In this document: in pieces, positions 1 through 64,000 of the stretch | Layout: each line of letters begins with the position of its first letter | How positions within the stretch are numbered: position 1 is the stretch's first letter | Assembly (NCBI RefSeq): GCF_900094805.1 | Contig: NZ_FMAT01000001.1 | Coordinates: forward strand, 372,001-436,000 | Origin: Arthrobacter sp. NIO-1057 | GTDB taxonomy: Bacteria > Actinomycetota > Actinomycetes > Actinomycetales > Micrococcaceae | DNA length: 64,000 bases | Direction: 5' to 3' | Position numbers and translations under genes: made by a program | Notes under the pieces: model-generated | What the model was told of the DNA's origin: nothing | Databases searched by the model: none | What the model saw: only the letters and a program-made list of their open reading frames with translations

Positions 1-319
1 ATGAGGGCTGTTCGTTCCATGCAGTCGGGTGGACCGCTAGAGGCTGTCGGCAACGGCAGTCGTAGATAGATGACCGTCCCGCTTCGGCGCGACAAAACCC
101 GGCGTATCGGCCATCCCATTCATTAAACGTTTTCCTCAGGTGAGATGATTCACAGCACTTCGTGCTCCGAATTTTTCTGCGCAGTTTAGAATGGAGAGCG
201 TACTTAGTACTTACGAGGATGATCCTGTAGACCTCGTACCACCGCAAAAGCAATGGTGCTTCCCACGGTGCCAACCGACTTTATGGATCTGCGAGTCGGC
301 TGAATTGGAAGGATTTTCT
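1..319. other. 5' flank without a recognised gene
   Basis: I see no convincing coding frame here. The stretch precedes the GAPDH gene and presumably holds its promoter and leader; a frame open in phase with the gene begins at 191, but its residues do not resemble the family and a better-placed ribosome binding site lies at 307-312. Confidence 0.5.
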
Positions 320-1777
320 GTGACCCAGCAGTCTGTCGTTGCCCAGCAAGAATGGAGCGGGCGCGAAGAGCTCGCCGAGGCCATGATTCCACTGATCGGA
401 CGTCTGTACCGCAAGAACAATGTGGTCTCGTCCGTCTATGGTCGGAAGCTGATCAACCAGTCCGCCATCGATATCATCAAGGCACACCGCGTCGTGCGCC
501 GCATTGATGGCGAAGAGCTAAGCCTGAAGGCAACCAAAGCCATTCTTGATGAAATCGAAACTCTGAATGTTGGATCGGTTTCCGTTGATCTTGGCCGTTT
601 GAACAAGAAGTTCAAGGAATCTGGTTCCGTAGACCTCAACGCTTTCCTCAGCAACGAACTCGGCGACAAAGTCGGCCAGGCTGGTGCCACCGATGCAGAA
701 CCAAAGGACGTCGTTCTCTACGGTTTTGGTCGCATTGGTCGCCTGCTAGCCCGCATCCTCATCGAACGTGGCGGCTACGGCCTGCGTCTGCGCGCCATCG
801 TGGTTCGCAAGGGTTCCGATGATGACATCGTCAAGCGTGCTTCGCTGTTGCGTCGTGACTCAGTACACGGTCGTTTTGAAGGTTCGATCACCGTCGACGA
901 GGAAAACAACACCATCCTCGCCAACGGAACCCTGATCAAGGTCATCTACTCGAATGATCCAGCTTCGGTGGATTACACCGAATACGGAATCGACAACGCT
1001 ATCGTCGTGGATAACACCGGCCGCTGGCGCGATGAAGCTGGACTGTCCCAGCACTTGAAGGCCAAGGGTGTCGCCCGCGTATTGTTGACCGCTCCGGGCA
1101 AGGGCGACTTGAAGAACATTGTTCACGGCATCAACGATTCGTGGATCACTGCCGAGGACAAGATCGTTACCGCTGCATCGTGCACCACCAATGCGATCAC
1201 CCCAGTGCTCAAGGCCCTGAACGACAAGTTCGGTGTCACCCACGGACACGTTGAGACCGTTCACTCGTTCACCAACGACCAGAACCTGATCGACAACTTC
1301 CACAAGGGCGAACGCCGTGGCCGTGCTGCTGCGTTGAACATGGTGATCACCGAAACCGGTGCTGCTAAGGCTGTGGCTAAGGCCCTGCCAGAGTTCGAAG
1401 GCAAGTTGACCGGTAACGCCATCCGCGTACCAACCCCGGATGTCTCCATGGCCATTTTGAACCTGAACCTGGAGAACGAAACCACCAAGGAAGAGCTCAA
1501 CGCTTACCTTCGCGAAACGTCATTGACCTCGAACCTGCACAAGCAGATCGATTACATTGACTCCCCAGAGGTTGTCTCCACCGACTTTGTTGGCTCGCGT
1601 CGTGCCGGCATCGTCGACGGTTTGGCCACCATCGTTTCGGGCAAGAACGCTGTCGTCTACGTATGGTACGACAACGAATTTGGCTACTCCTGCCAGGTAG
1701 TACGCGTGATCGAAACGATCGCCGGAACCCACCCGGTAGCAGTTCCAGCAGTGAAGGCTGAAGCACTCACCGCCTAA
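320..1777 (+). CDS. gapB: Glyceraldehyde-3-phosphate dehydrogenase, long GapB type
   Basis: Interconverts glyceraldehyde 3-phosphate and 1,3-bisphosphoglycerate in the cytoplasm. The Rossmann fingerprint (YGFGRIGRLLARI) begins near residue 133, and the catalytic cysteine is Cys288 in AASCTTNAI, followed by the usual C-terminal WYDNEFGYS. An N-terminal extension of about 130 residues precedes the Rossmann fold, as in the 480-residue GapB of corynebacteria, which is associated with the gluconeogenic direction and NADP use; the cofactor is not determined here. I chose GTG 320 because GGAAGG lies at 307-312; a frame open back to 191 adds 43 unlikely residues. A terminator follows directly, so it appears monocistronic. 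Family assignment is strong; the GapB subtype rests on length and extension. Confidence 0.9.
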   Translation: MTQQSVVAQQEWSGREELAEAMIPLIGRLYRKNNVVSSVYGRKLINQSAIDIIKAHRVVRRIDGEELSLKATKAILDEIETLNVGSVSVDLGRLNKKFKESGSVDLNAFLSNELGDKVGQAGATDAEPKDVVLYGFGRIGRLLARILIERGGYGLRLRAIVVRKGSDDDIVKRASLLRRDSVHGRFEGSITVDEENNTILANGTLIKVIYSNDPASVDYTEYGIDNAIVVDNTGRWRDEAGLSQHLKAKGVARVLLTAPGKGDLKNIVHGINDSWITAEDKIVTAASCTTNAITPVLKALNDKFGVTHGHVETVHSFTNDQNLIDNFHKGERRGRAAALNMVITETGAAKAVAKALPEFEGKLTGNAIRVPTPDVSMAILNLNLENETTKEELNAYLRETSLTSNLHKQIDYIDSPEVVSTDFVGSRRAGIVDGLATIVSGKNAVVYVWYDNEFGYSCQVVRVIETIAGTHPVAVPAVKAEALTA

Positions 1778-1792
1778 GGAATAACCGCCTAG

Positions 1793-1848
1793 ACTTCGGG
1801 ATCATGCCCACGCATCCTTGCGTTGGTGCATGGTCCCGAAGTTCTTTT
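1793..1848 (+). terminator. Rho-independent terminator of gapB
   Basis: A long imperfect inverted repeat (ACTTCGGGATCATGC against GCATGGTCCCGAAGT) is followed by TTCTTTT, 15 bases after the gapB stop. Confidence 0.85.
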
Positions 1849-1928
1849 AACCCGGGCTCAACATGCCAGCTGTTAGGCTCTGTTCAACGGTGATAACGGG
1901 TTCAACAGTGCTAGTGGAAGGTGCTCGG

Positions 1929-2975
1929 ATGGAACGTGAAAGGCTTTTAGCGGCTCGGATGCGAAGCCAGCTACTCACTGCGCCTGCCGGATCCATTCTT
2001 GAGGCTGCCGGGCACATGTTGGCCACCCAGGCACAAGATTTTATTGCCGGCCGTTACGCCCTAGCCCAACGCGTAGACCCGATGCCAAACCGGGCGCGGG
2101 TCAATCAGTTGTTTAATGAGGGCTTACTGGTGCGTTCTTGGACTATGCGTGGAACCCTGCATATCGCTCTGGCCGAAGATGCACAATGGTTGGTACAACT
2201 GGCCAAGGAGCGCACGCTGAGGTCTGCAGCTGCCCGGCATCGTGAATTGCAGATTGACGTTGCGACGATCGACACAGCGGGAGAAGTGATCTCCTCGTAT
2301 CTTCGTGACATGGGGCAGGGGAGCAGGAATGCACTCTTTGAACAGTTAGAACAACACGGAATCGGCACACGAAACCAGCGAGGGTTGCACCTACTGCTGG
2401 CACTAGTCCAACAGGGACTGCTGTGCCTAGGTCCTATTCCCGTGGGAGCCAAGCTGGTCGCCCAAGACTTTGTGCTCGTCGAGTCATGGGTCAGCAAACA
2501 CCATGCTCCCGAATTCCTAGTGCAGGAGCTGTTGGCACGTTATCTGAATTCCCATGGGCCGGCCACACTCCGTGACGCCGCCTGGTATTCCGGGCAAACG
2601 CTAACAACCATCCGCCACGCCGCAGCCGAGTTGGGCGGAGTGTTGATCAGCGTAGGGAAGGACGAGCGCGGGGAAGACTTCTTGGTGGTAGAAGGATCGC
2701 TGGCCCATCAGTCGCTGGAATCCACTGAACCACCACAACTACCCAGGCGTTTACTAGGACCCTTCGACGAGTACTATCTGTCCTGGGCAAACCGAAGCCA
2801 TGTTGCCGACACCGAAATGCAGCAACAGATCACACCGGGAAAGAACGGAATGTTCAACGCATTCTGGCTTGAAGACGGACGCGCTTCACGTCTCTGGGAT
2901 GCAAATATAGCGCCGGCCGATTCACTCGGCGCGACGCTACATCAGCGGTACAGCGACTTCAGAGCTACCAATTAG
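1929..2975 (+). CDS. Winged-helix DNA-binding protein, AlkZ/YcaQ-like
   Basis: About 348 residues. The N-terminal part has the pattern of the winged-helix AlkZ-like family (PF06224): MLATQAQDF near residue 30, RVNQLFNEGLLVRSWTMRGT and a following ALAEDAQWL. Characterised AlkZ/YcaQ members are glycosylases that unhook DNA crosslinks or remove bulky alkylated bases; actinobacterial relatives are mostly uncharacterised, so a repair role is inference. The start at 1929 is supported by GGAAGG at 1918-1923; an ATG at 1863 would add a low-quality 22-residue leader. It is convergent with def, with 12 bases between the stops. Confidence 0.72.
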   Translation: MERERLLAARMRSQLLTAPAGSILEAAGHMLATQAQDFIAGRYALAQRVDPMPNRARVNQLFNEGLLVRSWTMRGTLHIALAEDAQWLVQLAKERTLRSAAARHRELQIDVATIDTAGEVISSYLRDMGQGSRNALFEQLEQHGIGTRNQRGLHLLLALVQQGLLCLGPIPVGAKLVAQDFVLVESWVSKHHAPEFLVQELLARYLNSHGPATLRDAAWYSGQTLTTIRHAAAELGGVLISVGKDERGEDFLVVEGSLAHQSLESTEPPQLPRRLLGPFDEYYLSWANRSHVADTEMQQQITPGKNGMFNAFWLEDGRASRLWDANIAPADSLGATLHQRYSDFRATN

Positions 2976-2987
2976 GTAGCCAGAAGC

Positions 2988-3560
2988 CTAGTGACCAAAA
3001 GGATCCTCATCAGTTCCAGGAAGCCACGTATTACCCGGTACGCCCCACCCCAAAGCCTTCTTAGCCTTCTTCCAGCGCTTATCCCAACGTGGCTGCAACT
3101 TATCGACGTACAAGAACCCATCAAGGTGGTCGTATTCGTGCTGCATGATGCGAGCAAACCAATCATGAGCCTCGAAAGAAATCGGCTGTCCGAATTCATC
3201 GAAGCCTTCCACTCTGGCATAGTCCGCACGCTTGAGCGGGTAGTTCAGCCCAGGTACCGACAAGCAACCCTCAGATTCTTCATCAGCGTCAGCCGGTGCT
3301 TGTGAGACCTTAGAGAGCGTCAGCTTCGGGTTGATGACCACACCACGCTCTGGCGCTGTGTCTTGGTCAGCGTAAATATAGGTGAACAAGCGTAGACCGA
3401 CACCAATCTGAGGAGCGGCCAGTCCTACGCCGTGAGCTTCGTCCATGGTGACGTGCATGTCTGCAACAAGCTGACGAAGCTCATCATCAAACTCGGTCAC
3501 CTCTACCGCGCGACGATGTAGAACTGGTTCTCCGTAAACGGTGATCTGCCTAATTGGCAC
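2988..3560 (-). CDS. def: Peptide deformylase
   Basis: Removes the formyl group from the initiator methionine of new proteins at the ribosome exit. All three metal-site motifs are visible: GVGLAAPQ, EGCLSVPG with the metal cysteine, and QHEYDHLDG with two metal histidines and the catalytic glutamate. About 190 residues, normal for the family, with a basic, tryptophan-rich tail common in actinobacterial enzymes. Start GTG 3560 follows GAAAGGA at a normal distance; the earlier TTG at 3578 overlaps that site and is less likely. It lies 24 bases downstream of the acyl-CoA dehydrogenase on the same strand and is probably co-transcribed. Confidence 0.95.
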   Translation of the reverse strand: MPIRQITVYGEPVLHRRAVEVTEFDDELRQLVADMHVTMDEAHGVGLAAPQIGVGLRLFTYIYADQDTAPERGVVINPKLTLSKVSQAPADADEESEGCLSVPGLNYPLKRADYARVEGFDEFGQPISFEAHDWFARIMQHEYDHLDGFLYVDKLQPRWDKRWKKAKKALGWGVPGNTWLPGTDEDPFGH

Positions 3561-3584
3561 GGGATCAGGTCCTTTCAAAAAAAC

Positions 3585-4733
3585 TTAAAGTGCTCGTCCA
3601 ATAGTTTCACGCATGATCTCGCTCGTGCCACCAAAAATGGTCAGCAAGCGTGCAGCAGTGAATGACTGGGCGATAGGGTACTCCATGATGTAGCCGTAAC
3701 CACCATGAATCTGCAACGCCTTATCGGACAACCGTTTTGCGCTCTCACTAGCCCAAAGCTTTACTTCTGCGGCTTCTTGCGCGTCTAGTTCACCATTATT
3801 AAAAGCCAAGACCGCTTGGTCAACAAATGTCTGAGTGACATGGGACTCAGTCTTCAAGTTAGCCAGCTCAAATCGGGTGTTTTGATACTGAGTCAATGCT
3901 TGACCAAAAGTTGAACGATTCTTGGCATGCTCCAAAGCCTGCTCGAATGCCGCGGTAGAAATCGCCGCTGCTGCGACAGCGATTGCCAGACGGGCCTGCG
4001 GCAACTGTTCCTTCACGTAAACCAGACCCTGTCCTACCTCACCAATACGGTCAGCATCAGAGACGCGGACCTCGTCGAAGAACAGCTCGGCAGTATCGGA
4101 AGCGCGCAGCCCCATCTTGTCGAATGGGTTGCCATTGGTGTAACCCTCAGAACGCTCCACCATAAATAGCGAGAACGATGATTCAGAAGCGCGGCCACTT
4201 TCCCCATCGGTACGGGCCAGTACCAACGCGGCGTCACCGAACGCGCCGTTACCAATAAAAGTCTTCTGACCGCTCAGGAGCCACTGCTCGCCATCGCGCA
4301 CTGCCTTGGTACGCACAGCGCGTAGATCTGAACCGGCACCTGGCTCGGTGAACGCGCAAGACGTAATCGTTGAGCCATCCACCATACGAGGTAGCCACTT
4401 AGCCTTCAGCTCATCAGAGCCGTAAGCCAGTAAGTAGGGGAGTACAAGGTCATCGTGAAGGTGGAAAGCAAGTGCCACGGCCAAATGACCTGCGCGGACG
4501 AACTCTTCATCAAGCACCACGCGGAAACGGTAATCATCGATACCCATGCCACCGAATTCTTCGGGAACAGCTAGACCCAGCAAGCCATTCTCGCCAGCTG
4601 ACTGCCACACCTCACGCGGAATCTGGTGGTCCTTCTCCCACTGAGCGTATTTTCCAGAGACTTCACGGGTATTGAACTCCGTAGCCAACTCACGGAACTG
4701 TTCGTGGTCCTCTTCAAAAAGCGCGCGTTTCAC
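3585..4733 (-). CDS. Acyl-CoA dehydrogenase family protein
   Basis: FAD-dependent enzyme that introduces the alpha-beta double bond in acyl-CoA substrates. Visible signatures are the FAD/substrate segment CAFTEPGAGSDLRAV, the base-bearing C-terminal region, and the terminal LQIHGGYGYIMEYPIAQSF followed by GGTSEIMRETIGR. The length of 382 residues matches the family. Start GTG 4733 follows GAAAGGTAC. It is upstream of and close to def on the same strand. Chain-length specificity cannot be told from sequence alone. Confidence 0.9.
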   Translation of the reverse strand: MKRALFEEDHEQFRELATEFNTREVSGKYAQWEKDHQIPREVWQSAGENGLLGLAVPEEFGGMGIDDYRFRVVLDEEFVRAGHLAVALAFHLHDDLVLPYLLAYGSDELKAKWLPRMVDGSTITSCAFTEPGAGSDLRAVRTKAVRDGEQWLLSGQKTFIGNGAFGDAALVLARTDGESGRASESSFSLFMVERSEGYTNGNPFDKMGLRASDTAELFFDEVRVSDADRIGEVGQGLVYVKEQLPQARLAIAVAAAAISTAAFEQALEHAKNRSTFGQALTQYQNTRFELANLKTESHVTQTFVDQAVLAFNNGELDAQEAAEVKLWASESAKRLSDKALQIHGGYGYIMEYPIAQSFTAARLLTIFGGTSEIMRETIGRAL

Positions 4734-5294
4734 AGGGGGAGTACCTTTCAGTGGATGGGACGGCAATAATCAACACAATGACTTGCCAAAGTACAACCTC
4801 CATTATGGTTGTTCGCTTGATTCCGTGCCTACTTGAACCGCTGACGTCAGCATCTGAGTCCCAAAGTAACGCCAGATGTCTCGAAAAATACGGGGTTAGA
4901 CCCAAAAGTAACCCGCTTTCGAACATAGATTCGATTCCTTGCTTTCACACTTCTGAAATATGACATAACGAGTTTGCTTCCAATGGCTAACCGTTAGTGG
5001 CAAGGGGCATTGCGCTCGCCGAAGGTTATTGAATTCATCGTGGGCCCTCAGGGTGTCGGAGCCTTGATAGCAGGAAGCTTGCTTCAGTGCGTCAAGATTC
5101 TTGGCTCTATGAGTGAAGTCGCTGCCGTCATGATTTGTTGCTGGGTGCGCAGGTTGCGGAAGACCGGTGAAAGCCAAACAGTGGGCTGTTGGCCCCGCGG
5201 GTTAGATACTGGGATCGATTGAGCTGGAATCGATTGAACAGTACTTTGATTCAAGCCAAAAAAGGAGAAGGATGCAAGGTAGCTGTCCCGTGAA
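4734..5294. other. Intergenic region, no clear gene
   Basis: No credible protein-coding gene over about 560 bases. Two frames (plus 5010-5222, minus 4896-5177) are open by chance and unlike any family I know. A direct repeat ATCGATTGA occurs at 5214-5222 and 5230-5238. At 5261-5270 there is a near-perfect Shine-Dalgarno (AAAGGAGAAG) followed by ATG 5272 and a 10-codon frame ending TGA at 5304. Confidence 0.5.
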
Positions 5295-5300
5295 GAAAAA

Positions 5301-5357
5301 ATGAGGTCCGGATTATTCAGAAAGAGAAATTTCTCTTGCCGAAAATCCGGACCTCAT
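5301..5357 (-). terminator. Terminator of the minus-strand tRNA-His
   Basis: A perfect 14-base inverted repeat (ATGAGGTCCGGATT with its complement at 5344-5357) contains an inner AGAGAAATTTCTCT hairpin. Read on the minus strand it is followed by six T (complement of A 5295-5300), so it terminates transcripts leaving the tRNA gene. Confidence 0.85.
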
Positions 5358-5363
5358 ACTCTG

Positions 5364-5437
5364 GGTGAGTAACGGGGTTTGAACCCGCGACCTTCTGGAC
5401 CACAACCAGACGCTCTACCGACTGAGCTATACCCACC
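5364..5437 (-). tRNA. tRNA-His (GTG)
   Basis: Folds as a standard tRNA: acceptor stem GTGGGTA/TACTCAC, D-arm AGCTCAGTCGGTAGAGC, anticodon loop TTGTGGT with anticodon GTG, and T-arm GCGGGTTCAAACCCC. The extra 5' G (G-1) facing discriminator C73, typical of tRNA-His, is encoded. The CCA end is not fully encoded. The tRNA body appears identical to the plus-strand copy at 6361. Confidence 0.95.
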
Positions 5438-5587
5438 ATGTTTGCCTTGAACCAAGTCACAACGTAATTGCGCTTCAACTGAAGGCCTTGGCAACGAGAA
5501 TTACTATACACCGAAACTTTGCTGAAATACCAATTGAAGATTCATTGCGCCAAGCAACACATTTTTAGGTGGGGTAAATTTGAGTCC

Positions 5588-6199
5588 ATGCCTACTACTG
5601 CAGAAAAACTTGTCTGGATTGATTGCGAGATGACCGGGCTCAGCCTGGAAAACGATGCGTTGATTGAAGTCGCGGTCTTGGTGACCGATTCTGAACTAAA
5701 TGTTCTCGGCGACGGGGTTTCTGTCGTAATTAAGCCTGAGCCTGAGGCCCTGGAGCAGATGGGCGACTTCGTTCGCAATATGCACATCAATAGCGGACTG
5801 CTCGAAGAGCTCGATGGCGGGGTGAGCATGGAAGAAGCAACCGCGGTGGTCATGGAATACATTCGCGCCCATGCTCCGGAACCTGGCACAGCATTGCTGG
5901 CCGGTAATTCTGTCGGAACTGACAAAACATTCTTGGTGCGCGACATGCCTGAAGTAATTGACCACCTTCACTACCGGATCATCGACGTGTCCACTATCAA
6001 GGAACTGAGCCGCCGCTGGTATCCAAAGGCTTACTACTCAGCCCCGGCCAAGGACGGCAATCACCGTGCACTCGGTGACATTCGAGATTCGATTGACGAG
6101 CTGCGGTACTACCGCGCTGCGGTCATGGTTCCGGAGCCAGGTCCAACCTCGGAAATTGCCTCGGGAATCGCAGCGGAAATTAAATCGAACCCTTCCTAA
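5588..6199 (+). CDS. orn: Oligoribonuclease
   Basis: 3'-5' exonuclease that degrades di- to pentanucleotides, the end products of RNA decay and of c-di-GMP breakdown. The DEDDh residues are visible: WIDCEMTGL near the N-terminus, GTDKTFLVRDMP in the middle, YRIIDVST, and the final HRALGDIRDSIDEL. Length 203 residues is normal. ATG 5588 places the conserved motif at the usual distance; the frame open from 5519 adds nothing family-like. Two inverted tRNA-His genes flank it. Confidence 0.95.
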   Translation: MPTTAEKLVWIDCEMTGLSLENDALIEVAVLVTDSELNVLGDGVSVVIKPEPEALEQMGDFVRNMHINSGLLEELDGGVSMEEATAVVMEYIRAHAPEPGTALLAGNSVGTDKTFLVRDMPEVIDHLHYRIIDVSTIKELSRRWYPKAYYSAPAKDGNHRALGDIRDSIDELRYYRAAVMVPEPGPTSEIASGIAAEIKSNPS

Positions 6200-6288
6200 A
6201 AAAGGATTGAGGGTGCCCCTGGTGGCTGGTGATGCAACCCACAGCCTGTAGGGGTACTTTCGATTAGCCAGCACGATCAAAATGTGTG

Positions 6289-6294
6289 TATAGT
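6289..6294 (+). promoter_or_regulatory. Putative -10 element of the plus-strand tRNA-His
   Basis: GTGTATAGTA contains a near-consensus -10 hexamer (TATAGT). The same GTGTATAGTA occurs at the matching place upstream of the minus-strand tRNA-His (about 5505-5514), and both leaders also share TGACTTGGT and AAACATGGTGGG. A -35 is weak (TTAGCC at 6264-6269), so the call rests on conservation between the two copies. Confidence 0.5.
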
Positions 6295-6360
6295 ATTTGA
6301 CGTTGCTGAATGCGAAGTCAGAGCATAAAAGTGTTTTTGACTTGGTATAAAAGTAAACAT

Positions 6361-6434
6361 GGTGGGTATAGCTCAGTCGGTAGAGCGTCTGGTTGTGGTC
6401 CAGAAGGTCGCGGGTTCAAACCCCGTTACTCACC
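6361..6434 (+). tRNA. tRNA-His (GTG), second copy
   Basis: Same cloverleaf and GTG anticodon as the copy at 5364-5437, with G-1 encoded at 6361. Unlike that copy, the 3' CCA is encoded (6435-6437). It lies downstream of orn on the same strand, with its own conserved leader and a strong terminator. Confidence 0.95.
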
Positions 6435-6441
6435 CCATATG

Positions 6442-6485
6442 AACACCCGATCGGAAACTGTGTTTCCGGTCGGGTGTTTTATTTT
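6442..6485 (+). terminator. Terminator of plus-strand tRNA-His
   Basis: A 17-base inverted repeat (AACACCCGATCGGAAAC against GTTTCCGGTCGGGTGTT) is followed by TTATTTT, just after the tRNA. Confidence 0.9.
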
Positions 6486-6726
6486 CATGCGAGTCGAGCA
6501 CGAATTGGGAAATCGTTTAGTGTGATTCGCTTCGCATGCGGGCTGTCGTCCGGTAATGAAGTTGTCGTGCATGCTAAAGTTTCGCTTGATTCTTTTGTAA
6601 TTTGGGGCGCCTTGCGCCCGGCCGCGGGAGAGGTTCGCATCGGGTCCGATGAGGCTTGTCGGCAAGCGCAATATCTGTGCGGCAAACCCCCGCTACGAGC
6701 GGTTTGAGGACGGCGAGAGGGAAAAG

Positions 6727-8301
6727 GTGGCGCCAGATATGCGGAAGGAATTCGCAGCGCAGCCCGCGACAGATGCTTCATCGGTGACCGCTCGTCGTGC
6801 AGTCATCAACCCGCTGTGGCAGGGACTGCTTGGTTCCGTGTTGATCACCCTCGGGTCCTTCGGCGTTGGTTGGCTAGCCAGCGTCTCTCCTATGAACCGC
6901 AACGCCCTGTTGATTGCCATTCGTACCGAGTACTCAGGGGTTATCGCCTCCACCGTGGTGATGACCGTGGGTTGCTGGATTCTCTTTCGTGGGTGGTTGA
7001 GACTGGGGCAGGTCCACGCCGGTTGGGGTCCTGGATCCTTAAAAGCGGTTAAGAAGGCTGTCTGGATTTGGTCGGCACCGATGTTGGTGGCGCTGCCAAT
7101 TTTCTCCCGCGATGTCTTTGCCTACATCGGGCAGGGCCGCCTGGTTGATGCCGGGCAGGATCCGTATGTCACCGGCATTTCCTCGTTGAACAACTGGTTT
7201 CAGTTGGGCACCGACATCACCTGGGCCCAGGATGAAACACCTTATGGTCCGTTGTTCCTGCTACTGGAATACTGGGTGTTCCGGGCCGTGGGCTCCAGCC
7301 CCGACCTTTCGGTACTGCTCTTCCGTCTGATTGCCTTCGTCGGGGTCATCCTGTGCCTGATTTATGTGCCCAAGCTGGCGGCCCTGCACAAAGTCTCCGG
7401 AGCAAAAGCCGCGTGGATCACCGTGGCCAACCCGCTGTTCCTGATCAGCTTCGTCGCCTCAGCACACAATGACGCGATCATGGTGGGACTTGCCGTAGCG
7501 GCAACCTACTATGCTGCCACCCGCCGCGGAATCCTCGCCGTCGTGTTGATCACCGCCTCGGTGGGCATTAAGCCGATCACCATGGTGCTCTTACCCTTTA
7601 TTGGGCTGCTGTGGGCAGGAACCTCAGCAAATTGGCCACGCAAGATTCTCTACTGGTGCTACACCCTGGCCCTGTTTGCCGCGATCATGCTGGCCGTCGG
7701 TCTAGTCAATGGCTATGGCATCGGCTGGCTGAAAGTCATGCTGGGCACCGGTACAGGATCGGTAATCTTCGCCCCGGTCGGCGCCCTGAACGCGCTGCTC
7801 TCCGGACTCTTCGACGCCTTTTCACTACCAACCAACTGGATTCTTCCAGTACTGAAATTTGGCGGCCGCCTGCTCTCGGTCGCGCTGGTACTAGTACTGA
7901 TTTTTAAAGGTAAGCCCTCACACCTGGTACAGCGCATGGCGTTGGCATTCACCGCACTCGTGGTGCTTTCGCCGATTGTGCAGCCCTGGTACCTGTTGTG
8001 GTTACTGCCCTTCTTTGCTGCTACCGGCATTCGTGATGACTGGCAGATCGTTTGGGTGTACTTCACCACCGCGTTCTTCATTGCCTTTGGCGCTGCCGAT
8101 CAGCTCTTTATCTGGCAATTCCTCGGCGAACTTGATCCGTGGGTTAAACACCTGTCCACCGGCATCTCCTGGGCTGCCATGTTCTATTTGGCCTACCTCG
8201 ATCCGCGTACCCGCAGGTTGTTCATCGGGCTGGTCCCGTCCAAAAAGTGGCTGAAGGTTTTCCGCAGTCGCCCCAATAAGGACGGGGTCGCATCATCGTA
8301 G
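6727..8301 (+). CDS. MptB-like alpha-1,6-mannosyltransferase (polytopic GT-C)
   Basis: A membrane glycosyltransferase with a dozen or so hydrophobic segments. It fits the polyprenol-phosphomannose-dependent alpha-(1,6)-mannosyltransferase family (MptA/MptB type), which extends mannan backbones of lipoglycans on the outer membrane face. Family-like signatures are SRDVFAYIGQGRLVDAGQDPY after the third segment, the loop DETPYGPLFLLLEYW, and VQPWYLLWLLPFFA near the C-terminus. Start GTG 6727 is preceded by GAGAGGG; a frame open from 6649 is less likely. First gene of a three-gene cluster with its paralogue (8388) and a GT87 protein (9865). The acceptor is not known. Confidence 0.8.
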   Translation: MAPDMRKEFAAQPATDASSVTARRAVINPLWQGLLGSVLITLGSFGVGWLASVSPMNRNALLIAIRTEYSGVIASTVVMTVGCWILFRGWLRLGQVHAGWGPGSLKAVKKAVWIWSAPMLVALPIFSRDVFAYIGQGRLVDAGQDPYVTGISSLNNWFQLGTDITWAQDETPYGPLFLLLEYWVFRAVGSSPDLSVLLFRLIAFVGVILCLIYVPKLAALHKVSGAKAAWITVANPLFLISFVASAHNDAIMVGLAVAATYYAATRRGILAVVLITASVGIKPITMVLLPFIGLLWAGTSANWPRKILYWCYTLALFAAIMLAVGLVNGYGIGWLKVMLGTGTGSVIFAPVGALNALLSGLFDAFSLPTNWILPVLKFGGRLLSVALVLVLIFKGKPSHLVQRMALAFTALVVLSPIVQPWYLLWLLPFFAATGIRDDWQIVWVYFTTAFFIAFGAADQLFIWQFLGELDPWVKHLSTGISWAAMFYLAYLDPRTRRLFIGLVPSKKWLKVFRSRPNKDGVASS

Positions 8302-8387
8302 CCCCGATCCACCGCGATGACCGGCAACCAATCACCGCTGCCCAGCGCCTAGTTCACGATGCCAAAGGGCCCATATCCCAAGGTCTA

Positions 8388-9881
8388 TTGGCCTCGGTCA
8401 TGGTGACCTGCGGTTCCTGGGGTGTGGGCTGGTTGCCCTACGCCCAAGCGTCCGTACTCGCCCGATCAGCTCTGGTGCTTCCGCTACGCGCCGAAACCCT
8501 CGGCGTCGTGATCTGCACCCTGCTCTTAGCAGTGGGTACGGTACTGATGTTCCGCGCTTGGTTACGCCTGCGCCAGGGGACACAAGAGCTGGGCGATCAA
8601 GCCCTTGGCTTGATGCGTCGTGCTGCGTGGATGTGGTCCGCTCCGATGCTCTTATCCTTCCCGATCCTTTCTCAGGATGTGTACTCCTATCTGGGTCAGG
8701 GACGACTGATGCACAGCGGGCTCTCACCCTATGAGAATGGGGTGTCGCAGCTTCCGGGCTGGTTCGCCCAGGGTGCAGACTCCCTGTGGGCCGAATCTTC
8801 CTCGCCCTATGGTCCACTGTTTTTGATGTACGCCCGCATGGCCTACTACATTTCCGGGGGTGTGCCAGAATACGGCGTACTCATGATGCGGCTGATTGCG
8901 GTAGCCGGGGTAGCGCTGTGCATCTACGCGATCCCACGACTGGCACAGAAACTCGGTGGTGATCCGTCGTGGACCCTGTGGGTGTCCGTGGTGAACCCAC
9001 TGTTTTTGATGAACATGGTCGGTGGTGTCCACAATGATGGGCTGATGCTCGGTGGCGTGTTGCTGGCATTCTTGCTGGTGTACCGCAAGCACCATGTGCT
9101 GGGAAGCGTTTTTATGGCGCTGTCCATTGCCATCAAACCCGTGATGCTGCTCGCGCTCCCGTTCTTGGGCTTGGCGATGCTTATGCCTGAGGCTCGGTTG
9201 CGTTCCAAGATTCGTGTCTGGCTGTTGATCACGGTTCTCACCGCGGTGATCCTCACGGCATTGGGTGCGGTGACCGGGCTGTGGTTCGGCTGGATCCGTG
9301 GCATGGCTAGCTCCGGGGATGCTGCCTTCCCTTATGCTCCGGTGGGTCTCTTTGGTCTGTTGGTCGGTTGGATCGGATCCTTCTTCGGTGCCAGCGTCGG
9401 TTCCACCGCCGACGTAGTTTATGCACTCTTTAAAGTGATCAGCATGGCAATTATCGCTTTCTTGGCACTGCGCAAGCCCGCCGGTAATCCATTGCTTTAC
9501 ACCGGGTACGCGCTGGGGGCCAGCGTCTTACTCGCCCCGATCATTCAGCCCTGGTATCTGCTGTGGCTGATCCCATTCTTTGCACTGGGCAAGAAGTTCA
9601 GTGTCACCCGAGAACGCCTGCTCTACATGCTGTGTATGGTGCTGGCGATTGCCGGTGTGGTTGACCAGCTTTCGGTGGGGCAGTGGTTCTCCCTGGTGTG
9701 GATGCGAATCTTCGCCGCCCTGGTGGGCTTGCTCTGCGTGGCCTATATGGTGTTTGTTGATGCAAAGACCGCGCCACTGTTTGGCCACCGGGGACGCCGG
9801 CTGGGCCCACGAACCCGAAAATTTTTTAGAATCCCCGATCCAGAAGAAATGAGGCAACGCGACCGTGATGCAACCGGTTAA
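8388..9881 (+). CDS. MptB-like alpha-1,6-mannosyltransferase, paralogue
   Basis: Paralogue of the preceding gene, sharing SQDVYSYLGQGRLMHSGLSPY, SSPYGPLFLMYARM and IQPWYLLWLIPFFAL, and probably a polyprenol-phosphate-mannose-dependent transferase in the same envelope pathway. The given start (TTG 8388) is doubtful. Similarity to the paralogue continues upstream (frame reads QRLVHDAKGPISQGLLASVM), but from the frame's stop at 8277 to 8388 there is no ATG, GTG or TTG. Either a rare start codon is used, initiation depends on translation of the upstream gene (stop at 8301), or the protein really begins within its first hydrophobic segment. Its end overlaps the next gene by 17 bases. Confidence 0.75.
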   Translation: MASVMVTCGSWGVGWLPYAQASVLARSALVLPLRAETLGVVICTLLLAVGTVLMFRAWLRLRQGTQELGDQALGLMRRAAWMWSAPMLLSFPILSQDVYSYLGQGRLMHSGLSPYENGVSQLPGWFAQGADSLWAESSSPYGPLFLMYARMAYYISGGVPEYGVLMMRLIAVAGVALCIYAIPRLAQKLGGDPSWTLWVSVVNPLFLMNMVGGVHNDGLMLGGVLLAFLLVYRKHHVLGSVFMALSIAIKPVMLLALPFLGLAMLMPEARLRSKIRVWLLITVLTAVILTALGAVTGLWFGWIRGMASSGDAAFPYAPVGLFGLLVGWIGSFFGASVGSTADVVYALFKVISMAIIAFLALRKPAGNPLLYTGYALGASVLLAPIIQPWYLLWLIPFFALGKKFSVTRERLLYMLCMVLAIAGVVDQLSVGQWFSLVWMRIFAALVGLLCVAYMVFVDAKTAPLFGHRGRRLGPRTRKFFRIPDPEEMRQRDRDATG

Positions 9882-11187
9882 GACCCTGTTCAACGCCCGC
9901 GAAGTAACGCGTCCGGTGATCATCTGGCTGCTGGTCTTGACCGCGGTCGGTGCCGTCATTGCGGTGCTGAGTAAACAGTGGTGCCGTGTTAACGCTTGGC
10001 CAGCGGCCGAGCAGCACCTGCACATGTGCTATTCGGACTTCACCCAGCTCTTTGGCACCCGCGGCATGGCCGATAAGCTCTTCCCGTACTTCACCGGCCT
10101 GCCAGCAGAGCAGGCCCTGGAGTACCCGGTCTTGCTGGCCATCGTCGCTGGTGTGACCGCGATGCTGATCCCTGGCATCGGATTTTCACCCGAGCGCCAG
10201 CTGGCCTACTTTGATTTGAACTCCGCCCTGTCCTTCATCTGCTGGGCCGTGATCGTTGTGGCTATCGCCTATGCTGCGAAGACTCGCAGCCGCGATGCCA
10301 TCATGGTGGCCCTAGCACCCGGCATTATCCTGACCAGCCAGCTGAACTGGGACTTGTGGGCAGTCATGCTTGCTACCTTGGGCCTGCTGGCGTTCTCCCG
10401 CAAACACATTGTGTTAGCCGGTGTGCTCTTAGGCCTTGGTGCGGCGGCGAAACTCTACCCGTTCTTCATCTTCGGTGCGATTCTCGTACTGTGCTTGCGT
10501 TCGGGACGCATGCGCCACTTCTGGGTGTCCCTGGCATCTGGCGTGGTGGCCTGGTTGGCGGTCAACGTTCCGTTTATGATCACTGCCTTTGATGAGTGGA
10601 GCCGTTTCTATACGTTCTCCGGGGACCGCCCAGCCGGTAACTCTTCGCTGTGGCTGGCGTTCGCCGGTACCGGTATGTCCGGATCCATGATGTCCTTGCT
10701 GTCCAACGGCCTGTTTGCCCTGGCATGCCTGGGTATCGCTTACCTTGGACTCACTGCACAGCGTCGCCCACGCATGGCGCAGCTGGCGTTCTTGATCATT
10801 GCCGCCTTCTTGCTGCTGGGCAAGGTGTACTCACCACAGTTCGTCATGTGGCTGATCCCGTTGTACGTGTTGGCCCGTCCTAAGTGGCGCGAATTCCTGG
10901 TATGGCAGGTGGTAGAAGTCTTCCACTGGGCCGTTGTGTGGCTGTGGAGCGCCAAAGCGGTTTCTGATGGCGGCTACTTCGGTGGCAGCTGGACCATCGA
11001 AATCCTCTATGGCTTAGGCATTGTTGCCCACATGGCGATGCTCATTTACATCTGTATCAAGATCATTGGAGATATCCGTCATCCTGAGCGTGATGTGGTG
11101 CGTGCGGATGGGAATGATGATCCATTGGCTGGTCCGATTGAGAATGCGCCGGACGCCCTCGTATTGCCTGCAGCAAAGAAGAGCTGA
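9865..11187 (+). CDS. GT87 (DUF2029) membrane mannosyltransferase
   Basis: Polytopic protein of 440 residues with the pattern of glycosyltransferase family 87 (DUF2029): an early loop with a long acidic stretch (HMCYSDFTQLFGTRGM), the EYPVL segment, and LLGLGAAAKLYPFFI in the middle. Actinobacterial relatives (PimE and related) add mannose from polyprenol-phosphomannose to lipid-linked glycans in the periplasmic leaflet. GTG 9865 or ATG 9868 are both possible; overlap with the upstream paralogue shows tight translational coupling. Last gene of the cluster, with a hairpin terminator 23 bases after its stop. Confidence 0.75.
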   Translation: MMQPVKTLFNAREVTRPVIIWLLVLTAVGAVIAVLSKQWCRVNAWPAAEQHLHMCYSDFTQLFGTRGMADKLFPYFTGLPAEQALEYPVLLAIVAGVTAMLIPGIGFSPERQLAYFDLNSALSFICWAVIVVAIAYAAKTRSRDAIMVALAPGIILTSQLNWDLWAVMLATLGLLAFSRKHIVLAGVLLGLGAAAKLYPFFIFGAILVLCLRSGRMRHFWVSLASGVVAWLAVNVPFMITAFDEWSRFYTFSGDRPAGNSSLWLAFAGTGMSGSMMSLLSNGLFALACLGIAYLGLTAQRRPRMAQLAFLIIAAFLLLGKVYSPQFVMWLIPLYVLARPKWREFLVWQVVEVFHWAVVWLWSAKAVSDGGYFGGSWTIEILYGLGIVAHMAMLIYICIKIIGDIRHPERDVVRADGNDDPLAGPIENAPDALVLPAAKKS

Positions 11188-11210
11188 TCTTTAACCAAGA
11201 GTCATGGCAT

Positions 11211-11260
11211 AACTAAAGCCGTTGAGCTTCCCTGATGGGAAGGTCAGCGGCTTTAGTTCT
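11211..11260. terminator. Hairpin terminator after the mannosyltransferase cluster
   Basis: Imperfect 22-base inverted repeat (AACTAAAGCCGTTGAGCTTC and its partner ending GCGGCTTTAGTT) with a four-base loop; the outer A/T ends can serve either direction. Confidence 0.75.
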
Positions 11261-11366
11261 ACCAGCAAACTTCATACCGACAGCATTGATCCAGCAGGTG
11301 CAAACACAACTGGCCCACAACACAGTCGGGCCAGGGTATAACGGTGCGTGGTCGAGCGGGGTCTGA

Positions 11367-11407
11367 AGATAAGCGAAGAGGCCCGACACCACGAGGGTGC
11401 CGGGCCT
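11367..11407 (-). terminator. Likely terminator of the DUF2079 gene
   Basis: An AGGCCCGACACC/GGTGCCGGGCCT hairpin lies just past the minus-strand stop at 11413 and is followed on that strand by a weak pyrimidine stretch (CTTCGCTTATCT). Confidence 0.6.
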
Positions 11408-11412
11408 GGAAG

Positions 11413-12879
11413 CTAGCGCTGAAGGTAGGAGGAACAAACCGGGTCGGTCTTGATGTCCCGATGAAGAACCAAGATGCCCTGATCTTCCTCTGCCACCGGC
11501 TTGAAGCCCAATTTGGTGGCTCGTTCCAGTGCTTGATCCGGGGTCAGTGGATCCCAACCGCCAAGCTCTTCGACGTTGAAGTCGATGATCATCCAGCTGG
11601 AGAGGTCATCGCCGATATCTCCGTGCAACCCGACGTAGGTGCGGGTGGTCAGGTGGGGGACCACGCTGTCAGCAGCTTCAATACAGACTCCATCAGGAAT
11701 CGTGGCTACGGCCTTCTGCTTCGCTGCGATCAGTTCTGCCGAGGGCCAGCCCTGTCCGGTGATGGTTTTGCCCAGCGGGAAGACCATGGGGAAAAACAGG
11801 GTAGCAATGACCGAGATTGATACGAGCCATGCCGGGCCGAAGATGCCTGCACGCTTCCAGTTAAAGCGCACGGCGAGCTTATGCAGCACGTGGACCGCGG
11901 ACAAGATCACGATCGGTGCCATGATCGCGTCGTACTGATAAACCGGAGCCCAGGTGTTCAGCCGATCATTGAACAGACGCGAGAGGAACAATGGGGCGCC
12001 AAGGATCAGGTACGGCGAGGCGAAAGGCAACAATACGAACGGCGCAAAAGTCAGCAACCACAGTGCCCACTTCAGCTGATGATTGAAGAGGATCGCGATT
12101 GACTGTAAGGGGTGGGTAATCAAAAAGACCACGGCCGCGCCAGCAGTGGCACCCAGGGCGGTGTACTGCCAGTAAGAGAATTCGCCCTCAGGGGAGAAGA
12201 GGGGGATGAGGTAGCCGGTCACGGCCAGATAACCCAAGAGCCCCAGCACTGCAGTGAGTGCTGCTTTGAACCACTGGCGGTGGAAAAGGAGCACGATGCC
12301 TACAGCCACCATGGTGATGCCCATGTCTTCGCGCACCGTGAGCAGACTGGTGGCAAGCCCCACGACCAACCAATAGCGACCCTTGTCGAAAGCCCAAATG
12401 ATCCATGCCATGATCGGTACGCCCATGGCGACCTCGTGGAAGTCCCAGTTCACGATGGCCTGGAAAGGCCACCACAGCAACAGCGCCACACTGGTCAACA
12501 GGGCGCCGAGGTGCCCGAAGCGAGGCCGGGTAAAGAGGTAGACCGGGATCGCTGTAGAAATCAGCAGCAGCGCCAAGACGATGCCCAGCATCCGTGGGTC
12601 ATTCCAGATCCAGTAAAAGGGTGCCAGTAGTACAAGGATCGGGTGGAAATGGTCACCCAGCAGGTTGAAGCCGACTCCCTTAATCGGCACGATCGGTGCC
12701 TTGAACATCGAGTACTGACGCACCGCTTGATCAAAGATGCCTAGGTCGTATCCGCGCGACTCAAAACGCGAATAACGCAGGAAAGAATGAATAACGTACA
12801 AGATTCCTGCCACGAGCATGACCAGTCCGAGGTGCAGCTTGTGGGCCCGGGTCATGGGCGTGGGGGACGGGATAGACAT
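11413..12879 (-). CDS. DUF2079 family polytopic membrane protein
   Basis: 488 residues with about ten hydrophobic segments and the DUF2079 pattern: SRGYDLGIFDQAVRQYS after the first segment, LLGDHFHPILVLLAP, and NWDFHEVAMGVPI. These acidic and histidine-rich loop motifs resemble the catalytic loops of GT-C glycosyltransferases, and the family is thought to be related to them, but no reaction is known to me. The neighbouring GT-C cluster on the other strand fits an envelope-glycan role (inference). Start ATG 12879; the 214-base gap to the divergent VanZ gene presumably holds both promoters. Confidence 0.75.
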   Translation of the reverse strand: MSIPSPTPMTRAHKLHLGLVMLVAGILYVIHSFLRYSRFESRGYDLGIFDQAVRQYSMFKAPIVPIKGVGFNLLGDHFHPILVLLAPFYWIWNDPRMLGIVLALLLISTAIPVYLFTRPRFGHLGALLTSVALLLWWPFQAIVNWDFHEVAMGVPIMAWIIWAFDKGRYWLVVGLATSLLTVREDMGITMVAVGIVLLFHRQWFKAALTAVLGLLGYLAVTGYLIPLFSPEGEFSYWQYTALGATAGAAVVFLITHPLQSIAILFNHQLKWALWLLTFAPFVLLPFASPYLILGAPLFLSRLFNDRLNTWAPVYQYDAIMAPIVILSAVHVLHKLAVRFNWKRAGIFGPAWLVSISVIATLFFPMVFPLGKTITGQGWPSAELIAAKQKAVATIPDGVCIEAADSVVPHLTTRTYVGLHGDIGDDLSSWMIIDFNVEELGGWDPLTPDQALERATKLGFKPVAEEDQGILVLHRDIKTDPVCSSYLQR

Positions 12880-13093
12880 GGGTTAAAGCTTATCGACATC
12901 ATTGCTTGCCTGAGCCCATGACGCGTCGCACCCGTGCGATGACGTATCAGGAGTTTGCTCACCTAAAAAGCGAAACGGCTTATCTTACGCACAGCTAGCA
13001 TCCGGTTTGCATGCTGAATATTCTCAGATACCTTCCAGCCAGAATTCGGGGTTCTGGAGCTAGTGGCGAGTTTTCGTACGGTTAGATAGAACT

Positions 13094-14218
13094 ATGAACA
13101 CCTTAATCTGGCCCGGAGCGATTGCGATCCTCGGCGGTCTCGTCTTCCTGGGAGCTGCCGGCGTTTTCCTTTTGGCGCTGCAATACCGCCGTCATGGGCG
13201 CCTGTCCTGGCGGCGCACCATCACGACCTCGGCGGCCGCGCTCTACGGTTTTGGTCTGTTCAGTTACACCATGTTGCCGCTGCCAGCATCGCGTAGTGAG
13301 GCCTGCTATCCCGGTCGCGGCATTCCACAGCTGGTCCCAGGGCGTTTTCTTGAGCAGTTTTCTGAAAGCATCGCTACTCGAGGCTTAGCTGGCTTCGCCA
13401 CTAGCTTCGTTTTATGGCAAGTACTGTTCAACGTCATCTTGTTTATGCCATTAGGCGTTCTGGCAGTGCGCTGGCTGCGCGGAAATATTTTCACCGGTCT
13501 TGTCCTGGGCTTTGTTGCCTCGCTAACTATTGAACTCACCCAGTACACGGGCATCTGGGGCCTGTATGACTGCGCTTATCGCGTGGCTGACGTTGATGAT
13601 GTCATCGTGAATACTGCTGGCGCACTGATCGGTGCCATCGTGGCCTATCTACCCATATTCAGCTTCCTCACCGGCCCCAAGGATGGGGATGCGCGTTTAG
13701 CGGCACCACGCAGAGTCACCAGATCCCGCCGTGCACTTGCCAACGTCTTTGACGCAGCGATCACCACTGGGGCAGTGTTTGCTATCACCGGTGCACTGTC
13801 ATTGATTGAAAAACTGGGTGGGCCGGCCACCAATGAACGATTGATGAACTTCTGGATCCCGTTCGTTGTGGTGATCTTTGTCTTTGTTATTCCTAGTGTG
13901 GCCCCAGGTCGGGCCTCGCTCGGTCAGCGTTGTGCTTGGCTAACTGTCAGGGGAGCCGATCAGGGCGCAGCCTCGGCAACACGAGCGCTCTTGCGTTGCC
14001 TCCTAGGCTTTGGTGGAATCACTTTCCTCTTCCAAGTGTCCACTAGCCTCACAGAAGTTAGCCCCTACCCGGTTCTTAATATCCTAGTCATGGTCTATAT
14101 TGCGGTGAGTGCGGTCTTCTTTGTCGTTGATCCGCAACACCAAGGACTTGCCGGAAAGATGACCGGAACCGGATTCATTGATCGCCGTGCCATATTACTG
14201 CGCGAGTTAGAGCGGTAA
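13094..14218 (+). CDS. VanZ-like and RDD fusion membrane protein
   Basis: 374 residues. The N-terminal half has the VanZ-like pattern: paired hydrophobic segments, NVILFMPLGVLAVRWL, and the segment TIELTQYTGIWGLYDCAYRVADVDDVIVNTAGALIG with the conserved E, R, D and D-N. The second half (from about residue 215) has RDD features: RRALANVFDAAITTGAVF and a later GLAGKMTGT. VanZ proteins give low-level teicoplanin resistance by an unclear mechanism; RDD proteins are membrane proteins of mixed or unknown role. Start ATG 13094 fits; a possible -10 (TAGATA) lies at 13083-13088. Confidence 0.75.
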   Translation: MNTLIWPGAIAILGGLVFLGAAGVFLLALQYRRHGRLSWRRTITTSAAALYGFGLFSYTMLPLPASRSEACYPGRGIPQLVPGRFLEQFSESIATRGLAGFATSFVLWQVLFNVILFMPLGVLAVRWLRGNIFTGLVLGFVASLTIELTQYTGIWGLYDCAYRVADVDDVIVNTAGALIGAIVAYLPIFSFLTGPKDGDARLAAPRRVTRSRRALANVFDAAITTGAVFAITGALSLIEKLGGPATNERLMNFWIPFVVVIFVFVIPSVAPGRASLGQRCAWLTVRGADQGAASATRALLRCLLGFGGITFLFQVSTSLTEVSPYPVLNILVMVYIAVSAVFFVVDPQHQGLAGKMTGTGFIDRRAILLRELER

Positions 14219-14328
14219 TCATTTAGGGCTAAAATGGACTGCGGTGGCTTTAACCTGCGAGGTTGCGGCCATTACACTCGCCTTCGATTACATATCCGAT
14301 AACTGAGAAGTTAGGTCTGCCCCGCAGC

Positions 14329-15108
14329 ATGGAAGAAAAAAAGCTTGAGGTCCCGAACGAACCGCACAAGGCAGTCCTAGGTACAGCCGTCGGCGCGACG
14401 GTCCTGATTGCCATTGGCGCATTCGTACTCTCTTTTGCCGCATTGACCGACTTGGCCGAGCGTTCTGGAATCAGCCCACGACTGGCCTGGATCTGGCCAA
14501 TCATTATTGACGGTATGATCGTTGCCGCCACCGTGGCCATCGTCGCCCTGAACGGTTTTAACCGTAAGGCCATGATCTACCCTTGGTCGCTGTTGTTCTT
14601 TGGCGCCATCGTCTCCACCGCAGCGAACTCCACACACGCAATCTTGACCGTTGACTCAATCGTCAACGGTGTACCTCCACTGGTATCAGCCCTGGTTGCT
14701 GCCATGCCACCAATCGTCCTTTTGGCCATTACTCACTTGACCGTGCACATGTACCAGAAGAAGTCTGAAGCAGCCAAGCTTCGTGCTGAACTGGAATATG
14801 ACGAAGAGCAAGAAAACGCCGAGAAGTACGGTGTTGCCTACGATGATGGTTACAACGCTGCACTGACCGACGCACAGACCGCTGAAAACGAGCGCCTGGT
14901 TGAGTTGGAGCAGGAACATCAAGACGCTTTAGCTCGCGCCCGCGCCGAAGGTATTGCTAGCGCCCGCGCTGATGCCAAGGTCACCCCAATCAACCAGAAT
15001 GCTCAGAAAGCAAAGAACGCTGCAGAGCCAAAGGCTGAGCAGAAGAAGGCCGCTGAAGACAAGGCCCCACTGTACGACGATCTGGCCAAGAGCCTGAACC
15101 GTCCGTAA
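14329..15108 (+). CDS. DUF2637 membrane protein with coiled-coil tail
   Basis: About 259 residues. Residues 15-145 hold four hydrophobic segments with the DUF2637 pattern (RLAWIWPIIIDGMIVAATVA, AMPPIVLLAITHLTVHM). A charged, alanine- and glutamate-rich tail follows and is probably coiled coil. DUF2637 is widespread in actinobacteria and also occurs in conjugative plasmid spread proteins; function unknown. ATG 14329 is chosen because it directly precedes the family-like sequence, though no strong ribosome binding site is visible. Confidence 0.7.
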   Translation: MEEKKLEVPNEPHKAVLGTAVGATVLIAIGAFVLSFAALTDLAERSGISPRLAWIWPIIIDGMIVAATVAIVALNGFNRKAMIYPWSLLFFGAIVSTAANSTHAILTVDSIVNGVPPLVSALVAAMPPIVLLAITHLTVHMYQKKSEAAKLRAELEYDEEQENAEKYGVAYDDGYNAALTDAQTAENERLVELEQEHQDALARARAEGIASARADAKVTPINQNAQKAKNAAEPKAEQKKAAEDKAPLYDDLAKSLNRP

Positions 15109-15205
15109 GTTTTTGTTGAATTTCTTTGTTGAATCAACCCGGCCGGCACACCACGGAGTAAAAGGACTGTAAAGCAACGAGCGGATCAGTAACGAGGAGG
15201 CAGTC

Positions 15206-16303
15206 ATGACCGAATCCCAGCATGATTCAAAGAACGATGAGTTCTCTGAACATATTGAGAATTCCGTTGAACAGTACAAATCTGTCACCGGCGAGCTGAA
15301 TACAGTGATGTCAGCCATGAAGGCCAAGATCCGCGGGCTTTTTGCGCAAAGTGAAGTCCAACCCTTGTTCATCACCGGCCGGGTTAAATCAGCTCAATCG
15401 TTCCGCGCTAAGGCTTCACGCCGTTTGCAGGAAACCACTGAAAGCGCCCCGGTGTTGGAGTTCCCCAACCCGTTGCGTGAAATCCACGACATGGTGGGCA
15501 TCCGCATCATCGTGATGCTACCCCATGAGATCCAGCAGGTGGCCAGCCTGATCAAGTCTCACCGAGACTCCTTCGACTGCCGCAGCGACCGCGAGAAAGA
15601 CATTGGTTCCGTGGAATCGGGGACCTACGGGTACTCTTCGCGCCACTTACTACTCAAAACGCGCAGCGAGCCCACCGTACGAAAATTCCAGGAAGCCCTA
15701 GGCAAGCCTGTAGTTGCCAGCGGCAATTTCGTCTTTGAAGTTCAAATCCGCACAGTGCTCCAGCATGCGTGGAGCGAAATGGAACATGACATCCGCTTTA
15801 AGCATCCCGGCGAAGCAGCATGGAATCCGCAGATTGACCGACATTTCACCGCTACGGCAGCCATGTTGGAAACGGTGGAAGATTACTTCACCGATATCGA
15901 TGAGCTCTACCACCGACTCAACGGATACCATGACCAGCAAGGTGCAGGGTCCGAACCACTGACGGGTGAAAAGATCGGCGAGATCTGGCAAACCCTTTTG
16001 CCACACGTAGACCGCAAACGTGATGACGATTGGTCATGGGCTGCCGAATTACTCGACGCACACCAGATTAGTCAGACATGGCAGCTAGCCCAGCTATTGG
16101 ACGCTAATGTGGTCACCGATGTGCGTGCGGCCTTGGACCACCGGTATTCGCCGGGCCCAGACCGTCTGCTCGATGATGTGTTGTTGTGGCGTTTTGGTAA
16201 GGACCACATTGATAAAACCAGCGGCGGAGACCTACGCCGTGAAGGATCATTGCGCCGTCGTTTGATTCAGATGAAGGATTACCGGTCTCAGCAGGCCAAG
16301 TAA
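15206..16303 (+). CDS. RelA/SpoT-domain (p)ppGpp synthetase-like protein
   Basis: 365 residues, with a nucleotidyltransferase domain of the RelA/SpoT type in residues 20-220. Visible motifs are ITGRVKSAQSFRAKASR (RxKxxxS/K region), IHDMVGIRIIV, YGYSSRHLLL, and FEVQIRTVLQHAWSEMEHD, which carries the catalytic glutamate region. There is no HD hydrolase domain, so it is a synthetase-only, small-alarmone-synthetase-like protein, longer than usual and with an unassigned C-terminal region. It would make (p)ppGpp or a related alarmone from ATP and GTP/GDP. ATG 15206 follows a GAGGAGG site. A housekeeping long Rel is expected elsewhere. Confidence 0.82.
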   Translation: MTESQHDSKNDEFSEHIENSVEQYKSVTGELNTVMSAMKAKIRGLFAQSEVQPLFITGRVKSAQSFRAKASRRLQETTESAPVLEFPNPLREIHDMVGIRIIVMLPHEIQQVASLIKSHRDSFDCRSDREKDIGSVESGTYGYSSRHLLLKTRSEPTVRKFQEALGKPVVASGNFVFEVQIRTVLQHAWSEMEHDIRFKHPGEAAWNPQIDRHFTATAAMLETVEDYFTDIDELYHRLNGYHDQQGAGSEPLTGEKIGEIWQTLLPHVDRKRDDDWSWAAELLDAHQISQTWQLAQLLDANVVTDVRAALDHRYSPGPDRLLDDVLLWRFGKDHIDKTSGGDLRREGSLRRRLIQMKDYRSQQAK

Positions 16304-16436
16304 CACCTGAAAAGTGGACGGTGGACTGTTAGTTTATGCACTTTGCACCACCGTGAAGGCCTTTGACCGGTAGACTAGTTAAGTTGCCCAATTAACGGGC
16401 AAGAATATTTTTCACCGCGTGAAAGGGCCACACCAT

Positions 16437-18038
16437 ATGATTTCCGTAGCCAACCTTGAGCTACGCGTCGGCGCCCGCCTGCTGATGGACGAAGTAAACT
16501 TCCGCATCGACAAGGGCGACAAGATCGGACTGGTGGGACGCAACGGTGCCGGCAAGACGACGATGACCAAAGTCCTCGCCGGCGAGACCCAACCAACCAG
16601 CGGTGAAGTGACCCACAAGGGATCTATCGGCTACCTGCCGCAGGACCCGAAGACGCCAAACATGGACCAGCTGGCTCGCGACCGCATTCTTGGTGCCCGT
16701 GGCCTTGACGTAGTCCTCGGCAAACTGGCCAAAAACCGTGAAGAAATGGCCAGTGACGACCCAGATGTTTCGGCAAAGGCCATGCGCCGTTACGACCGGT
16801 TAGAAGCAGAATTTATTGCTGCCGGTGGCTACGCGGCAGAGTCAGAAGCTGCGGCAATTTGTGCCAACCTCGACTTGCCAGATCGCATCTTGGACCAGCC
16901 GCTACGCACCCTCTCCGGTGGTCAGCGCCGTCGTGTTGAGCTCGCCCGCATTCTTTACTCGGACGCCGAGACCCTACTCCTTGACGAGCCCACTAACCAC
17001 TTGGACGTGGACTCGATCAACTGGCTGCGCGACTTCATCAAGAACTACCCAGGTGGTGTGCTGATGATCAGTCACGACACCGGACTGATGGAAGCCACCG
17101 TCAACAAGGTTTTGAACTTGGATGCTAACCGTGGTGTCGTTGATGTTTACAACATGAACTGGAAGCGTTACAAGGTCCAGCGTGAAACCGACGAGCGTGC
17201 CCGCAAGCGCGAGCGCGCCAACATCGAGAAGAAGGCCTCCGTACTGCTGACCCAGGCGAACCGTATGAAGGCTCGCGCCTCCGGAGCCTCTGCTGCACAG
17301 TCCATGCTTAAGCGTGTTGACCGTATGCTCTCGGGTCTTCAAGAAGAGCGTGCTTCGGATAAAGTGGCAGCCCTGCGCTTCCCGGATCCAGCTCCCTGTG
17401 GCAAGACTCCTTTGATGGCTGAAGGACTGTCCAAGGCCTACGGCTCCTTGGAAATCTTCAACGACGTATCGCTGGCCATCGACCGCGGATCCAAGGTAGT
17501 GATCCTTGGGCTGAACGGTGCCGGTAAGACCACCTTGCTGCGCATGCTTGCAGGTGTCTCCGAGCCAGATACCGGAAAAATTGTCCCCGGTCATGGCCTG
17601 AAGATTGGTTACTTCGCACAGGAACACGACACCCTGGATCCTGGAGCGACGGTATTGGAAAACATGCGTCGTAATGCACCAGAACATCTCAACGATGCTG
17701 AGGTGCGTTCGATTCTTGGTTCCTTCCTGTTTGTTGGCGATGACGTGAGCAAGCCAGCCGGGGTACTCTCCGGTGGTGAAAAGACTCGACTGGCGTTGGC
17801 GACCATTGTGGCTTCCAGTGCTAACGTGCTGCTGCTGGACGAACCGACTAACAACTTGGACCCAGCTTCTCGTGCCGAGGTGCTCGGCGCGCTGTCTACC
17901 TTCCCTGGCGCCGTGGTGATGGTTAGCCACGATGAGGGCGCAGTGATGTCTTTGAAGCCAGAACGTGTCGTCATCTTGCCTGATGGCGATGAGGACCTGT
18001 TCAGCGAAGACTACCTAGAACTTGTTTCGCTAACCTAG
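16437..18038 (+). CDS. ABC-F family ATPase
   Basis: Soluble tandem ATP-binding protein of about 533 residues. It has two Walker A motifs (GRNGAGKTT and GLNGAGKTT), two signature motifs (LSGGQRRRVELA and LSGGEKTRLALA), two Walker B/D loops (LLLDEPTNHLD and LLLDEPTNNLD), and between them a basic linker rich in R and K. No membrane segments. ABC-F proteins act on ribosomes as translation factors or antibiotic-protection factors. The general housekeeping look suggests an EttA/Uup-type role rather than resistance, but this is inference. Start ATG 16437 follows GAAAGGG. Confidence 0.92.
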   Translation: MISVANLELRVGARLLMDEVNFRIDKGDKIGLVGRNGAGKTTMTKVLAGETQPTSGEVTHKGSIGYLPQDPKTPNMDQLARDRILGARGLDVVLGKLAKNREEMASDDPDVSAKAMRRYDRLEAEFIAAGGYAAESEAAAICANLDLPDRILDQPLRTLSGGQRRRVELARILYSDAETLLLDEPTNHLDVDSINWLRDFIKNYPGGVLMISHDTGLMEATVNKVLNLDANRGVVDVYNMNWKRYKVQRETDERARKRERANIEKKASVLLTQANRMKARASGASAAQSMLKRVDRMLSGLQEERASDKVAALRFPDPAPCGKTPLMAEGLSKAYGSLEIFNDVSLAIDRGSKVVILGLNGAGKTTLLRMLAGVSEPDTGKIVPGHGLKIGYFAQEHDTLDPGATVLENMRRNAPEHLNDAEVRSILGSFLFVGDDVSKPAGVLSGGEKTRLALATIVASSANVLLLDEPTNNLDPASRAEVLGALSTFPGAVVMVSHDEGAVMSLKPERVVILPDGDEDLFSEDYLELVSLT

Positions 18039-18066
18039 CACTAACTCTTCTTCCTAAGATCTCGTA

Positions 18067-18105
18067 GGCTTGGCACAACACCTCATGAAAGGGTTGTGCC
18101 AAGCC
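18067..18105 (+). promoter_or_regulatory. Perfect 13-bp hairpin immediately before the lipoprotein start
   Basis: GGCTTGGCACAAC at 18067-18079 pairs perfectly with GTTGTGCCAAGCC at 18093-18105, leaving a 13-base loop that contains GAAAGG. The next base is the A of ATG 18106. There is no T-run, so it looks more like a translational control hairpin or an operator than a terminator; it could still help end the ABC-F transcript. Confidence 0.5.
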
Positions 18106-18543
18106 ATGAGTTTATCTAGGGGAGTAAAGAGAGCGCTGTTCGGTGGAGTCTTGCTCGCGGGGCTGACGATTACAGGATGCTCGACGCCAACCGCAGACAC
18201 GGTTAACGCCCAATGGACTCTGATAGATTCCGCCCTGGTGACGCCGGCGAGCACAAGACTTGAACTTGGTGTCATGCGTATTGCTTGCTCATCTGGAAAC
18301 ACCGGGGAAGTCACCGGAACTCAGGTCGACTATTCCGCAACGACAATCAGCATCGGGATCGTGGTTGAACCCTTGGAAGAGAAGCCACAAAGCTGTCAGT
18401 CCAATGAGACAGTTCCCTTCACCCTGGAACTAGAAGAACCAGTGGGGCAGCGGAGCCTGATTGATGCCTCATGTGCGCGAGAAGATCAACCCGCGGATGA
18501 CTCGCAAGGCTGCGCCCAGAACGGTCTACGCTGGCAGCCTTGA
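18106..18543 (+). CDS. Small putative lipoprotein
   Basis: About 145 residues. A positively charged start (MSLSRGVKRALFGG), a hydrophobic core and the lipobox LTITGC predict lipidation and anchoring to the outer face of the membrane. Four further cysteines in the mature part could form disulphides. I do not recognise the family. An in-frame ATG at 18085 inside the upstream hairpin loop is an alternative start. Convergent with the SURF1 gene 22 bases away. Confidence 0.65.
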   Translation: MSLSRGVKRALFGGVLLAGLTITGCSTPTADTVNAQWTLIDSALVTPASTRLELGVMRIACSSGNTGEVTGTQVDYSATTISIGIVVEPLEEKPQSCQSNETVPFTLELEEPVGQRSLIDASCAREDQPADDSQGCAQNGLRWQP

Positions 18544-18564
18544 ACAAAAGTTATGCGGGGTCAC

Positions 18565-19470
18565 TTACCGTGAATCACCAGGGGACTGCGATACATCATC
18601 AAGCATGGCGTCCTCGATGGCCTCATCGGTCAGGGTTCCATCACGACGGAATTTCTTCTCTTGCTTAGCCCGGACTTTTCGAACCTTGTGCACTGGTTCG
18701 TCAAAGCCCAAAGCTCGGGCCTCAGCTAGCTCGGCGGCGTCCTCTGCATTCAACTTCTTTTGCTGCCTAGCTGCATACCAGAAGCCAACAAACGCCAGCA
18801 CACCAAAGGCGTACCATTGGAACTCGTAGGACAGATGTGGTCCCTCATCCATATCAGGAGCGTCCAAAGGTTGCGGTGATGAGGCCGGAGCTGGATCTTC
18901 CTGGTACATGATGCCGTATGCGCCCTGCGCAATGTCGTAATCGACGTGCTGCGCATAATCCTCGAGCTGGATCGAAGCGATCTGCCCTTCAGGAGCACCA
19001 CGGTCCAGGCGTACCTCTCCTGGTTTCAGGCGAGCTAGAACCGTGACTTCACCCGTCGGAGGCGCTGGTACAGCATCGGGGTGACCGCTCTGTTCATCAC
19101 CGATAGGCAGGTACCCGCGGTCAATGATGACCACCTCACCCTGCTGAGTTTTAAACGGAACAAGCACCTCATAGCCTGGACGACCAGCCTTGATGCGATT
19201 TCTAACAATCAAGGTATCGTCAGTTAAATAGCTTCCGGTGAGCTCAACCGTCATCCAGGTCTTCTCTTCGGGAAGCTGATTGAACTTTTCGAGGGCTTGA
19301 GCTCCAGAAACTGGATCCGCAAAATAATTGCGATTGACGCGTTCAATTCCGGTCAGAACCTGTTCCCGACGGTTAGCTTGCCAATTGCCCAAGCTAACGC
19401 AGGCGGTAGCGAAAATGGCCACCAAGATCAGCCAGCCTACCCAACGGGTGCTTGCTAGGAATCGATACAT
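18565..19470 (-). CDS. SURF1-family cytochrome oxidase assembly protein
   Basis: 301 residues, with one hydrophobic segment at the N-terminus (WVGWLILVAIFATACVSLGNW) and one near residue 210-230, and SURF1 motifs between: LGNWQANRREQ, IVRNRIKAGRPGYEVLVPF and VIIDRGYLP. SURF1 proteins help build haem-copper oxidase subunit I in the membrane. A charged C-terminal extension of about 60 residues is typical of actinobacterial members. Start and stop overlap closely with the two genes upstream on this strand, which suggests one transcript. Confidence 0.9.
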   Translation of the reverse strand: MYRFLASTRWVGWLILVAIFATACVSLGNWQANRREQVLTGIERVNRNYFADPVSGAQALEKFNQLPEEKTWMTVELTGSYLTDDTLIVRNRIKAGRPGYEVLVPFKTQQGEVVIIDRGYLPIGDEQSGHPDAVPAPPTGEVTVLARLKPGEVRLDRGAPEGQIASIQLEDYAQHVDYDIAQGAYGIMYQEDPAPASSPQPLDAPDMDEGPHLSYEFQWYAFGVLAFVGFWYAARQQKKLNAEDAAELAEARALGFDEPVHKVRKVRAKQEKKFRRDGTLTDEAIEDAMLDDVSQSPGDSR

Positions 19471-19716
19471 TTATTCGGCGCCTCCAGTAGTTCCTGGCAG
19501 CGGCAGCGTTTGCCGGTAAAGCAGGCGTTCTTTGAGATAGTTTTCCAGCCACTCCTGATGTTCGGAGCAGGCCAGCCAGATTTTACGGCGTTCAGGGGTA
19601 TGAATTTTGGGGTTGTTCCACAGAAGTTGGAATTCAGCCTGGTTACGGCAACCCTTGCGTGAGCACTGAACCTCAGGCGTGCTTTGAGGCTGTCCCAGTG
19701 AACCTAATAAATCCAC
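19471..19716 (-). CDS. Small putative zinc-binding protein
   Basis: 81 residues with CSRKGCRNQAEF followed by WLACSEHQEWL, so two cysteine pairs (CxxxxC and CxxH) could bind zinc. It lies between the DUF3099 gene and SURF1 with stop-start contacts on both sides (overlap by one base with the upstream gene), which points to a co-translated unit. Similar small proteins sit beside SURF1 in related actinobacteria, to my memory; no function is established. Confidence 0.7.
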   Translation of the reverse strand: MDLLGSLGQPQSTPEVQCSRKGCRNQAEFQLLWNNPKIHTPERRKIWLACSEHQEWLENYLKERLLYRQTLPLPGTTGGAE

Positions 19717-20153
19717 TAGTCCTCCTCGGATGGCTTGTTGGGCTGTTCAACAAATGTTCCGTCAATAATGTCGTCTTGCTTTTCTGCTGAATCTGCAGGA
19801 CCTTCTGGCGCAGAAAGCTGTCCAGGATCTGGAGCCTTATAAAATTCGGCCGGCGGCTCTCGCTTTGTTAGATCCGCGCCGCCATTGGCAACCACCACAG
19901 CAATGTAGGGCAGAACAACAGCACCAGCGATAAAGACCCAACGCAACCAACCTTCAAAGAAGAAGGCGAGAATGAAGCAAATCATGCGCACGGTCATCGA
20001 AATCGTGTATTTGCGCACACGGGTATCGCGTTCGGAAGTGTGCGATTCACGAGCTTCGGTGATGCGGTGGACTCCCGGTTCACGAGATCCGTGATTCATG
20101 GACTGAGATGACATGTAGATGACTTCGCTTTGCTGGACGGAAACTTCTCCCAT
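19716..20153 (-). CDS. DUF3099 family membrane protein
   Basis: 145 residues with two closely spaced hydrophobic helices (MICFILAFFFEGWLRWVFIA, then VVLPYIAVVVAN), preceded by HRITEARESHTSERDTRVRKY, the pattern of DUF3099. The C-terminal tail is acidic and proline-rich. The role is unknown. Start may be 20153 or ATG 20114; neither has a strong ribosome binding site. First gene of a three-gene unit with the zinc protein and SURF1. Confidence 0.75.
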   Translation of the reverse strand: MGEVSVQQSEVIYMSSQSMNHGSREPGVHRITEARESHTSERDTRVRKYTISMTVRMICFILAFFFEGWLRWVFIAGAVVLPYIAVVVANGGADLTKREPPAEFYKAPDPGQLSAPEGPADSAEKQDDIIDGTFVEQPNKPSEED

Positions 20154-20226
20154 TGTCTCACTTGTGGCACCGAGAGTGTAATTTCTACGCGCTGTCGAAG
20201 CGGTAAAACTGGCCAGTAACTAATAG

Positions 20227-21051
<825 letters not shown>

Positions 21052-21121
21052 AAAGCCTTCCTGCAGCACCTAGTGCTGTATGAGATTCAATTTTCCCTCA
21101 GATCCAAGGAGAACATTCAAG

Positions 21122-21871
21122 ATGAGCGAATATAAGGGTGCCGTAGTTACCGGCTCTTCGCGTGGAATTGGCGCCGTGACCGCACAGTTGTTGGCCGAAC
21201 AAGGCATTGGCGTTGTGGTGAACTACCGCGCCAAGGCACCACGCGCCAACAAGATCGTTGCAGCCATCGAAGAAAAGGGCGGCAAGGCAGTAGCCGTTGG
21301 AGCCGACTTGACCACCGCAGAAGGTCCGATTGCTCTGGTTGATGCCGCAGTTGAAAACTTCGGCTCGCTGGACGTTCTGGTCCTGAACGCCTCTGGCGGC
21401 ATGGAAACTTCAATGGGTGAGAACTACGCGTTGCGCCTGAATCGCGATGCTCAGGTTGCCATGTTGGAAGCAGCTTTGCCAAAGATGAGCGAGGGTGGCC
21501 GCGTAGTCTTCGTGACTAGCCACCAGGCACACTTCATCAACGAGGTTTCCACCATGGACGCCTATGACGCGGTTGCAAAGTCCAAGCGCGCCGGTGAAGA
21601 CGCACTGCGCGAGATGATTCCAAAGCTCACCGAAAAGAACATCAGTTTCGTTGTTGTTTCCGGTGACATGATTGAAGGAACCATCACCGCAACCCTGCTC
21701 AACCGCATGGAGCCAGGTGCTATCGACGCCCGTCGTGAGGCCGCTGGCAAGCTGTACTCGGTAGAAGAGTTCGGTGCGGAAGTGGCCAAGATGGTGTTTG
21801 CTGACGTAGAGACCGGCCACACCGAGCTGGTTGGTGGCGCGGGTGACTTCCTGAAGCAGTCAGGCAAGTAA
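21122..21871 (+). CDS. SDR oxidoreductase downstream of fabG
   Basis: 249 residues with TGSSRGIG and NASGG signatures. The catalytic region differs from classical SDRs: the tyrosine in AYDAVAKSK is followed by lysine after four or six residues, not three. A Y-x6-K spacing is that of enoyl-ACP reductases (FabI/InhA), although the glycine-rich start is of the classical type. Its place behind fabG fits a step of fatty acid elongation, but the substrate is not established. ATG 21122 follows AAGGAG at a slightly long distance. A perfect terminator hairpin follows. Confidence 0.75.
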   Translation: MSEYKGAVVTGSSRGIGAVTAQLLAEQGIGVVVNYRAKAPRANKIVAAIEEKGGKAVAVGADLTTAEGPIALVDAAVENFGSLDVLVLNASGGMETSMGENYALRLNRDAQVAMLEAALPKMSEGGRVVFVTSHQAHFINEVSTMDAYDAVAKSKRAGEDALREMIPKLTEKNISFVVVSGDMIEGTITATLLNRMEPGAIDARREAAGKLYSVEEFGAEVAKMVFADVETGHTELVGGAGDFLKQSGK

Positions 21872-21903
21872 ATTCCGTAGCTGCCAGATAGCTGGTATCA
21901 AGA

Positions 21904-21947
21904 GTTGGTGTCTGACTCCCGAAAAGGGAGTCAGACACCAACTGTTT
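21904..21947 (+). terminator. Terminator of the fabG/SDR unit
   Basis: A perfect 17-base inverted repeat (GTTGGTGTCTGACTCCC and its complement) has a five-base loop GAAAA and is followed by TGTTT. Confidence 0.88.
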
Positions 21948-21965
21948 AAAGTGAAACCAAAAGAT

Positions 21966-22010
21966 TACCGCCGGATCTCTTCTTGAAAAGACATCCGGCG
22001 GTATTTGTTT
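21966..22010. terminator. Second hairpin between convergent genes
   Basis: TACCGCCGGAT/ATCCGGCGGTA is followed by TTTGTTT on the plus strand and lies 11 bases from the VanW stop on the minus strand. It may back up the first terminator and serve the VanW gene. Confidence 0.7.
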
Positions 22011-22020
22011 CTATGAATTT

Positions 22021-23763
22021 TTATGGCTTTTTGCCGCACACGATCTTGTTCCATGGGCTGTAAGTCCAGCTCTTGGTTTCTGCAGGCAGCTTCTTCGATC
22101 CGTCGATGGTCTCGCGGTATCGAGTGATATCGATGGTGAAGCCCTTTTGTCCACCAGATTCAGCTACACACTTCTCGGCCTCGTTGTACTTGGTTTCAGG
22201 GTCGGTCAGGTTGTACTTGCCTGAGCTCTTCTCGGAGACTTTCCAGTACTTCGTTGACCACAAGCGTGTATGTACCGCATTATCGGAAACCCACGCCTGA
22301 ACCATCACACCGTAGGGAGTGTTGTTTTCCCAGATCATATCGATCTGTCCCTCCCAGAGGGTGGCCTCTCGTCCGGCAGGGTAGCGATCGAACCAGCGGG
22401 AGTGTGGCTTGTGGGTAATGTCGTCATAACCGGCGAGGAATCCCACGTTGTACATCATCGTGGAAATCTGTGAAAGTCCACCACCCACGGCTTCGGAGCT
22501 AAATCCGTTCTCAACCACGCCAGAACTAAAGTAGCCGTTAGCTGTGGTGATTGGGCCCAAGGTGTTGAGCAACGAGAAGCGTTCGCCTGGCTTGACGATG
22601 ACGCCGGTGACTCGTGCAGCACCAGCCTTGAGGTTCTTGGTGCGTACCGTGTCAGATGCAGGGTAGGGAGTCGAGAAATCGACGATGGCTTCCTTGATGC
22701 CCAACTTCTTGGCATCAGCGGTGGTGAAGTCTGCCTCGGTTTCAGTCATCTTCACTTCAGCGGTGCGGTTATCGGTCGCACTGGCTGCCAAGACCTTGGC
22801 GCCCAGTCCGTCGGTTTCCAGCGAGATACCCTTGGTGGATTCCTCGATGGACGGCTTGCCATTCTTCAAGACGATCTTTGCATCTTTAGCAGTGCTTGAG
22901 AGATCAGAGTTCTTGGTGGCGGCGTTGTACAACTTCTTGTCGTCCAAGGTGAGAGCGGGGGCTCCGTCCTTCGGAGCGTAAGTTGTCGCCGCAGCGATTG
23001 ATGCTGCGGAAAGCTTTGCCTTCTTATCACCAGAGGCCAGTGTCACATCGCCCTTGAGTAGCTTCGTGACTTGATCGTCGTAGAACTTCTGCAAAGTGTC
23101 AGCCGAGATCTCAGGATTCACGACATCGGCAGGAAGTTCGATCGGTGCACCACCGATCGACCAGTCGTCACTGATTTTTGTGGCAGCCTCATCATTCTTC
23201 AGGGCCACACCATCTACAGGCTTAGAAAGTTTTGCGGCACCGTCGGCAAATTCGATCTTGCCCTCGGTAACTTCAGCATTGGCCTTCTTAGCCAGGGCCT
23301 CAATCTGCGCTGACAGCTTGTCCTGATCAACGTTCAACTCAGGAGTTACTTCATAGTCGCCTGTCAGGCGCTGATAAAGCTTCACTGGGTTCACGGTGTA
23401 CGAAGTCAGATCGTTGACCGTATCGTCAACATTAAGGCTGAGCCCAGCCTTCACCGGATCAATGGTGTAGTCCTTGGCGTTGACGGTGACCTTAATGGGT
23501 TCCTCTGCCAAGGGGGCGACGACTCGCTCAATTTCAGCACGGGCCTCATCACCGTTCATCGAGCCAATATTAACGCCGGCAATAGAGGCATTGGCTGGAA
23601 CTTGGGAACTGATAAAGGCGGCTGCGCCGAAGTACACCGCACCTACGGCCACCACACACGAACCTGCAATGATCCAAGGCTTCGCCTTGTTTTTTTGCTT
23701 CTTTTTATTGTGCGAAGAGTTATTAGGCGTAGCCGGGGTACTGTCCTGAGAAGGGGTCTGCAC
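22021..23763 (-). CDS. VanW family membrane-anchored cell-wall protein
   Basis: 580 residues: a lysine-rich cytoplasmic start, one membrane anchor (AKPWIIAGSCVVAVGAVYFG, residues 28-47), then a long extracytoplasmic part. Repeated modules of the peptidoglycan-binding type that precedes VanW domains (PF12229) cover about residues 75-370. The VanW domain follows, with TKNLKAGAARVTGVIVKPGERFS, GGGLSQISTMMYNVGFLAGY and the H-K-P-H-S-R-W motif near residues 375-500. VanW proteins occur in glycopeptide resistance clusters and widely elsewhere; their activity is not settled. Monocistronic by position. Confidence 0.88.
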   Translation of the reverse strand: MQTPSQDSTPATPNNSSHNKKKQKNKAKPWIIAGSCVVAVGAVYFGAAAFISSQVPANASIAGVNIGSMNGDEARAEIERVVAPLAEEPIKVTVNAKDYTIDPVKAGLSLNVDDTVNDLTSYTVNPVKLYQRLTGDYEVTPELNVDQDKLSAQIEALAKKANAEVTEGKIEFADGAAKLSKPVDGVALKNDEAATKISDDWSIGGAPIELPADVVNPEISADTLQKFYDDQVTKLLKGDVTLASGDKKAKLSAASIAAATTYAPKDGAPALTLDDKKLYNAATKNSDLSSTAKDAKIVLKNGKPSIEESTKGISLETDGLGAKVLAASATDNRTAEVKMTETEADFTTADAKKLGIKEAIVDFSTPYPASDTVRTKNLKAGAARVTGVIVKPGERFSLLNTLGPITTANGYFSSGVVENGFSSEAVGGGLSQISTMMYNVGFLAGYDDITHKPHSRWFDRYPAGREATLWEGQIDMIWENNTPYGVMVQAWVSDNAVHTRLWSTKYWKVSEKSSGKYNLTDPETKYNEAEKCVAESGGQKGFTIDITRYRETIDGSKKLPAETKSWTYSPWNKIVCGKKP

Positions 23764-23926
23764 GGGTTTTTGAGTTCTTTCGAAAAGCGTTAGGGGTTAG
23801 CCGCTTGGTCGAGGTATGTACCACAGGCCATTAAGGCGTCTGGTAAAAATACTAACTGCTTGAACAACCGATAACGGTCCAGTGGAGCGCTTTCCAAGTG
23901 AATTGTTATCGAGTTGTTGGATTCGG

Positions 23927-24847
23927 TTAGTTCAAGTCATCCAATACAAGATCAGCAATGACATCCAGGCGTGAGAAATCCAGACGCACGTCTGCCTTCT
24001 CCCGCAACGCAGGCTTGGCGTTAAAAGCGATACCGAGTCCCGCTGCGCAGACCATGTCGAGATCATTTGCTCCGTCTCCGGCAGCGATGGTCGCGTTCAA
24101 CGGAATCTGGTGTTCTTCTGACCAAGCGCGAAGCTTCGTTTCTTTCATCGCGCGGTCAACAACTTCGCCGTGAACCGTACCGTCAAGTACGCCGTCGGTA
24201 ATGCCCAGCGTGTTAGCCAACGCGTGGTCCAAGCCCAATTCCTTGGCCAGAGGGTCTAGGATCTGCTGGAATCCTCCGGAGACAACCGCGACCTTGTGGC
24301 CAGCGGCGTGGAAACGGCGAACCAGGGATGGCGCGCCATCCGAGAAGATGATACGTTGGCCAACTTCTGCAAGTACCGAGTCCGGCAGATCCTTGAGGGT
24401 TGCCACACGTTGGATGAGAGACTGCGCAAAATCCAGCTCGCCGCGCATGGCGGCTTCGGTGACTTCAGCGACCTCCTTTTCCCGGCCGGCATGGGCAGCT
24501 AGAAGTTCAATGACTTCCTGCTTGATCAGTGTGGAATCAACATCCATGAGCAGCAACAGCTGGGGCGCTGAAGAAAGCTCTTCAGGAACCACAGCCAGGC
24601 AGATATCGGAATATCCCACAGTGCCTGCCGAGACATGGCGATCAACAAATTCGGTCGCAAGCTGCTGGGCCTGTGCTTGTGACCCCTCACCGAGTTGTGC
24701 CTTGGCCACAAGGCGCTCTTCGCTGGATTTGACGATGAGCTCCTGCCCCTGCGGAATCAGTTGTTCTGCGACAGCAAGGTCAAGTAGATCCTGAAACTGA
24801 TCGCGAGGGAAGGAAGGACGGGAGACAAAAACCAGAGATGAAGCCAT
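23927..24847 (-). CDS. serB: Phosphoserine phosphatase
   Basis: HAD-superfamily enzyme for the last step of serine biosynthesis. The catalytic domain begins with MDVDSTLIKQEVIE (Asp nucleophile and Asp+2), continues with VVSGGF (motif II), a conserved lysine, and GDGANDLDMV (motif IV). About 306 residues, with an N-terminal ACT-like regulatory portion of about 95 residues. ATG 24847 fits the family; an in-frame start at 24901 lies inside the divergent region. Divergent from the ABC ATPase gene. Confidence 0.93.
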   Translation of the reverse strand: MASSLVFVSRPSFPRDQFQDLLDLAVAEQLIPQGQELIVKSSEERLVAKAQLGEGSQAQAQQLATEFVDRHVSAGTVGYSDICLAVVPEELSSAPQLLLLMDVDSTLIKQEVIELLAAHAGREKEVAEVTEAAMRGELDFAQSLIQRVATLKDLPDSVLAEVGQRIIFSDGAPSLVRRFHAAGHKVAVVSGGFQQILDPLAKELGLDHALANTLGITDGVLDGTVHGEVVDRAMKETKLRAWSEEHQIPLNATIAAGDGANDLDMVCAAGLGIAFNAKPALREKADVRLDFSRLDVIADLVLDDLN

Positions 24848-24926
24848 GCATCCATTTTTCAATGATTCAGCTATTGCGACCAAACATGACGGAGAAGACA
24901 CTTGAATAATCGGGGGATTATGGGTG

Positions 24927-24941
24927 ATTCAATTAGTGAAT
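24927..24941. promoter_or_regulatory. Small inverted repeat between serB and the ABC gene
   Basis: ATTCA-N5-TGAAT lies between the divergent genes, 30 bases before the ABC start. It could be an operator or chance AT-rich symmetry; there is no other support. Confidence 0.25.
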
Positions 24942-24970
24942 TAGCAACGAAAAGTCTAGTCTTGAATACC

Positions 24971-25756
24971 ATGAGCGAAGTGCTAACTTTCAAAGATGTC
25001 AGCGTGGTACGCGGGCGAAAAGAACTGCTCAAGGACGTGTCCTGGGAAGTTAAAGAAGGACAGCGGTGGATTGTTGTTGGACCGAACGGTGCCGGCAAAT
25101 CTACCTTGATGAATATTGCTGCCACTCGGCTGCACCCCACCCGTGGTACCGCCGACATTCTTGGCGAACGCTTAGGACGAGTTTCTGTTTTTGATCTACG
25201 TCCACTGATTGGTTTGAGCTCGGCATTGGTTGCCAACTCAATCCCAGCCAACGAAAACGCATTGAATGTGGTTTTGACCGCGGCGTACGGCATGACCGGC
25301 CGTTGGCGCGAGAAGTACGAAAAACTCGATGAACGCCGCGCCTTCCGCCTGCTGCACGAGTGGGGCATGTCCACGTTCATGAACCAGCCATTCGGCAAGC
25401 TTTCCGAGGGCGAACGCAAGCGTGTGCTCATTGCGCGTGCACTGATGACCGATCCGGAACTGCTCATCCTCGATGAGCCAGCCGCCGGCCTGGATCTTGC
25501 CGGACGCGAAGAGCTTGTCGCGCAGATGTCAGAGCTGGCTGCCGACGAAGATGCGCCTGCTCTCGTTTTGGTCACCCACCATCTGGAAGAAGTTCCTGCC
25601 GGGTTCACGCACATCCTAATGATGCGTGACGGCCAGGTGGTCGCTGCTGGCGAGATCGATTCCACCCTGACCGAGGAAAACCTCGAACTGACTTACGGCA
25701 TGAAGTTGAAGCTACGCCGTGAAGACGGACGCTACTCGGCATTCGCCGGCGCATAA
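24971..25756 (+). CDS. ABC transporter ATP-binding protein, stand-alone
   Basis: 261 residues with Walker A (GPNGAGKST), signature LSEGERKRVLIARAL, Walker B LLILDEPAAGLD and the H-loop VTHHLEEVP. The sequence around ATRLHPTRGTADILGERLGR and FDLRPLIGLSSAL recalls the ModF/YlmA-like stand-alone ATPases. No membrane or binding-protein partner adjoins it, so transported substrate and even transport itself are unknown. ATG 24971 precedes the domain directly; the open frame from 24902 is unlikely to be translated. Confidence 0.85.
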   Translation: MSEVLTFKDVSVVRGRKELLKDVSWEVKEGQRWIVVGPNGAGKSTLMNIAATRLHPTRGTADILGERLGRVSVFDLRPLIGLSSALVANSIPANENALNVVLTAAYGMTGRWREKYEKLDERRAFRLLHEWGMSTFMNQPFGKLSEGERKRVLIARALMTDPELLILDEPAAGLDLAGREELVAQMSELAADEDAPALVLVTHHLEEVPAGFTHILMMRDGQVVAAGEIDSTLTEENLELTYGMKLKLRREDGRYSAFAGA

Positions 25757-25784
25757 AAGAACGAATTAGAGGAGAAGCTTCTAC

Positions 25785-26582
25785 GTGGTTGAGTTTTGGC
25801 GTGAAGCCCTCATCTTCATTGGTGGCCTGTGGGCCGGAACGATCAACACTGTTGTCGGTTCCGGCACGCTGGTCACCTTTCCAATTCTGGTGGCCCTGGG
25901 CACGGCCCCAGTCAATGCAGTAGTTTCAAACGCGATGGGCCTTGTTGCCGGTGGATTCTCCGGTGCTTGGGGCTATCGCCGGGAAGCCGCCAGCGTCAAG
26001 AAGACGCTGCTCAAGCTTGTACCAGTCTCGCTGGTTGGTGGCTTGATCGGTTCGTTGCTGCTGCTGAACTTGCCTGAATCGGTATTCGGAGTGGTCGCGC
26101 CGATCCTTTTGGTCTGTGCGTTGATTCTGGTCATCTTCCAGCCACGATTGGCTAAGTGGTCGAAGTCCCGCCAGGCCGCCAGGGGCGGGACTGATCCTGA
26201 TGATGCGGACCGCGCCAAGATTCCTGCCATCCTGTATGTTTTGGTATTTATTATCGGCGTCTATGGTGGTTATTTCACCGCCGCCCAGGGCGTCTTGCTC
26301 ATGGCCGTCTTCGGGGTATTCCTGCAGGCCTCCCTGCAGCAGTCCAACGCCATCAAGGTCATCCTGTCCTTGATCGTGAACCTCATGGCTGCCGTCATGT
26401 ATCTGATCATTGCTCCAGAGCGCATCAACTGGTTGATTGTCCTCTTGATCGCCGTGGGCTCGCTGATCGGTGGCTTTATCGGCGCCAAAATCGGTCGCAA
26501 GCTCTCTCCGGGGTGGCTGCGCGGCATCATCGTTGTCCTCGGTGTCATCGCACTGGTCAACATGCTATTGAAGTTGGTTTGA
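25785..26582 (+). CDS. TSUP (TauE/SafE) family permease
   Basis: 265 residues with about eight hydrophobic segments and the TSUP signatures: GGLWAGTINTVVGSGTLVTFP at the start, NAVVSNAMGLVAGGFSG, and the repeat half beginning VYGGYFTAAQGVLLMA, ending GGFIGAKIGRKLSPGWLRGIIV. Family members export or import sulfite, sulfoacetate, taurine-derived anions and related compounds. Start GTG 25785 follows GAGGAG. It sits 28 bases after the ABC gene and 4 bases before trmH, so the three may share a transcript. Confidence 0.88.
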   Translation: MVEFWREALIFIGGLWAGTINTVVGSGTLVTFPILVALGTAPVNAVVSNAMGLVAGGFSGAWGYRREAASVKKTLLKLVPVSLVGGLIGSLLLLNLPESVFGVVAPILLVCALILVIFQPRLAKWSKSRQAARGGTDPDDADRAKIPAILYVLVFIIGVYGGYFTAAQGVLLMAVFGVFLQASLQQSNAIKVILSLIVNLMAAVMYLIIAPERINWLIVLLIAVGSLIGGFIGAKIGRKLSPGWLRGIIVVLGVIALVNMLLKLV

Positions 26583-26586
26583 TTCA

Positions 26587-27504
26587 GTGACCGAAATTCT
26601 CAATCCAGAACGGATTCTGCACGTCGAAGATCTCCAGGACTCGCGTCTTGATGAATATCTGAGGCTGTCGGAAGCCCACCTTCGGATGCGCACCGATGTT
26701 GAAAATGGCCTCTACATCGCCGAAAGCACCAAAGTTGTCCAGCGTGCTATCAACGCCGGCCATGTTCCTCGCAGTTTCCTTCTTGCTGAAAAGCATCTGG
26801 GTCAGTTGACCGAGGAATTCAATCGTTTCCCAACAGCACCCATTTTCATCGGCGATGACCGGCAGCTGGAGGATCTTGTCGGCTTCCACCTGCATCGCGG
26901 TGCCATGGCCGCGATGAATCGCCCCGAACCACTGGACTTGGACAAGGTGCTGGAGAACAGCTCCCGTATCGCAATCCTCGAAAAAATCGCGGATCACACC
27001 AATGTCAGGTGTTCCAAAATATCCGGAGTTCCTAAGGCTCTCGCTGAGCCGAAGCGCTCGCGCATCGCCGTGTTTGAGAACATTCAAGATCATACTAATC
27101 TTGGTGCGGCGTTCCGTAGTGCAGCGGCCATCGGAGTCGATGCAGTGTTGATTACGCCGCAGTGTGTGGATCCGCTGTATCGGCGGGCTGTTCGCGTATC
27201 CATGGGGACGGTCTTCCAAGTACCGTGGGCAAGGGTAGAGGCTTGGCCTGAAGGTATTGAACAGCTCCAAGATGCTGGCTTCATTGTCGCTGGCATGACC
27301 CTCGCGGAAGGTTCGATCACGCTGGACGAACTGGTTGCCGAGGATCATCAAAAACTTGCTTTGGTGTTCGGTAACGAAGGTCGCGGATTATCGGCTGAAA
27401 CAGAAGCAACGGTCGATCGCTGCGTCACGATTCCGATGATGGGCGGCGTTGACTCGCTGAACGTGGCGACCTCTGCGGCTGTTGCATTGTACGCGACAAG
27501 GTAG
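26587..27504 (+). CDS. SpoU/TrmH-type RNA 2'-O-methyltransferase, chimeric at an integration junction
   Basis: SPOUT-class methyltransferase for a tRNA or rRNA ribose, with an N-terminal substrate-binding domain and a knotted C-terminal domain (NLGAAFRSAAAIG, then LVFGNEGRGLS, then IPMMGGVDSLNVATSAAVALY). It is 305 residues rather than about 273. The segment 127-140 (RIAILEKIADHTNV) is repeated at 159-172 (RIAVFENIQDHTNL), so 32 residues are inserted at the first knot motif. Codons up to 27003 look native; from the repeat GTCAGGTGTTCC (27004-27015) onward the sequence belongs to the incoming island, and the native 3' end lies at 40592-41014. The frame stays open, so a product is likely; whether it works with the insertion is unknown. 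The start lies four bases after the permease stop. Confidence 0.85.
   Translation: MTEILNPERILHVEDLQDSRLDEYLRLSEAHLRMRTDVENGLYIAESTKVVQRAINAGHVPRSFLLAEKHLGQLTEEFNRFPTAPIFIGDDRQLEDLVGFHLHRGAMAAMNRPEPLDLDKVLENSSRIAILEKIADHTNVRCSKISGVPKALAEPKRSRIAVFENIQDHTNLGAAFRSAAAIGVDAVLITPQCVDPLYRRAVRVSMGTVFQVPWARVEAWPEGIEQLQDAGFIVAGMTLAEGSITLDELVAEDHQKLALVFGNEGRGLSAETEATVDRCVTIPMMGGVDSLNVATSAAVALYATR
27004..27015 (+). repeat. Island junction core, copy 1 (left end)
   Basis: GTCAGGTGTTCC preceded by CACCAAT, which encodes the native HTN of trmH; AAAA follows. This is the left boundary of the island, since upstream codons read as native TrmH. Confidence 0.75.
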
Positions 27505-27828
27505 GGCTTATTCGGACCAGTCGGTATGTGTCATCCGCCGGTTACGCCTAACTGCATCAAGACCCATGGCACCTCCTACAGCAAGACCTCTGCTTGAATT
27601 TTCCGACACGACCTTCACCCTAAGTTGAACTACACGTCCCCTACCGCGAAAACGCTCGTTCCTGAGGCCGACGTACTCGATACTTGGTTGAAGAGCGTGA
27701 GGATACCAGAATCAAGTTGATACGAGTAGAAACCGCGAAGAGCAACGAACTCGACATATTTCAGGCCAAGTATTTTTCGATTGGCGTGCGGTGACCGACG
27801 AAATTTTTAGGCCCAGGAACGGAGACGT
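27505..27828. other. Island spacer, no recognisable gene
   Basis: Sequence between the chimeric trmH and the ApeA-like gene. No frame longer than chance and no clear repeat was found. It probably carries the promoter of module A and perhaps remnants of an older element. Confidence 0.4.
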
Positions 27829-29157
27829 ATGCCGAACGAACTCAAAGTTGGAACACGCCGTGTCGGGGACTTCATCGACTTTTATCCAGACACCCCTGAA
27901 GTGAAGGTTACACTCGAGCGGTCGGAACGCGGCATCAACGTTACCCTGCCATGGTCCGATCCTGAGAGTCCGTACGCGCAATGGTTTACGGCAGGCCGCG
28001 GCCGGGAACAGATTTCTGCAGGCCCGGAACCACTTCCCGCGCCAAGGCGAGTTCTGTTTTATGACTCGCATGGATCCGTCCTCTTAATCCGATGCTGGCC
28101 GCGAGGATTCCATAGCAACATGATGGGGCCTGGTACCGGGCGGCTTTGGGCCCGCGCTGCGATCATGGGAGTACGTGAAAACCTAGAGTTCGAGCGTCCT
28201 CACGGAATGCAGACGGAGATATCGGGACTACGCGCTTGGTTGGGCATAACTTCGTGGCAGGAGACGGCAAGTTGGGGCACTGGTACTTATTCAGCTTCTC
28301 TAACGTCGCAATCTGTGTCCACAATCGAGGTGGGTGAGGTCAACGGAATGAGATTGTCGTTCCAGCCGAGCTGGCAGTTGGTGCCCGAAGAGGACCACGA
28401 TCGGCGTGTTGTTCTAGATCTTCTTCGGATCGTCACTAGAAGCGCGGAACCTCTTGACTGGGATCGACATCTTGATGTTCATCGCGCCATTCGCGACCTG
28501 CTCGTGCTTTCTCGTTGGCATGAAGAGTCTTGCGTTGTAGTTTTCGCACTTCGCTCTGATGATCCGATACGCACGATCGATAATAAGGAACACGGCGAAC
28601 AATGGCGTGCGGTCATCGTCGCCAAAGAGGACCGTGCCTCATTTCTGTCAAGACATCGACAGCATCTCGTTCAATATGATGAACTGCAGGTTCATGGGAT
28701 CGCTCGTTGGCTGAGAATACGTGACGAGTTTGCACGTGCATTGGACCCAGTTGTCAGCAGCATCGAATTACGTGGTACAACTGCGAACACTTTATTGGCG
28801 CATACAGGACCTGGGTTGGAAGCTCTTGGTTACTTACTAATGCTCCGAGATGGTGCTTCCGAAAAGTCAGCTACTCGAGCAAATCTGCGATCACGATTCG
28901 ACCGCATCCTCAAAGACGTCGGGGACGTCCTACCGTTCGAGGGGTCCACGTGGGCTAACGAGACTGTCGCTGCCTACAACGGCCTGAAGCATGCCAATAG
29001 GGCCGAACCGGCGGCAGTTGATGTACTTAACCTGTGGCGCGAGAGTGTGATGGTCGTACGGGCATGGGTAGCTTTGGAGCTCGGGGTGCCGTTCAACGAA
29101 GTAAAGGAGCGTCTGGCTGCAGACCCTCAACGAAATGGGTACATCAAGGTCGAATAG
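27829..29157 (+). CDS. ApeA-like protein with C-terminal HEPN-type domain
   Basis: 442 residues. The overall pattern (a beta-rich N-terminal half, GLRAWLG near residue 130, LDLLRIVTRSAEPL near 205, then a helical C-terminal domain) resembles the ApeA/Apea-like HEPN group, of which E. coli ApeA is an anti-phage protein. The helical domain ends in AAYNGLKHANRAEP; His388 would be the HEPN histidine, but the arginine of the usual Rx4-6H motif is not in place, so RNase activity is uncertain. ATG 27829 follows GGAGACGT. The downstream HNH gene begins about 200 bases later on the same strand, so the two may act together. Family call is from memory of the pattern, moderate confidence. Confidence 0.6.
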   Translation: MPNELKVGTRRVGDFIDFYPDTPEVKVTLERSERGINVTLPWSDPESPYAQWFTAGRGREQISAGPEPLPAPRRVLFYDSHGSVLLIRCWPRGFHSNMMGPGTGRLWARAAIMGVRENLEFERPHGMQTEISGLRAWLGITSWQETASWGTGTYSASLTSQSVSTIEVGEVNGMRLSFQPSWQLVPEEDHDRRVVLDLLRIVTRSAEPLDWDRHLDVHRAIRDLLVLSRWHEESCVVVFALRSDDPIRTIDNKEHGEQWRAVIVAKEDRASFLSRHRQHLVQYDELQVHGIARWLRIRDEFARALDPVVSSIELRGTTANTLLAHTGPGLEALGYLLMLRDGASEKSATRANLRSRFDRILKDVGDVLPFEGSTWANETVAAYNGLKHANRAEPAAVDVLNLWRESVMVVRAWVALELGVPFNEVKERLAADPQRNGYIKVE

Positions 29158-29358
29158 CTTGTGCTTTATAGCAAAGGCGACACCCCGAAATATGTACTGT
29201 TTGACCGGTGTTGTGTGCGTATTCAACCGCGAGTGATTTCTGCACCCCTAGGTCGCCGGTGTCTCACAGTGCGTCCGAGTCGATGCGTTGCTTCACAGGG
29301 CTCATACCGATTGACCTCCCGTGACTGGCGGTATGTGGTGTGGTGTAAGAATGAAGGT

Positions 29359-31026
29359 ATGACTGATTCTGCTTATCCGCTACCGAAACCCGCCATGATT
29401 CGAAAACTATATGGGTCGGCTTTTCGGTGCGCACATCCCGGCTGTAGTCGACCGTTGTACAAGGTCTCGGACGAGACAGGCGACCTCATACTTAATAGCC
29501 GTGTCGCCCACATCCATGCGAGGAGGAAGGGTGGTCCTCGTTGGGTAGAAATGCCAGCGGAACAGAACCGGGAGTTCGGCAATCTACTACTCCTATGCAT
29601 CGAACATTCTTATGAGATCGATGAGAATCCTGGTCCGTTCCCCGCCGAAGTTCTTCGAGAATGGAAAGCGGCACAGATCGCAGAGTATGAGCAGATTCAG
29701 AGAAGCTGGAACATCAGTGACGACGAGGCGTCTGAGGCTTTAGTCGCTTCTGAATCTATTGCCACGCTTCATATATCCTCTGTGGTGGAGGTCGTACGTC
29801 GCATTGAAGCCCTTGGATTGACCGCCCGGCGCACTCGCGGCCAAGTACGCGATTGGGCGAAGCGCTGGCAACAGTTGCGGGAGCGAACTCGTCGATCCTT
29901 CAGCGCATGGGATGAAGACGGTAACAGCGTGTACTTGGAACCGTCAATCAATGAAGTACGTCCGATAAAGGATGGCATTCAGTCCGCACTTGAGACCGCG
30001 CTTCATGAGATTCAGCCGGTGGCTGAAGCGGTTCGTGTCGAACTGGCGGCGGTTCGAACAACACGAGTTGAGACTGGTCCGTGGTGTGATGAGCTGGATC
30101 GCGTAATTACAGATGTGATCCATACGGCTTCAAAATGGGACGGGGGCCCAGATCACGGAGCAGACGCTAAGTTCGAGGGCGCGCTCAATAGACTCAATGA
30201 GACTCGGGACATGTTCGTCCGTGTAGTCAGAGGCGAATCGATCGAGTTACCTGAGCCAAGTGAATCCGTCAGCGATGCGAATGCTCCAGACGCTTTCGAC
30301 ATGCACCGGGCACTGCTCGATGAGGCGCGGCCCTATCATCGGGTCCAGCACCGGCCGTATGATGCCGATCTTCGTGAGCGTGTAGCGCAGGCAACTCAAG
30401 TAGCTGCACAGATTCCGCCGACTCCACATCTACTGGCCTACGGACTGAACGTCACTGCGGCTCTCTCGGTCGCGGTCGCAGGCAACGCTACCAGTGAAGT
30501 CCAAATTGATCTGGTGGAAAGTGACGCCAAACGAACCCCGATCTGTGCCGCGGTCGCGCTCCTTGAGGAGACCGCTCGACGTCATGACAAGGCTAGCGTC
30601 GTCGGTTCCGCGGCCGCTGAGCAGCTCCGTCGGGTTTGGGTGGATACAGATTGGGCAAAAGAATGCTCTTGGATCGGCAACGAAGTTAACGGACAGGCAA
30701 TGATGCACGCATTCGCTCGCGCAACCTCTGACGAGGAAGTGCGTGATCGACTCACTTCCGCTTTGGAGGCGAATCCCGGCTTGCTGGAAACCATGGTCAT
30801 TTCCTGTGCCGGATGGGTCGATCAACTCGATTCCGGAACTTGGGAAGTAGTTGATAGAGACCGTTCCTATCGAAGCGTCCCGTTGTGGTTTCCGATTGAA
30901 GTCGCCGGAGAGCTTGTACCCAGTCGGCACCCAGAGCTGAGCAGTTTTGATGTGGCGGAACTCCCGGAAAAGCTACTTCGTTGTACTCAGGAGCACTCGG
31001 AGTTGCCCGGGACACCCAAGCAGTAA
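29359..31026 (+). CDS. HNH endonuclease-like defence protein
   Basis: 555 residues. The N-terminal 95 residues form an HNH nuclease of the kind found in Cap5-like and other defence effectors: Cys24 and Cys29 (CAHPGC), His51 in VAHIHARRKGGPRW, Asn75 in FGNLLLLC, Cys80 and His83, then PAEVLREWKAAQIAEYEQ. The remaining 450 residues are mostly helical and unrecognised, and could be a sensor or oligomerisation part. I prefer ATG 29359 because the conserved region starts soon after; the frame is open from 29161, four bases beyond the ApeA-like stop. It likely cleaves DNA when activated (inference). Confidence 0.65.
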   Translation: MTDSAYPLPKPAMIRKLYGSAFRCAHPGCSRPLYKVSDETGDLILNSRVAHIHARRKGGPRWVEMPAEQNREFGNLLLLCIEHSYEIDENPGPFPAEVLREWKAAQIAEYEQIQRSWNISDDEASEALVASESIATLHISSVVEVVRRIEALGLTARRTRGQVRDWAKRWQQLRERTRRSFSAWDEDGNSVYLEPSINEVRPIKDGIQSALETALHEIQPVAEAVRVELAAVRTTRVETGPWCDELDRVITDVIHTASKWDGGPDHGADAKFEGALNRLNETRDMFVRVVRGESIELPEPSESVSDANAPDAFDMHRALLDEARPYHRVQHRPYDADLRERVAQATQVAAQIPPTPHLLAYGLNVTAALSVAVAGNATSEVQIDLVESDAKRTPICAAVALLEETARRHDKASVVGSAAAEQLRRVWVDTDWAKECSWIGNEVNGQAMMHAFARATSDEEVRDRLTSALEANPGLLETMVISCAGWVDQLDSGTWEVVDRDRSYRSVPLWFPIEVAGELVPSRHPELSSFDVAELPEKLLRCTQEHSELPGTPKQ

Positions 31027-31055
31027 CGTCCGCTCAGATCCCAAAATTCAATATG

Positions 31056-31067
31056 GTCAGGTGTTCC
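31056..31067 (+). repeat. Island junction core, copy 2
   Basis: An exact GTCAGGTGTTCC followed by AAAAA, 30 bases after the HNH stop. It is followed by the decayed trmH 3' end, so it marks the A/B module boundary. Confidence 0.75.
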
Positions 31068-31113
31068 AAAAATTCTGGTCGGTCTGCGCCTGGGATTTTT
31101 TCCATGCGTTCCG

Positions 31114-31560
31114 GCCTCGACCTGTTTGAGAACTTTCAAGATCCGACTGATCTTGGTGCGTTCCAGAGCGCTGTGACCATAGGTATCGACGCTGTATTGG
31201 ACATGTCTTAATGCATTGAGCCACGTTTCAAGCGGACAGTACGAGTATCTATATGCACGGTTACCAAAGTTCCGCGGGTAAGAATCGAGTCTCGGCCTGA
31301 AAACATTGAACAATTTCAAGATGCTGGACACATAGTGGTTGGCATGATCTTAGTGGAAAGTTCGATCTCGCTGGATCGACTGGTTGCGGAAGACCACTAG
31401 AATCTCGCGAAAGTATTCGGTAACGAAGGTTGCGAATAGACTACCGAAACAAAAGCGATGGGCAATCGCTGTGTTGCCGTTCCGATGATAGGCCGGCTGA
31501 ACTCCCTGAATGTGGTGACCTTTGCTGCCTTAGCATTGCATGCGACCTGGTTAGGACCAT
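31114..31560 (+). pseudogene. Decayed copy of the trmH 3' end
   Basis: Conceptual reading gives LFENFQDPTDLGAFQSAVTI, IGIDAVLDMS, then in shifting frames RVRIESRPENIEQFQDAG, VGMILVESSISLDRLVAEDH, KVFGNEG and NSLNVVTFAALAL. These track the C-terminal SPOUT domain of the gene at 26587, with several stops and frameshifts. It is far more diverged than the copy at 34548, so it is an older leftover of the same kind of event. Not translated as a functional enzyme. Confidence 0.85.
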
Positions 31561-31577
31561 TTATATGGGAAAGGACC

Positions 31578-32093
31578 TTACTCATTTCCATAGTCGGGCT
31601 CTCCCGAGAGTTGCTCGATGAAGTCATCATCTTCGACTTCGAACACTGGCTCAATTCCGGCAGCTACTAGGAGTTCGTATCCGTCCAATACGAGTTGGCA
31701 GTGACCACATACGAAGTAGTCGGCCGCCGCATCGGCAAGGCCCATGACCGTGTAATCGTCTTCGGAATATCCCGAAGTTTCGATCCGCATGTTTTCGACA
31801 TCTTCGGCCTCAAGCAGACCAAGTTTTCCGCAAGCAGGACATTCCTCACTCACCGAGAATCGGAGGCCTGCACGGAGTTCGAATTCGGCTTTCCAGCGCC
31901 CTAGCTGAGCAGTGGATAGTCGCCCAGAAGTCATTTCACCGTATCGCGTTTTTGCTCTACCAACCAGGGATTCTGCGCGCTCTGCGACGTATTTGTTGTT
32001 ATTCTGTAGATGGCCATCGACGATGTGAGTTCGTTTGTCTCCGACGAAATCTTCGATGCTCTTGTCTTGAGCATCAATAAGTGTGGAGGCCAA
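31578..32093 (-). pseudogene. 5'-truncated zinc-ribbon/HEPN-like gene
   Basis: The frame from TTG 32093 gives 171 residues with a zinc ribbon (CPACGKLGLL and, 45 residues on, CGHC). The same frame stays open upstream to 32288 with protein-like content, including FARNDYLHGSG, a good match to the HEPN RNxxxH motif, but it has no ATG, GTG or TTG there and meets the divergent gene at 32278. It therefore looks like a HEPN protein that has lost its N-terminus and start. A shorter product from TTG 32093 is possible but would lack the putative active site. Confidence 0.55.
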
Positions 32094-32277
32094 GCCCCAG
32101 AAGTCAGCCCACCATCGTTCTTCGGGGATGGTGCTGAAGGTTATTCCGCTACCATGCAGATAGTCGTTGCGGGCGAAGGCGAATATTTCGGCTTTTTTCT
32201 CGTCGAAGGGACCAAAGGCTCTTTTGCACCGGCGGTAGATCGTAGCGGCAGGGACTTGGTGTAAAGGAGCTCGAAAC

Positions 32278-33564
32278 GTGATTTCCCGTTATCACCTCGT
32301 TTGCCCTGGATGCGAAGAAAAGATCATCGCTCGCGTTGGTGCCGAGCCGACTAAGAGCACACGTTTTTACTTCCCTTGCCCGCATTGTCGTCTTCCGATC
32401 ACGGGATCAATGTCGGGAATTGAGCTGCACGAGCATCGCGTTGATTTCGATGCAGATGTATTGCCGTTCAACGAGGTGGAGTCCTCAGGTGCGAAAGTCG
32501 TGACGGTCAATCCCTTCGTGCCATCTGCCTACGACGCTGACTCATTCAATCCGTTCGGCTCGATGCCCACTCTGACGCTCGTTGGTCTTCTAAAAGACGA
32601 TGGGTTTATGTCGTTCAAATGGGAGCGTGACCATGCACAACAGGTTGTTGAGGAGAAATGGCCGAAGGTCAGGAGGTTGTTTCAGTACTATCTGCAGGAC
32701 AACCGGCCGATGTTCACCAAGTTTGCTGGTGATCTATTTGACCTAGATCGAAAACCAGCGACCGCACATGAACGAACTACAATTGCTTACCAAGCTTTGG
32801 CGTATGTTAGTCACGGGATGATCGGCGATACGGGGAGCCGTTCAGAGCAGATCTTCGGCCGATTCGCGAGAAAGCACACTGCTTCGATGAGGCGGGGCGA
32901 TCACATGCGTGTATTCCGCGCTCGTGGATCACTTTCGGCGACTTTGGAACGTGATGTGTTCACCGAACTTGGACGTTTTATTGACCGTTTTGAATCATGG
33001 GAAATGGGGCGGCTAACAAGATTCGTGGAATCCTCGGCCAAAGCTGAACTGGACTCGCTTGTGCTGTTTAGGGACGAGTTCTCGATCGTACGAGACCTAT
33101 TCCAGCAAGGGTTTGAACTCGCGTGCAAGTGTCTGTGGCCCCTTGTCGCCGCCCAAAACACCGTGAAGAGGAGGGACCCGCATGATTTCGGCGATGTTCA
33201 TCCGTCGGTCAGGGTTGTTCCGGTCAAACTAAGACCGAAAAATCTGTCGGATTTCGACAAGCTCTCGAACGCTCGCAAGATTGCGTACGTAGAGCTGGTC
33301 CCTGGCTGGGAAGCGCTTGTCGTCATGCTCGATAGCAAGCACCGTAATACGATCGGGCACGCCACAGCGCACCACGATCACCAAACTGGCCGGATCGTGA
33401 GTGACAAAGACCCGGACGGTGTCTCGTACATCGACTTCCTTGGGATGACCTTTGACGTCTTTGAGGCACTAGCGATTCTGACGCAAATACTGCGGGCAGC
33501 TCGTGTGGCTTCTTCGCCGGACTTTATCGGTGAGTGGACCAAAGAGGATCTCCCCGGGGCTTGA
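32278..33564 (+). CDS. Zinc-ribbon protein with HEPN-type motif
   Basis: 428 residues. The N-terminus is a zinc ribbon (CPGCEEK and CPHC, about 22 residues apart). A helical C-terminal region carries SKHRNTIGHATAHHD with Arg356 and His361, fitting the HEPN Rx4H RNase signature. GTG 32278 follows AAAGGAG closely. I do not recognise the full-length family; in a defence island an abortive-infection RNase is a reasonable inference. It faces away from the truncated HEPN-like gene at 31578-32093 and is followed by the resolvase-like gene on the other strand. Confidence 0.6.
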   Translation: MISRYHLVCPGCEEKIIARVGAEPTKSTRFYFPCPHCRLPITGSMSGIELHEHRVDFDADVLPFNEVESSGAKVVTVNPFVPSAYDADSFNPFGSMPTLTLVGLLKDDGFMSFKWERDHAQQVVEEKWPKVRRLFQYYLQDNRPMFTKFAGDLFDLDRKPATAHERTTIAYQALAYVSHGMIGDTGSRSEQIFGRFARKHTASMRRGDHMRVFRARGSLSATLERDVFTELGRFIDRFESWEMGRLTRFVESSAKAELDSLVLFRDEFSIVRDLFQQGFELACKCLWPLVAAQNTVKRRDPHDFGDVHPSVRVVPVKLRPKNLSDFDKLSNARKIAYVELVPGWEALVVMLDSKHRNTIGHATAHHDHQTGRIVSDKDPDGVSYIDFLGMTFDVFEALAILTQILRAARVASSPDFIGEWTKEDLPGA

Positions 33565-33706
33565 AGTCCCTAGTCACCCGCAGGTACTGCGTGGTGTCAA
33601 TGGGAAAGGAGAGTGCGTAGAATCCTTATGGCGTCACTTTGTGAAGCTGAAAGAACTTCGGGAAATGCCGACAGCTGACTGAAGTGCAGGTGCTCCGGGG
33701 GCCTCG

Positions 33707-34282
33707 TCACAAGCGTGCATCCCGCGTCATACCCTTGCGCAGTACCCCATGCACGCTACCGATGGACACGCCAACTTCCTGGGCAATCGCTCGCATCGAG
33801 TCTCCGGCAGCATGCCGCAGTTTGATCGTGCACTTCATATCTTCGTCGATGGAGACCGGGCGTCCGTGCTTTCTTCCTCGCTCGCGCGCTGCCGCGATGC
33901 CAGCTTTAACTCGCTGGCTCCGGAACTCTTGGCGAAGTAGGGTGAGTTCACGGAATAAGTTGAGGGCGGGGGAGTTCCGTGTGAATTCTCCGGCCGCAAT
34001 GCCGGTGAGAACTTTGACGGTGATTCCGCGGTCCACGATGTCGGTGAGGACTCCGACGCCATCATCGGTGTGTTGGGCGAGACTGCGGGCGCGGGTGACG
34101 ACGAGCATGTCGTCGGGGCCGACCTTGGTCAGTGCGGTGAGGAGTTCGGGGCGATTCTGCACGCGTCGTCGGCGGGATACCGGTTCCTCGACGATGTCTG
34201 AACAAAGGGGAGTCAGCGCTTCCCTCTGTAATCGAACATCGTCGGGGTCATCGCCAATGCGGAGGAGACCGATACGGGCCAT
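33707..34282 (-). CDS. Resolvase-fold protein lacking the catalytic serine
   Basis: About 191 residues, the size and domain order of small serine recombinases (resolvase/invertase): N-terminal catalytic fold, long helix (LLRQEFRSQRVKAGIAAARERGRKHGRP) and a C-terminal helix-turn-helix (SMRAIAQEVGVSIGSVHGVLRK). The expected R-V-S at the start is R-I-G here, so the nucleophile is glycine. The D-R-L-G-R segment reads R-S-L-A-Q, so both further arginines are absent. The protein should bind DNA but not cut it by the known mechanism. Start ATG 34282; a longer frame begins at 34309. It is the last gene of module B, facing the junction at 34499. Intact frame, so the loss is not obvious decay. Confidence 0.75.
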   Translation of the reverse strand: MARIGLLRIGDDPDDVRLQREALTPLCSDIVEEPVSRRRRVQNRPELLTALTKVGPDDMLVVTRARSLAQHTDDGVGVLTDIVDRGITVKVLTGIAAGEFTRNSPALNLFRELTLLRQEFRSQRVKAGIAAARERGRKHGRPVSIDEDMKCTIKLRHAAGDSMRAIAQEVGVSIGSVHGVLRKGMTRDARL

Positions 34283-34339
34283 TCTCAGTAGCACCCCTCC
34301 CGGTAGCAAGGTGCTGATAGAAGAGCGATGTGGTGCATG

Positions 34340-34353
34340 GGTTTATTGAACAC
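34340..34353 (-). promoter_or_regulatory. Conserved motif upstream of the first resolvase-like gene
   Basis: GGTTTATTGAACAC, 58 bases upstream of the gene start. The same motif with one change (GGTTTTTTGAACAC) precedes the second resolvase-like gene at 40438-40451. It may be a promoter element, an autoregulatory site or an end-recognition sequence. Confidence 0.5.
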
Positions 34354-34459
34354 CATGTAGGCCGCGTCGGCCACTGTTTAGGAACTATAACGCGGTGTGA
34401 CGTGTGGAAACATTTAGCGATCGTGATAACGAGCGGAAGATGATGGTCCCACTCAATGG

Positions 34460-34999
34460 GTGTGGATTATTGCGGAAGGGTTCATAACCATCGCCAACGT
34501 CAGGCGTTCCAAAAAATCCGGCGAGTCTACGACTTTCGCCGAGCCGAAGCGCTCGCGCATCGCCGTGTTTGAGAACATTCAAGATCATACTAATCTTGGT
34601 GCGGCGTTCCGTAGTGCAGCGGCCATCGGAGTCGATGCAGTGTTGATTACGCCGCAGTGTGTAGATCCGCTATACCGGCGGGCTGTTCGCGTATCCATGG
34701 GGACGGTCTTCCAAGTACCTTGGGCAAGAGTAGAAAGTTGGCCTGAAGGTATAGAGCAACTCCAAGACGCTGGATACATCGTCGCTGGCATGCCCCTCGC
34801 GGAAGGTTCGATCACGCTGGACGAACTGGTTGAGGAAGATCATCAGAAACTTGCGTTGGTATTCGGCAACGAAGGTCGCGGATTGAGCGCCGAAACTGAA
34901 GCAATGGTCGATCGCTGTGTCACGATTCCGATGATGGGCGGCGTTGACTCGCTGAACGTGGCGACTTCTGTTGCGGTGGCGTTGTACGCGACGCGGTGA
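34460..34999 (+). CDS. Stand-alone copy of the trmH C-terminal domain
   Basis: An open frame of 179 residues whose last 150 are nearly the same as the C-terminal SPOUT domain of the gene at 26587: identical from PKRSRIAVFENIQDHTN through VFQVPW, with about six substitutions after that. It lacks the N-terminal RNA-binding domain. Its first 30 residues come from junction sequence containing GTCAGGCGTTCC (34499-34510). By analogy it was once the repaired 3' end of trmH and was displaced by a later insertion. It may be silent or produce a domain able to bind AdoMet; no promoter is obvious. Confidence 0.7.
   Translation: MWIIAEGFITIANVRRSKKSGESTTFAEPKRSRIAVFENIQDHTNLGAAFRSAAAIGVDAVLITPQCVDPLYRRAVRVSMGTVFQVPWARVESWPEGIEQLQDAGYIVAGMPLAEGSITLDELVEEDHQKLALVFGNEGRGLSAETEAMVDRCVTIPMMGGVDSLNVATSVAVALYATR
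34499..34510 (+). repeat. Island junction core, copy 3
   Basis: GTCAGGCGTTCC (one change from copies 1 and 2), preceded by CGCCAAC, matching the CACCAAT of copy 1, and followed by AAAAAA. It marks the B/C module boundary. Confidence 0.72.
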
Positions 35000-35013
35000 G
35001 GAAGGATGCAGAA

Positions 35014-35325
35014 GTGAATACAGCGAGTCCGAAAGCGCCGTATCCTGCTGACTTCGTTGAGAATGCAACTCGCTGTAGTGAGCAGGGTGGTGGGTTCACA
35101 GAGTTTCTGGGATCAAGTGATGTCGTCCGATTACAGTGGCCGACCGACTTTGTTGAGCAATGGCTCTATGACCACGCGGGCAACCGGAAGTTCCTCACAG
35201 ATTACGGACACGTTGATCTTACTCAGATTGATTGTCGGGTGGAAACCTTGTCGGTGAAACTCCTGATCGAGATTCCTAGGGACCAGCCCGAATTTAACCA
35301 ACGACCAACTTCTCACTTGATTTAA
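35014..35325 (+). CDS. Hypothetical protein, possibly truncated
   Basis: About 103 residues with no family I recognise. GTG 35014 lies at a good distance from GAGGAAGGA; the frame is open from 34996, overlapping the trmH copy stop. Sequence is mixed hydrophilic with several tryptophans and tyrosines (DVVRLQWPTDFVEQWLYDH). The following 200 bases to the next gene hold nothing clear, so it could be the N-terminal remnant of a longer gene. Confidence 0.4.
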   Translation: MNTASPKAPYPADFVENATRCSEQGGGFTEFLGSSDVVRLQWPTDFVEQWLYDHAGNRKFLTDYGHVDLTQIDCRVETLSVKLLIEIPRDQPEFNQRPTSHLI

Positions 35326-35537
35326 CAAATTCCGCTTTACAGAGCGCCGTGTATGGAGACTACTTTGCGGCGTTGGTTTCGAGACGGCGGCCATGTTCTT
35401 CTGCTCTCCACGGCCCAACCTATCGGTCAGGAGGCTCGCTCCACCCCTACGATGCTCTGGCGAAATGACTGTTTAGATCTGAAAGTGGACTAGAATCAGG
35501 ACGAGAGCAGTCCTGCTCGGTCGAGGCTTACACCAAC

Positions 35538-36428
35538 TTGAAGACTGTTGGGTCCACGCCCGGTTCGTGGCAGGGATCAAGCGAGGCTGAGGAACAATTG
35601 ACAAGGGATACAAGGAAGGCTGCCGCCGTTCGAACCATCTCACGCTTCCTCCTGCGCGCACGGCTGGTTCAGGAGCATTCGCTGGCTGCCGACAGGGACA
35701 TCCTGGAAAAGCACGCTGCATGGACCATGTCCTTTCGCATCACCCAGAACCGGCACACCGGTCAGCGTTCGGTGGTGATGGTCCCTGCTCCCTTACTTCC
35801 CACCGAGCAGATTGAGTCAGCGGCCGCCCGGGTGCGTCCCGTCTTCCTGTCCGGCGATGGTGTGCATTACGACAAAGTGCTCAACGCGCTCGGAGAAGTT
35901 GCAACGTTTTCAGCGGGTTTGAAAAAGAACGTCGAAGTTTTGAGGGAGAAATTTCGAGCTGCAGACCCTGACTATCCGGATGGTCGCCCAACTGAGCCTC
36001 GAAGCGCATCGAGCATGACGAATAAGCAGGTCGCCGGAGCCTGGCTGTATGGTCATCTGCTGCATGAGGATGAGATGCGCCGCTCCTATGGCGCAGGTAT
36101 CAGCGCAGAGCAAATGCTCTTGTATGCAACAAAGACAGTCTGCAGCGAAATGCTGGCGACCGTTGAAGCCCTGCATTTGATAGAACGGATGGTAACCGAC
36201 GGATCGCTGGAAGTCGCTGAAGCCCTGTTCACTGAACCCATCAGTGTGACGGCAACCGAATGGGCCCCACAAATTGCCGGTGCTTACGTCGCTGACGTGG
36301 GAACGGCTATGCCGGAAAGCCTGACAGAACCTCTCGGCAACGAATGGAGCGAGGTTCACGAGCTTTTCGATTTCAACCCTCCCGTCACCGGTTCCGATGG
36401 TCCCTCTGAGACGGTTGACCCTACTTAA
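35538..36428 (+). CDS. Hypothetical island protein upstream of PD-(D/E)XK gene
   Basis: 296 residues, helical and charged, with no domain I recognise. Features are an N-terminal basic stretch, SFRITQNRHTGQRSVVMVPAP near residue 70, and an acidic C-terminal end. The start (TTG 35538) is uncertain; TTG 35598 follows a GAGG-rich stretch and is an alternative. A -10-like TAGAAT lies at about 35491-35496. The next gene on the same strand, a nuclease-like protein, begins 127 bases after its stop; they may form a two-gene system. Confidence 0.55.
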   Translation: MKTVGSTPGSWQGSSEAEEQLTRDTRKAAAVRTISRFLLRARLVQEHSLAADRDILEKHAAWTMSFRITQNRHTGQRSVVMVPAPLLPTEQIESAAARVRPVFLSGDGVHYDKVLNALGEVATFSAGLKKNVEVLREKFRAADPDYPDGRPTEPRSASSMTNKQVAGAWLYGHLLHEDEMRRSYGAGISAEQMLLYATKTVCSEMLATVEALHLIERMVTDGSLEVAEALFTEPISVTATEWAPQIAGAYVADVGTAMPESLTEPLGNEWSEVHELFDFNPPVTGSDGPSETVDPT

Positions 36429-36554
36429 TCATCGGTCTCTTGCACCCTTCCGGTTCCAGTCCAAGGGCGCGCTATGGCTTGCTACGTGTAGTTGCGCGTG
36501 GAAACTGCTTAGAGCGGATTGCCCCCTACCGCTGTCGCTTCATAATATTAGCTC

Positions 36555-38303
36555 ATGCCTACTTACGACTGGCCACTTATTCAGCAGCGAAGCGGCGACT
36601 CCATTGAGTCCCTTATTGCAACGCTCTTGCGCCGCGAATACAGCGACGCGCGGCAGGTAAATCCTTCACAGGGTGACGGCGGGATCGACATCCTCCGCGT
36701 AGCGGCCGACGGAATCGAAATCTGGCAGGTCAAGGGTTTCACGACGTCGATCTCCAACAGTCAATTCCGCCAGGTCAAGAACTCTTGGAAACGGTTCCTC
36801 GAGGAACACGTCGCGTCCGGTAAAAAGCGAATTATTCGATATCACCTGGTCACGCCATGGACACCTACCGAAGAGCGCGTCACGGTGTTCGACGAGCTCA
36901 CTGCAGACGCGGGATTTCCCTGCCAGTGGGACGGTGATGCCTTCATAGCTGGCTTGGCGGACCGCTTTCCCGAGACCATGCGGCGGTTTACCCATGGCGA
37001 GGCGGTGCTGGAACAGTTCATTAGCCAAAAAGCCATGCTCGCTTCCTCGCCGGTCGAACGAGGCGAATCGCTGAAGATGCTTGATGCCATCGAGACCAGG
37101 CAGGATGCCCTCAATGCTCTCCGCGATACGATCCACGACAACTACCGAATCGAGCATGGGACCCGAACTGTAACCAACAGTCAGGAAATTCCGCTGCCAC
37201 TCGATGATGACCCAGCAGTTTTTCATCGAATGACATACTTGGGAGACTCCCGCTGGAAATACGAATCCGTCGTGCCTCGCACGCCTGACGCCATGAAAAT
37301 CGATCCGATCGGCGCGGAGGTCGAGTTCATGACGACTCCCGGAACTCCCGAGCATGATGCAGTACGGGAATGGGCGGAGTGGGGTACTCCGTTCCAGGAT
37401 GTGCGGGTCAGGATGGCAACCACCGGTGGACCATTCGCTGACGAGGAAGCGGTGGAGTCGACGGTCTCCCTTATCGAGAGGAGCCGTGTAGACAGTGCCT
37501 CACTTTATCTGCGGTGTACTGAGATCAGTGGCCAGCGCCGATTCAGGATGCCACTGGTCGTCACATCTCAAACGACCGGTTCCGAAACAGGTTGGCTGCG
37601 TCTGGTTCTCGATACCCCGGAGCGATCACTCAACTTCGAGCTGCGCTTCAAGCAGGGGGAGGGTGCAGAAGCAAAGGTACAGATGGGAAACATCGATGGG
37701 CGTAACCCTGAGTCGGTCTGCGATGAGCTCGTGGAGCTGCTTGGCATTGGCGAGAGCGATGTCATTTCAGTGGAGACTGACGCGGGAAATGCGCTTCTCG
37801 GAGTACATGGTGCTGTCCTCCCCTCTGCCCTGGAGGCGCTCTATCTTCCCGTTGCCAGTCACCTGACTTTGCTTCAATCACATACGGCTCCCGCACTTGT
37901 AATGCCTTCGATCGCTGAAATCACCGACGATCAGTTCCGGCACCTCTCGCTCATTGCGGCCATCTATGGGGGTGTTCCTCATTGCTGGAACTGGAAGGAA
38001 CTGACACTCCAGGTTCCCGAGAGCGATACCGAGGCGGCATCCATTAGGGCCGTAGTCATCGATGCTATCGCCGGCCGCGGCACCATCGTGCAGGTGGAGA
38101 AGCCCGCCTTCACCCTCGGGAACCGGACCTACACCATCGATCACCCCCTCGCCAGTACTATGCACTCGGTCCAGCTCGAACGAGGCGTCGATCTTGAGGC
38201 GCTACAACCCGGGGAAACATTCAGGATCGTGCCCGGAACAGATGGCTCTGTTACAACGGCGAAGGTTGTCGATTGGACTCCCGGGAGCTTCCAGTTCGAC
38301 TAG
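36555..38303 (+). CDS. PD-(D/E)XK nuclease-like protein with large C-terminal region
   Basis: 582 residues. The first 120 residues match a restriction-endonuclease fold: SIESLIATLLRREYSDARQV, then GDGGIDI with Asp45, then IEIWQVKGF with Gln58 and Lys60, that is, the D-x(n)-QxK form of the PD-(D/E)XK motif, as in Mrr-like and DUF4297/Cap4-like nucleases. The remaining 450 residues are largely beta and unrecognised, perhaps a sensor. ATG 36555 is the first start; a -10-like TAATAT precedes it. In this island an effector DNase is the natural inference. Confidence 0.62.
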   Translation: MPTYDWPLIQQRSGDSIESLIATLLRREYSDARQVNPSQGDGGIDILRVAADGIEIWQVKGFTTSISNSQFRQVKNSWKRFLEEHVASGKKRIIRYHLVTPWTPTEERVTVFDELTADAGFPCQWDGDAFIAGLADRFPETMRRFTHGEAVLEQFISQKAMLASSPVERGESLKMLDAIETRQDALNALRDTIHDNYRIEHGTRTVTNSQEIPLPLDDDPAVFHRMTYLGDSRWKYESVVPRTPDAMKIDPIGAEVEFMTTPGTPEHDAVREWAEWGTPFQDVRVRMATTGGPFADEEAVESTVSLIERSRVDSASLYLRCTEISGQRRFRMPLVVTSQTTGSETGWLRLVLDTPERSLNFELRFKQGEGAEAKVQMGNIDGRNPESVCDELVELLGIGESDVISVETDAGNALLGVHGAVLPSALEALYLPVASHLTLLQSHTAPALVMPSIAEITDDQFRHLSLIAAIYGGVPHCWNWKELTLQVPESDTEAASIRAVVIDAIAGRGTIVQVEKPAFTLGNRTYTIDHPLASTMHSVQLERGVDLEALQPGETFRIVPGTDGSVTTAKVVDWTPGSFQFD

Positions 38304-38567
38304 GTCCCTACGAAACGTTGCGGTGAACAGGATGGTTGGCGAAGCCCATTAGGGTTTGGGGGTGTTTGGAAAGTGCAACTGTGCTGCGCTAGACGGGCCC
38401 GTATGTCGACTTCGTCTCTGTTCTCCTAGGTGAGACAGTCCGTCCACATGTCCGGGGCTATTGAGGGGCGCGCGATCGTGGATATGCCCGGAAGCATCTG
38501 AGGCCGCCCCTCTGATGATCGTTGGAGTGCTAATCATCGGTCCGAAGCGGACTGGCTTTGCGGCTGG

Positions 38568-39545
38568 TTACTTTTCATTCACCCGTTGTTGCGGCAGATG
38601 GACGACCACAATGCCAGCCACGTTCTCAGGCATTTCCGAGGCCAGGTGTTCGACGTCGATGGCCCCGGACATGACATCAATCACGTAACTTGGCGGTGCA
38701 TGCCTTAGAGGGGCAAGCGTGTAATCGAAATAGTTGATACCCCAGTGCCCAGTATCGGCGGGGAAGTCATTGAAGACGGGGCCGAGACGGTCATGCTCGC
38801 CTGAGCGAGGAGGGTTTACCGCGATCGTTGGAGCGGCTCCGAATACGCCGGCCCGTGCTCGCAGCACGCGGTCGATCATTTGGCGGGCAACTGCTCGAGT
38901 CCCGTCTTGCTCCTCGTTCAGAAATTCCGCGAGTTCAGGCGCAAGCTGAGGCCTGAGCGCCGGGATCAGCATTGACTCTGACTGCGGTGAATCCCAAAGA
39001 TCCTCGATGGCTACTGATCGCTCATACGTCGAAACGGCATCATTCACAATTAGCTGCTCGGCGAGAAGTTCCGGCATCAAGGAAACTGAGCGCTTGATGC
39101 ACTCGTAACAGCCCTCGTTCATATGGTTCTCACAACAGGGCTCCCACCCTCGATAGACTCCCGATCCCAGATAAAGCGCATAGACCGGCAATAGGTCAAG
39201 GGACTTTGCAGCGGATCTTAGGTTCTCGCGCTGCCGGCGCGTAGCGTGTTTCGATTGGTAATCGAATCCGAAACTCCACTCGGTTCCTGTCACGGTCACA
39301 CGTTTTGCCTGCACAAGCATTCCGTATGCGCCCATGGCATCGACCCACCACCAGACCCAGTCGGCACCGCTGAGAGCCTCGGCGCGCTGAGTGAACGGAA
39401 CGACGGTGACGCCACGTGCGGCCCGGGACACCACGATTTCAGTTATCGACGTCTCATTCCACCGTAAGCCGGCCTGTTCGCATGCGACCATATGTTGTTC
39501 AGCATCGCATCGGCTATCTCTGAACGCCTCTTCAACCGTCGCCAC
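38568..39545 (-). CDS. DUF6615-like putative PD-(D/E)XK nuclease
   Basis: About 325 residues. The N-terminal 85 residues carry NETSITEI, then E56, then SGADWVWWW with Asp62, then MLVQAKRV with Gln79, Lys81. This E...GADWxWW...QAKR arrangement is what I associate with DUF6615-type proteins and is compatible with a PD-(D/E)XK active site. A middle cysteine/histidine cluster (CCENHMNEGCYEC) may bind zinc. I chose GTG 39545 because GAAGG precedes it; ATG 39587 is possible but lacks a ribosome binding site. Minus strand, facing module C's other genes. Role in defence is inference. Confidence 0.55.
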   Translation of the reverse strand: MATVEEAFRDSRCDAEQHMVACEQAGLRWNETSITEIVVSRAARGVTVVPFTQRAEALSGADWVWWWVDAMGAYGMLVQAKRVTVTGTEWSFGFDYQSKHATRRQRENLRSAAKSLDLLPVYALYLGSGVYRGWEPCCENHMNEGCYECIKRSVSLMPELLAEQLIVNDAVSTYERSVAIEDLWDSPQSESMLIPALRPQLAPELAEFLNEEQDGTRAVARQMIDRVLRARAGVFGAAPTIAVNPPRSGEHDRLGPVFNDFPADTGHWGINYFDYTLAPLRHAPPSYVIDVMSGAIDVEHLASEMPENVAGIVVVHLPQQRVNEK

Positions 39546-39635
39546 AGCTCCACCTTCTTTCTTGCAGCAGGGAACACTGATCATCATACATATCGCCTAT
39601 CGGTTGGATCCTATCCGTTGGATTCCGTAATTCGC

Positions 39636-40345
39636 TTATAACAGCTGAGCGCGGCGAACGACTGTTCTATGCGGTAAACGTGTCCGCGAGATATTGCACA
39701 GCCGGTTGCCGTACTGGTAGTTACGCATCCTCCACCAGTGCATTTGGTGTACCGCGACTCCTGGGGAGATGCCGATCCTCCTCGCGGTCACCGCGATTTC
39801 ACGCTCACAAGACAGCCCCGAGAGCTCCCGTTGCCGAATAGGGTGTCCAGAGCAAACTTGTGAGCGGCCTTTTCACGGCGTGGCAGGATCATAGCGCGCT
39901 TTTCGTGGTCAATCACGCGAGGACGTTCGACGACGCTCCCACGCCGCTTTGCCAGTTTTAGACCAGTCTTGATTCGCCAGCTCAGCATGCTACGTCGAAG
40001 TTCAGCAATTTCTCGCCCAGCGTCCAAAATGGAAGAACGCTCGATATGAGTACTAGTGGCGGTGCCTTCGTGCACTTTGACCGCAACAGCCTGTTCAAAT
40101 AACTGGTTGAGCACATCGAGCCCGTCGATCATGGGCTGCGCCAGGTGGTTGACTTTCATGACCACGAGCGCATCATTTGGCCCCAGGTGGTCCAAGGTCG
40201 CCAGCAATTCTGGCCGATTCTTGATCAAGAGCCTTCTGCTTGTTGCTTTATCGAAGACTCGCGCGCAGATGAAATCCAGCGCGTCACGCTGGCGTTTAAT
40301 GTCGTGGACGTCGCTTGCCACTCGGATCAGACCTATGAGAGCCAT
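39636..40345 (-). pseudogene. Second resolvase-like gene, serine-less and frameshifted
   Basis: Homologous to the gene at 33707-34282. The uninterrupted frame covers 39788-40345. At the active site R-V-S is R-V-A, and D-R-L-G-R is N-H-L-A-Q, so nucleophile and arginines are again missing, with the same L-A-Q as the first protein. The helix-turn-helix is not in the main frame, but the +1 frame reads CEREIAVTARRIGISPGVAV down to a stop at 39636, which is a helix-turn-helix; a frameshift around 39850 separates the two. ATG 40345 is the conserved start, though an open frame continues to 40498. Confidence 0.7.
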
Positions 40346-40437
40346 CCTTAATGCACCGTCCACGAAACTTACCTTGGTCCCGTCCCAACGATACTTAGCT
40401 GGGATTTCCGGTCGCATTTTTAGTCTTCGACCGCATA

Positions 40438-40451
40438 GGTTTTTTGAACAC
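40438..40451 (-). promoter_or_regulatory. Conserved motif upstream of the second resolvase-like gene
   Basis: GGTTTTTTGAACAC, one base different from 34340-34353. Here GAACAC (40446-40451) is followed after seven bases by GTGTTC inside the junction core, making a GAACAC-N7-GTGTTC inverted repeat at the island's right end. Confidence 0.5.
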
Positions 40452-40453
40452 AG

Positions 40454-40465
40454 ATAAGGTGTTCC
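40454..40465 (+). repeat. Island junction core, copy 4 (right end)
   Basis: ATAAGGTGTTCC, sharing AGGTGTTCC with copies 1 and 2. It precedes the displaced native trmH 3' end by about 125 bases. Confidence 0.6.
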
Positions 40466-40501
40466 CGCTACGCCGATTTCCGCTCCGAGCCCTGCCACCG
40501 T

Positions 40502-41014
40502 ATGGGGAGACGTGGACTGCTTAAGCCTGCTATTGGAGTATCAACGACCAGGAGCGCACTCTCAGAGGGCTCCGAGCATATCGGGACACCGGCCAATTTG
40601 GGCGCCATCATTCGATCGGCCTCCGGGCTAGGTGTCGATGCCGTATTACTGACGCCCAAGTGCGTGGATCCTTGGTATCGACGCAGCGCACGCGTATCCA
40701 TGGGTACCGTATTTGATCTGCCTTGGGTTCGACTTGAAAGCTGGCCACAGGATTTGGACAAGCTCAAGTCGCATGGCTATGAACTGCTGGCCATGGAACT
40801 GACCGAGGATGCTGTGGCTTTGAATGATGTCCACCTCGCCCCGGGGCAGAAGGTTGCGATGATCCTCGGCAACGAAGGCAGGGGAGTAACCCAGGAAGCC
40901 TTGGGTGCCGTGGACCGAACGGTGATCATTCCGATGCATCGTGACGTCGATTCGCTCAACGTTGGTGCGGCAAGTGCAATCGCATTCTGGCATTTGTGTT
41001 CCGCCCCACGTTGA
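40502..41014 (+). pseudogene. Displaced native 3' end of trmH
   Basis: From residue 31 of the open frame (40592) the sequence is a TrmH C-terminal domain: ANLGAIIRSASGLGVDAVLL, VDPWYRRSARVSMGTVFDLPW, MILGNEGRGV and IPMHRDVDSLNVGAASAIAF. It differs clearly from the island copies and borders the core gene rpmE2, so it is best read as the original end of the gene beginning at 26587. Upstream codons (40502-40590) do not match the N-terminal domain. It has no start of its own that makes sense and is probably not functional alone. Confidence 0.8.
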
Positions 41015-41160
41015 GCTGGTTCTCCTGAGTGCTCAATGTGCGATAGGATGTAATGTCTGTGTTTTGCAGGTTCAGTAACGAATGTTGTACTGCACGGCGA
41101 ATTTCCGAGTAATTAGCTGCTGGCAAAATCCAGTGGCCATAAACATGAAGGTGTATAGCT

Positions 41161-41418
41161 ATGAAGGCTGATATCCATCCAAATTACGCCGCTGTGGTTT
41201 TCAACGACCTGGCATCCGGCGAAAAGATCCTGACCCGTTCGACCGCAACTTCGGACAAGACCATCGAGTGGGAAGACGGCAACACTTACCCAGTGATTGA
41301 CGTTGAAATCTCGGCTGCTTCGCACCCGTTCTACACCGGTAAGCAGCGCATCATGGACACCGCTGGTCGTGTCGAGCGCTTCAACGCCCGCTTCAAGGGC
41401 TTCGGCGGCAAGAAGTAA
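41161..41418 (+). CDS. rpmE2: 50S ribosomal protein L31 type B
   Basis: 85 residues starting [20 protein letters not shown] and ending [13 protein letters not shown]. It lacks the CxxC zinc pairs of L31 type A, so it is the zinc-independent form, which replaces the zinc form in ribosomes when zinc is scarce in many bacteria. In actinobacteria such genes are often under Zur control; I looked for a Zur-type palindrome upstream and found none convincing. A strong terminator follows. Confidence 0.95.
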
Positions 41419-41443
41419 TACTTCGCCCCTCGCAAGCTTTACA

Positions 41444-41484
41444 CGGCGTGTTTCCAGTTTTCTGGAAACACGCCGCTGCTGTTT
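41444..41484 (+). terminator. Terminator of rpmE2
   Basis: A perfect 14-base inverted repeat CGGCGTGTTTCCAG/CTGGAAACACGCCG with a TTTT-containing loop, followed by CTGCTGTTTT. Confidence 0.9.
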
Positions 41485-41549
41485 TAACTGCGTGGTGAGC
41501 TCTGCGATGGAGTGTCCAAGTGAAAGATGCGCAGGGATAGAATGAAAAC

Positions 41550-42605
41550 ATGATGCGTCATGGTGAATACAAGGTAGTCGGTGGCAAATTAGTCGTAGTT
41601 GATCTCGAATCGGACGACGGGGTAATCACAGATGTTTCGCTCAACGGCGACTTCTTCCTGGAACCGGACGAGGCCTTGGAAGACCTCAACGCGGCCGTCC
41701 GCGGACTACCCACCGATGCCAGCCACAGCACCATCCGCGATGCTGTCATCAACAACCTGCGCGAGGGCGCGGTGATGTTCGGTTTTGATGCCGACGCCGT
41801 TGCCCGCGTGGTTAGGCGAGCCCTAGGACATGCCACAAAGTGGGAGGATCACGAGTGGGAAATACTCGGCCCGCAGATCATCCCGATCGCCGAGCAAGTG
41901 GCCCTCGATGAAGTACTGACTCGCCAAATTGCCCAAGGCACTCGCAAGCCCTCCATTCGTTTCTGGGATTGGAACGAGGGAGCTGTTGTTATCGGCTCCT
42001 TCCAGTCGCTCAAGAATGAAGTGGATATGGAGCAAGCCGACAAATACGGCATCCAGGTGGTTCGCCGCATTTCCGGTGGCGGTGCCATGTTCATGGAAGC
42101 TGGCAACTGCATTACCTACTCCCTTTATGCTCCCGAATCGCTTGTAGATGGCATGAGCTTCGCGGATTCCTACCCATTCTTGGACGCATGGGTCATGGAA
42201 GCACTTCAAAACATCGGGCTGGCAGCGCACTACAAACCGCTGAACGACATTGCCACCGATGCAGGAAAAATCGGCGGAGCCGCGCAAAAGCGGCTAGCCA
42301 ATGGCGCAATGCTGCATCACGTGACCATGAGCTACGACATCGATGCCGAGAAGATGACCCAGGTCTTGCGCATCGGCCGGGAAAAGATTTCAGACAAGGG
42401 AATCACCTCGGCGGTGAAGCGAGTGGATCCGCTGAAGTCGCAGACAGATCTTGACCGCATGGAGATCATCCAGGTCATGATGGATACTTTTGCCCGACGC
42501 ACCGGAGCACAGCAAGCGCAACTGGATGAGGGCACGCGCCAGGCGGCTCAGGAGCTCGCAGAAACAAAGTTCGCTACCGAGCAGTGGACTGCGCGCGTCC
42601 CCTAG
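41550..42605 (+). CDS. lplA: Lipoate-protein ligase A with N-terminal accessory domain
   Basis: Attaches lipoate (via lipoyl-AMP) to lipoyl domains of 2-oxoacid dehydrogenases and GcvH. The catalytic domain spans about residues 110-350: SIRFWDWNEGAVVIGSFQS, VVRRISGGGAMF (lipoate/AMP site), NDIATDAGKIGGAAQKRL with the catalytic lysine, and LHHVTMSYDID. The first 95 residues (GGKLVVVDLESDDGVITDVS, FFLEPDEALEDLN) have the pattern of the small accessory domain normally at the C-terminus of LplA or in a separate LplB, so the domain order is swapped. ATG 41550 or 41553 are both possible. Confidence 0.85.
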   Translation: MMRHGEYKVVGGKLVVVDLESDDGVITDVSLNGDFFLEPDEALEDLNAAVRGLPTDASHSTIRDAVINNLREGAVMFGFDADAVARVVRRALGHATKWEDHEWEILGPQIIPIAEQVALDEVLTRQIAQGTRKPSIRFWDWNEGAVVIGSFQSLKNEVDMEQADKYGIQVVRRISGGGAMFMEAGNCITYSLYAPESLVDGMSFADSYPFLDAWVMEALQNIGLAAHYKPLNDIATDAGKIGGAAQKRLANGAMLHHVTMSYDIDAEKMTQVLRIGREKISDKGITSAVKRVDPLKSQTDLDRMEIIQVMMDTFARRTGAQQAQLDEGTRQAAQELAETKFATEQWTARVP

Positions 42606-42626
42606 AACTCGGTTAGCTCGTTAAAG

Positions 42627-42676
42627 CCAATGGGTCTGCGCCATGCATCATGCATGGCGCAGACCCGTTGGTTTTT
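42627..42676. terminator. Bidirectional terminator between lplA and pepN
   Basis: A long hairpin (CCAATGGGTCTGCGCCATG and its complement, with one G-A mismatch region near the base) lies between the convergent stops, with GTTTTT on the plus side. Confidence 0.88.
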
Positions 42677-42685
42677 GGCGTGCGC

Positions 42686-45334
42686 TTAGCGGCTGGTGCG
42701 GCTGAATGCCTGGGCGTTCAAGGAACGCTCTAGTTCAGCCCGCTCTTCAAGCAGGATTCGCTTCAGCGCGCTGGGCGCCTGTGCATTCTCCTCAAGCCAT
42801 GCAGACGCTGCGGCCAAAGCGTGATTCTGTTCAATGGCTCCGTCCAAGTCCTGGTGGCCCGGGTAGAGACCCTCGATCACTCGGGTGGAGAACTCCATGC
42901 TCATGGTTTCGAATACCGGGAGGATTGCTGCCCAAAATCGCTCTTCAAATGGCGCCAACAAAGCTGCCGAGCCCATTGCGAAGCCCAAGGCCGTGGCCGA
43001 AAGCGCATCGTTTGAGAGCTCGCCCTTGTCGTCGCGCGCCATCAAGACGGTGTCGAAGGCATTTTCCTTGACCTCCGGAACCGGGCGAGCGGCCAATGCG
43101 GTTCGAACGGCATTCAGCGCGATGCTCGTCGGATTCTTTTGCGCGGCCTCGTGCATTTTCGCTTCGGCTGCTTCGTCGAGCTTTCCGGCGGCAGCCAGCG
43201 CAATATACGAATTCCACAGCAACTGCTCATCGACCGTGGTTTGGTATTTATTGGGCTGTTCACCGAGGAAGGCATCGATGACATCGCCAGCCACGCCGGC
43301 GCGGGCCAACCTGGTCAACGTGCGAGCCGTGGTGGTCTGCTGATCGCTGCCCGGCTCGAAGGTGGTGAGCCAGCCGGTGAGGACCTCGGCGGCACGAGAG
43401 CGCAGCTCGGCGCGCAACTCCGGGGCAACATACTTGGAAATCGATGTCACCAGCTGGTCGGTGAGAACCCCGAAAACGCCGGCATCTGCCACCGTATGCG
43501 CATGGGCCAATACGGCCTCCACGTAGTTTTGGGCGTCCAAGCTCGCGGATCGGACCGCGTCCCACAGCGAAGCCCAGCAGGTGGCGCGCGGCAAGGAGTC
43601 GGATAGCCCTGACAAATTCTCCAACAGGGTTGCCCGCGATGCCGCATCGAATTCAATCAAGGCGTAGGTTTCATCGCCGTCATTGGGCAAAATCAGGTCA
43701 GGGACTTTCCGGCCGACGAGGAAATCAAGGGCTACCGAGGAGCCCACAAGTTCTACCGGCACGGAGTCCGTGCGCACGAGTTGTCCGCCACGCAGTTCAT
43801 AGGCGCCCACGCTCAGAACGTGAGGGCGAACGATCGGCTGGCCGGTTACCGGATCCGTGCCGAATTGATCCAGCTGCGCCTGGGTGATGACCCCCTGCTC
43901 ATCGGTGCTGTAGTTGACCTTCAGCTTTGGAACTCCGCTGGTTTTCAACCAGGAATCAGCCCACTGGCGCATATCCCGGCCGCTGGCGGTTTCCAGTGCC
44001 TGCAGGAAATCCTCCAGTGAAGTATTGGAGTAGGCGTGCTTGCGGAAATACGAGCGGGCCGCGTTGCGGAAGGCGTCTGCGCCGACAAAGGCGGCGAGCT
44101 GCTTGAGCACGCTGGCGCCCTTTGCGTAGGTGATGCCGTCGAAGTTCTGGTCGGCAGCCAGCAGGTCGGGAATGTCGGCCACGATCGGGTGGGTGGTCGG
44201 CATCTGGTCCGCGACGTAGGCCCAGGCCTTGCGGCGGGCTGCGAAGGTGGTCCAGGCGGTGGTGAAGTCGGTGGCCTCGTCATTGGCCAGGGTGCCGATG
44301 TAGTCGGCGAAGGATTCCTTCAGCCACAGGTCGTCCCACCACTTCATGGTGACCAGGTCGCCAAACCACATATGCGCCATCTCGTGCATGATGGTGTTGC
44401 CGCGCTGCTCGTACTGGCCTTCGGTGGCATGGGAAGTGAATACGTAGCGTTCGGTGAAGGTCACCAGGCCAGGGTTCTCCATGGCGCCGAGGTTGTATTC
44501 GGGCACGAATGCCGAGTCGTACTTGCCCCAAGGGTAGGGGTAGTCGAAGAGTTCGTGGAAGTAGCTCAGGCCACGGCTGGTGAGATCGAGGATCTCCTGG
44601 CCGTCGAAGTGCTCAGCCAGGGAAGCGCGGCAGGTGGCGGCCAATTCGATGACCAGCTCTTCGCCGTCGGCCAGCTTCTGCACGTGCTCGCCGCGCACCA
44701 CGTGGTACGGGCCGGCCAGCACCGCGGTGATGTAGGAGGAGATCTTAGGTGTGGGGGAGCAGGCGACGGTCTTGGTGCCGTCCTCGTTCACGACCTCATC
44801 GACGATCGGCTGATTGCTGGCCAGGTGCCAATCGGCCGGACCGGTGAGCGTGAAGCGGTAGCTGGTCTTCAGATCCGGCTGCTCGAAGCAGGCGAAGACG
44901 CGGCGCGCCTCGGAAGGCTCGAACTGGGTGTAGAGGTAGGTTTCGCCGTCCTGCGGGTCCACGAAGCGGTGCAGGCCCTCGCCAGAGCGCGAGTAGATGG
45001 CCCGGCCGGTGATCTTGACGGTGTTCGGCGCATCGGTGCGCAGGTTATCGAGGTAGATGCGCGCATCAAGCACGGCGGAATCCACATCGATCGCGGTGCC
45101 GTTGACCAGCACCTCGGCCACCGATTCGTGGATGAAGTCGACGAAGGTCGCCGGTTCCCTGGAGCTGAAGTTCAGCGTGGTGATCGAGGTGAAGCTGGTG
45201 GCGTTGCGGTCGGCGGCATTGGCCAGGTCGAGCTGGACTTCGGCGAAGTGCCATTCGATATTCCGTGCGCGCCAGGCCGCTTCGTCGCGCCTGAGGTTTT
45301 CATTGGGTGCATAGCGTTGAAGTGTGTCCACCAT
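42686..45334 (-). CDS. pepN: Aminopeptidase N (M1 family)
   Basis: 882 residues, a cytoplasmic zinc metallopeptidase that removes N-terminal residues from peptides. Visible: the exopeptidase motif GAMENPGLVTF, the zinc site HEMAHMWFGDLVTMKWWDDLWLKES (HExxH-x18-E), and the downstream TYAKGASVLKQLAAFVG. The long C-terminal ERAP1-like helical region completes the usual length. The start (GTG/TTG-type at 45334, reading VDTLQRYAPNENL) fits the actinobacterial family. The opposite strand shows a long open frame (44036-45355), an artefact of GC-rich codon use. Confidence 0.95.
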   Translation of the reverse strand: MVDTLQRYAPNENLRRDEAAWRARNIEWHFAEVQLDLANAADRNATSFTSITTLNFSSREPATFVDFIHESVAEVLVNGTAIDVDSAVLDARIYLDNLRTDAPNTVKITGRAIYSRSGEGLHRFVDPQDGETYLYTQFEPSEARRVFACFEQPDLKTSYRFTLTGPADWHLASNQPIVDEVVNEDGTKTVACSPTPKISSYITAVLAGPYHVVRGEHVQKLADGEELVIELAATCRASLAEHFDGQEILDLTSRGLSYFHELFDYPYPWGKYDSAFVPEYNLGAMENPGLVTFTERYVFTSHATEGQYEQRGNTIMHEMAHMWFGDLVTMKWWDDLWLKESFADYIGTLANDEATDFTTAWTTFAARRKAWAYVADQMPTTHPIVADIPDLLAADQNFDGITYAKGASVLKQLAAFVGADAFRNAARSYFRKHAYSNTSLEDFLQALETASGRDMRQWADSWLKTSGVPKLKVNYSTDEQGVITQAQLDQFGTDPVTGQPIVRPHVLSVGAYELRGGQLVRTDSVPVELVGSSVALDFLVGRKVPDLILPNDGDETYALIEFDAASRATLLENLSGLSDSLPRATCWASLWDAVRSASLDAQNYVEAVLAHAHTVADAGVFGVLTDQLVTSISKYVAPELRAELRSRAAEVLTGWLTTFEPGSDQQTTTARTLTRLARAGVAGDVIDAFLGEQPNKYQTTVDEQLLWNSYIALAAAGKLDEAAEAKMHEAAQKNPTSIALNAVRTALAARPVPEVKENAFDTVLMARDDKGELSNDALSATALGFAMGSAALLAPFEERFWAAILPVFETMSMEFSTRVIEGLYPGHQDLDGAIEQNHALAAASAWLEENAQAPSALKRILLEERAELERSLNAQAFSRTSR

Positions 45335-45379
45335 CCCAGCTTAGCTGTGAAATGAATGTTTGAGACCTTGAAGCGATAA

Positions 45380-45727
45380 TTAATTCGCTCTCCCGTCCTG
45401 CTCAACTTGGCGGTTGGCCAGCAGCGCGCGGATCCCGTGGAAGTGCTCCGAAATCAGTTCGCGGGCTTTCTCGATGTCGCGATCGCGCACGGCGTTGAGG
45501 ATATCGCGATGATCCTGCGCGGTCTTCACCGGCTGCGTGATGGCCAGATCGGTGTCGATGGCGTCGTAGATGGTCCGGTGGACTTCCCAGAAGACCCCGA
45601 GAAGATTGGTCAGCAGCTGGTTGCCCAGCGGTTCGAAGAGGATGCGGTGGAAAGCCTTGTCCTGCTCGACGAAGGTCTCATCACGTGAGGCATGGTCTTC
45701 CATTTCGCCAACGACTTTTTCCAGGCA
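45380..45727 (-). pseudogene. 5'-truncated FadR/FCD-type GntR regulator
   Basis: Residues from CLEKVVGEMEDHASRDETFV through EQDKAFHRILFEPLGNQLL to AQDHRDILNAVRDRDIEKAR and EHFHGIRA form most of an FCD ligand-binding domain. The N-terminal winged-helix DNA-binding domain is absent. Homology stops at about 45725, exactly where the oppositely oriented nanE fragment begins; the frame continues to 45811 only as the antisense of nanE. Such regulators often control sialic-acid or sugar-acid genes. Not expected to bind DNA. Confidence 0.78.
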
Positions 45728-46135
45728 GGGGCGCATATTGTCGCTTTGGACGGCACCCGGCGACAACGACCCGATCAAAAGAGCCTGGCCGAAACGATCA
45801 GCGCCGTTCACGAACGCAGCAGCGCGCTGGTCATGGCTGACTGCGGCTCACTGGATGATGCCCTAGCTGCGGCCGAGGCGGGAGCCGATTTGATCGGGAC
45901 CACCCTGGCCGGGTATACGGGCGAGCGGAAGAAGACCGAGGGGCCTGACCTGGAACTGATCGAGCAGATCGCCACGGCCAACCTGGGCCTTCCGCTGATT
46001 GCTGAAGGCAGGATCCACACCCCGGCGCAAGCCCGTGCCGCGATGGATGCCGGATCCTTTGCCGTAGTGGTGGGGACCGCGATCACCCACCCGGCGAGCA
46101 TCACCGGGTGGTTCGATGCGGCCTTGCGAGGTTAG
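45720..46135 (+). pseudogene. nanE: 5'-truncated N-acylmannosamine-6-phosphate 2-epimerase (nanE)
   Basis: The C-terminal 135 or so residues of a NanE-type TIM barrel: QAGAHIVALDGTRRQRP, VMADCGSLDDALAAAEAGAD, IGTTLAGYT, LPLIAEGRIHTPAQARAAMD and FAVVVGTAITHP. Full-length NanE is about 230 residues; the first half with its catalytic region is missing. The intact enzyme would convert ManNAc-6-P to GlcNAc-6-P in sialic-acid catabolism. ATG 45692 lies upstream within the neighbouring regulator's remnant, so a short fusion product could be made but should be inactive. Confidence 0.78.
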
Positions 46136-46210
46136 CGTTTTTCCTTGGCCGGGCAAACTGACCTAGGGTTAAGGCTGAATCCAGCAAATCCTTAGCATCG
46201 GAGAAAGCCA

Positions 46211-46774
46211 ATGGACACCTTCATCAAGGGCCCTTCCAAGCGTGACGTCGCCGGCATGAAAGCCGCCTTTGGCGCTATTGAAGCTTCCGAAGTCATTTCG
46301 GTGTTGTACAAGACCGAACGCTTCGGAAATTTCCTCGTGACCGGCGCTGCCCACACCACGGTCCTGGATGATGTGATGGTTGGCGGACTGAACGCGGCGG
46401 CGGCCAAGAAGAAGGCCAAGGCCGGCGACGGATCCGAGGTAATGCAACGGCAACCGGACAAGGACGTGCGAGCATTCCCGGCTCAATTCGAGGGCGAATT
46501 CTCGCCTGAGGATGTCGAAGTCTCCCAGCTGGGCCACGGCGATCTGGTGGTCGCCTCCTTCAGCCAGGAACCCTACGGCGACTTTGTGATCACCGGGGTG
46601 GTGACCGAAGCCGAAAACGACCGCTCCTACCTGATGGTGGGCCCGTGGATCCTGCAGACCGCCCAGGGCAATGCTCCGCGCCTGCTCAATGTCCAGGTCG
46701 TTGCCGGCAACGGGACCCACATTGCGCCGGTGCCAACCCGCCGCGGCCTGGTGGAAGTCGACGGCCTGGCCTAG
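46211..46774 (+). CDS. Hypothetical protein
   Basis: 187 residues, soluble. It contains two similar-looking beta-rich stretches (ERFGNFLVTGAAHTTV near residue 38 and EPYGDFVITGVVTEAE near residue 118), suggesting an internal duplication. A lysine/alanine-rich linker lies between them. I do not recognise the family. ATG 46211 follows GGAGAAAG. The stop overlaps the end of the MocR gene on the other strand by four bases. Confidence 0.65.
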   Translation: MDTFIKGPSKRDVAGMKAAFGAIEASEVISVLYKTERFGNFLVTGAAHTTVLDDVMVGGLNAAAAKKKAKAGDGSEVMQRQPDKDVRAFPAQFEGEFSPEDVEVSQLGHGDLVVASFSQEPYGDFVITGVVTEAENDRSYLMVGPWILQTAQGNAPRLLNVQVVAGNGTHIAPVPTRRGLVEVDGLA

Positions 46775-48183
46775 AGGCTGATGGCCTGCAAGGCCTCAGC
46801 CAAGATCCGTCCTGCCTCGTCGAAAGCGCCCGGATTCGGTCCGGAGTAGTTCAGCCGCAGGTATTGACCGGATTCCTCGGCAGGGAACCAGCTGGCACCC
46901 GGCGCAATCGCCAGGCGGCGCGCCTCGCACTCCCGTTCTAAACGGCGAAGATCAGTCCCATCGGGAAGCTGAACCCACAGGTTCAAACCCCCCGGTGGGA
47001 TTTGTTGCAGATGGGCTTCGGGGACATGGCGCGCCAGGGCATCAATAAGCAGATCACGGCGGTTTTCCAGCTGTTGGCGCAGCGATCGCAGGTGGGTTCG
47101 CCAGCCGGGCTGGCTGACTACATCCAAGGCCACTGCCTGTAGCGGGCCGCTGACATACATCGATTGCGCCTGGTTGTCCGCCAAGATCCGCTCGCGCGCC
47201 GGCCCGCGGACAATGAGCCCGGCCACTCTCACCGCAGGGGAGACGCTTTTGGTCAGCGACCGCAGGTAGATCACGTGCCCGCTATCCTCTCGCGCCGCGA
47301 GCGCAGATGAATCGGCGTTGATCCCGAAGTCCTTGGCCCAGTCATCTTCAATAAGGAATGCGCCGCGTTTCTTGACGATTTCAAGCACCCGCTCGGAGAC
47401 TTCCGGACTCCACTGAACCCCAGTGGGATTGGCGAAGTTCGGATGGGCATAAAACGCCCTGGCTCCGGTGCGTTCAAAGGCACGATCAAGTTCTTGGGTA
47501 TCAGGACCGTGGGGTCCTGCCGGAATGGGAATCAGGCTTACGCCGACCTGCGCCGCGGCGAGAATGGCTCCCCAGTAGGTCGGCGATTCGATGAGCATCG
47601 GGTGCCCTTCGCCGACCAGCGCTCTGAAGATTGATCCAAGTCCGCTTTGGCTGCCCGGCAGGACAATGACGTCCCTTGCGGTTGGCGCGCTGAGGCCCGG
47701 AAGCGTTTGTTCTGCGAGCTCCTGGGCAAACCATGACTGGAGTTCTGGCAGTCCTGCCGCTTCTGTCCTTTGGAGCACGGATTCGCTACGTGCTACCCGG
47801 CTGAAAGCGGCCTTGACCAATCTTTCGGGCAGCAGTTCGCGATCCGGATATCCCGAATGGAGCGTGATGAAGTCGTTGGGCAGCGTGCGTTGGCTGGCGT
47901 GTACCTGCGGGAGCTTTTGCCGGGGGATTCCCAACGCGGCAGTTTGCCATCCGTAGTCGTACGGTCTGGCGATCGGCGCGGCTCGGACAAAAGTTCCGAT
48001 GCCGGGGCGTGACTCGATCAGACCTTGGGCGATCAGTGTCCGCAGGGCTTTTTGCACGGTCACCGGACTGAGCGAATGTTGCGCAACCAGTTGTCGAGTC
48101 GATGGCAGCTGGGTCCCCGCAGGAGCCTGCGTGATCCAGTCCCGCAGTATCAAAACCAGGTTTTCACTGCTACTGTTAATCAT
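46771..48183 (-). CDS. MocR-family PLP-dependent transcriptional regulator
   Basis: 470 residues: an N-terminal GntR winged helix (GTQLPSTRQLVAQHSLSPVTVQKALRTLIAQGLIESRPGIGTFV), then a fold-type I aminotransferase domain with HPNFANPTGVQWS, the lysine region YLRSLTKSVSPAVRVAGLIV, and the C-terminal RLNYSGPNPG. MocR proteins use PLP to regulate vitamin B6, GABA or amino-acid genes, usually a divergent neighbour. Here the divergent neighbour is an EamA exporter whose start codon overlaps this one (CATG at 48181-48184), a typical regulator-target pair. Confidence 0.9.
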   Translation of the reverse strand: MINSSSENLVLILRDWITQAPAGTQLPSTRQLVAQHSLSPVTVQKALRTLIAQGLIESRPGIGTFVRAAPIARPYDYGWQTAALGIPRQKLPQVHASQRTLPNDFITLHSGYPDRELLPERLVKAAFSRVARSESVLQRTEAAGLPELQSWFAQELAEQTLPGLSAPTARDVIVLPGSQSGLGSIFRALVGEGHPMLIESPTYWGAILAAAQVGVSLIPIPAGPHGPDTQELDRAFERTGARAFYAHPNFANPTGVQWSPEVSERVLEIVKKRGAFLIEDDWAKDFGINADSSALAAREDSGHVIYLRSLTKSVSPAVRVAGLIVRGPARERILADNQAQSMYVSGPLQAVALDVVSQPGWRTHLRSLRQQLENRRDLLIDALARHVPEAHLQQIPPGGLNLWVQLPDGTDLRRLERECEARRLAIAPGASWFPAEESGQYLRLNYSGPNPGAFDEAGRILAEALQAISL

Positions 48184-49147
48184 GAAGCATCATAGTACCG
48201 CTACTCTCACTACGCGCCAACCGCTACTGAATACTCCAGCCGGGTTGCTCTGGGGTTCGCTCGGGGTTCTCGCCTTTTCGTTCACGGTTCCCATGACCCG
48301 CATTGCCGTGGCGAATGAGGGCATGGATCCGATATTCGTCGGCGCCGGACGGGCGGTCATCGCCGCCATCCTTGCCGCGATCGCACTTTGGACTACGAAA
48401 CAAGAACGCCCGAATACCTCTCAATGGCTGCGCCTGTCGGTGGTTGCTTTCGGAGTGGTGCTTGGCTTCCCGCTGCTGACTTCGTTTGCCATGGCCAGTG
48501 TGCCAGCGAACCATGGAGCCGTGGTCATCGCCATCCTTCCGGCAGCTACAGCGGTGGCCGCGGTAATTCGCACGAAGGAACGTACCAAGGCATCTTTCTG
48601 GTGCGCAGCAGCGATCGGGGCGCTAGCAGCCATAGTCTTCGCAGTGATCAGTGGCGGGGGACTGGCAGGACTCCAACCCGCGGATCTTCTGCTCTTGGCT
48701 GCGGTGGTGGTGTGCGGCATCGGTTATGCCGAAGGCGGACTGCTCGCCCGTGAACTAGGTGCATGGCAGACGATTTCCTGGGCCTTGGTCCTTGCCTCAC
48801 CACTGATGCTGGTCCTGAGTTTGATCAGTCTCCATCACCAAGCTCCTTCCAGCGGTCCAGCTGGATGGGGTGCCTTCGCCTATTTGGGTTTCGTCAGCAT
48901 GTACTTGGGTTTTGTCGCCTGGTACCGCGGATTGGCCATCGGACCGATGTCGCGGGTCAGCCAGGTGCAACTGGTGCAGCCGGTGCTGACTATCCTTTGG
49001 GCCGCTTTGCTGCTGGGCGAAAACATCGGCTGGAGCACAATAGCTGGAGGCGCTGTGGTCATCTGTTGCGCTCTGCTCGCTATCCGTTCAAGGGCAACGA
49101 GTGCCACCGTAGATGCGTCCGAGACCATGCCTGCTTCATCAAAATAG
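48182..49147 (+). CDS. EamA/DMT family transporter
   Basis: About 321 residues with ten hydrophobic segments in two EamA halves (residues 20-150 and 165-300). Signatures: LLWGSLGVLAFSFTVPMTRIA, ADLLLLAAVVVCGIGYAEGG, and the closing PVLTILWAALLLGENIGWSTIAGGAVVI. Probably exports an amino acid or a related metabolite controlled by the divergent MocR protein. ATG 48182 is the only start that gives a normal N-terminus; longer in-frame starts lie inside the MocR gene. Confidence 0.85.
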   Translation: MKHHSTATLTTRQPLLNTPAGLLWGSLGVLAFSFTVPMTRIAVANEGMDPIFVGAGRAVIAAILAAIALWTTKQERPNTSQWLRLSVVAFGVVLGFPLLTSFAMASVPANHGAVVIAILPAATAVAAVIRTKERTKASFWCAAAIGALAAIVFAVISGGGLAGLQPADLLLLAAVVVCGIGYAEGGLLARELGAWQTISWALVLASPLMLVLSLISLHHQAPSSGPAGWGAFAYLGFVSMYLGFVAWYRGLAIGPMSRVSQVQLVQPVLTILWAALLLGENIGWSTIAGGAVVICCALLAIRSRATSATVDASETMPASSK

Positions 49148-49194
49148 ACACGTGCATCTGCCACGATAAGAACATCCGAACTTGAGAGGCGCCC

Positions 49195-50109
49195 GTGAAC
49201 ACTTTTACCGGCTTGAGCGCATTTCCGCTCACTCCTTTGCATGATGACGAAGTGGATGAGCCTTCGTTCATCGCCATGGTCCAGCGGCTTTGCGCCGCTG
49301 GAGTCGATTCGATCACTGCTCTTGGTTCAACTGGCTCCTATATGTATCTGAGCCGAGATGAACGAGCACGAGTTGCAGAACTCGCGGTAGAACATTCAAC
49401 CAATGTTCCAGTGATCATAGGCGTAGGTGCAATGCGTACCTCGCAAGTGCTGGCGAATATCGACGATGCCAAGGCTGCAGGAGCCGAAGGCGTCTTGCTT
49501 GCTCCTGTGGGCTATCAGAGGATGAGTGATTCAGAAGTTCTCGACTTGTATCGGGCTGCTACTGACCACAGCGACTTGCCGGTGATCGTCTATGACAATC
49601 CGGGGACTACGCACTTTGCTTTCACCAATGATCTATATGCGCGAATTGCCGCGCTGCCGGGAATCGCGTCAATCAAGGTTCCAGGAGTGCCCGATGAACC
49701 CGAGAAAGCCAAGGACCATATTGCGGCGATTCGCAGCGTCTTGCCCGCGCACGTCACCATTGGTGTTTCCGGTGATGCCTTCGGCGCCGCGGGACTGATT
49801 GCCGGATGCGATGCCTGGTATACCGCGGTCGGCGGGATACTTCCACAACCCATGATGGGGATTACCCGTGCAGCTCAATCGGGTGATCACCACAGAGCTC
49901 TGGCGGCATCCCGTGATCTTCAGCCGTTGTGGTCGCTATTCACCGAATTCGGCGGAAGCCTGAGGGTCAGCGCGGCGATTGCAGAGCACTTCGGCTTGGC
50001 GCAATTCGACTGCTTGCCCAAGCCTATTAGAGGCTTGGATGATGCCCAACGCCAGAAGCTGATCAAGGTTCTGCTGGATCTGGGATTGGATGAGACGGTC
50101 CCCGGTTAG
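49195..50109 (+). CDS. Dihydrodipicolinate synthase/N-acetylneuraminate lyase family protein
   Basis: 304 residues, class I aldolase fold. Visible: GVDSITALGSTGSYMYLSRDER (pyruvate-binding GSTG), VIIGVGAMRTSQ, LPVIVYDNPGTTHF with the catalytic Tyr, and IASIKVPG with the Schiff-base Lys. The tyrosine-adjacent and GSTGS patterns show a member of the DapA/NanA superfamily outside the housekeeping dapA, so the substrate is unknown. GTG 49195 follows GAGAGG. Same direction as the EamA gene, 47 bases downstream. Confidence 0.85.
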   Translation: MNTFTGLSAFPLTPLHDDEVDEPSFIAMVQRLCAAGVDSITALGSTGSYMYLSRDERARVAELAVEHSTNVPVIIGVGAMRTSQVLANIDDAKAAGAEGVLLAPVGYQRMSDSEVLDLYRAATDHSDLPVIVYDNPGTTHFAFTNDLYARIAALPGIASIKVPGVPDEPEKAKDHIAAIRSVLPAHVTIGVSGDAFGAAGLIAGCDAWYTAVGGILPQPMMGITRAAQSGDHHRALAASRDLQPLWSLFTEFGGSLRVSAAIAEHFGLAQFDCLPKPIRGLDDAQRQKLIKVLLDLGLDETVPG

Positions 50110-50264
50110 GGATACGAACCGATCGTTGAGGCTCTGTTGTCCCATCACAGTTTTTCCGTGCCCGGCAACTATTACTGGAGCGTCGCCTATAGCGGGAACG
50201 CAGACTCGCTCGTAGCATGAGAACGGATGAATGAGACAACGATCCGAGGCGCAAGGAGTTGGGC

Positions 50265-50705
50265 ATGGGACGGATCAAGAGGTTTGATCACATCGGTGTT
50301 ACCGTGGCGAATCTCGACGAAGCCACCAGATTCTTCGTCGCATTGGGCCTTCACGTCGATGGGCAAGCCGATGGCCTTGAAGGCGAATTCCTGGAAACCG
50401 TTTGCGGCATCCCGGACTCCCGCACGAACATCGTGATGTTGAAAGCCCCGGATAGCGATGTGGGAATCGAGCTTTCCAGTTTTGAAAGGCCTGTGCATGG
50501 TCCCGGGCAGCCCGAGGCCATGGCCAACGAACTGGGATTGCGATCCCTGGCCTTCGAAGTGGACGACCTGAGGGCTGCGGTGGCCGAACTGGAAAGCCAA
50601 GGTTATGGACTGATCGGCGGGATTGGCGAATACGAAGAGGTCTGGGCCATGGCTTATATCCGTGGCCCTGAAGGGCTCATCGTCGCACTGGCGCAGCGCA
50701 GGTGA
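50265..50705 (+). CDS. VOC superfamily (glyoxalase-like) protein
   Basis: About 146 residues with two beta-alpha-beta-beta-beta halves: FDHIGVTVANLDEATRFFVALG at the start and SLAFEVDDLRAAVAELESQGY in the second half, ending YIRGPEGLIVALAQR. Metal-ligand candidates are His at the start of the first half and Glu in the last strand. VOC proteins include glyoxalase I, dioxygenases and resistance proteins; the substrate cannot be named. ATG 50265 follows AAGGAG. Confidence 0.85.
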   Translation: MGRIKRFDHIGVTVANLDEATRFFVALGLHVDGQADGLEGEFLETVCGIPDSRTNIVMLKAPDSDVGIELSSFERPVHGPGQPEAMANELGLRSLAFEVDDLRAAVAELESQGYGLIGGIGEYEEVWAMAYIRGPEGLIVALAQRR

Positions 50706-50718
50706 TAAGTCGTTAAAG

Positions 50719-50767
50719 AATATTGGCGTCCGATGCCTTTCAAGGGACATCGGACGCCAATATTTTT
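50719..50767. terminator. Bidirectional terminator between VOC and acyl-CoA oxidase genes
   Basis: Perfect 17-base inverted repeat AATATTGGCGTCCGATG with its complement, A/T-rich at both ends, so it can serve both convergent genes. Confidence 0.9.
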
Positions 50768-50769
50768 GG

Positions 50770-52785
50770 TTAGGCGGAGGCTTTCTTCAGCGATTTCTCA
50801 CTGATCGGCGCATTGTCGCTGGCGCGCAGCTTCCGGAAGTACTCCATGGCTTCGTCCTGGCGTTCTGCTTCACCGCCTGAGGAAATGTCTGCCCGCAGGT
50901 GGTCCTGGGTGTAGCCGAAGGCGTCGACCAGGTCCTGGGCGTGCGGGCGCAGGCGGGCAAGCAGGCGGTTGATGTAGCCGGACAGTGTGCGGGCGCGCTG
51001 CATCGAGAGCAGGCCGTTGGCCAGGTACCAGCCCAGGTCGTCCTCGACCAGCGACAGCGCGAAAACATCGCGCAGCCAGGTCAGCACCTCGGTGGTGGCC
51101 GGATCGCCGGTCTTCTCGATGGCCGCGGTGAATGCCTCCCAGCGCAGCAGCTGGCCGTGATCGCGGGCCGCGGAGATCAGCAGGTCCTGGTTCTCGTTGA
51201 ACGCGGCGGCGCCCTTGGCCTTGTCCTTCCCGGCGGCGCGCAGGGCGTTGGCTACCGAGGCGACCTTGGCATTGATGCGGTCGGCAAGCAAGGCTCGCTG
51301 GTTATCCGGGTCCTTGAAGAAGTTGGCGCTCTTGCGCTCATCGGAGATGTCCGCGAAGGCCTGGCCCACGCTGCGCAGCCCGGAGCGGTGCAGTGCGGTG
51401 GTGCCAGCCTGCTTGGCCGCGTAAAGCGCCATCGCTCCGGTGTCGAGCTTGCGGAACTCGGCCGCATAGTCGGTGAGCAGGCGCTTGCCCACCAGCTGCA
51501 GCAGCACGTTGTTGTCACCCTCGAAGGTCGCATAGACATCCAGGTCCGCGTAGAGCTGGGTGAAGCGGTTTTTGGCGATGAATCCGGCGCCGCCGCAGGC
51601 TTCGCGGCATTCCTGGATGGTGTCCAGCGCGTCCCAGGTGCTCAGCGGCTTCAGCGCGGCGGCGAGGGTTTCCAGATCCTGGCGGTCGTCGTCGCTGTCG
51701 GCGCGGCCGGAGAATACCGCGTCGAACTTGTCCAGCAGGCCGTCGTGGGCGAAGGAGGAGGCGTAGGTGCGGGCCAGGCGGGTGATCAGCCGGCGCTGGT
51801 GGCGCTGGTAGTCCAGCAGGGTGGTTTCCTCGGTGTCCGAGGTGGAGTTGAACTGTCGGCGCTGGTTGCCGTAGGTCACGGCGATCTGCAGGGCGATCTT
51901 CGAGGCGTTGGTGGCGGCGCCATCCAGCGAGACGCGGCCCTGGACCAGGGTGCCGAGCATGGTGAAGAAGCGGCGGCCCGGCGAGGGGATTGGCGAGGAG
52001 TAGGTGCCGTCGGCGTCCACGTTGCCGTAGCGGTTGAGCAGGTTGGTGCGCGGAACACGCACGTTGGTGAAGTGCAGCCGGCCGTTGTCGATGCCGTTCA
52101 GCCCGCCCTTGAGCCCGTCGTCCTCACCGCCGACGCCTTCCAGGAAGTTGCCGTCCTCGTCGCGGATCGGCACGTAGAAGCAGTGCACGCCATGGTTCAC
52201 GCCCTTGGTGATCAGCTGGGCGAAGACGGTGGCTGCCTTGCCGTGCAGCGCGGCGTTGCCCAGATAGTCCTTCCAGGCTGCCTTGAACGGGGTGTGGATG
52301 ACGAATTCCTCCGTGGCTTCGTCGTAGGTGGCAGTGGTGGCGACGGAGGCGACGTCCGAGCCGTGGCCGATCTCGGTCATGGCGAAGGCGCCCGGGGTCT
52401 TCAGGCTCATGGCATCCGGCAGCCACTTGGCGTGGTGCTCTTCGCTGCCCAGGTGCAGGATCGCTCCGGCGAACAGGCCCCACTGCACCCCTGCCTTGAT
52501 CTGCAGCGATGGGTCGGCTGCCACCAGTTCCTCGAAGGCGGCCAGCGAGCCGCCGTGGTCATCGAAGCCGCCGAATTCCTTGGGGAAGGCACGCTGCACG
52601 GCCTCCTGCTCGACGAGGATGCCCAGCTGCCCGAGCACCCGTTCGCGGTGCTCGGCCATGCCCAGCAGCGGGTCGCGCTGCAGCTGCGGATTGGCGGCGC
52701 GAGCACGGGAGGCCTTGCGGATTTCGGCGTAAGGGCCGAGCAGCTGTTCGGCCAGATCGGTGACGTTGATGCGGTTCTCGCTCAT
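50770..52785 (-). CDS. Acyl-CoA oxidase/dehydrogenase of the ACOX type
   Basis: About 671 residues, much longer than a normal acyl-CoA dehydrogenase. N-terminal and middle domains show FGGFDDHGGSLAAFEELVAADPS, AFAMTEIGHGSDV (FAD/substrate site), and PSPGRRFFTMLGTLVQGRVSL. The C-terminal domain has ECREACGGAGFIAKNRF followed by VYATFEGDNNVLLQLVGKRLL, as in acyl-CoA oxidases. Start ATG 52785 follows GAAAGG; the frame is open from 52836. It lies 47 bases downstream of the TetR gene on the same strand. Oxidase versus dehydrogenase activity is not certain. Confidence 0.88.
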   Translation of the reverse strand: MSENRINVTDLAEQLLGPYAEIRKASRARAANPQLQRDPLLGMAEHRERVLGQLGILVEQEAVQRAFPKEFGGFDDHGGSLAAFEELVAADPSLQIKAGVQWGLFAGAILHLGSEEHHAKWLPDAMSLKTPGAFAMTEIGHGSDVASVATTATYDEATEEFVIHTPFKAAWKDYLGNAALHGKAATVFAQLITKGVNHGVHCFYVPIRDEDGNFLEGVGGEDDGLKGGLNGIDNGRLHFTNVRVPRTNLLNRYGNVDADGTYSSPIPSPGRRFFTMLGTLVQGRVSLDGAATNASKIALQIAVTYGNQRRQFNSTSDTEETTLLDYQRHQRRLITRLARTYASSFAHDGLLDKFDAVFSGRADSDDDRQDLETLAAALKPLSTWDALDTIQECREACGGAGFIAKNRFTQLYADLDVYATFEGDNNVLLQLVGKRLLTDYAAEFRKLDTGAMALYAAKQAGTTALHRSGLRSVGQAFADISDERKSANFFKDPDNQRALLADRINAKVASVANALRAAGKDKAKGAAAFNENQDLLISAARDHGQLLRWEAFTAAIEKTGDPATTEVLTWLRDVFALSLVEDDLGWYLANGLLSMQRARTLSGYINRLLARLRPHAQDLVDAFGYTQDHLRADISSGGEAERQDEAMEYFRKLRASDNAPISEKSLKKASA

Positions 52786-52832
52786 GACGTGCCTTTCATT
52801 GTTGATTGAGTCGGTAGTAGTGGCGTGGTGGT

Positions 52833-53501
52833 TCATGGATTTGTTGTTTCGGAGGTCGAAGCGATGCCGTAGGCCAACCAGTTGGTGATTTCCTGGGCCA
52901 TCGTTTCGAGACTCGGCTTTGAATCTGAGTCAGGTTGGCGGAGCCATTGCTCACCTGCGGCGCGGACCATGCCGAGGGCAGCTCGTGGCCAAAAACCGAG
53001 TGCGGCTGCGGTGGCGTTCTGGTCGTAGAGCTTGAGCAAGCGAACACTGATCAACTCTGATGCTTCATCGAAAAAGTCGTTGAGAGCTCCCGCTGATTCG
53101 TCATCAGTCGAGCGTTGTGCGCCGGTCACAAAGTAGTAGAGATTGGGGCTATTGGTAGCCAGCTCTAGATAGGCAGTAACCATGGCGTGCAAAGAATTTA
53201 GTTCTTGATCCTTTGCCAACGCGGCAGCGATGATGCGATCACGGAAGTCATTGATGACTTTGGCGCTCAGGGCTTGTCGCAGTCCTTCTTTGTCGCCGAA
53301 GTAGCGATAGTAGACAGGTTTTGATGTCTTCGCATGGCTGGCGATGTCTTCCATGGAAACCTGTGGCCCAAGCTTGTGGACCGCCTTGCGTGCCAACTTG
53401 AGCAGCTCTTCGTGACGGGCGGTGCGGTGCGCTTGCCAGCGCATTGCACGACCATCAGTTTCACCGTCTATAACTTCCGTGATCTTGTTCACGTTACTCA
53501 C
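52833..53501 (-). CDS. TetR-family regulator of the lipid cluster
   Basis: 222 residues. The helix-turn-helix is in residues 27-75: ARHEELLKLARKAVHKLGPQ, VSMEDIASHAKTSKPVYYRYFGDKEGL. The C-terminal domain is a typical TetR ligand-binding part. GTG 53501 is assumed; an ATG at 53444 would also keep the domain. It is divergent from the thiolase operon and upstream of the acyl-CoA oxidase, so it probably controls both, with an acyl-CoA as ligand (inference). Confidence 0.85.
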   Translation of the reverse strand: MSNVNKITEVIDGETDGRAMRWQAHRTARHEELLKLARKAVHKLGPQVSMEDIASHAKTSKPVYYRYFGDKEGLRQALSAKVINDFRDRIIAAALAKDQELNSLHAMVTAYLELATNSPNLYYFVTGAQRSTDDESAGALNDFFDEASELISVRLLKLYDQNATAAALGFWPRAALGMVRAAGEQWLRQPDSDSKPSLETMAQEITNWLAYGIASTSETTNP

Positions 53502-53528
53502 AGTATCATGTACTCTTGGTTACAGTAA
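53495..53528. promoter_or_regulatory. Possible TetR operator half-sites
   Basis: Two short palindromes, TACTCACAGTA (53495-53505) and TTACAGTAA (53520-53528), lie 14 bases apart between the divergent TetR and thiolase starts. They share TAC/GTA arms and are plausible operator elements, without other support. Confidence 0.35.
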
Positions 53529-53564
53529 TAAGTGTCACAACAATCCATGTAGGAGTTTTTGAAC

Positions 53565-54860
53565 ATGACCCAGCAGTCTGTGCGCAATGCCGTGATTATC
53601 GGTGGCAATCGCATTCCCTTTGCCCGCTCCAATACCGCCTACGTCAATGCGTCCAACCAAGACATGTTCACCGCTGCTCTAGAAGGTCTCGTAGCCCGCT
53701 TCGGTCTGCAGGGCCAGCGCATGGGTGCTGTCAGCGGCGGTGCCGTGCTGAAGCATTCCAAGGATTTCAACCTCATTCGCGAATCAGTGCTCGGCTCTTC
53801 CTTGGATCCAGCGACCCCCGCATATGATGTGCAGATGGCTTGCGCCACTGGCATGGAAGCTATCGGTTCTCTGGCCAACAAGATCAAGCTGGGCCAGCTC
53901 GAATCTGCCATTGGCGGTGGCGTGGACACTACCTCTGATGCACCCATCGCTGTATCCGAAGCTCTTCGTGGCGTACTGCTTGAACTAGCGCGAGCTCGTA
54001 CCACCAAGGCGAAGTTGGCAGCCCTGGCAAAGATTCGTCCTTCGCATCTTGCTCCATCAGCTCCCGGCACCGGTGAGCCGCGCACAGGATTGTCAATGGG
54101 CGACCACCAGGCGTTGACCACCAAGGCTTGGGGAATCACCCGCGAAGCACAGGACGAACTGGCATTGGCTAGCCACAAGAACCTTGCGGCGGCCTATGAT
54201 CGAGGCTTCTTTAATGACCTGATCACGCCCTTCAACGGACTGGCCAAGGACAACAACCTGCGTGCTGATTCCACCCTAGAAAAGCTCGGCAAACTCAAGC
54301 CTGCCTTCGGCAAAAACCTTGGTGAACAAGCCACCATGACCGCCGGTAACTCCACCCCGCTGACCGATGGTGCCTCGGCTGTACTTCTGGGCAGCGAAGA
54401 CTACGCGCGCAGCAACGATCTGCCGATGCTAGCTAATTTTGTAGATTTTGAAGCCGCTGCCGTCGACTTCGTTCATGGCGCAGAAGGGTTGCTGATGGCC
54501 CCTGCCTACGCAACCGCTCGAATGCTCAAGAGAAATAACCTGACCCTTCAGGACTTTGACTTCTACGAGATCCACGAAGCCTTTGCAGGCACTGTCCTCT
54601 CGACGCTCAAGGCGTGGGAAGACGAAGAATTCTGCCGTGAGAAGCTCGGTTTGGATGCACCGTTGGGAGCAATTGACCGTAGCAAGCTGAATGTCAATGG
54701 ATCTTCTTTGGCTGCTGGCCACCCATTCGCTGCGACCGGTGGACGCATCATCGCAAGCACCGCGAAAATGCTTCATGAAAAGGGTTCGGGACGTGCATTA
54801 ATTTCTGTCTGTGCGGCAGGCGGACAGGGCGTTGTTGCTATTTTGGAGGCGCGAAACTAA
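53565..54860 (+). CDS. Acetyl-CoA acyltransferase (FadI/FadA2-like thiolase)
   Basis: 431 residues; it cleaves 3-ketoacyl-CoA to acetyl-CoA in beta-oxidation or condenses in reverse. Active-site Cys is in VQMACATGMEAIGSL (near residue 90), the His in FYEIHEAFAGTVLS, and the second Cys in SVCAAGGQGVVAI at the C-terminus, with NVNGSSLAAGHPFAATGGR before it. ATG 53565 follows AGGAG. Its stop overlaps the start of the FabG gene by one base. In Mycobacterium tuberculosis, fadA2 has the same neighbours (fabG4, htdX). Confidence 0.9.
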   Translation: MTQQSVRNAVIIGGNRIPFARSNTAYVNASNQDMFTAALEGLVARFGLQGQRMGAVSGGAVLKHSKDFNLIRESVLGSSLDPATPAYDVQMACATGMEAIGSLANKIKLGQLESAIGGGVDTTSDAPIAVSEALRGVLLELARARTTKAKLAALAKIRPSHLAPSAPGTGEPRTGLSMGDHQALTTKAWGITREAQDELALASHKNLAAAYDRGFFNDLITPFNGLAKDNNLRADSTLEKLGKLKPAFGKNLGEQATMTAGNSTPLTDGASAVLLGSEDYARSNDLPMLANFVDFEAAAVDFVHGAEGLLMAPAYATARMLKRNNLTLQDFDFYEIHEAFAGTVLSTLKAWEDEEFCREKLGLDAPLGAIDRSKLNVNGSSLAAGHPFAATGGRIIASTAKMLHEKGSGRALISVCAAGGQGVVAILEARN

Positions 54861-56197
54861 TGGCAGATAAGTACATGGAACTAGTGAACACCGGAGTCAC
54901 TAAGAAGCTAGCCAAGCTGTTGGGACTGCCGCGGCCGCCACGGCTGCGTCGTTATTCTCCAGATGCTCCACTGCTACCTGGTCCTCTATTGATCCTTGGT
55001 GCTTCATCGAGCGCTCAAGAACTCAGTGACACTTTGGTTTCTTGGGGGCTAGATGTTCGCCGTCATGACGCGGGGGACGCCAAGCTCGGCGGCATCCTTT
55101 TGCTGCTTGATGAAGTGGATCATCCACAAGCGCTCTCGCCAATTATGCTCACCGCTGGACGCGCCCTACGTAAATTATTGCCAGGTGCTCGAGTTGTTTC
55201 CTTCTCTCGTCCAGCTTCGGCAGATGATGAACCGGCTGTCGCATCTGTCCGCCAGGGAATTGACGGTGTAATCCGCTCCCTGGGGCGTGAAATGCGTGGC
55301 GGCGCCACCACCAACGGTATTGTTCTTGAAGCAGCCACCACACCCGTTAGCCCCAGCGCATTGGCTGCTTTGCGTTTCTTCTTCTCCGGACGAAGCGCCT
55401 ATGTTGATGGCCAATTCCTCACTGTACGCAACGAGGAAGGCGCATTACCAGCAGACTTTAGCCAGCCTTTGGCGGGTAAGGTCGCCGTGGTTACTGGCGC
55501 AGCACGCGGCATTGGTGCAGCCATCGCTCGTACCCTAGCCCGCGATGGGGCTCAGGTTGTGGTGGTGGATATGCCACAAGCGGGTGATTCGCTGGCGAAG
55601 GTAGCCAACTCAATTGGTGCCACCACTCTACAGCTGGACGTTACTGCCACCGATGCGGCACAACAGATCATGGATCATGCCATCGGACGCCACGGCTCTT
55701 TGGACATTGTGGTGCACAATGCGGGAATCACCCGTGACAAGCTGCTCGCTAATATGGATGCGGCTCGTTGGGATTCGGTCATTGCCGTGAATATTGCTTC
55801 GCAATTGCGCATGAATGAAGCATTCCTGGCTGCCAAGCTACTTAACTTGCGCATCGTGTCATTGGCTTCGACCTCCGGCATTGCCGGTAACCGAGGTCAA
55901 ACCAACTATGCTGCCTCCAAGGGTGGAGTCATTGGTATGGTGCGCTCCAGCGCCAAGCTATTTGCTGAAAATGGCGGATCAATCGCGGCCGTTGCTCCAG
56001 GTTTCATTGAAACAGAAATGACGGCAAAGATTCCCCTGGGAACACGTACCGTAGCGCGCATGGTGCTCCCATCATTGATGCAAGGCGGCCTGCCGGAGGA
56101 TGTAGCTGAGGCTATTAGCTTCCTTGGCTCGGACGCTGCAGCGGGTCTGAACGGGCAGGTGCTCAGAGTATGCGGCCAGTCCCTGGTCGGTGCCTAG
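54860..56197 (+). CDS. High-molecular-weight 3-oxoacyl reductase (FabG4-like)
   Basis: 445 residues, about 200 longer than classical FabG. The N-terminal half (to about residue 200) is a flavodoxin-like or inactive Rossmann domain as in FabG4. The C-terminal half has TGAARGIG, NAGITRDKLL, LASTSGIAG, NYAASKGGVIGM with the Tyr-Lys pair, and the usual ending. It reduces 3-oxoacyl-CoA or -ACP with NAD(P)H. It abuts the thiolase and the MaoC gene with no gaps, so the three are one operon under the TetR gene's control (inference). Confidence 0.9.
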   Translation: MADKYMELVNTGVTKKLAKLLGLPRPPRLRRYSPDAPLLPGPLLILGASSSAQELSDTLVSWGLDVRRHDAGDAKLGGILLLLDEVDHPQALSPIMLTAGRALRKLLPGARVVSFSRPASADDEPAVASVRQGIDGVIRSLGREMRGGATTNGIVLEAATTPVSPSALAALRFFFSGRSAYVDGQFLTVRNEEGALPADFSQPLAGKVAVVTGAARGIGAAIARTLARDGAQVVVVDMPQAGDSLAKVANSIGATTLQLDVTATDAAQQIMDHAIGRHGSLDIVVHNAGITRDKLLANMDAARWDSVIAVNIASQLRMNEAFLAAKLLNLRIVSLASTSGIAGNRGQTNYAASKGGVIGMVRSSAKLFAENGGSIAAVAPGFIETEMTAKIPLGTRTVARMVLPSLMQGGLPEDVAEAISFLGSDAAAGLNGQVLRVCGQSLVGA

Positions 56198-57058
56198 ATG
56201 AGCGCACAAATTGTTACCGAGATTCCTTCGATGGCTACGGTGTATGCCAAAGCCGCCAAGACTCTTGGGCGTAAACCTAAGAACCCTGTTTTACCGTCAA
56301 CGGTTTTGGTTTTCCAGGGTGCTAAAGCTGATCCAGTAAAGCTCGGCGAGTTCCGTAGGGCAGTGGGCGCACCAATGAATTCGGTGCTTCCTAGTCTTTA
56401 CGTACATTCGCTGGCGTTCCCTTTGGCCATGTCGCTGATGTTGCGTGATGATTTCCCTCTTCCTCTTTTGGGAATGATTCACCTGACCAATGATGTTGAG
56501 GTACTCGCGCCTATTGCTGAAGACGAAGCCTTTGATATCGAAGTTCGCAGTGAGAACCTGCGTGCGCATTCCAAGGGTGTCACTTGTGATTTGGCGGTAC
56601 GGATCATCGTTGATGGCAAAGACCGGATGCTACTTCGCAGTACGTTCCTGGCCAAGGGCGTGAAGCTCGATGGCGAAAAACCAATCCATGGTGAACGAAG
56701 TGTTTTTGAAGCCCCGGCACGAACCGCTCATTGGTCACTGGATGCTGGCACCGGCAGGCGCTGGGCGAAGGTGGCAGGAGACTACAACCCAATTCACCTT
56801 TCAGGACTCAGTGCGAAGGCGTTGGGGATGCCCGGCGCGATAGCGCACGGCATCTATATGGCGGCTCGGGCTCTATCCGGTATAGAACCTGCGACCGGAA
56901 GCTATTCGTGGAATATCGAATTCAAAACACCCGTTGTTCTACCAGCGTCTGTTGATCTGGCCTTCAAACCTACTGCTGAGGGATACCGAGTGCATGCGTG
57001 GCATGCTCGTAAGGGCAAGCCGCATTTCACGTTGGAGCTGTCTAACTCGTCAAAGTAA
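56198..57058 (+). CDS. MaoC-family (R)-hydratase/dehydratase (HtdX-like)
   Basis: 286 residues in a double hot-dog arrangement. The second half has the hydratase motif AGDYNPIHLSGLSAKALGMPGAIAHGIYMA with catalytic Asp and His. It converts between 3-hydroxyacyl and trans-2-enoyl thioesters. Starts directly at the base after the FabG stop. With the thiolase, reductase and acyl-CoA oxidase it makes a complete set for acyl chain breakdown or elongation. Confidence 0.9.
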   Translation: MSAQIVTEIPSMATVYAKAAKTLGRKPKNPVLPSTVLVFQGAKADPVKLGEFRRAVGAPMNSVLPSLYVHSLAFPLAMSLMLRDDFPLPLLGMIHLTNDVEVLAPIAEDEAFDIEVRSENLRAHSKGVTCDLAVRIIVDGKDRMLLRSTFLAKGVKLDGEKPIHGERSVFEAPARTAHWSLDAGTGRRWAKVAGDYNPIHLSGLSAKALGMPGAIAHGIYMAARALSGIEPATGSYSWNIEFKTPVVLPASVDLAFKPTAEGYRVHAWHARKGKPHFTLELSNSSK

Positions 57059-57133
57059 CATCGGTTGACAAACACGTTTTGTGCGTTGCTAAGTTGATCC
57101 ATGTTACTTGATGTCTAGTAGAGGATACGCACG

Positions 57134-57415
57134 ATGAATGTACGTCGATTCGTGGCTGGTTTCGCGACCGCTGGACTGCTCAGCACAGGATTGATCTTCG
57201 GTAGCGCCCCAGCGCAGGCTGCTATGTCAACCCATGTCGTTCGAGAGAAGAACGCCTTCGCTTGTAGCGTCGCGTTCAACGACTCCTTGAAAAAGCTCAA
57301 AGGTAAGTACGTTCGCGTCACCGTACTGCAGAAGTGTCACTGGGAAAAGACTCCTGGCTATCGCGGATACTACGAGGCCAGGATCCGTTACGACACTAGC
57401 GGAACGAGCTCCTAG
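57134..57415 (+). CDS. Small secreted hypothetical protein
   Basis: 93 residues with a Sec signal peptide (MNVRRFVAGFATAGLLSTGL, then cleavage after APAQA near residue 29). The mature part of about 64 residues is basic with two cysteines (ACSVAFN and KCHWEK), likely a disulphide. No family recognised. A terminator follows 30 bases after the stop, so it is monocistronic. Confidence 0.65.
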   Translation: MNVRRFVAGFATAGLLSTGLIFGSAPAQAAMSTHVVREKNAFACSVAFNDSLKKLKGKYVRVTVLQKCHWEKTPGYRGYYEARIRYDTSGTSS

Positions 57416-57445
57416 AACATCAGCGTTCGGGTTTCCATATAAATA

Positions 57446-57486
57446 TCGCATCTCAAGATTCAAATGGTCTTGGGATGCGATTTTTT
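57446..57486 (+). terminator. Terminator of the small secreted gene
   Basis: TCGCATCTCAAGA pairs with TCTTGGGATGCGA (one mismatch) and is followed by TTTTTT. Confidence 0.88.
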
Positions 57487-57490
57487 GCAT

Positions 57491-58687
57491 TTACTGCGAT
57501 GAACCAAACTCCGATTGGCTCAGACGATAACTGGCTAGGGTCTCAACCGCGGCACGTTCCCACGTAAATGAGCCCGAATGCTCTAACGCTCCATGGCCAG
57601 CGGAGGTAACCATTTCTGGATTCTGTGCGAGCTCGATAATTTTTGCGGCCCAGATCTCGGGGTCAGGTTCGGACATGAGCCAGCCAGACTTGCCATCATT
57701 TACGGCGTAGGCCAATCCACCTACTGCATTGGCCAGCACGGGAGTTCCGCAAGCCTGAGCTTCAGCAGCAACTAGTCCAAAGGTTTCCGAAAGGGACGGT
57801 ACTGCCACAATGTCAGCATTGGCGAAGACGAGGGCCAGCTTTTTGGGCTCTAAAGGGTCGTAGAATCGTACGACGTCGCCGAGATCCAACTCATTGACCA
57901 AGGATTTCAAATCATAATCGTCAGACCCAGAAGTTGAACCAAATAGCGACGCGGTAATTCGCAACGATGGCTGAGTGCGTCGAGCGATACCGAGTGCTTC
58001 TAGCAACAGGTGAGCGCCCTTGAGCCTTTGCATTCGTCCGGCATAGACGAGGTGTAAATCATCGTCGCCGAGCGGTCTACGTAACTTGTGTTGGTCTGGA
58101 TGAAACACTCTGTGGTTGACGCCAGGGAGAACAACATCTAGTTTCTTTGAGTCGACGTCATAGAACCGTTCAAGCTGCTTAGCTTCTACCGGGGTATTGG
58201 CAATGATCCGTGAACATGTGCGCAGGAGGTGTTCTTCGGCCACCTTACGATTGCCAGGTTCGGCGATGCCGGATTCAGCTTCTTTAGCCGCGGCTGAGGT
58301 GTGCATGGAGACAGCCAATGGAACAGACCAAAGATTTGCTAGTTGAAGCCCTGCCACGCCTGAAAGCCAGTAATGGGCGTGAATGATATCGAACTTCAGT
58401 CCTTGCATCTGTTTGGATACTGCGAGAACAGCTGCGTCAATAATTTGCGGTAGCTCTTCTTTCTTCAAATCTTGATTTGCCGCAATCTGAACTTCGTGCA
58501 TCCACACGCCTTCACCGACCTGCAGAGAATGAGATTCCTCCGCTGTGCGCGTGATCATGTGTACCTCGTGGCCTAAAGCGCCCAGGGCAAAGGATAGGTT
58601 TTGGATGTAGACATTCATACCGCCGGCGTCGCCTGAGCCTGGTTGCTGCATGGGAGAGGTATGCAGGGAAAGCATCGCTACGCGCAT
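57491..58687 (-). CDS. mshA: D-inositol-3-phosphate glycosyltransferase MshA
   Basis: First step of mycothiol synthesis: transfers GlcNAc from UDP-GlcNAc to 1D-myo-inositol 3-phosphate in the cytoplasm. 398 residues, GT-B fold of family GT4. The family's signature start is present (LSLHTSPMQQPGSGDAGGMN), as are HAHYWLSG, LPGVNHRVFHPD, and the donor-binding E in PSLSETFGLVAAEAQACGTPV. ATG 58687 is the natural start. Mycothiol is restricted to actinobacteria, so this gene supports the organism call. Confidence 0.92.
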   Translation of the reverse strand: MRVAMLSLHTSPMQQPGSGDAGGMNVYIQNLSFALGALGHEVHMITRTAEESHSLQVGEGVWMHEVQIAANQDLKKEELPQIIDAAVLAVSKQMQGLKFDIIHAHYWLSGVAGLQLANLWSVPLAVSMHTSAAAKEAESGIAEPGNRKVAEEHLLRTCSRIIANTPVEAKQLERFYDVDSKKLDVVLPGVNHRVFHPDQHKLRRPLGDDDLHLVYAGRMQRLKGAHLLLEALGIARRTQPSLRITASLFGSTSGSDDYDLKSLVNELDLGDVVRFYDPLEPKKLALVFANADIVAVPSLSETFGLVAAEAQACGTPVLANAVGGLAYAVNDGKSGWLMSEPDPEIWAAKIIELAQNPEMVTSAGHGALEHSGSFTWERAAVETLASYRLSQSEFGSSQ

Positions 58688-58752
58688 GTTGATGGCTCCA
58701 GAAAAGATTGGGACGAAGTGCTACTTGGGAAGAATGTCCAGAGTTGATGCTA

Positions 58753-59730
58753 TCAAGAAGAAAGATCAAGCATTTTAGTGTTCGCCTGGCTCCAGCGCTC
58801 AACCATACTCGTGCCACCGTGTGCATCGCCTTCGCAGATTATCAATTCAGAGCCTGGCCACCTTTGGTGGAGGTTCCACGCGGTGGACGCGGGGCTGGAA
58901 ACATCGTTCCGCCCATGAATGAAAATGGCAGGCAGATGTTTGACGCGATCTATTAACTCTAAAAGCGGTGGTTGGCTGAATCCAGCGTGGGCCCAAAAGT
59001 GCGTCGTGAGGCGAGTCATGCAGCGGCGGAATGTTGGATCACTCCACCGGGGATCTCGAATCACTTCTTGGGCACCGAGCGAAATATGTGTGTCTTCCCA
59101 GAGTGCCCATTCGAGTGAAGCGTCATCGCGGAGTTGGGCATCGGGGCAAGAGAGCAACAATGAATACGCCTCAACCAAAGACAGATTGTCTGAGCCATAC
59201 TCAGGCACATAAGCCCGAGCAAAACTAGACAGGCGTTCCCATGCTTCAGGGAAGATTCGACCCACCGTTTCGGTAATCCATTGCACTTCTTCTCGACTTG
59301 TAGTGGTTACTGCGAAGAGGACGATACCGCGAACGCGCTCTGGGTGGGCCTGAGCGTAGGCTAAGGCGAGAGTAGAACCCCATGAAACCCCATTGAGAAT
59401 CCAGTGATCGATTCCCCTGTCTTTTCGCAAGACCTCGATATCTTCGATGAGTTTCTGCGTCGTGAAATGCTCGGCAGGTACATTTGGATCCGAGGCCGAG
59501 GGTGAAGAGCGTCCGCAGCCTCGTTGCTCGAAGCCGATGAGCCGGGTCCTAGAAAGATCCCAGCGGTGACGATAGCCGGAACTGCCCAAGGTTCCGCCGG
59601 GACCTCCGTGAAGATGCAATGCAGGAATACCGTCGGGGGAGCCGAATTCTTCCCAGTACAGACGATGACCATCATCGACAGGAAGAAATCCGTGCTCAAT
59701 GGAGCCGCTGAGCTGATCTGAGGTACCCAT
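58753..59730 (-). CDS. pip: Proline iminopeptidase
   Basis: 325 residues, alpha/beta hydrolase (peptidase S33) that releases N-terminal proline from peptides. HLHGGPGG forms the oxyanion hole, FEQRGCGRSSPSA follows as in the family, the nucleophile is in NGVSWGSTLALAYA, the aspartate in HGRNDVSSP and the histidine in EGDAHGG. It is upstream of mshA on the same strand, with 65 bases between. Confidence 0.92.
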   Translation of the reverse strand: MGTSDQLSGSIEHGFLPVDDGHRLYWEEFGSPDGIPALHLHGGPGGTLGSSGYRHRWDLSRTRLIGFEQRGCGRSSPSASDPNVPAEHFTTQKLIEDIEVLRKDRGIDHWILNGVSWGSTLALAYAQAHPERVRGIVLFAVTTTSREEVQWITETVGRIFPEAWERLSSFARAYVPEYGSDNLSLVEAYSLLLSCPDAQLRDDASLEWALWEDTHISLGAQEVIRDPRWSDPTFRRCMTRLTTHFWAHAGFSQPPLLELIDRVKHLPAIFIHGRNDVSSPASTAWNLHQRWPGSELIICEGDAHGGTSMVERWSQANTKMLDLSS

Positions 59731-59781
59731 AGTTGAAGCCTATGTCGGCAGGAAGAGAAAGAGTGAATTTGTAGCCACTGA

Positions 59782-59818
59782 CAAAAAAGAAAATCCCGGT
59801 TGACCGAAGTCAACCGGG
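59782..59818 (-). terminator. Terminator of tRNA-Leu
   Basis: CCCGGTTGAC and GTCAACCGGG flank a four-base loop; on the minus strand the stem is followed by ATTTTCTTTTTT. Confidence 0.92.
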
Positions 59819-59829
59819 AATTCTACCTG

Positions 59830-59914
59830 TGCGCGAAAGGGGACTTGAACCCCTACCCTCTTATCGAGGACTAGCACCTCAAGCTAGCGCGTCTACCTAT
59901 TCCGCCACCCGCGC
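59830..59914 (-). tRNA. tRNA-Leu (GAG)
   Basis: Class II tRNA with a long variable arm (TCCTCGATAAGAGGGT). Acceptor stem GCGCGGG with TTCGCGC, discriminator A, anticodon loop CTTGAGG giving GAG, and T-loop GGGGTTCAAGTCCCC. The CCA end is not fully encoded. Confidence 0.93.
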
Positions 59915-60116
59915 AGGTTACTCGTTGCTCGCGTTGTTATCGCTGGCAACGAAGTAAAACTGTACCATCCCTTTTGAGTGAATTCCAATCGGGAGGTTGT
60001 GGGTCAGCGAAGTTGAAAAGCCCCGGAATTCCGCGGGAATATCGGGCTTGAGTAGGAATTTAAGGGAAGAAAATCAAAAATCAGTGTCAAGGGTCACATG
60101 AATTTTGAATAATTCC

Positions 60117-60791
60117 CTAGTGAAGGCGTGGTTTCGAGGGTTCCTGTCGCGCGTTCTCCTCTGCAGCTCTACGAGCCAATTCTTCTGCGCCGAGAATCTC
60201 ATTGAAGATGTCGCCATTGGGTTCCAGGGCTCTGCCGGCCGCTAGATCAGGAAGCATTACCGGTGTGAAACCGATTCTTTGGATCAAGGATGCCACCACT
60301 TCTGCGTCATCGTGATGGTTCGTGGCGAAAGCCAGTGCGCGTTGGGAGGCGGACTTTGATGCTTTGTCGGCATCCAAATCCCAATGACTGATGTGATTCA
60401 GTGCCTTGGCCACGCGAGATCCACTGAAGTGTTTTGCAATGGCCTCAGAGCTGGAAAGTCCCTTTTCCAGCGCATTTTCGAGCCAGTTCGGCAGTGGTTC
60501 GTCTTCCCACCGGTTAGTTGCATCGATCAGTAGAACGTCAGCTAGGGAATCACTGTCGACTTCGTCTAGCTCTTCTTGGGGCACCATGAGGACCGCCAGG
60601 TCGACGTCCCTGGCGATCTCTGTCGCCTCAACTGCGATGGCTTGCGGCGCGTATTGAGCCAGATGGTATTTCATGTGACGGGCGGGTCTAGACCCAGCAA
60701 TATTTACTTCAATACCGGCGGACGCCGCTGCCCTTGCCAGGGCGGTCCCTGCACGACCTGCCCCGAGTATGCCAATTTTGCCGATGTTCAT
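60117..60791 (-). CDS. NADP oxidoreductase, coenzyme F420-dependent fold
   Basis: 224 residues with an N-terminal Rossmann motif (IGILGAGRAGTALARAA), SRPARH as the expected NADP 2'-phosphate clamp, VLMVPQEEL, and SGSRVAKALNHI in the middle, as in the PF03807-type F420:NADP reductase fold. Many actinobacterial members with this fold do not use F420. Substrate unknown. The C-terminal tail is rich in alanine, glutamate and arginine. Appears to be a single-gene unit. Confidence 0.75.
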   Translation of the reverse strand: MNIGKIGILGAGRAGTALARAAASAGIEVNIAGSRPARHMKYHLAQYAPQAIAVEATEIARDVDLAVLMVPQEELDEVDSDSLADVLLIDATNRWEDEPLPNWLENALEKGLSSSEAIAKHFSGSRVAKALNHISHWDLDADKASKSASQRALAFATNHHDDAEVVASLIQRIGFTPVMLPDLAAGRALEPNGDIFNEILGAEELARRAAEENARQEPSKPRLH

Positions 60792-60869
60792 GAAACCAGC
60801 GTAAACGCCAAAGCCGCCACCTCTTGCGAATAATGCACATGAGGTAGCGGCTCTGAGTTCACTTCAGTA

Positions 60870-62153
60870 TTAACCAGCCCACAACGGGGATAGTGACTTA
60901 TACAGCTGCTGCACACCGAGAATGATAAACAAGACTGCGGTAATCGCTAGCGCCGTGTTCGTGTGCCAACGGTTGGCCCATTGCTTCGGGATCCGTTTGC
61001 CATTGAGCAAGCCGAGCAATGTGACCGCAAGGAATGGCATAAACAGTGCGCCGAGCACCCCATAGGCCAGAATCAGAGCGATGGGCTTGTCCAGAAGGAA
61101 CAGCACCATGGGTGGGAAAGTCAGCCAAAGAACGTAGAACTTGAAGTACTTACCGCCGGTCATAGTGTCCGGGTGATTGGCTGGACGCTTGCGCATGTGG
61201 CCCCAGAAATCAGCGAACATCAGAGATACGCCATTCCATACACCGATGATCGATGAGAATGAAGCGGCCCAGAAACCTACGAGGAATCCGTTACCTACCA
61301 CGGCACCGTATTTCTCTTTCAAAACTTCCGAGAGGTCCAAAAGACCTTCATCACTACCCGAAATGGCGACACCAGCTGAACGGACAACTTCGGCGCCCAC
61401 GATCAACATCGCAATAACAAACACACCGGTCATGACGTACGCCATCGAGTTGTCGATACGCATAACGCGCATCCACCTAGGGGAGTACCAGCCCTTCTCG
61501 CGTAGCCAGTAACCGTACGCTGCCAAGGTGATGGTGCCACCCACGCCGCCAGCCAGGGCCAGGGTGTAGACGACGCCGCCCGATGGAATCATGGGGATCA
61601 AGCCCTTGAACATTTCCGGAATGTTGGGAACGGCGATGAAGGCGAGTCCAACCACGGTCACAAACATGATGCCAACCAGTACCGCTGTAATCTTCTCGAA
61701 GACCTGGTAGCGCCCGAACCACACCATCACAAATCCCAAGAGTCCCATAAGCACTGCCCAGATTTTCAGGTCAACAGCGGGGACTAATGCTGCCAGCGGA
61801 AGGGCAGCCGAGCTCATCGCAGTAGCTCCGTAAACGAAGCCCCAGATGATGATGTACGGGCCAAAGTACCAGGTGGTCCACTTGCCCAGCGATTTCCAGC
61901 CTTCGAAGATGGTTTTGCCGGTGGCCAGAGTGTAACGCCCGGCGCCTTCGACAAGGACGATCTTCAAAATGACGCCCAAGATCACGGCCCAAAGTAGGGC
62001 GTATCCATATTGGCTACCAGCTACGAGGGTAGCCACCATGTCGGCGGCGCCAACGCCGGTGGCCGCCACAACCAAGCCTGGTCCAATAATTTTCCAGCGT
62101 GGTGGGCCAGCGGCCTCAAGGCTCGCATCTGTCGTATGCGTGCTTTCACTCAT
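60870..62153 (-). CDS. NRAMP-related transporter without the DPGN motif
   Basis: About 427 residues with eleven hydrophobic segments in the NRAMP (SLC11) order. In canonical manganese/iron members TM1 carries DPGN and TM6 M-P-H. Here TM1 reads ATGVGAADMVATLVAGSQYG and TM6 GGVGGTITLAAYGYW, so the metal-binding residues are replaced. The protein belongs to the noncanonical NRAMP-related branch, some of which carry magnesium or an unknown substrate. Start ATG 62153 follows AAAGGAAAA; the frame is open from 62219. Confidence 0.8.
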   Translation of the reverse strand: MSESTHTTDASLEAAGPPRWKIIGPGLVVAATGVGAADMVATLVAGSQYGYALLWAVILGVILKIVLVEGAGRYTLATGKTIFEGWKSLGKWTTWYFGPYIIIWGFVYGATAMSSAALPLAALVPAVDLKIWAVLMGLLGFVMVWFGRYQVFEKITAVLVGIMFVTVVGLAFIAVPNIPEMFKGLIPMIPSGGVVYTLALAGGVGGTITLAAYGYWLREKGWYSPRWMRVMRIDNSMAYVMTGVFVIAMLIVGAEVVRSAGVAISGSDEGLLDLSEVLKEKYGAVVGNGFLVGFWAASFSSIIGVWNGVSLMFADFWGHMRKRPANHPDTMTGGKYFKFYVLWLTFPPMVLFLLDKPIALILAYGVLGALFMPFLAVTLLGLLNGKRIPKQWANRWHTNTALAITAVLFIILGVQQLYKSLSPLWAG

Positions 62154-62391
62154 TAAGTTTTCCTTTGTCACAGTGCGGTGAGCTTGAGTCGCATCGTCGG
62201 TGATGTAGACCACAAGCATGTGAGATCGTCTTCAATAGTGGTAGTGATTTAGATTACTTGCAAACCAAAGGGGAACTACTAACACTTTCTTAGGACAAGG
62301 GGCCGTAACCACAAAGTGACACGAGGAAAATTGTTAGGATGGCACTGTAATCACGGGCTTCACGCCCAACCAGAACACCAAGGACGGTGCC

Positions 62392-63060
62392 GTGCAACTT
62401 TTGATCGTCGAGGACGACCAGGCAGTGGCGGGGGCTCTAATTGACGCGGTGAGTGCTGTGGGTCATGAGGCAACGCACGCTAGTCGGGGATCCGATGCAC
62501 TTCTTCGCCACCATGCTGCCGAGCTGATCCTCTTGGATCTTGGCCTACCTGATATGGATGGACTGGAAGTTCTTCGAAAGCTGCGGCAAGTCAGTGACGT
62601 TCCGGTGGTCATTCTCAGCGCTAGAGATGACGAAAGAAGTGTTGTGCGTGGATTGCGCCAAGGGGCGGACGACTATCTGGTGAAACCGATCGGTCTGACA
62701 GTCTTGTTGGCCAAGATCGAAGCAGTTACCAGGCGGGCCCATATGGGGAGCGCCACGGACAAGAATCAAATTAGCGCCGGCTGCCTGTCTATCAATCTGG
62801 ATAAGCGCGAAGCCGTGTTAGACGGTCGACCGTTGGCGCTCACCGCTAAAGAATTTGAATTATTGTCATTGCTCGCGCGACACGCAGGATCAGTGGTGAC
62901 CCGTGAACAAATACTCGACCAACTGTGGGGAGATGCTTTCCTCGCGGTGTCGCGTTCCTTGGATGTACATCTGACCGGACTTCGCTCGAAACTCGCAAGC
63001 CCCGGAATGATCGTTAACGTTCGTGGTGTTGGATATCGACTTGAAGCGCCATCTTCGTGA
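62392..63060 (+). CDS. OmpR/PhoB-type response regulator
   Basis: 222 residues. The receiver domain has the acidic pair (IVEDD), phospho-acceptor Asp49 in LILLDLGLPDMDG, the Ser in ILSARDDE and Lys in YLVKPIG. The C-terminal winged-helix domain (LTAKEFELLSLLARHAGSVV, then VDVHLTGLRSKLA and VRGVGYRLEA) is of the OmpR class. GTG 62392 is the start. The kinase gene overlaps its stop by four bases (GTGA), so the two are co-translated. Confidence 0.93.
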   Translation: MQLLIVEDDQAVAGALIDAVSAVGHEATHASRGSDALLRHHAAELILLDLGLPDMDGLEVLRKLRQVSDVPVVILSARDDERSVVRGLRQGADDYLVKPIGLTVLLAKIEAVTRRAHMGSATDKNQISAGCLSINLDKREAVLDGRPLALTAKEFELLSLLARHAGSVVTREQILDQLWGDAFLAVSRSLDVHLTGLRSKLASPGMIVNVRGVGYRLEAPSS

Positions 63061-64000
63061 GAATCAGAGTCTTAGCGGTTCTTGGCTCACTGCTACTGGT
63101 GATCGTGGTGCTTGTCAGTTCCGTGCTGATGCAAAGCGTCAGCAGCGATGCCACATCCGACGTTCAAGTAAACCGCCTTTCCTCACTGAACAGGTTTGTC
63201 CAAGTTGCTTCCCACGTCTCCGGTAAGGACGACCTGGAAATGCTGCAGCTCGAAATGGACACGTATTCTCAGCTCTATAATGAGGGACTTTTGATCGTTG
63301 TTGATGATCGACGACTCGTCTCAGGAGATATTCGAGCAGACGATGCGGCGGTCAAAGCAATAGTTGGAGCCGCCGCGCTGAACCTAGATCGCACGGAAAT
63401 CCCGCAGGTCGGTCCATTTAGTGACACAGCGGCGTTGATATCCCGTCCGTTTGGCAACTCAGCTCAAGTGCTTGGATCAGTGACCATGCAAGTGAATCTG
63501 GAACCAGCGAGGATTCGGGTGCTACAAGCCTCGGCATTCATCATTCTGTTGACGCTGGGCATTGGATTCATTTTCCTGCTGCTGGCTGACCGACTGACGA
63601 CGTGGGTACTTCGACCGCTACACCGACTGGATGACTCCGTTCAATTGCTTACTCAAACGCATCAGCCCATACCGCTTGTAGAGCAAGGACCACCAGAGCT
63701 GCGAGCTTTGTCCCGATCCGTCAGCTCCATGGCCCAAACTATGGCTACCAGCCTTCAACAGCAACAAGAGCTTATTGCCGAAACTTCCCACCAACTCCGC
63801 AACCCAGTGGCAGCCCTGAGATTACGCGTGGATCTGCTGAAAATGCGTCTGACCGACGGGCCGAGCCTCGCAGGATTGCATACAGTCGAAAATGAACTAG
63901 CTCGCTTGGAAATGCTATTAGACGGTGTGCTGCGTTTAGCCAGTGCGGAACATCGATTGACTGAACAGAAATCCGACAAGACCGACACCGATGTGGCGCG
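63057..64000 (+). CDS. Sensor histidine kinase (partial, runs off the window)
   Basis: At least 314 residues. TM1 is at the N-terminus (VLAVLGSLLLVIVVLVSSVL) and an extracytoplasmic sensor region of about 125 residues follows. TM2 (AFIILLTLGIGFIFLLLADR) leads into a HAMP linker (RLTTWVLRPLHRLDDSVQLL) and the H-box AETSHQLRNPVAALRLRVD with the phospho-acceptor His. The ATP-binding domain lies beyond 64000. Start GTG 63057 overlaps the response-regulator stop. The signal is unknown. Confidence 0.9.
   Translation, partial: MRIRVLAVLGSLLLVIVVLVSSVLMQSVSSDATSDVQVNRLSSLNRFVQVASHVSGKDDLEMLQLEMDTYSQLYNEGLLIVVDDRRLVSGDIRADDAAVKAIVGAAALNLDRTEIPQVGPFSDTAALISRPFGNSAQVLGSVTMQVNLEPARIRVLQASAFIILLTLGIGFIFLLLADRLTTWVLRPLHRLDDSVQLLTQTHQPIPLVEQGPPELRALSRSVSSMAQTMATSLQQQQELIAETSHQLRNPVAALRLRVDLLKMRLTDGPSLAGLHTVENELARLEMLLDGVLRLASAEHRLTEQKSDKTDTDVA

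Follow-up and report, generated by a model that had tools for sequence, protein, structure and literature searches.

The trmH gene of Arthrobacter sp. NIO-1057 is interrupted, within the window analysed here (the whole stretch of 64,000 nucleotides), by a block that reads best as two tandem elements, at about 27003-34497 and 34498-40596. At its left each has a short core followed by a complete foreign SPOUT domain, and at its right a recombinase-family gene and a right end. We propose, at roughly even odds (about 0.5), that these are two integrative defence-type islands placed in tandem at motif I of trmH, with serine-type exchange at an AA dinucleotide, a resolvase-family protein devoid of its catalytic serine acting non-catalytically, and a cutting enzyme in trans. 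On the sequence comparisons presented below they are most likely SCC-like, gene-repairing islands served by a trans-acting serine recombinase, with the serine-less protein as a putative end-binding partner.

An interrupted and re-fused trmH

In the empty-site sister genome G002 trmH is uninterrupted, with 40592-41014 continuing 26587-27003, and the same holds for the gene in 15 of the 18 genomes of the genus. Relative to G002, the window carries an insert of 13.6 kb at the DHTN codons: the alignment stops at base 27003 and resumes at 40593, with CCAAT shared by both pieces. At the protein level G002 is 99.3% identical to the host 5' part and 99.3% identical to the native 3' end. This alignment with empty-site relatives, a check set beforehand, leaves the interrupted-trmH reading of the first-pass annotation standing, and the proposed continuity of the two outer fragments is likewise borne out by G002 and by the SPOUT tree, in which the native 3' end of the window lies adjacent to G002 and the displaced Glutamicibacter ends group with empty-site natives.

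As that annotation had it, the trmH 5' part runs at the core into a foreign trmH 3' end: ORF 26587-27504 joins the host 5' part, a linker and a complete SPOUT domain in one open frame, with an aligned insert of 32 residues relative to the native TrmH protein. Such fused frames are open in the window (305 aa), G016 (301 aa) and G015 (305 aa), so that the target frame is restored by the element-borne end. Identity between the foreign ends and the native one is about 50%, and the foreign ends form a single clade across families (support 100/99, in a tree from which two of 45 rows were dropped, namely the displaced ends of G579, for want of a core match, and of G474, for its length). Their dN/dS of 0.15-0.22 suggests, as far as sequence can tell, that the restored TrmH protein works; the structure model of the fused protein is weak (pLDDT 64). 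The idea that each event repairs the gene with its own end is supported, with the correction that these ends are whole SPOUT domains with their own motif I and not host codons resumed.

The two further SPOUT copies reported earlier, one decayed and one intact, are both present (Table 1), and we read the decayed one as a relic inside element 1. Stacking of the insertions holds in that they lie in tandem, but since only two right ends are recognised the block comprises two elements plus a relic and not three elements. Serial integration is consistent with the junction at 34496, where a right end abuts a left end and from which the order of events can only be inferred. The right-end region of element 1 is 84-88% identical to the right ends of G016 and G015. 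An Rfam scan of 26500-41200 returned nothing at gathering scores, and a plasmid search with 27004-40590 returned no match.

Table 1. Features of the interrupted trmH locus (window coordinates)
Feature	Position	Strand	Basis
5' part of host trmH, coding for the N-terminal domain and the beginning of SPOUT strand 1, up to DHTN	26587..27003	+	G002 identity, alignment end
Left crossover dinucleotide AA, in codons ACC AAT	27001..27002	+	Occupied versus empty site comparison
Element 1 left end: core GTCAGGTGTTCC, linker, complete foreign SPOUT domain closing the trmH frame	27004..27504	+	
ApeA-like protein, element 1 cargo	27829..29157	+	Pfam ApeA_NTD1 1.9e-14; HEPN_Apea 7e-5, just below cut-off; no match in PADLOC search
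HNH-type endonuclease-like protein, element 1 cargo, start codon uncertain	29161..31026	+	PADLOC PDC-M68A 6.4e-19 and endonuclease effectors; no match in Pfam
Decayed SPOUT end with core, relic in element 1	31056..31550	+	Two TAG, one TAA
Cargo ORF, element 1	32278..33564	+	Neither Pfam nor PADLOC match
Serine-less resolvase-family protein, element 1	33707..34282	-	Pfam Resolvase 2.8e-11; RIGDD for RVST, RARSLAQ for DRLGR region
13-bp motif GGTTTATTGAACA	34340..34352	+	156 bp from crossover
AA at element 1 right end / element 2 left end junction	34496..34497	+	Right-end likeness to G016, G015
Element 2 left end: core with one mismatch, intact SPOUT domain, displaced	34499..34999	+	Open frame
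Restriction-endonuclease-like protein, element 2 cargo	36555..38303	+	Weak PADLOC: Avs2 2.6e-6, LmuA 9.3e-4; no match in Pfam
DUF6615-like protein, element 2 cargo	38568..39587	-	Pfam 4.6e-5, just below curated cut-off
Serine-less resolvase-family protein, element 2	39788..40345	-	Pfam Resolvase 9.3e-13; RVASD, KVNHLAQ
13-bp motif with one mismatch	40438..40450	+	157 bp from crossover
Native, displaced trmH 3' end	40592..41014	+	99.3% protein identity to G002 and tree position
Right crossover AA	40595..40596	+	Occupied versus empty site comparison
Putative rpmE2 (name from first reading), native downstream neighbour	41161..41418	+	Relative in 11 of 16 regions searched, several of the others ending too early to tell

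Junction geometry and the serine-less resolvase homologues

The core GTCAGGTGTTCC occurs at 27004 and 31056 and, with one mismatch, at 34499, where 0.37 occurrences would be expected and three were reached in only one of 100 shuffles. Its recurrence at junctions in other genomes was tested and holds: behind DHTN it is exact in G015 and carries one or two mismatches in G016, G023 and G386, and a looser, GTSNGNGGTNCCAAA-like form follows DHTN in other genera and families. In G015 the left end reads GAAC and the right CAAT, which, assuming no later mutation, leaves AA as the shared stretch; AA is present at 21 of the 23 linker junctions read and absent from G390 and the decayed window copy. The crossover narrows to this dinucleotide, as for a serine recombinase, and would fit the 2-bp crossover of that family. 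Junction identity is only 2-5 bp, and attP shows modest symmetry (at 46 of 117 positions versus 34.4 when shuffled, a value as high being reached in 43 of 5000 shuffles).

That no active recombinase is visible, as had been stated, proves right in one respect and wrong in another: each right end has a recombinase-family gene, and its catalytic residues are gone. Both genes were overlooked in the first reading of the window. Their products are small resolvase homologues without the catalytic serine and the DRLGR residues (S10, D67, R68 and R71 in gamma-delta resolvase numbering). In all six aligned proteins the RVS position is altered (RIG, RIG, RVA, RLT, QVG, RVG) and the EVDRLGR of their relatives is replaced (RARSLAQ, RARRLAQ, KVNHLAQ, KVRYLAQ, HARSLST, RARSLST). 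An HTH_58 match was obtained for the element 1 protein only, at its cut-off; the structure model of the recombinase is weak (pLDDT 70), with Foldseek ranking Tn3, Sin and gamma-delta resolvase as its best matches (TM 0.27-0.52, E 1.6e-4 to 1.2e-2).

The serine-less proteins form one clade (support 98/95). Their nearest relatives found, Tn3-type resolvases of Micrococcales, are about 33-48% identical and alike in domain order but keep RVST and DRLGR, and two of them adjoin ORFs of about 1030 aa that by eye resemble Tn3 transposase. Among the 396 genomes of the order, all five serine-less copies found adjoin a trmH end, versus none of 16 other relatives. At E 1e-40 a class sample of 345 yielded the source genome, G441 and one further relative with the serine kept. 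The G016 copy holds two stops, and the Glutamicibacter copies are under only mild constraint (dN/dS 0.44-0.65). No homologue from plasmids, phages or viral contigs exceeds 41% identity, the maximum being 29% among 50,697 phage records and 35% among viral contigs; viral contigs searched for the SPOUT end with two peptide patterns gave nothing. A contig scan with two peptide patterns picked up, besides the G. nicotianae locus, a Clostridia MAG with a match of 54%.

Spread among families of one order

Carriers do not group as sisters in the flank tree, where NIO-1057 pairs with the empty-site G002, a pattern that shows separate acquisition. Between carriers dS is 1.1-2.5 for host trmH, 0.16-0.33 for the element SPOUT domain and 0.13-0.25 for the recombinase; given the first two ranges the elements are younger than their hosts, and the spread therefore came after loss of the serine. 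Even between G474 and G579, which belong to different families, the recombinase genes are 95% identical (dN 0.031, dS 0.11), versus 67% for host trmH.

A type I restriction-modification (R-M) relative with matching ends occupies the same trmH site in four families (hsdR dS 0.04-0.33). It has no resolvase homologue, Pfam named no recombinase among six scanned ORFs of its G430 copy, and its matches to plasmids are partial (74-78%), three of them on hsd genes; its spread without a recognised recombinase means that mobility may not need an enzyme encoded in cis. A small-recombinase profile run against six-frame translations (E<=1) had no hit in G118, G386, G370, G275, G316, G411, G225, G390, G252, G242, G412 and G023, nor in G430, G539, G437, G500, G580 and G699; in G074 and G452 it picked out no more than remnants, and its match in G696 (0.89) was insignificant. 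Pfam found no recombinase in five ORFs of the G370 element or in the few scanned of G118, G242, G441, G474 and G579, most other cargo being judged by eye.

Mechanism, alternatives and relation to known islands

Upon integration, the host N-terminal domain would fuse to the island's own linker and SPOUT catalytic domain, with the old end pushed downstream, and a second island would enter the rebuilt junction likewise. Strand exchange would be of the serine-recombinase type at AA, with the enzyme that cuts the DNA supplied in trans. The serine-less homologue may contribute architecture or directionality as a non-catalytic subunit, by binding at the right end and at the site some 157 bp inward from it. 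A Resolvase-domain search of the source genome returned, besides the two small proteins inside the island, only a 473-aa frame of large-serine-integrase look, and no trans partner was identified; a large serine integrase common to the carriers and acting in trans was not supported, as just one of three such frames was recovered. A bolder proposal, which we consider possible but doubtful, is that the serine-less clade directs site-specific, gene-repairing integration at trmH across Micrococcales, either through a new active-site chemistry or by serving as the targeting component of a split recombinase, with catalysis provided by the host or by another element.

The geometry of the right end bears on what the serine-less protein does. 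In seven of seven elements the 13-bp motif is 156-158 bp away from the crossover, and in ten ends without the serine-less gene its best match has five mismatches; accessory sites placed at a defined distance from the crossover are characteristic of resolvases. The motif could instead be a promoter or operator, and a protein that controls transcription of the defence cargo and of the operon it belongs to, with mobility left to unrelated enzymes, would account for its position upstream of the gene and for the same-strand hsdM, hsdS and hsdR that follow in G441 and G474 (in G579, a truncated hsdM and, past inserted genes, hsdR). We regard this as rather unlikely, as the motif keeps a constant distance from the crossover but a variable one from the start codon (58-93), and the neighbouring genes differ in the window, G015 and G016. 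It is improbable that the serine-less protein is itself the catalyst, using another nucleophile or acid-base group such as the SRRR loop serine or an acidic residue: the serine and DRLGR residues are replaced in every aligned copy and elements lacking the gene also spread, even though its association with trmH sites, with right ends and with the motif at constant spacing, its passage between families after the serine was lost (dN/dS 0.28), the invariant NRP arginine and the nearly invariant loop serine would all suit such a role.

It is also conceivable that the elements are immobile relics, carried between species by homologous recombination of the trmH region. Some copies are indeed decayed, no active recombinase is recognised in cis, and recombination of tracts in this region is evident from the upstream comparison with G002, where 21 of 37 differences form a cluster distant from the junction. 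We nevertheless disfavour this explanation as quite improbable: no donor tract is found at the junction when flanks of empty and occupied sites are compared, the flanks of the window match the empty-site sister up to it, bar two substitutions at -19 and -21, and the carriers' host trmH DNA is 56-85% identical versus 86-99% for shared element parts. Several SPOUT ends in one locus would also be explained if trmH had been duplicated in tandem and cargo had accumulated between its copies, in place of site-specific insertion, yet this is very improbable with foreign ends so far from the native one, a clade of their own across families, and so little identity at the junctions; the empty site and the SPOUT tree contradict it.

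The islands proposed here resemble SCCmec and the enterococcal cassette chromosome (ECC), islands of variable content that attach at a methyltransferase gene, rlmH, and use serine recombinases with dyad-symmetric att sites (PMC6222049). SCC and ECC use the 3' end of rlmH and the large serine recombinases CcrAB, whereas the trmH islands enter mid-gene, at motif I of a SpoU-family gene, and replace the whole catalytic domain. In the island of NIO-1057 the Resolvase-domain matches are only the two small proteins and no ccr, and across the trmH islands the only recombinase-family gene seen is small and serine-less, or absent. RlmH is itself a SPOUT enzyme, and SCC forms tandem arrays. Integrase islands and phages, at icd and other genes, keep the target working through a replacement sequence in attP (PMC10111431). 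Theirs is an identity block; that of the trmH islands combines about 50% protein identity, a linker and 2-5 bp of shared DNA, and no tyrosine integrase was noticed in the islands, part of whose cargo ORFs were family-scanned. A Mycobacterium abscessus prophage shares the target gene family but differs in site, being predicted to integrate at the sixth codon of a SpoU-like gene, with reconstitution of expression described as unclear (PMC10654092). No report of trmH islands or of serine-less recombinases of this kind was recognised in the open-access PMC literature.

Together, these observations describe an integration strategy in which a conserved RNA methyltransferase has its entire catalytic domain exchanged, and the replaced SPOUT domains amount to a set of natural TrmH chimeras. 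They also provide a natural example of a recombinase family that, after losing its nucleophile, is still associated with recombination sites in a constant geometry, and make it testable whether integration proceeds by a serine-recombinase architecture without serine or, if not, by whom the serine is supplied. As this gene-repairing insertion is seen in six families of one order, trmH looks like a hotspot for defence islands.

The trmH junctions and the elements between them

The window (G000:C3:372001-436000, in a genome of 3.54 Mb) matches its empty-site sister G002 up to 27003 and again from 40593, and the proposal of the first-pass annotation that the distal SPOUT-coding end continues the proximal part of trmH withstands this comparison: BLAST matches cover 25087-27003 at 97.2% and 40593-42100 at 98.9%, with identity reaching 99.1% across 1305 upstream and 99.5% across 402 downstream bases. 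Thirty-seven differences fall in 1817 upstream bases, two at -21 and -19 from the junction and 21 more than 1690 bases from it, the latter packed into 120 bp that resemble the end of a recombination tract. The gene is uninterrupted in 15/18 genomes of the genus and carries inserts in the other three (G000, G015 and G016, the Glutamicibacter carriers); in the SPOUT tree their displaced ends lie beside the end of G002 (window), with G012 (G015) and with G004 (G016). The same core at each trmH end, also claimed earlier, is borne out by three window copies of GTCAGGTGTTCC, one with a mismatch, against 0.37 expected, and motif I is doubled in the trmH frame, which reads IADHTNV, a linker, then RIAVFENIQDHTNLGAAFRSA.

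Junctions read ACNAAY-GTC on the left and CCAAY-native on the right. In G015 the left junction reads GAAC and the right CAAT, so that, barring later mutation, the two have only AA in common. It is present at 21/23 linker junctions read, the exceptions being G390 (GA) and the decayed window copy (unclear). Two common bases are compatible with a serine recombinase and too few for homologous recombination. Several elements further feature a GGAACACC-like word common to both arms in inverted order, while ungapped arm symmetry is modest (46/117 positions in nine elements vs. 34.4 when shuffled, with 43/5000 shuffles as high). We consider site-specific insertion of the serine-recombinase type very probable.

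G015 and G016 hold one element each, with a left end of core, linker and foreign SPOUT domain, then cargo, and distally a minus-strand resolvase-family gene followed by a right end joined to the native trmH end. In the window, such a right end directly meets another element's left end, and we therefore read two elements of this layout there. Of the serial insertions proposed at first, each with its own trmH end, the tandem pair stands; the decayed copy is not preceded by any recognisable right end and is now placed inside the first element.

Features in the window, elsewhere in its genome and in relatives
Feature	Position	Strand
Stretch with 21/37 differences to G002	25189-25309	
trmH frame with doubled motif I	26587-27504	
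Decayed SPOUT end	31056	
Ser-less gene, element 1	33707-34282	-
Right end abutting next left end	34496-34499	
Ser-less gene, element 2	39788-40345	-
Inverted repeat GAACAC-N7-GTGTTC	40446-40464	
Native SPOUT end, continuing 26587-27003	40592-41014	
Other Resolvase-domain protein, own genome	G000:C10:60514-60951	
245-aa protein, G015 and G016	L033:3756-4493; L034:5306-6043	
Ser-less gene with two in-frame stops, G016	L034:6332-6901	
123-aa ORF of R-M elements, with homologues	L143:8892-9260	
Variable hsdS stretch (L143, L149, L150, L108)	~3130-4110 of element	

Cargo, spread and separate gain

By homology, the cargo is of putative defence type, comprising ApeA-like, HNH-effector-like, restriction-like and type I R-M proteins. 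G016 carries an Mrr_cat protein and G015 ORFs that, judged by eye, resemble a type I R-M set. In G370 (L106), an ApeA and an Mrr_cat protein lie in the 14 kb separating two trmH ends, the same kinds of defence gene as in the window. Both G015 and G016 encode a 245-aa protein beside the recombinase-family gene; the G016 copy has no Pfam or PADLOC match, and tblastn finds no relative in the window locus.

A profile of linker plus SPOUT end gives full-length matches (from position 1 or 2) in at least 13/395 family genomes and at least 8/396 order genomes, G000 and G023 being counted in both. Junctions were read in most of 24 further regions fetched from 23 genomes; linker junctions occur in families f1, f6, f11, f13, f17 and f19. 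The SPOUT tree, from which 2/45 rows were dropped beforehand, unites 33 element-type ends in one clade (100/99; 21 carrying a linker, 8 linker-less and 4 displaced); the Glutamicibacter natives fall outside it, as do four more displaced ends. In some genomes the foreign-type end lacks a linker, which could reflect either an old insertion that became fixed or what is native to that genus. In G023 (L035), a linker-less trmH is followed by two more SPOUT ends ~6 and 9 kb downstream, and over the SPOUT part compared, the first and second of these ends encode the same protein sequence.

Among the Glutamicibacter carriers, dS is 1.1-1.7 in the 5' parts of host trmH and 1.1-2.5 in the native ends, against 0.16-0.33 for element SPOUT ends and 0.13-0.25 for recombinase genes; as the carriers are moreover not sisters in the flank tree, the elements were thus acquired separately at the same site. 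Between copies, including the displaced one at 34499, the element SPOUT ends have a dN/dS of 0.15-0.22, an argument for use of the fused TrmH. In a low-confidence model of the fusion, residues 126-155 (host remnant and linker) have pLDDT <50 and the SPOUT domain is built starting at the element's strand. The overall strategy resembles that of SCC islands and gene-repairing islands.

R-M elements of 8.1-9.2 kb with matching ends (hsdM, mrr, hsdS and hsdR, Pfam names from G430) occur in G430, G539, G437 and G316, of four different families; apart from the variable hsdS part they share 89-99% identity, against 56-64% for the trmH 5' parts of their hosts (only 43 codons in G316). No resolvase homologue was found in the four elements, and a Pfam scan of six ORFs in that of G430 named no recombinase. 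For these elements, then, the reaction could be served in trans, or they could descend from carriers that once supplied the enzyme and have since lost it. Their hsdS stretch is largely unalignable, pointing to a probable exchange of target-recognition parts, and a 123-aa ORF without a Pfam match sits beside the right end in 4/4, at 97-99% identity.

A recombinase-family protein without the catalytic serine

Pfam Resolvase matches both window proteins; at the catalytic positions, aligned in this analysis and numbered S10, D67, R68 and R71 after gamma-delta resolvase, RVS is replaced by RIG or RVA and no DRLGR remains. Equal losses are seen in G015, G441, G474 and G579, as well as in the G016 copy, which has two in-frame stops, yet whose element is recent and in frame with trmH. 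Six of these proteins (G016 left out) form a clade with 98/95 support. The order sample (396 genomes, E ≤1e-24) holds resolvase homologues at 21 places in 17 genomes: a SPOUT end lies ≤1.5 kb away from 5/5 Ser-less genes and 0/16 other relatives, of which 13 have a visible serine and 3 are cut before its position and retain DRLGR.

All seven elements with a Ser-less gene carry the 13-bp motif GGTTTATTGAACA (0 or 1 mismatch), starting 156, 157, 156, 156, 156, 158 and 158 bp upstream of the right AA; once close relatives are pooled (three copies from Glutamicibacter, and G474 with G579), this amounts to about four independent lineages. Where the gene is absent (ten right ends, with a single R-M element accounting for four), the best match within 400 bp has 5 or 6 mismatches, and 73/3000 random 400-bp windows of carrier loci, which may include real motifs, contain the motif at 0 or 1 mismatch. 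It is retained in the decayed element of G452, and in element 2 its end is overlapped by an inverted repeat. Resolvases have accessory sites, which this fixed spacing resembles.

For the Ser-less protein we favour, at a probability of roughly 0.5-0.55, the role of a non-catalytic partner that binds the element ends. A regulator is unlikely, the motif lying at a variable 58 to 93 from the start codon and at a nearly constant distance from the crossover; altered catalysis, in a clade that shares the loss of serine and DRLGR, seems more doubtful still. The sole other Resolvase-domain protein in the window's own genome, in a 473-aa frame looking like a large serine integrase, could act as partner in trans or belong to a separate prophage. 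Constraint is weaker among the Glutamicibacter copies (dN/dS 0.44-0.65), and in G474 and G579, of different families, the Ser-less genes are 95% identical (dN/dS 0.28) in hosts whose trmH is 67% identical, so that the protein was preserved through a recent inter-family jump. The surprising part is this Ser-less clade with its fixed sites.
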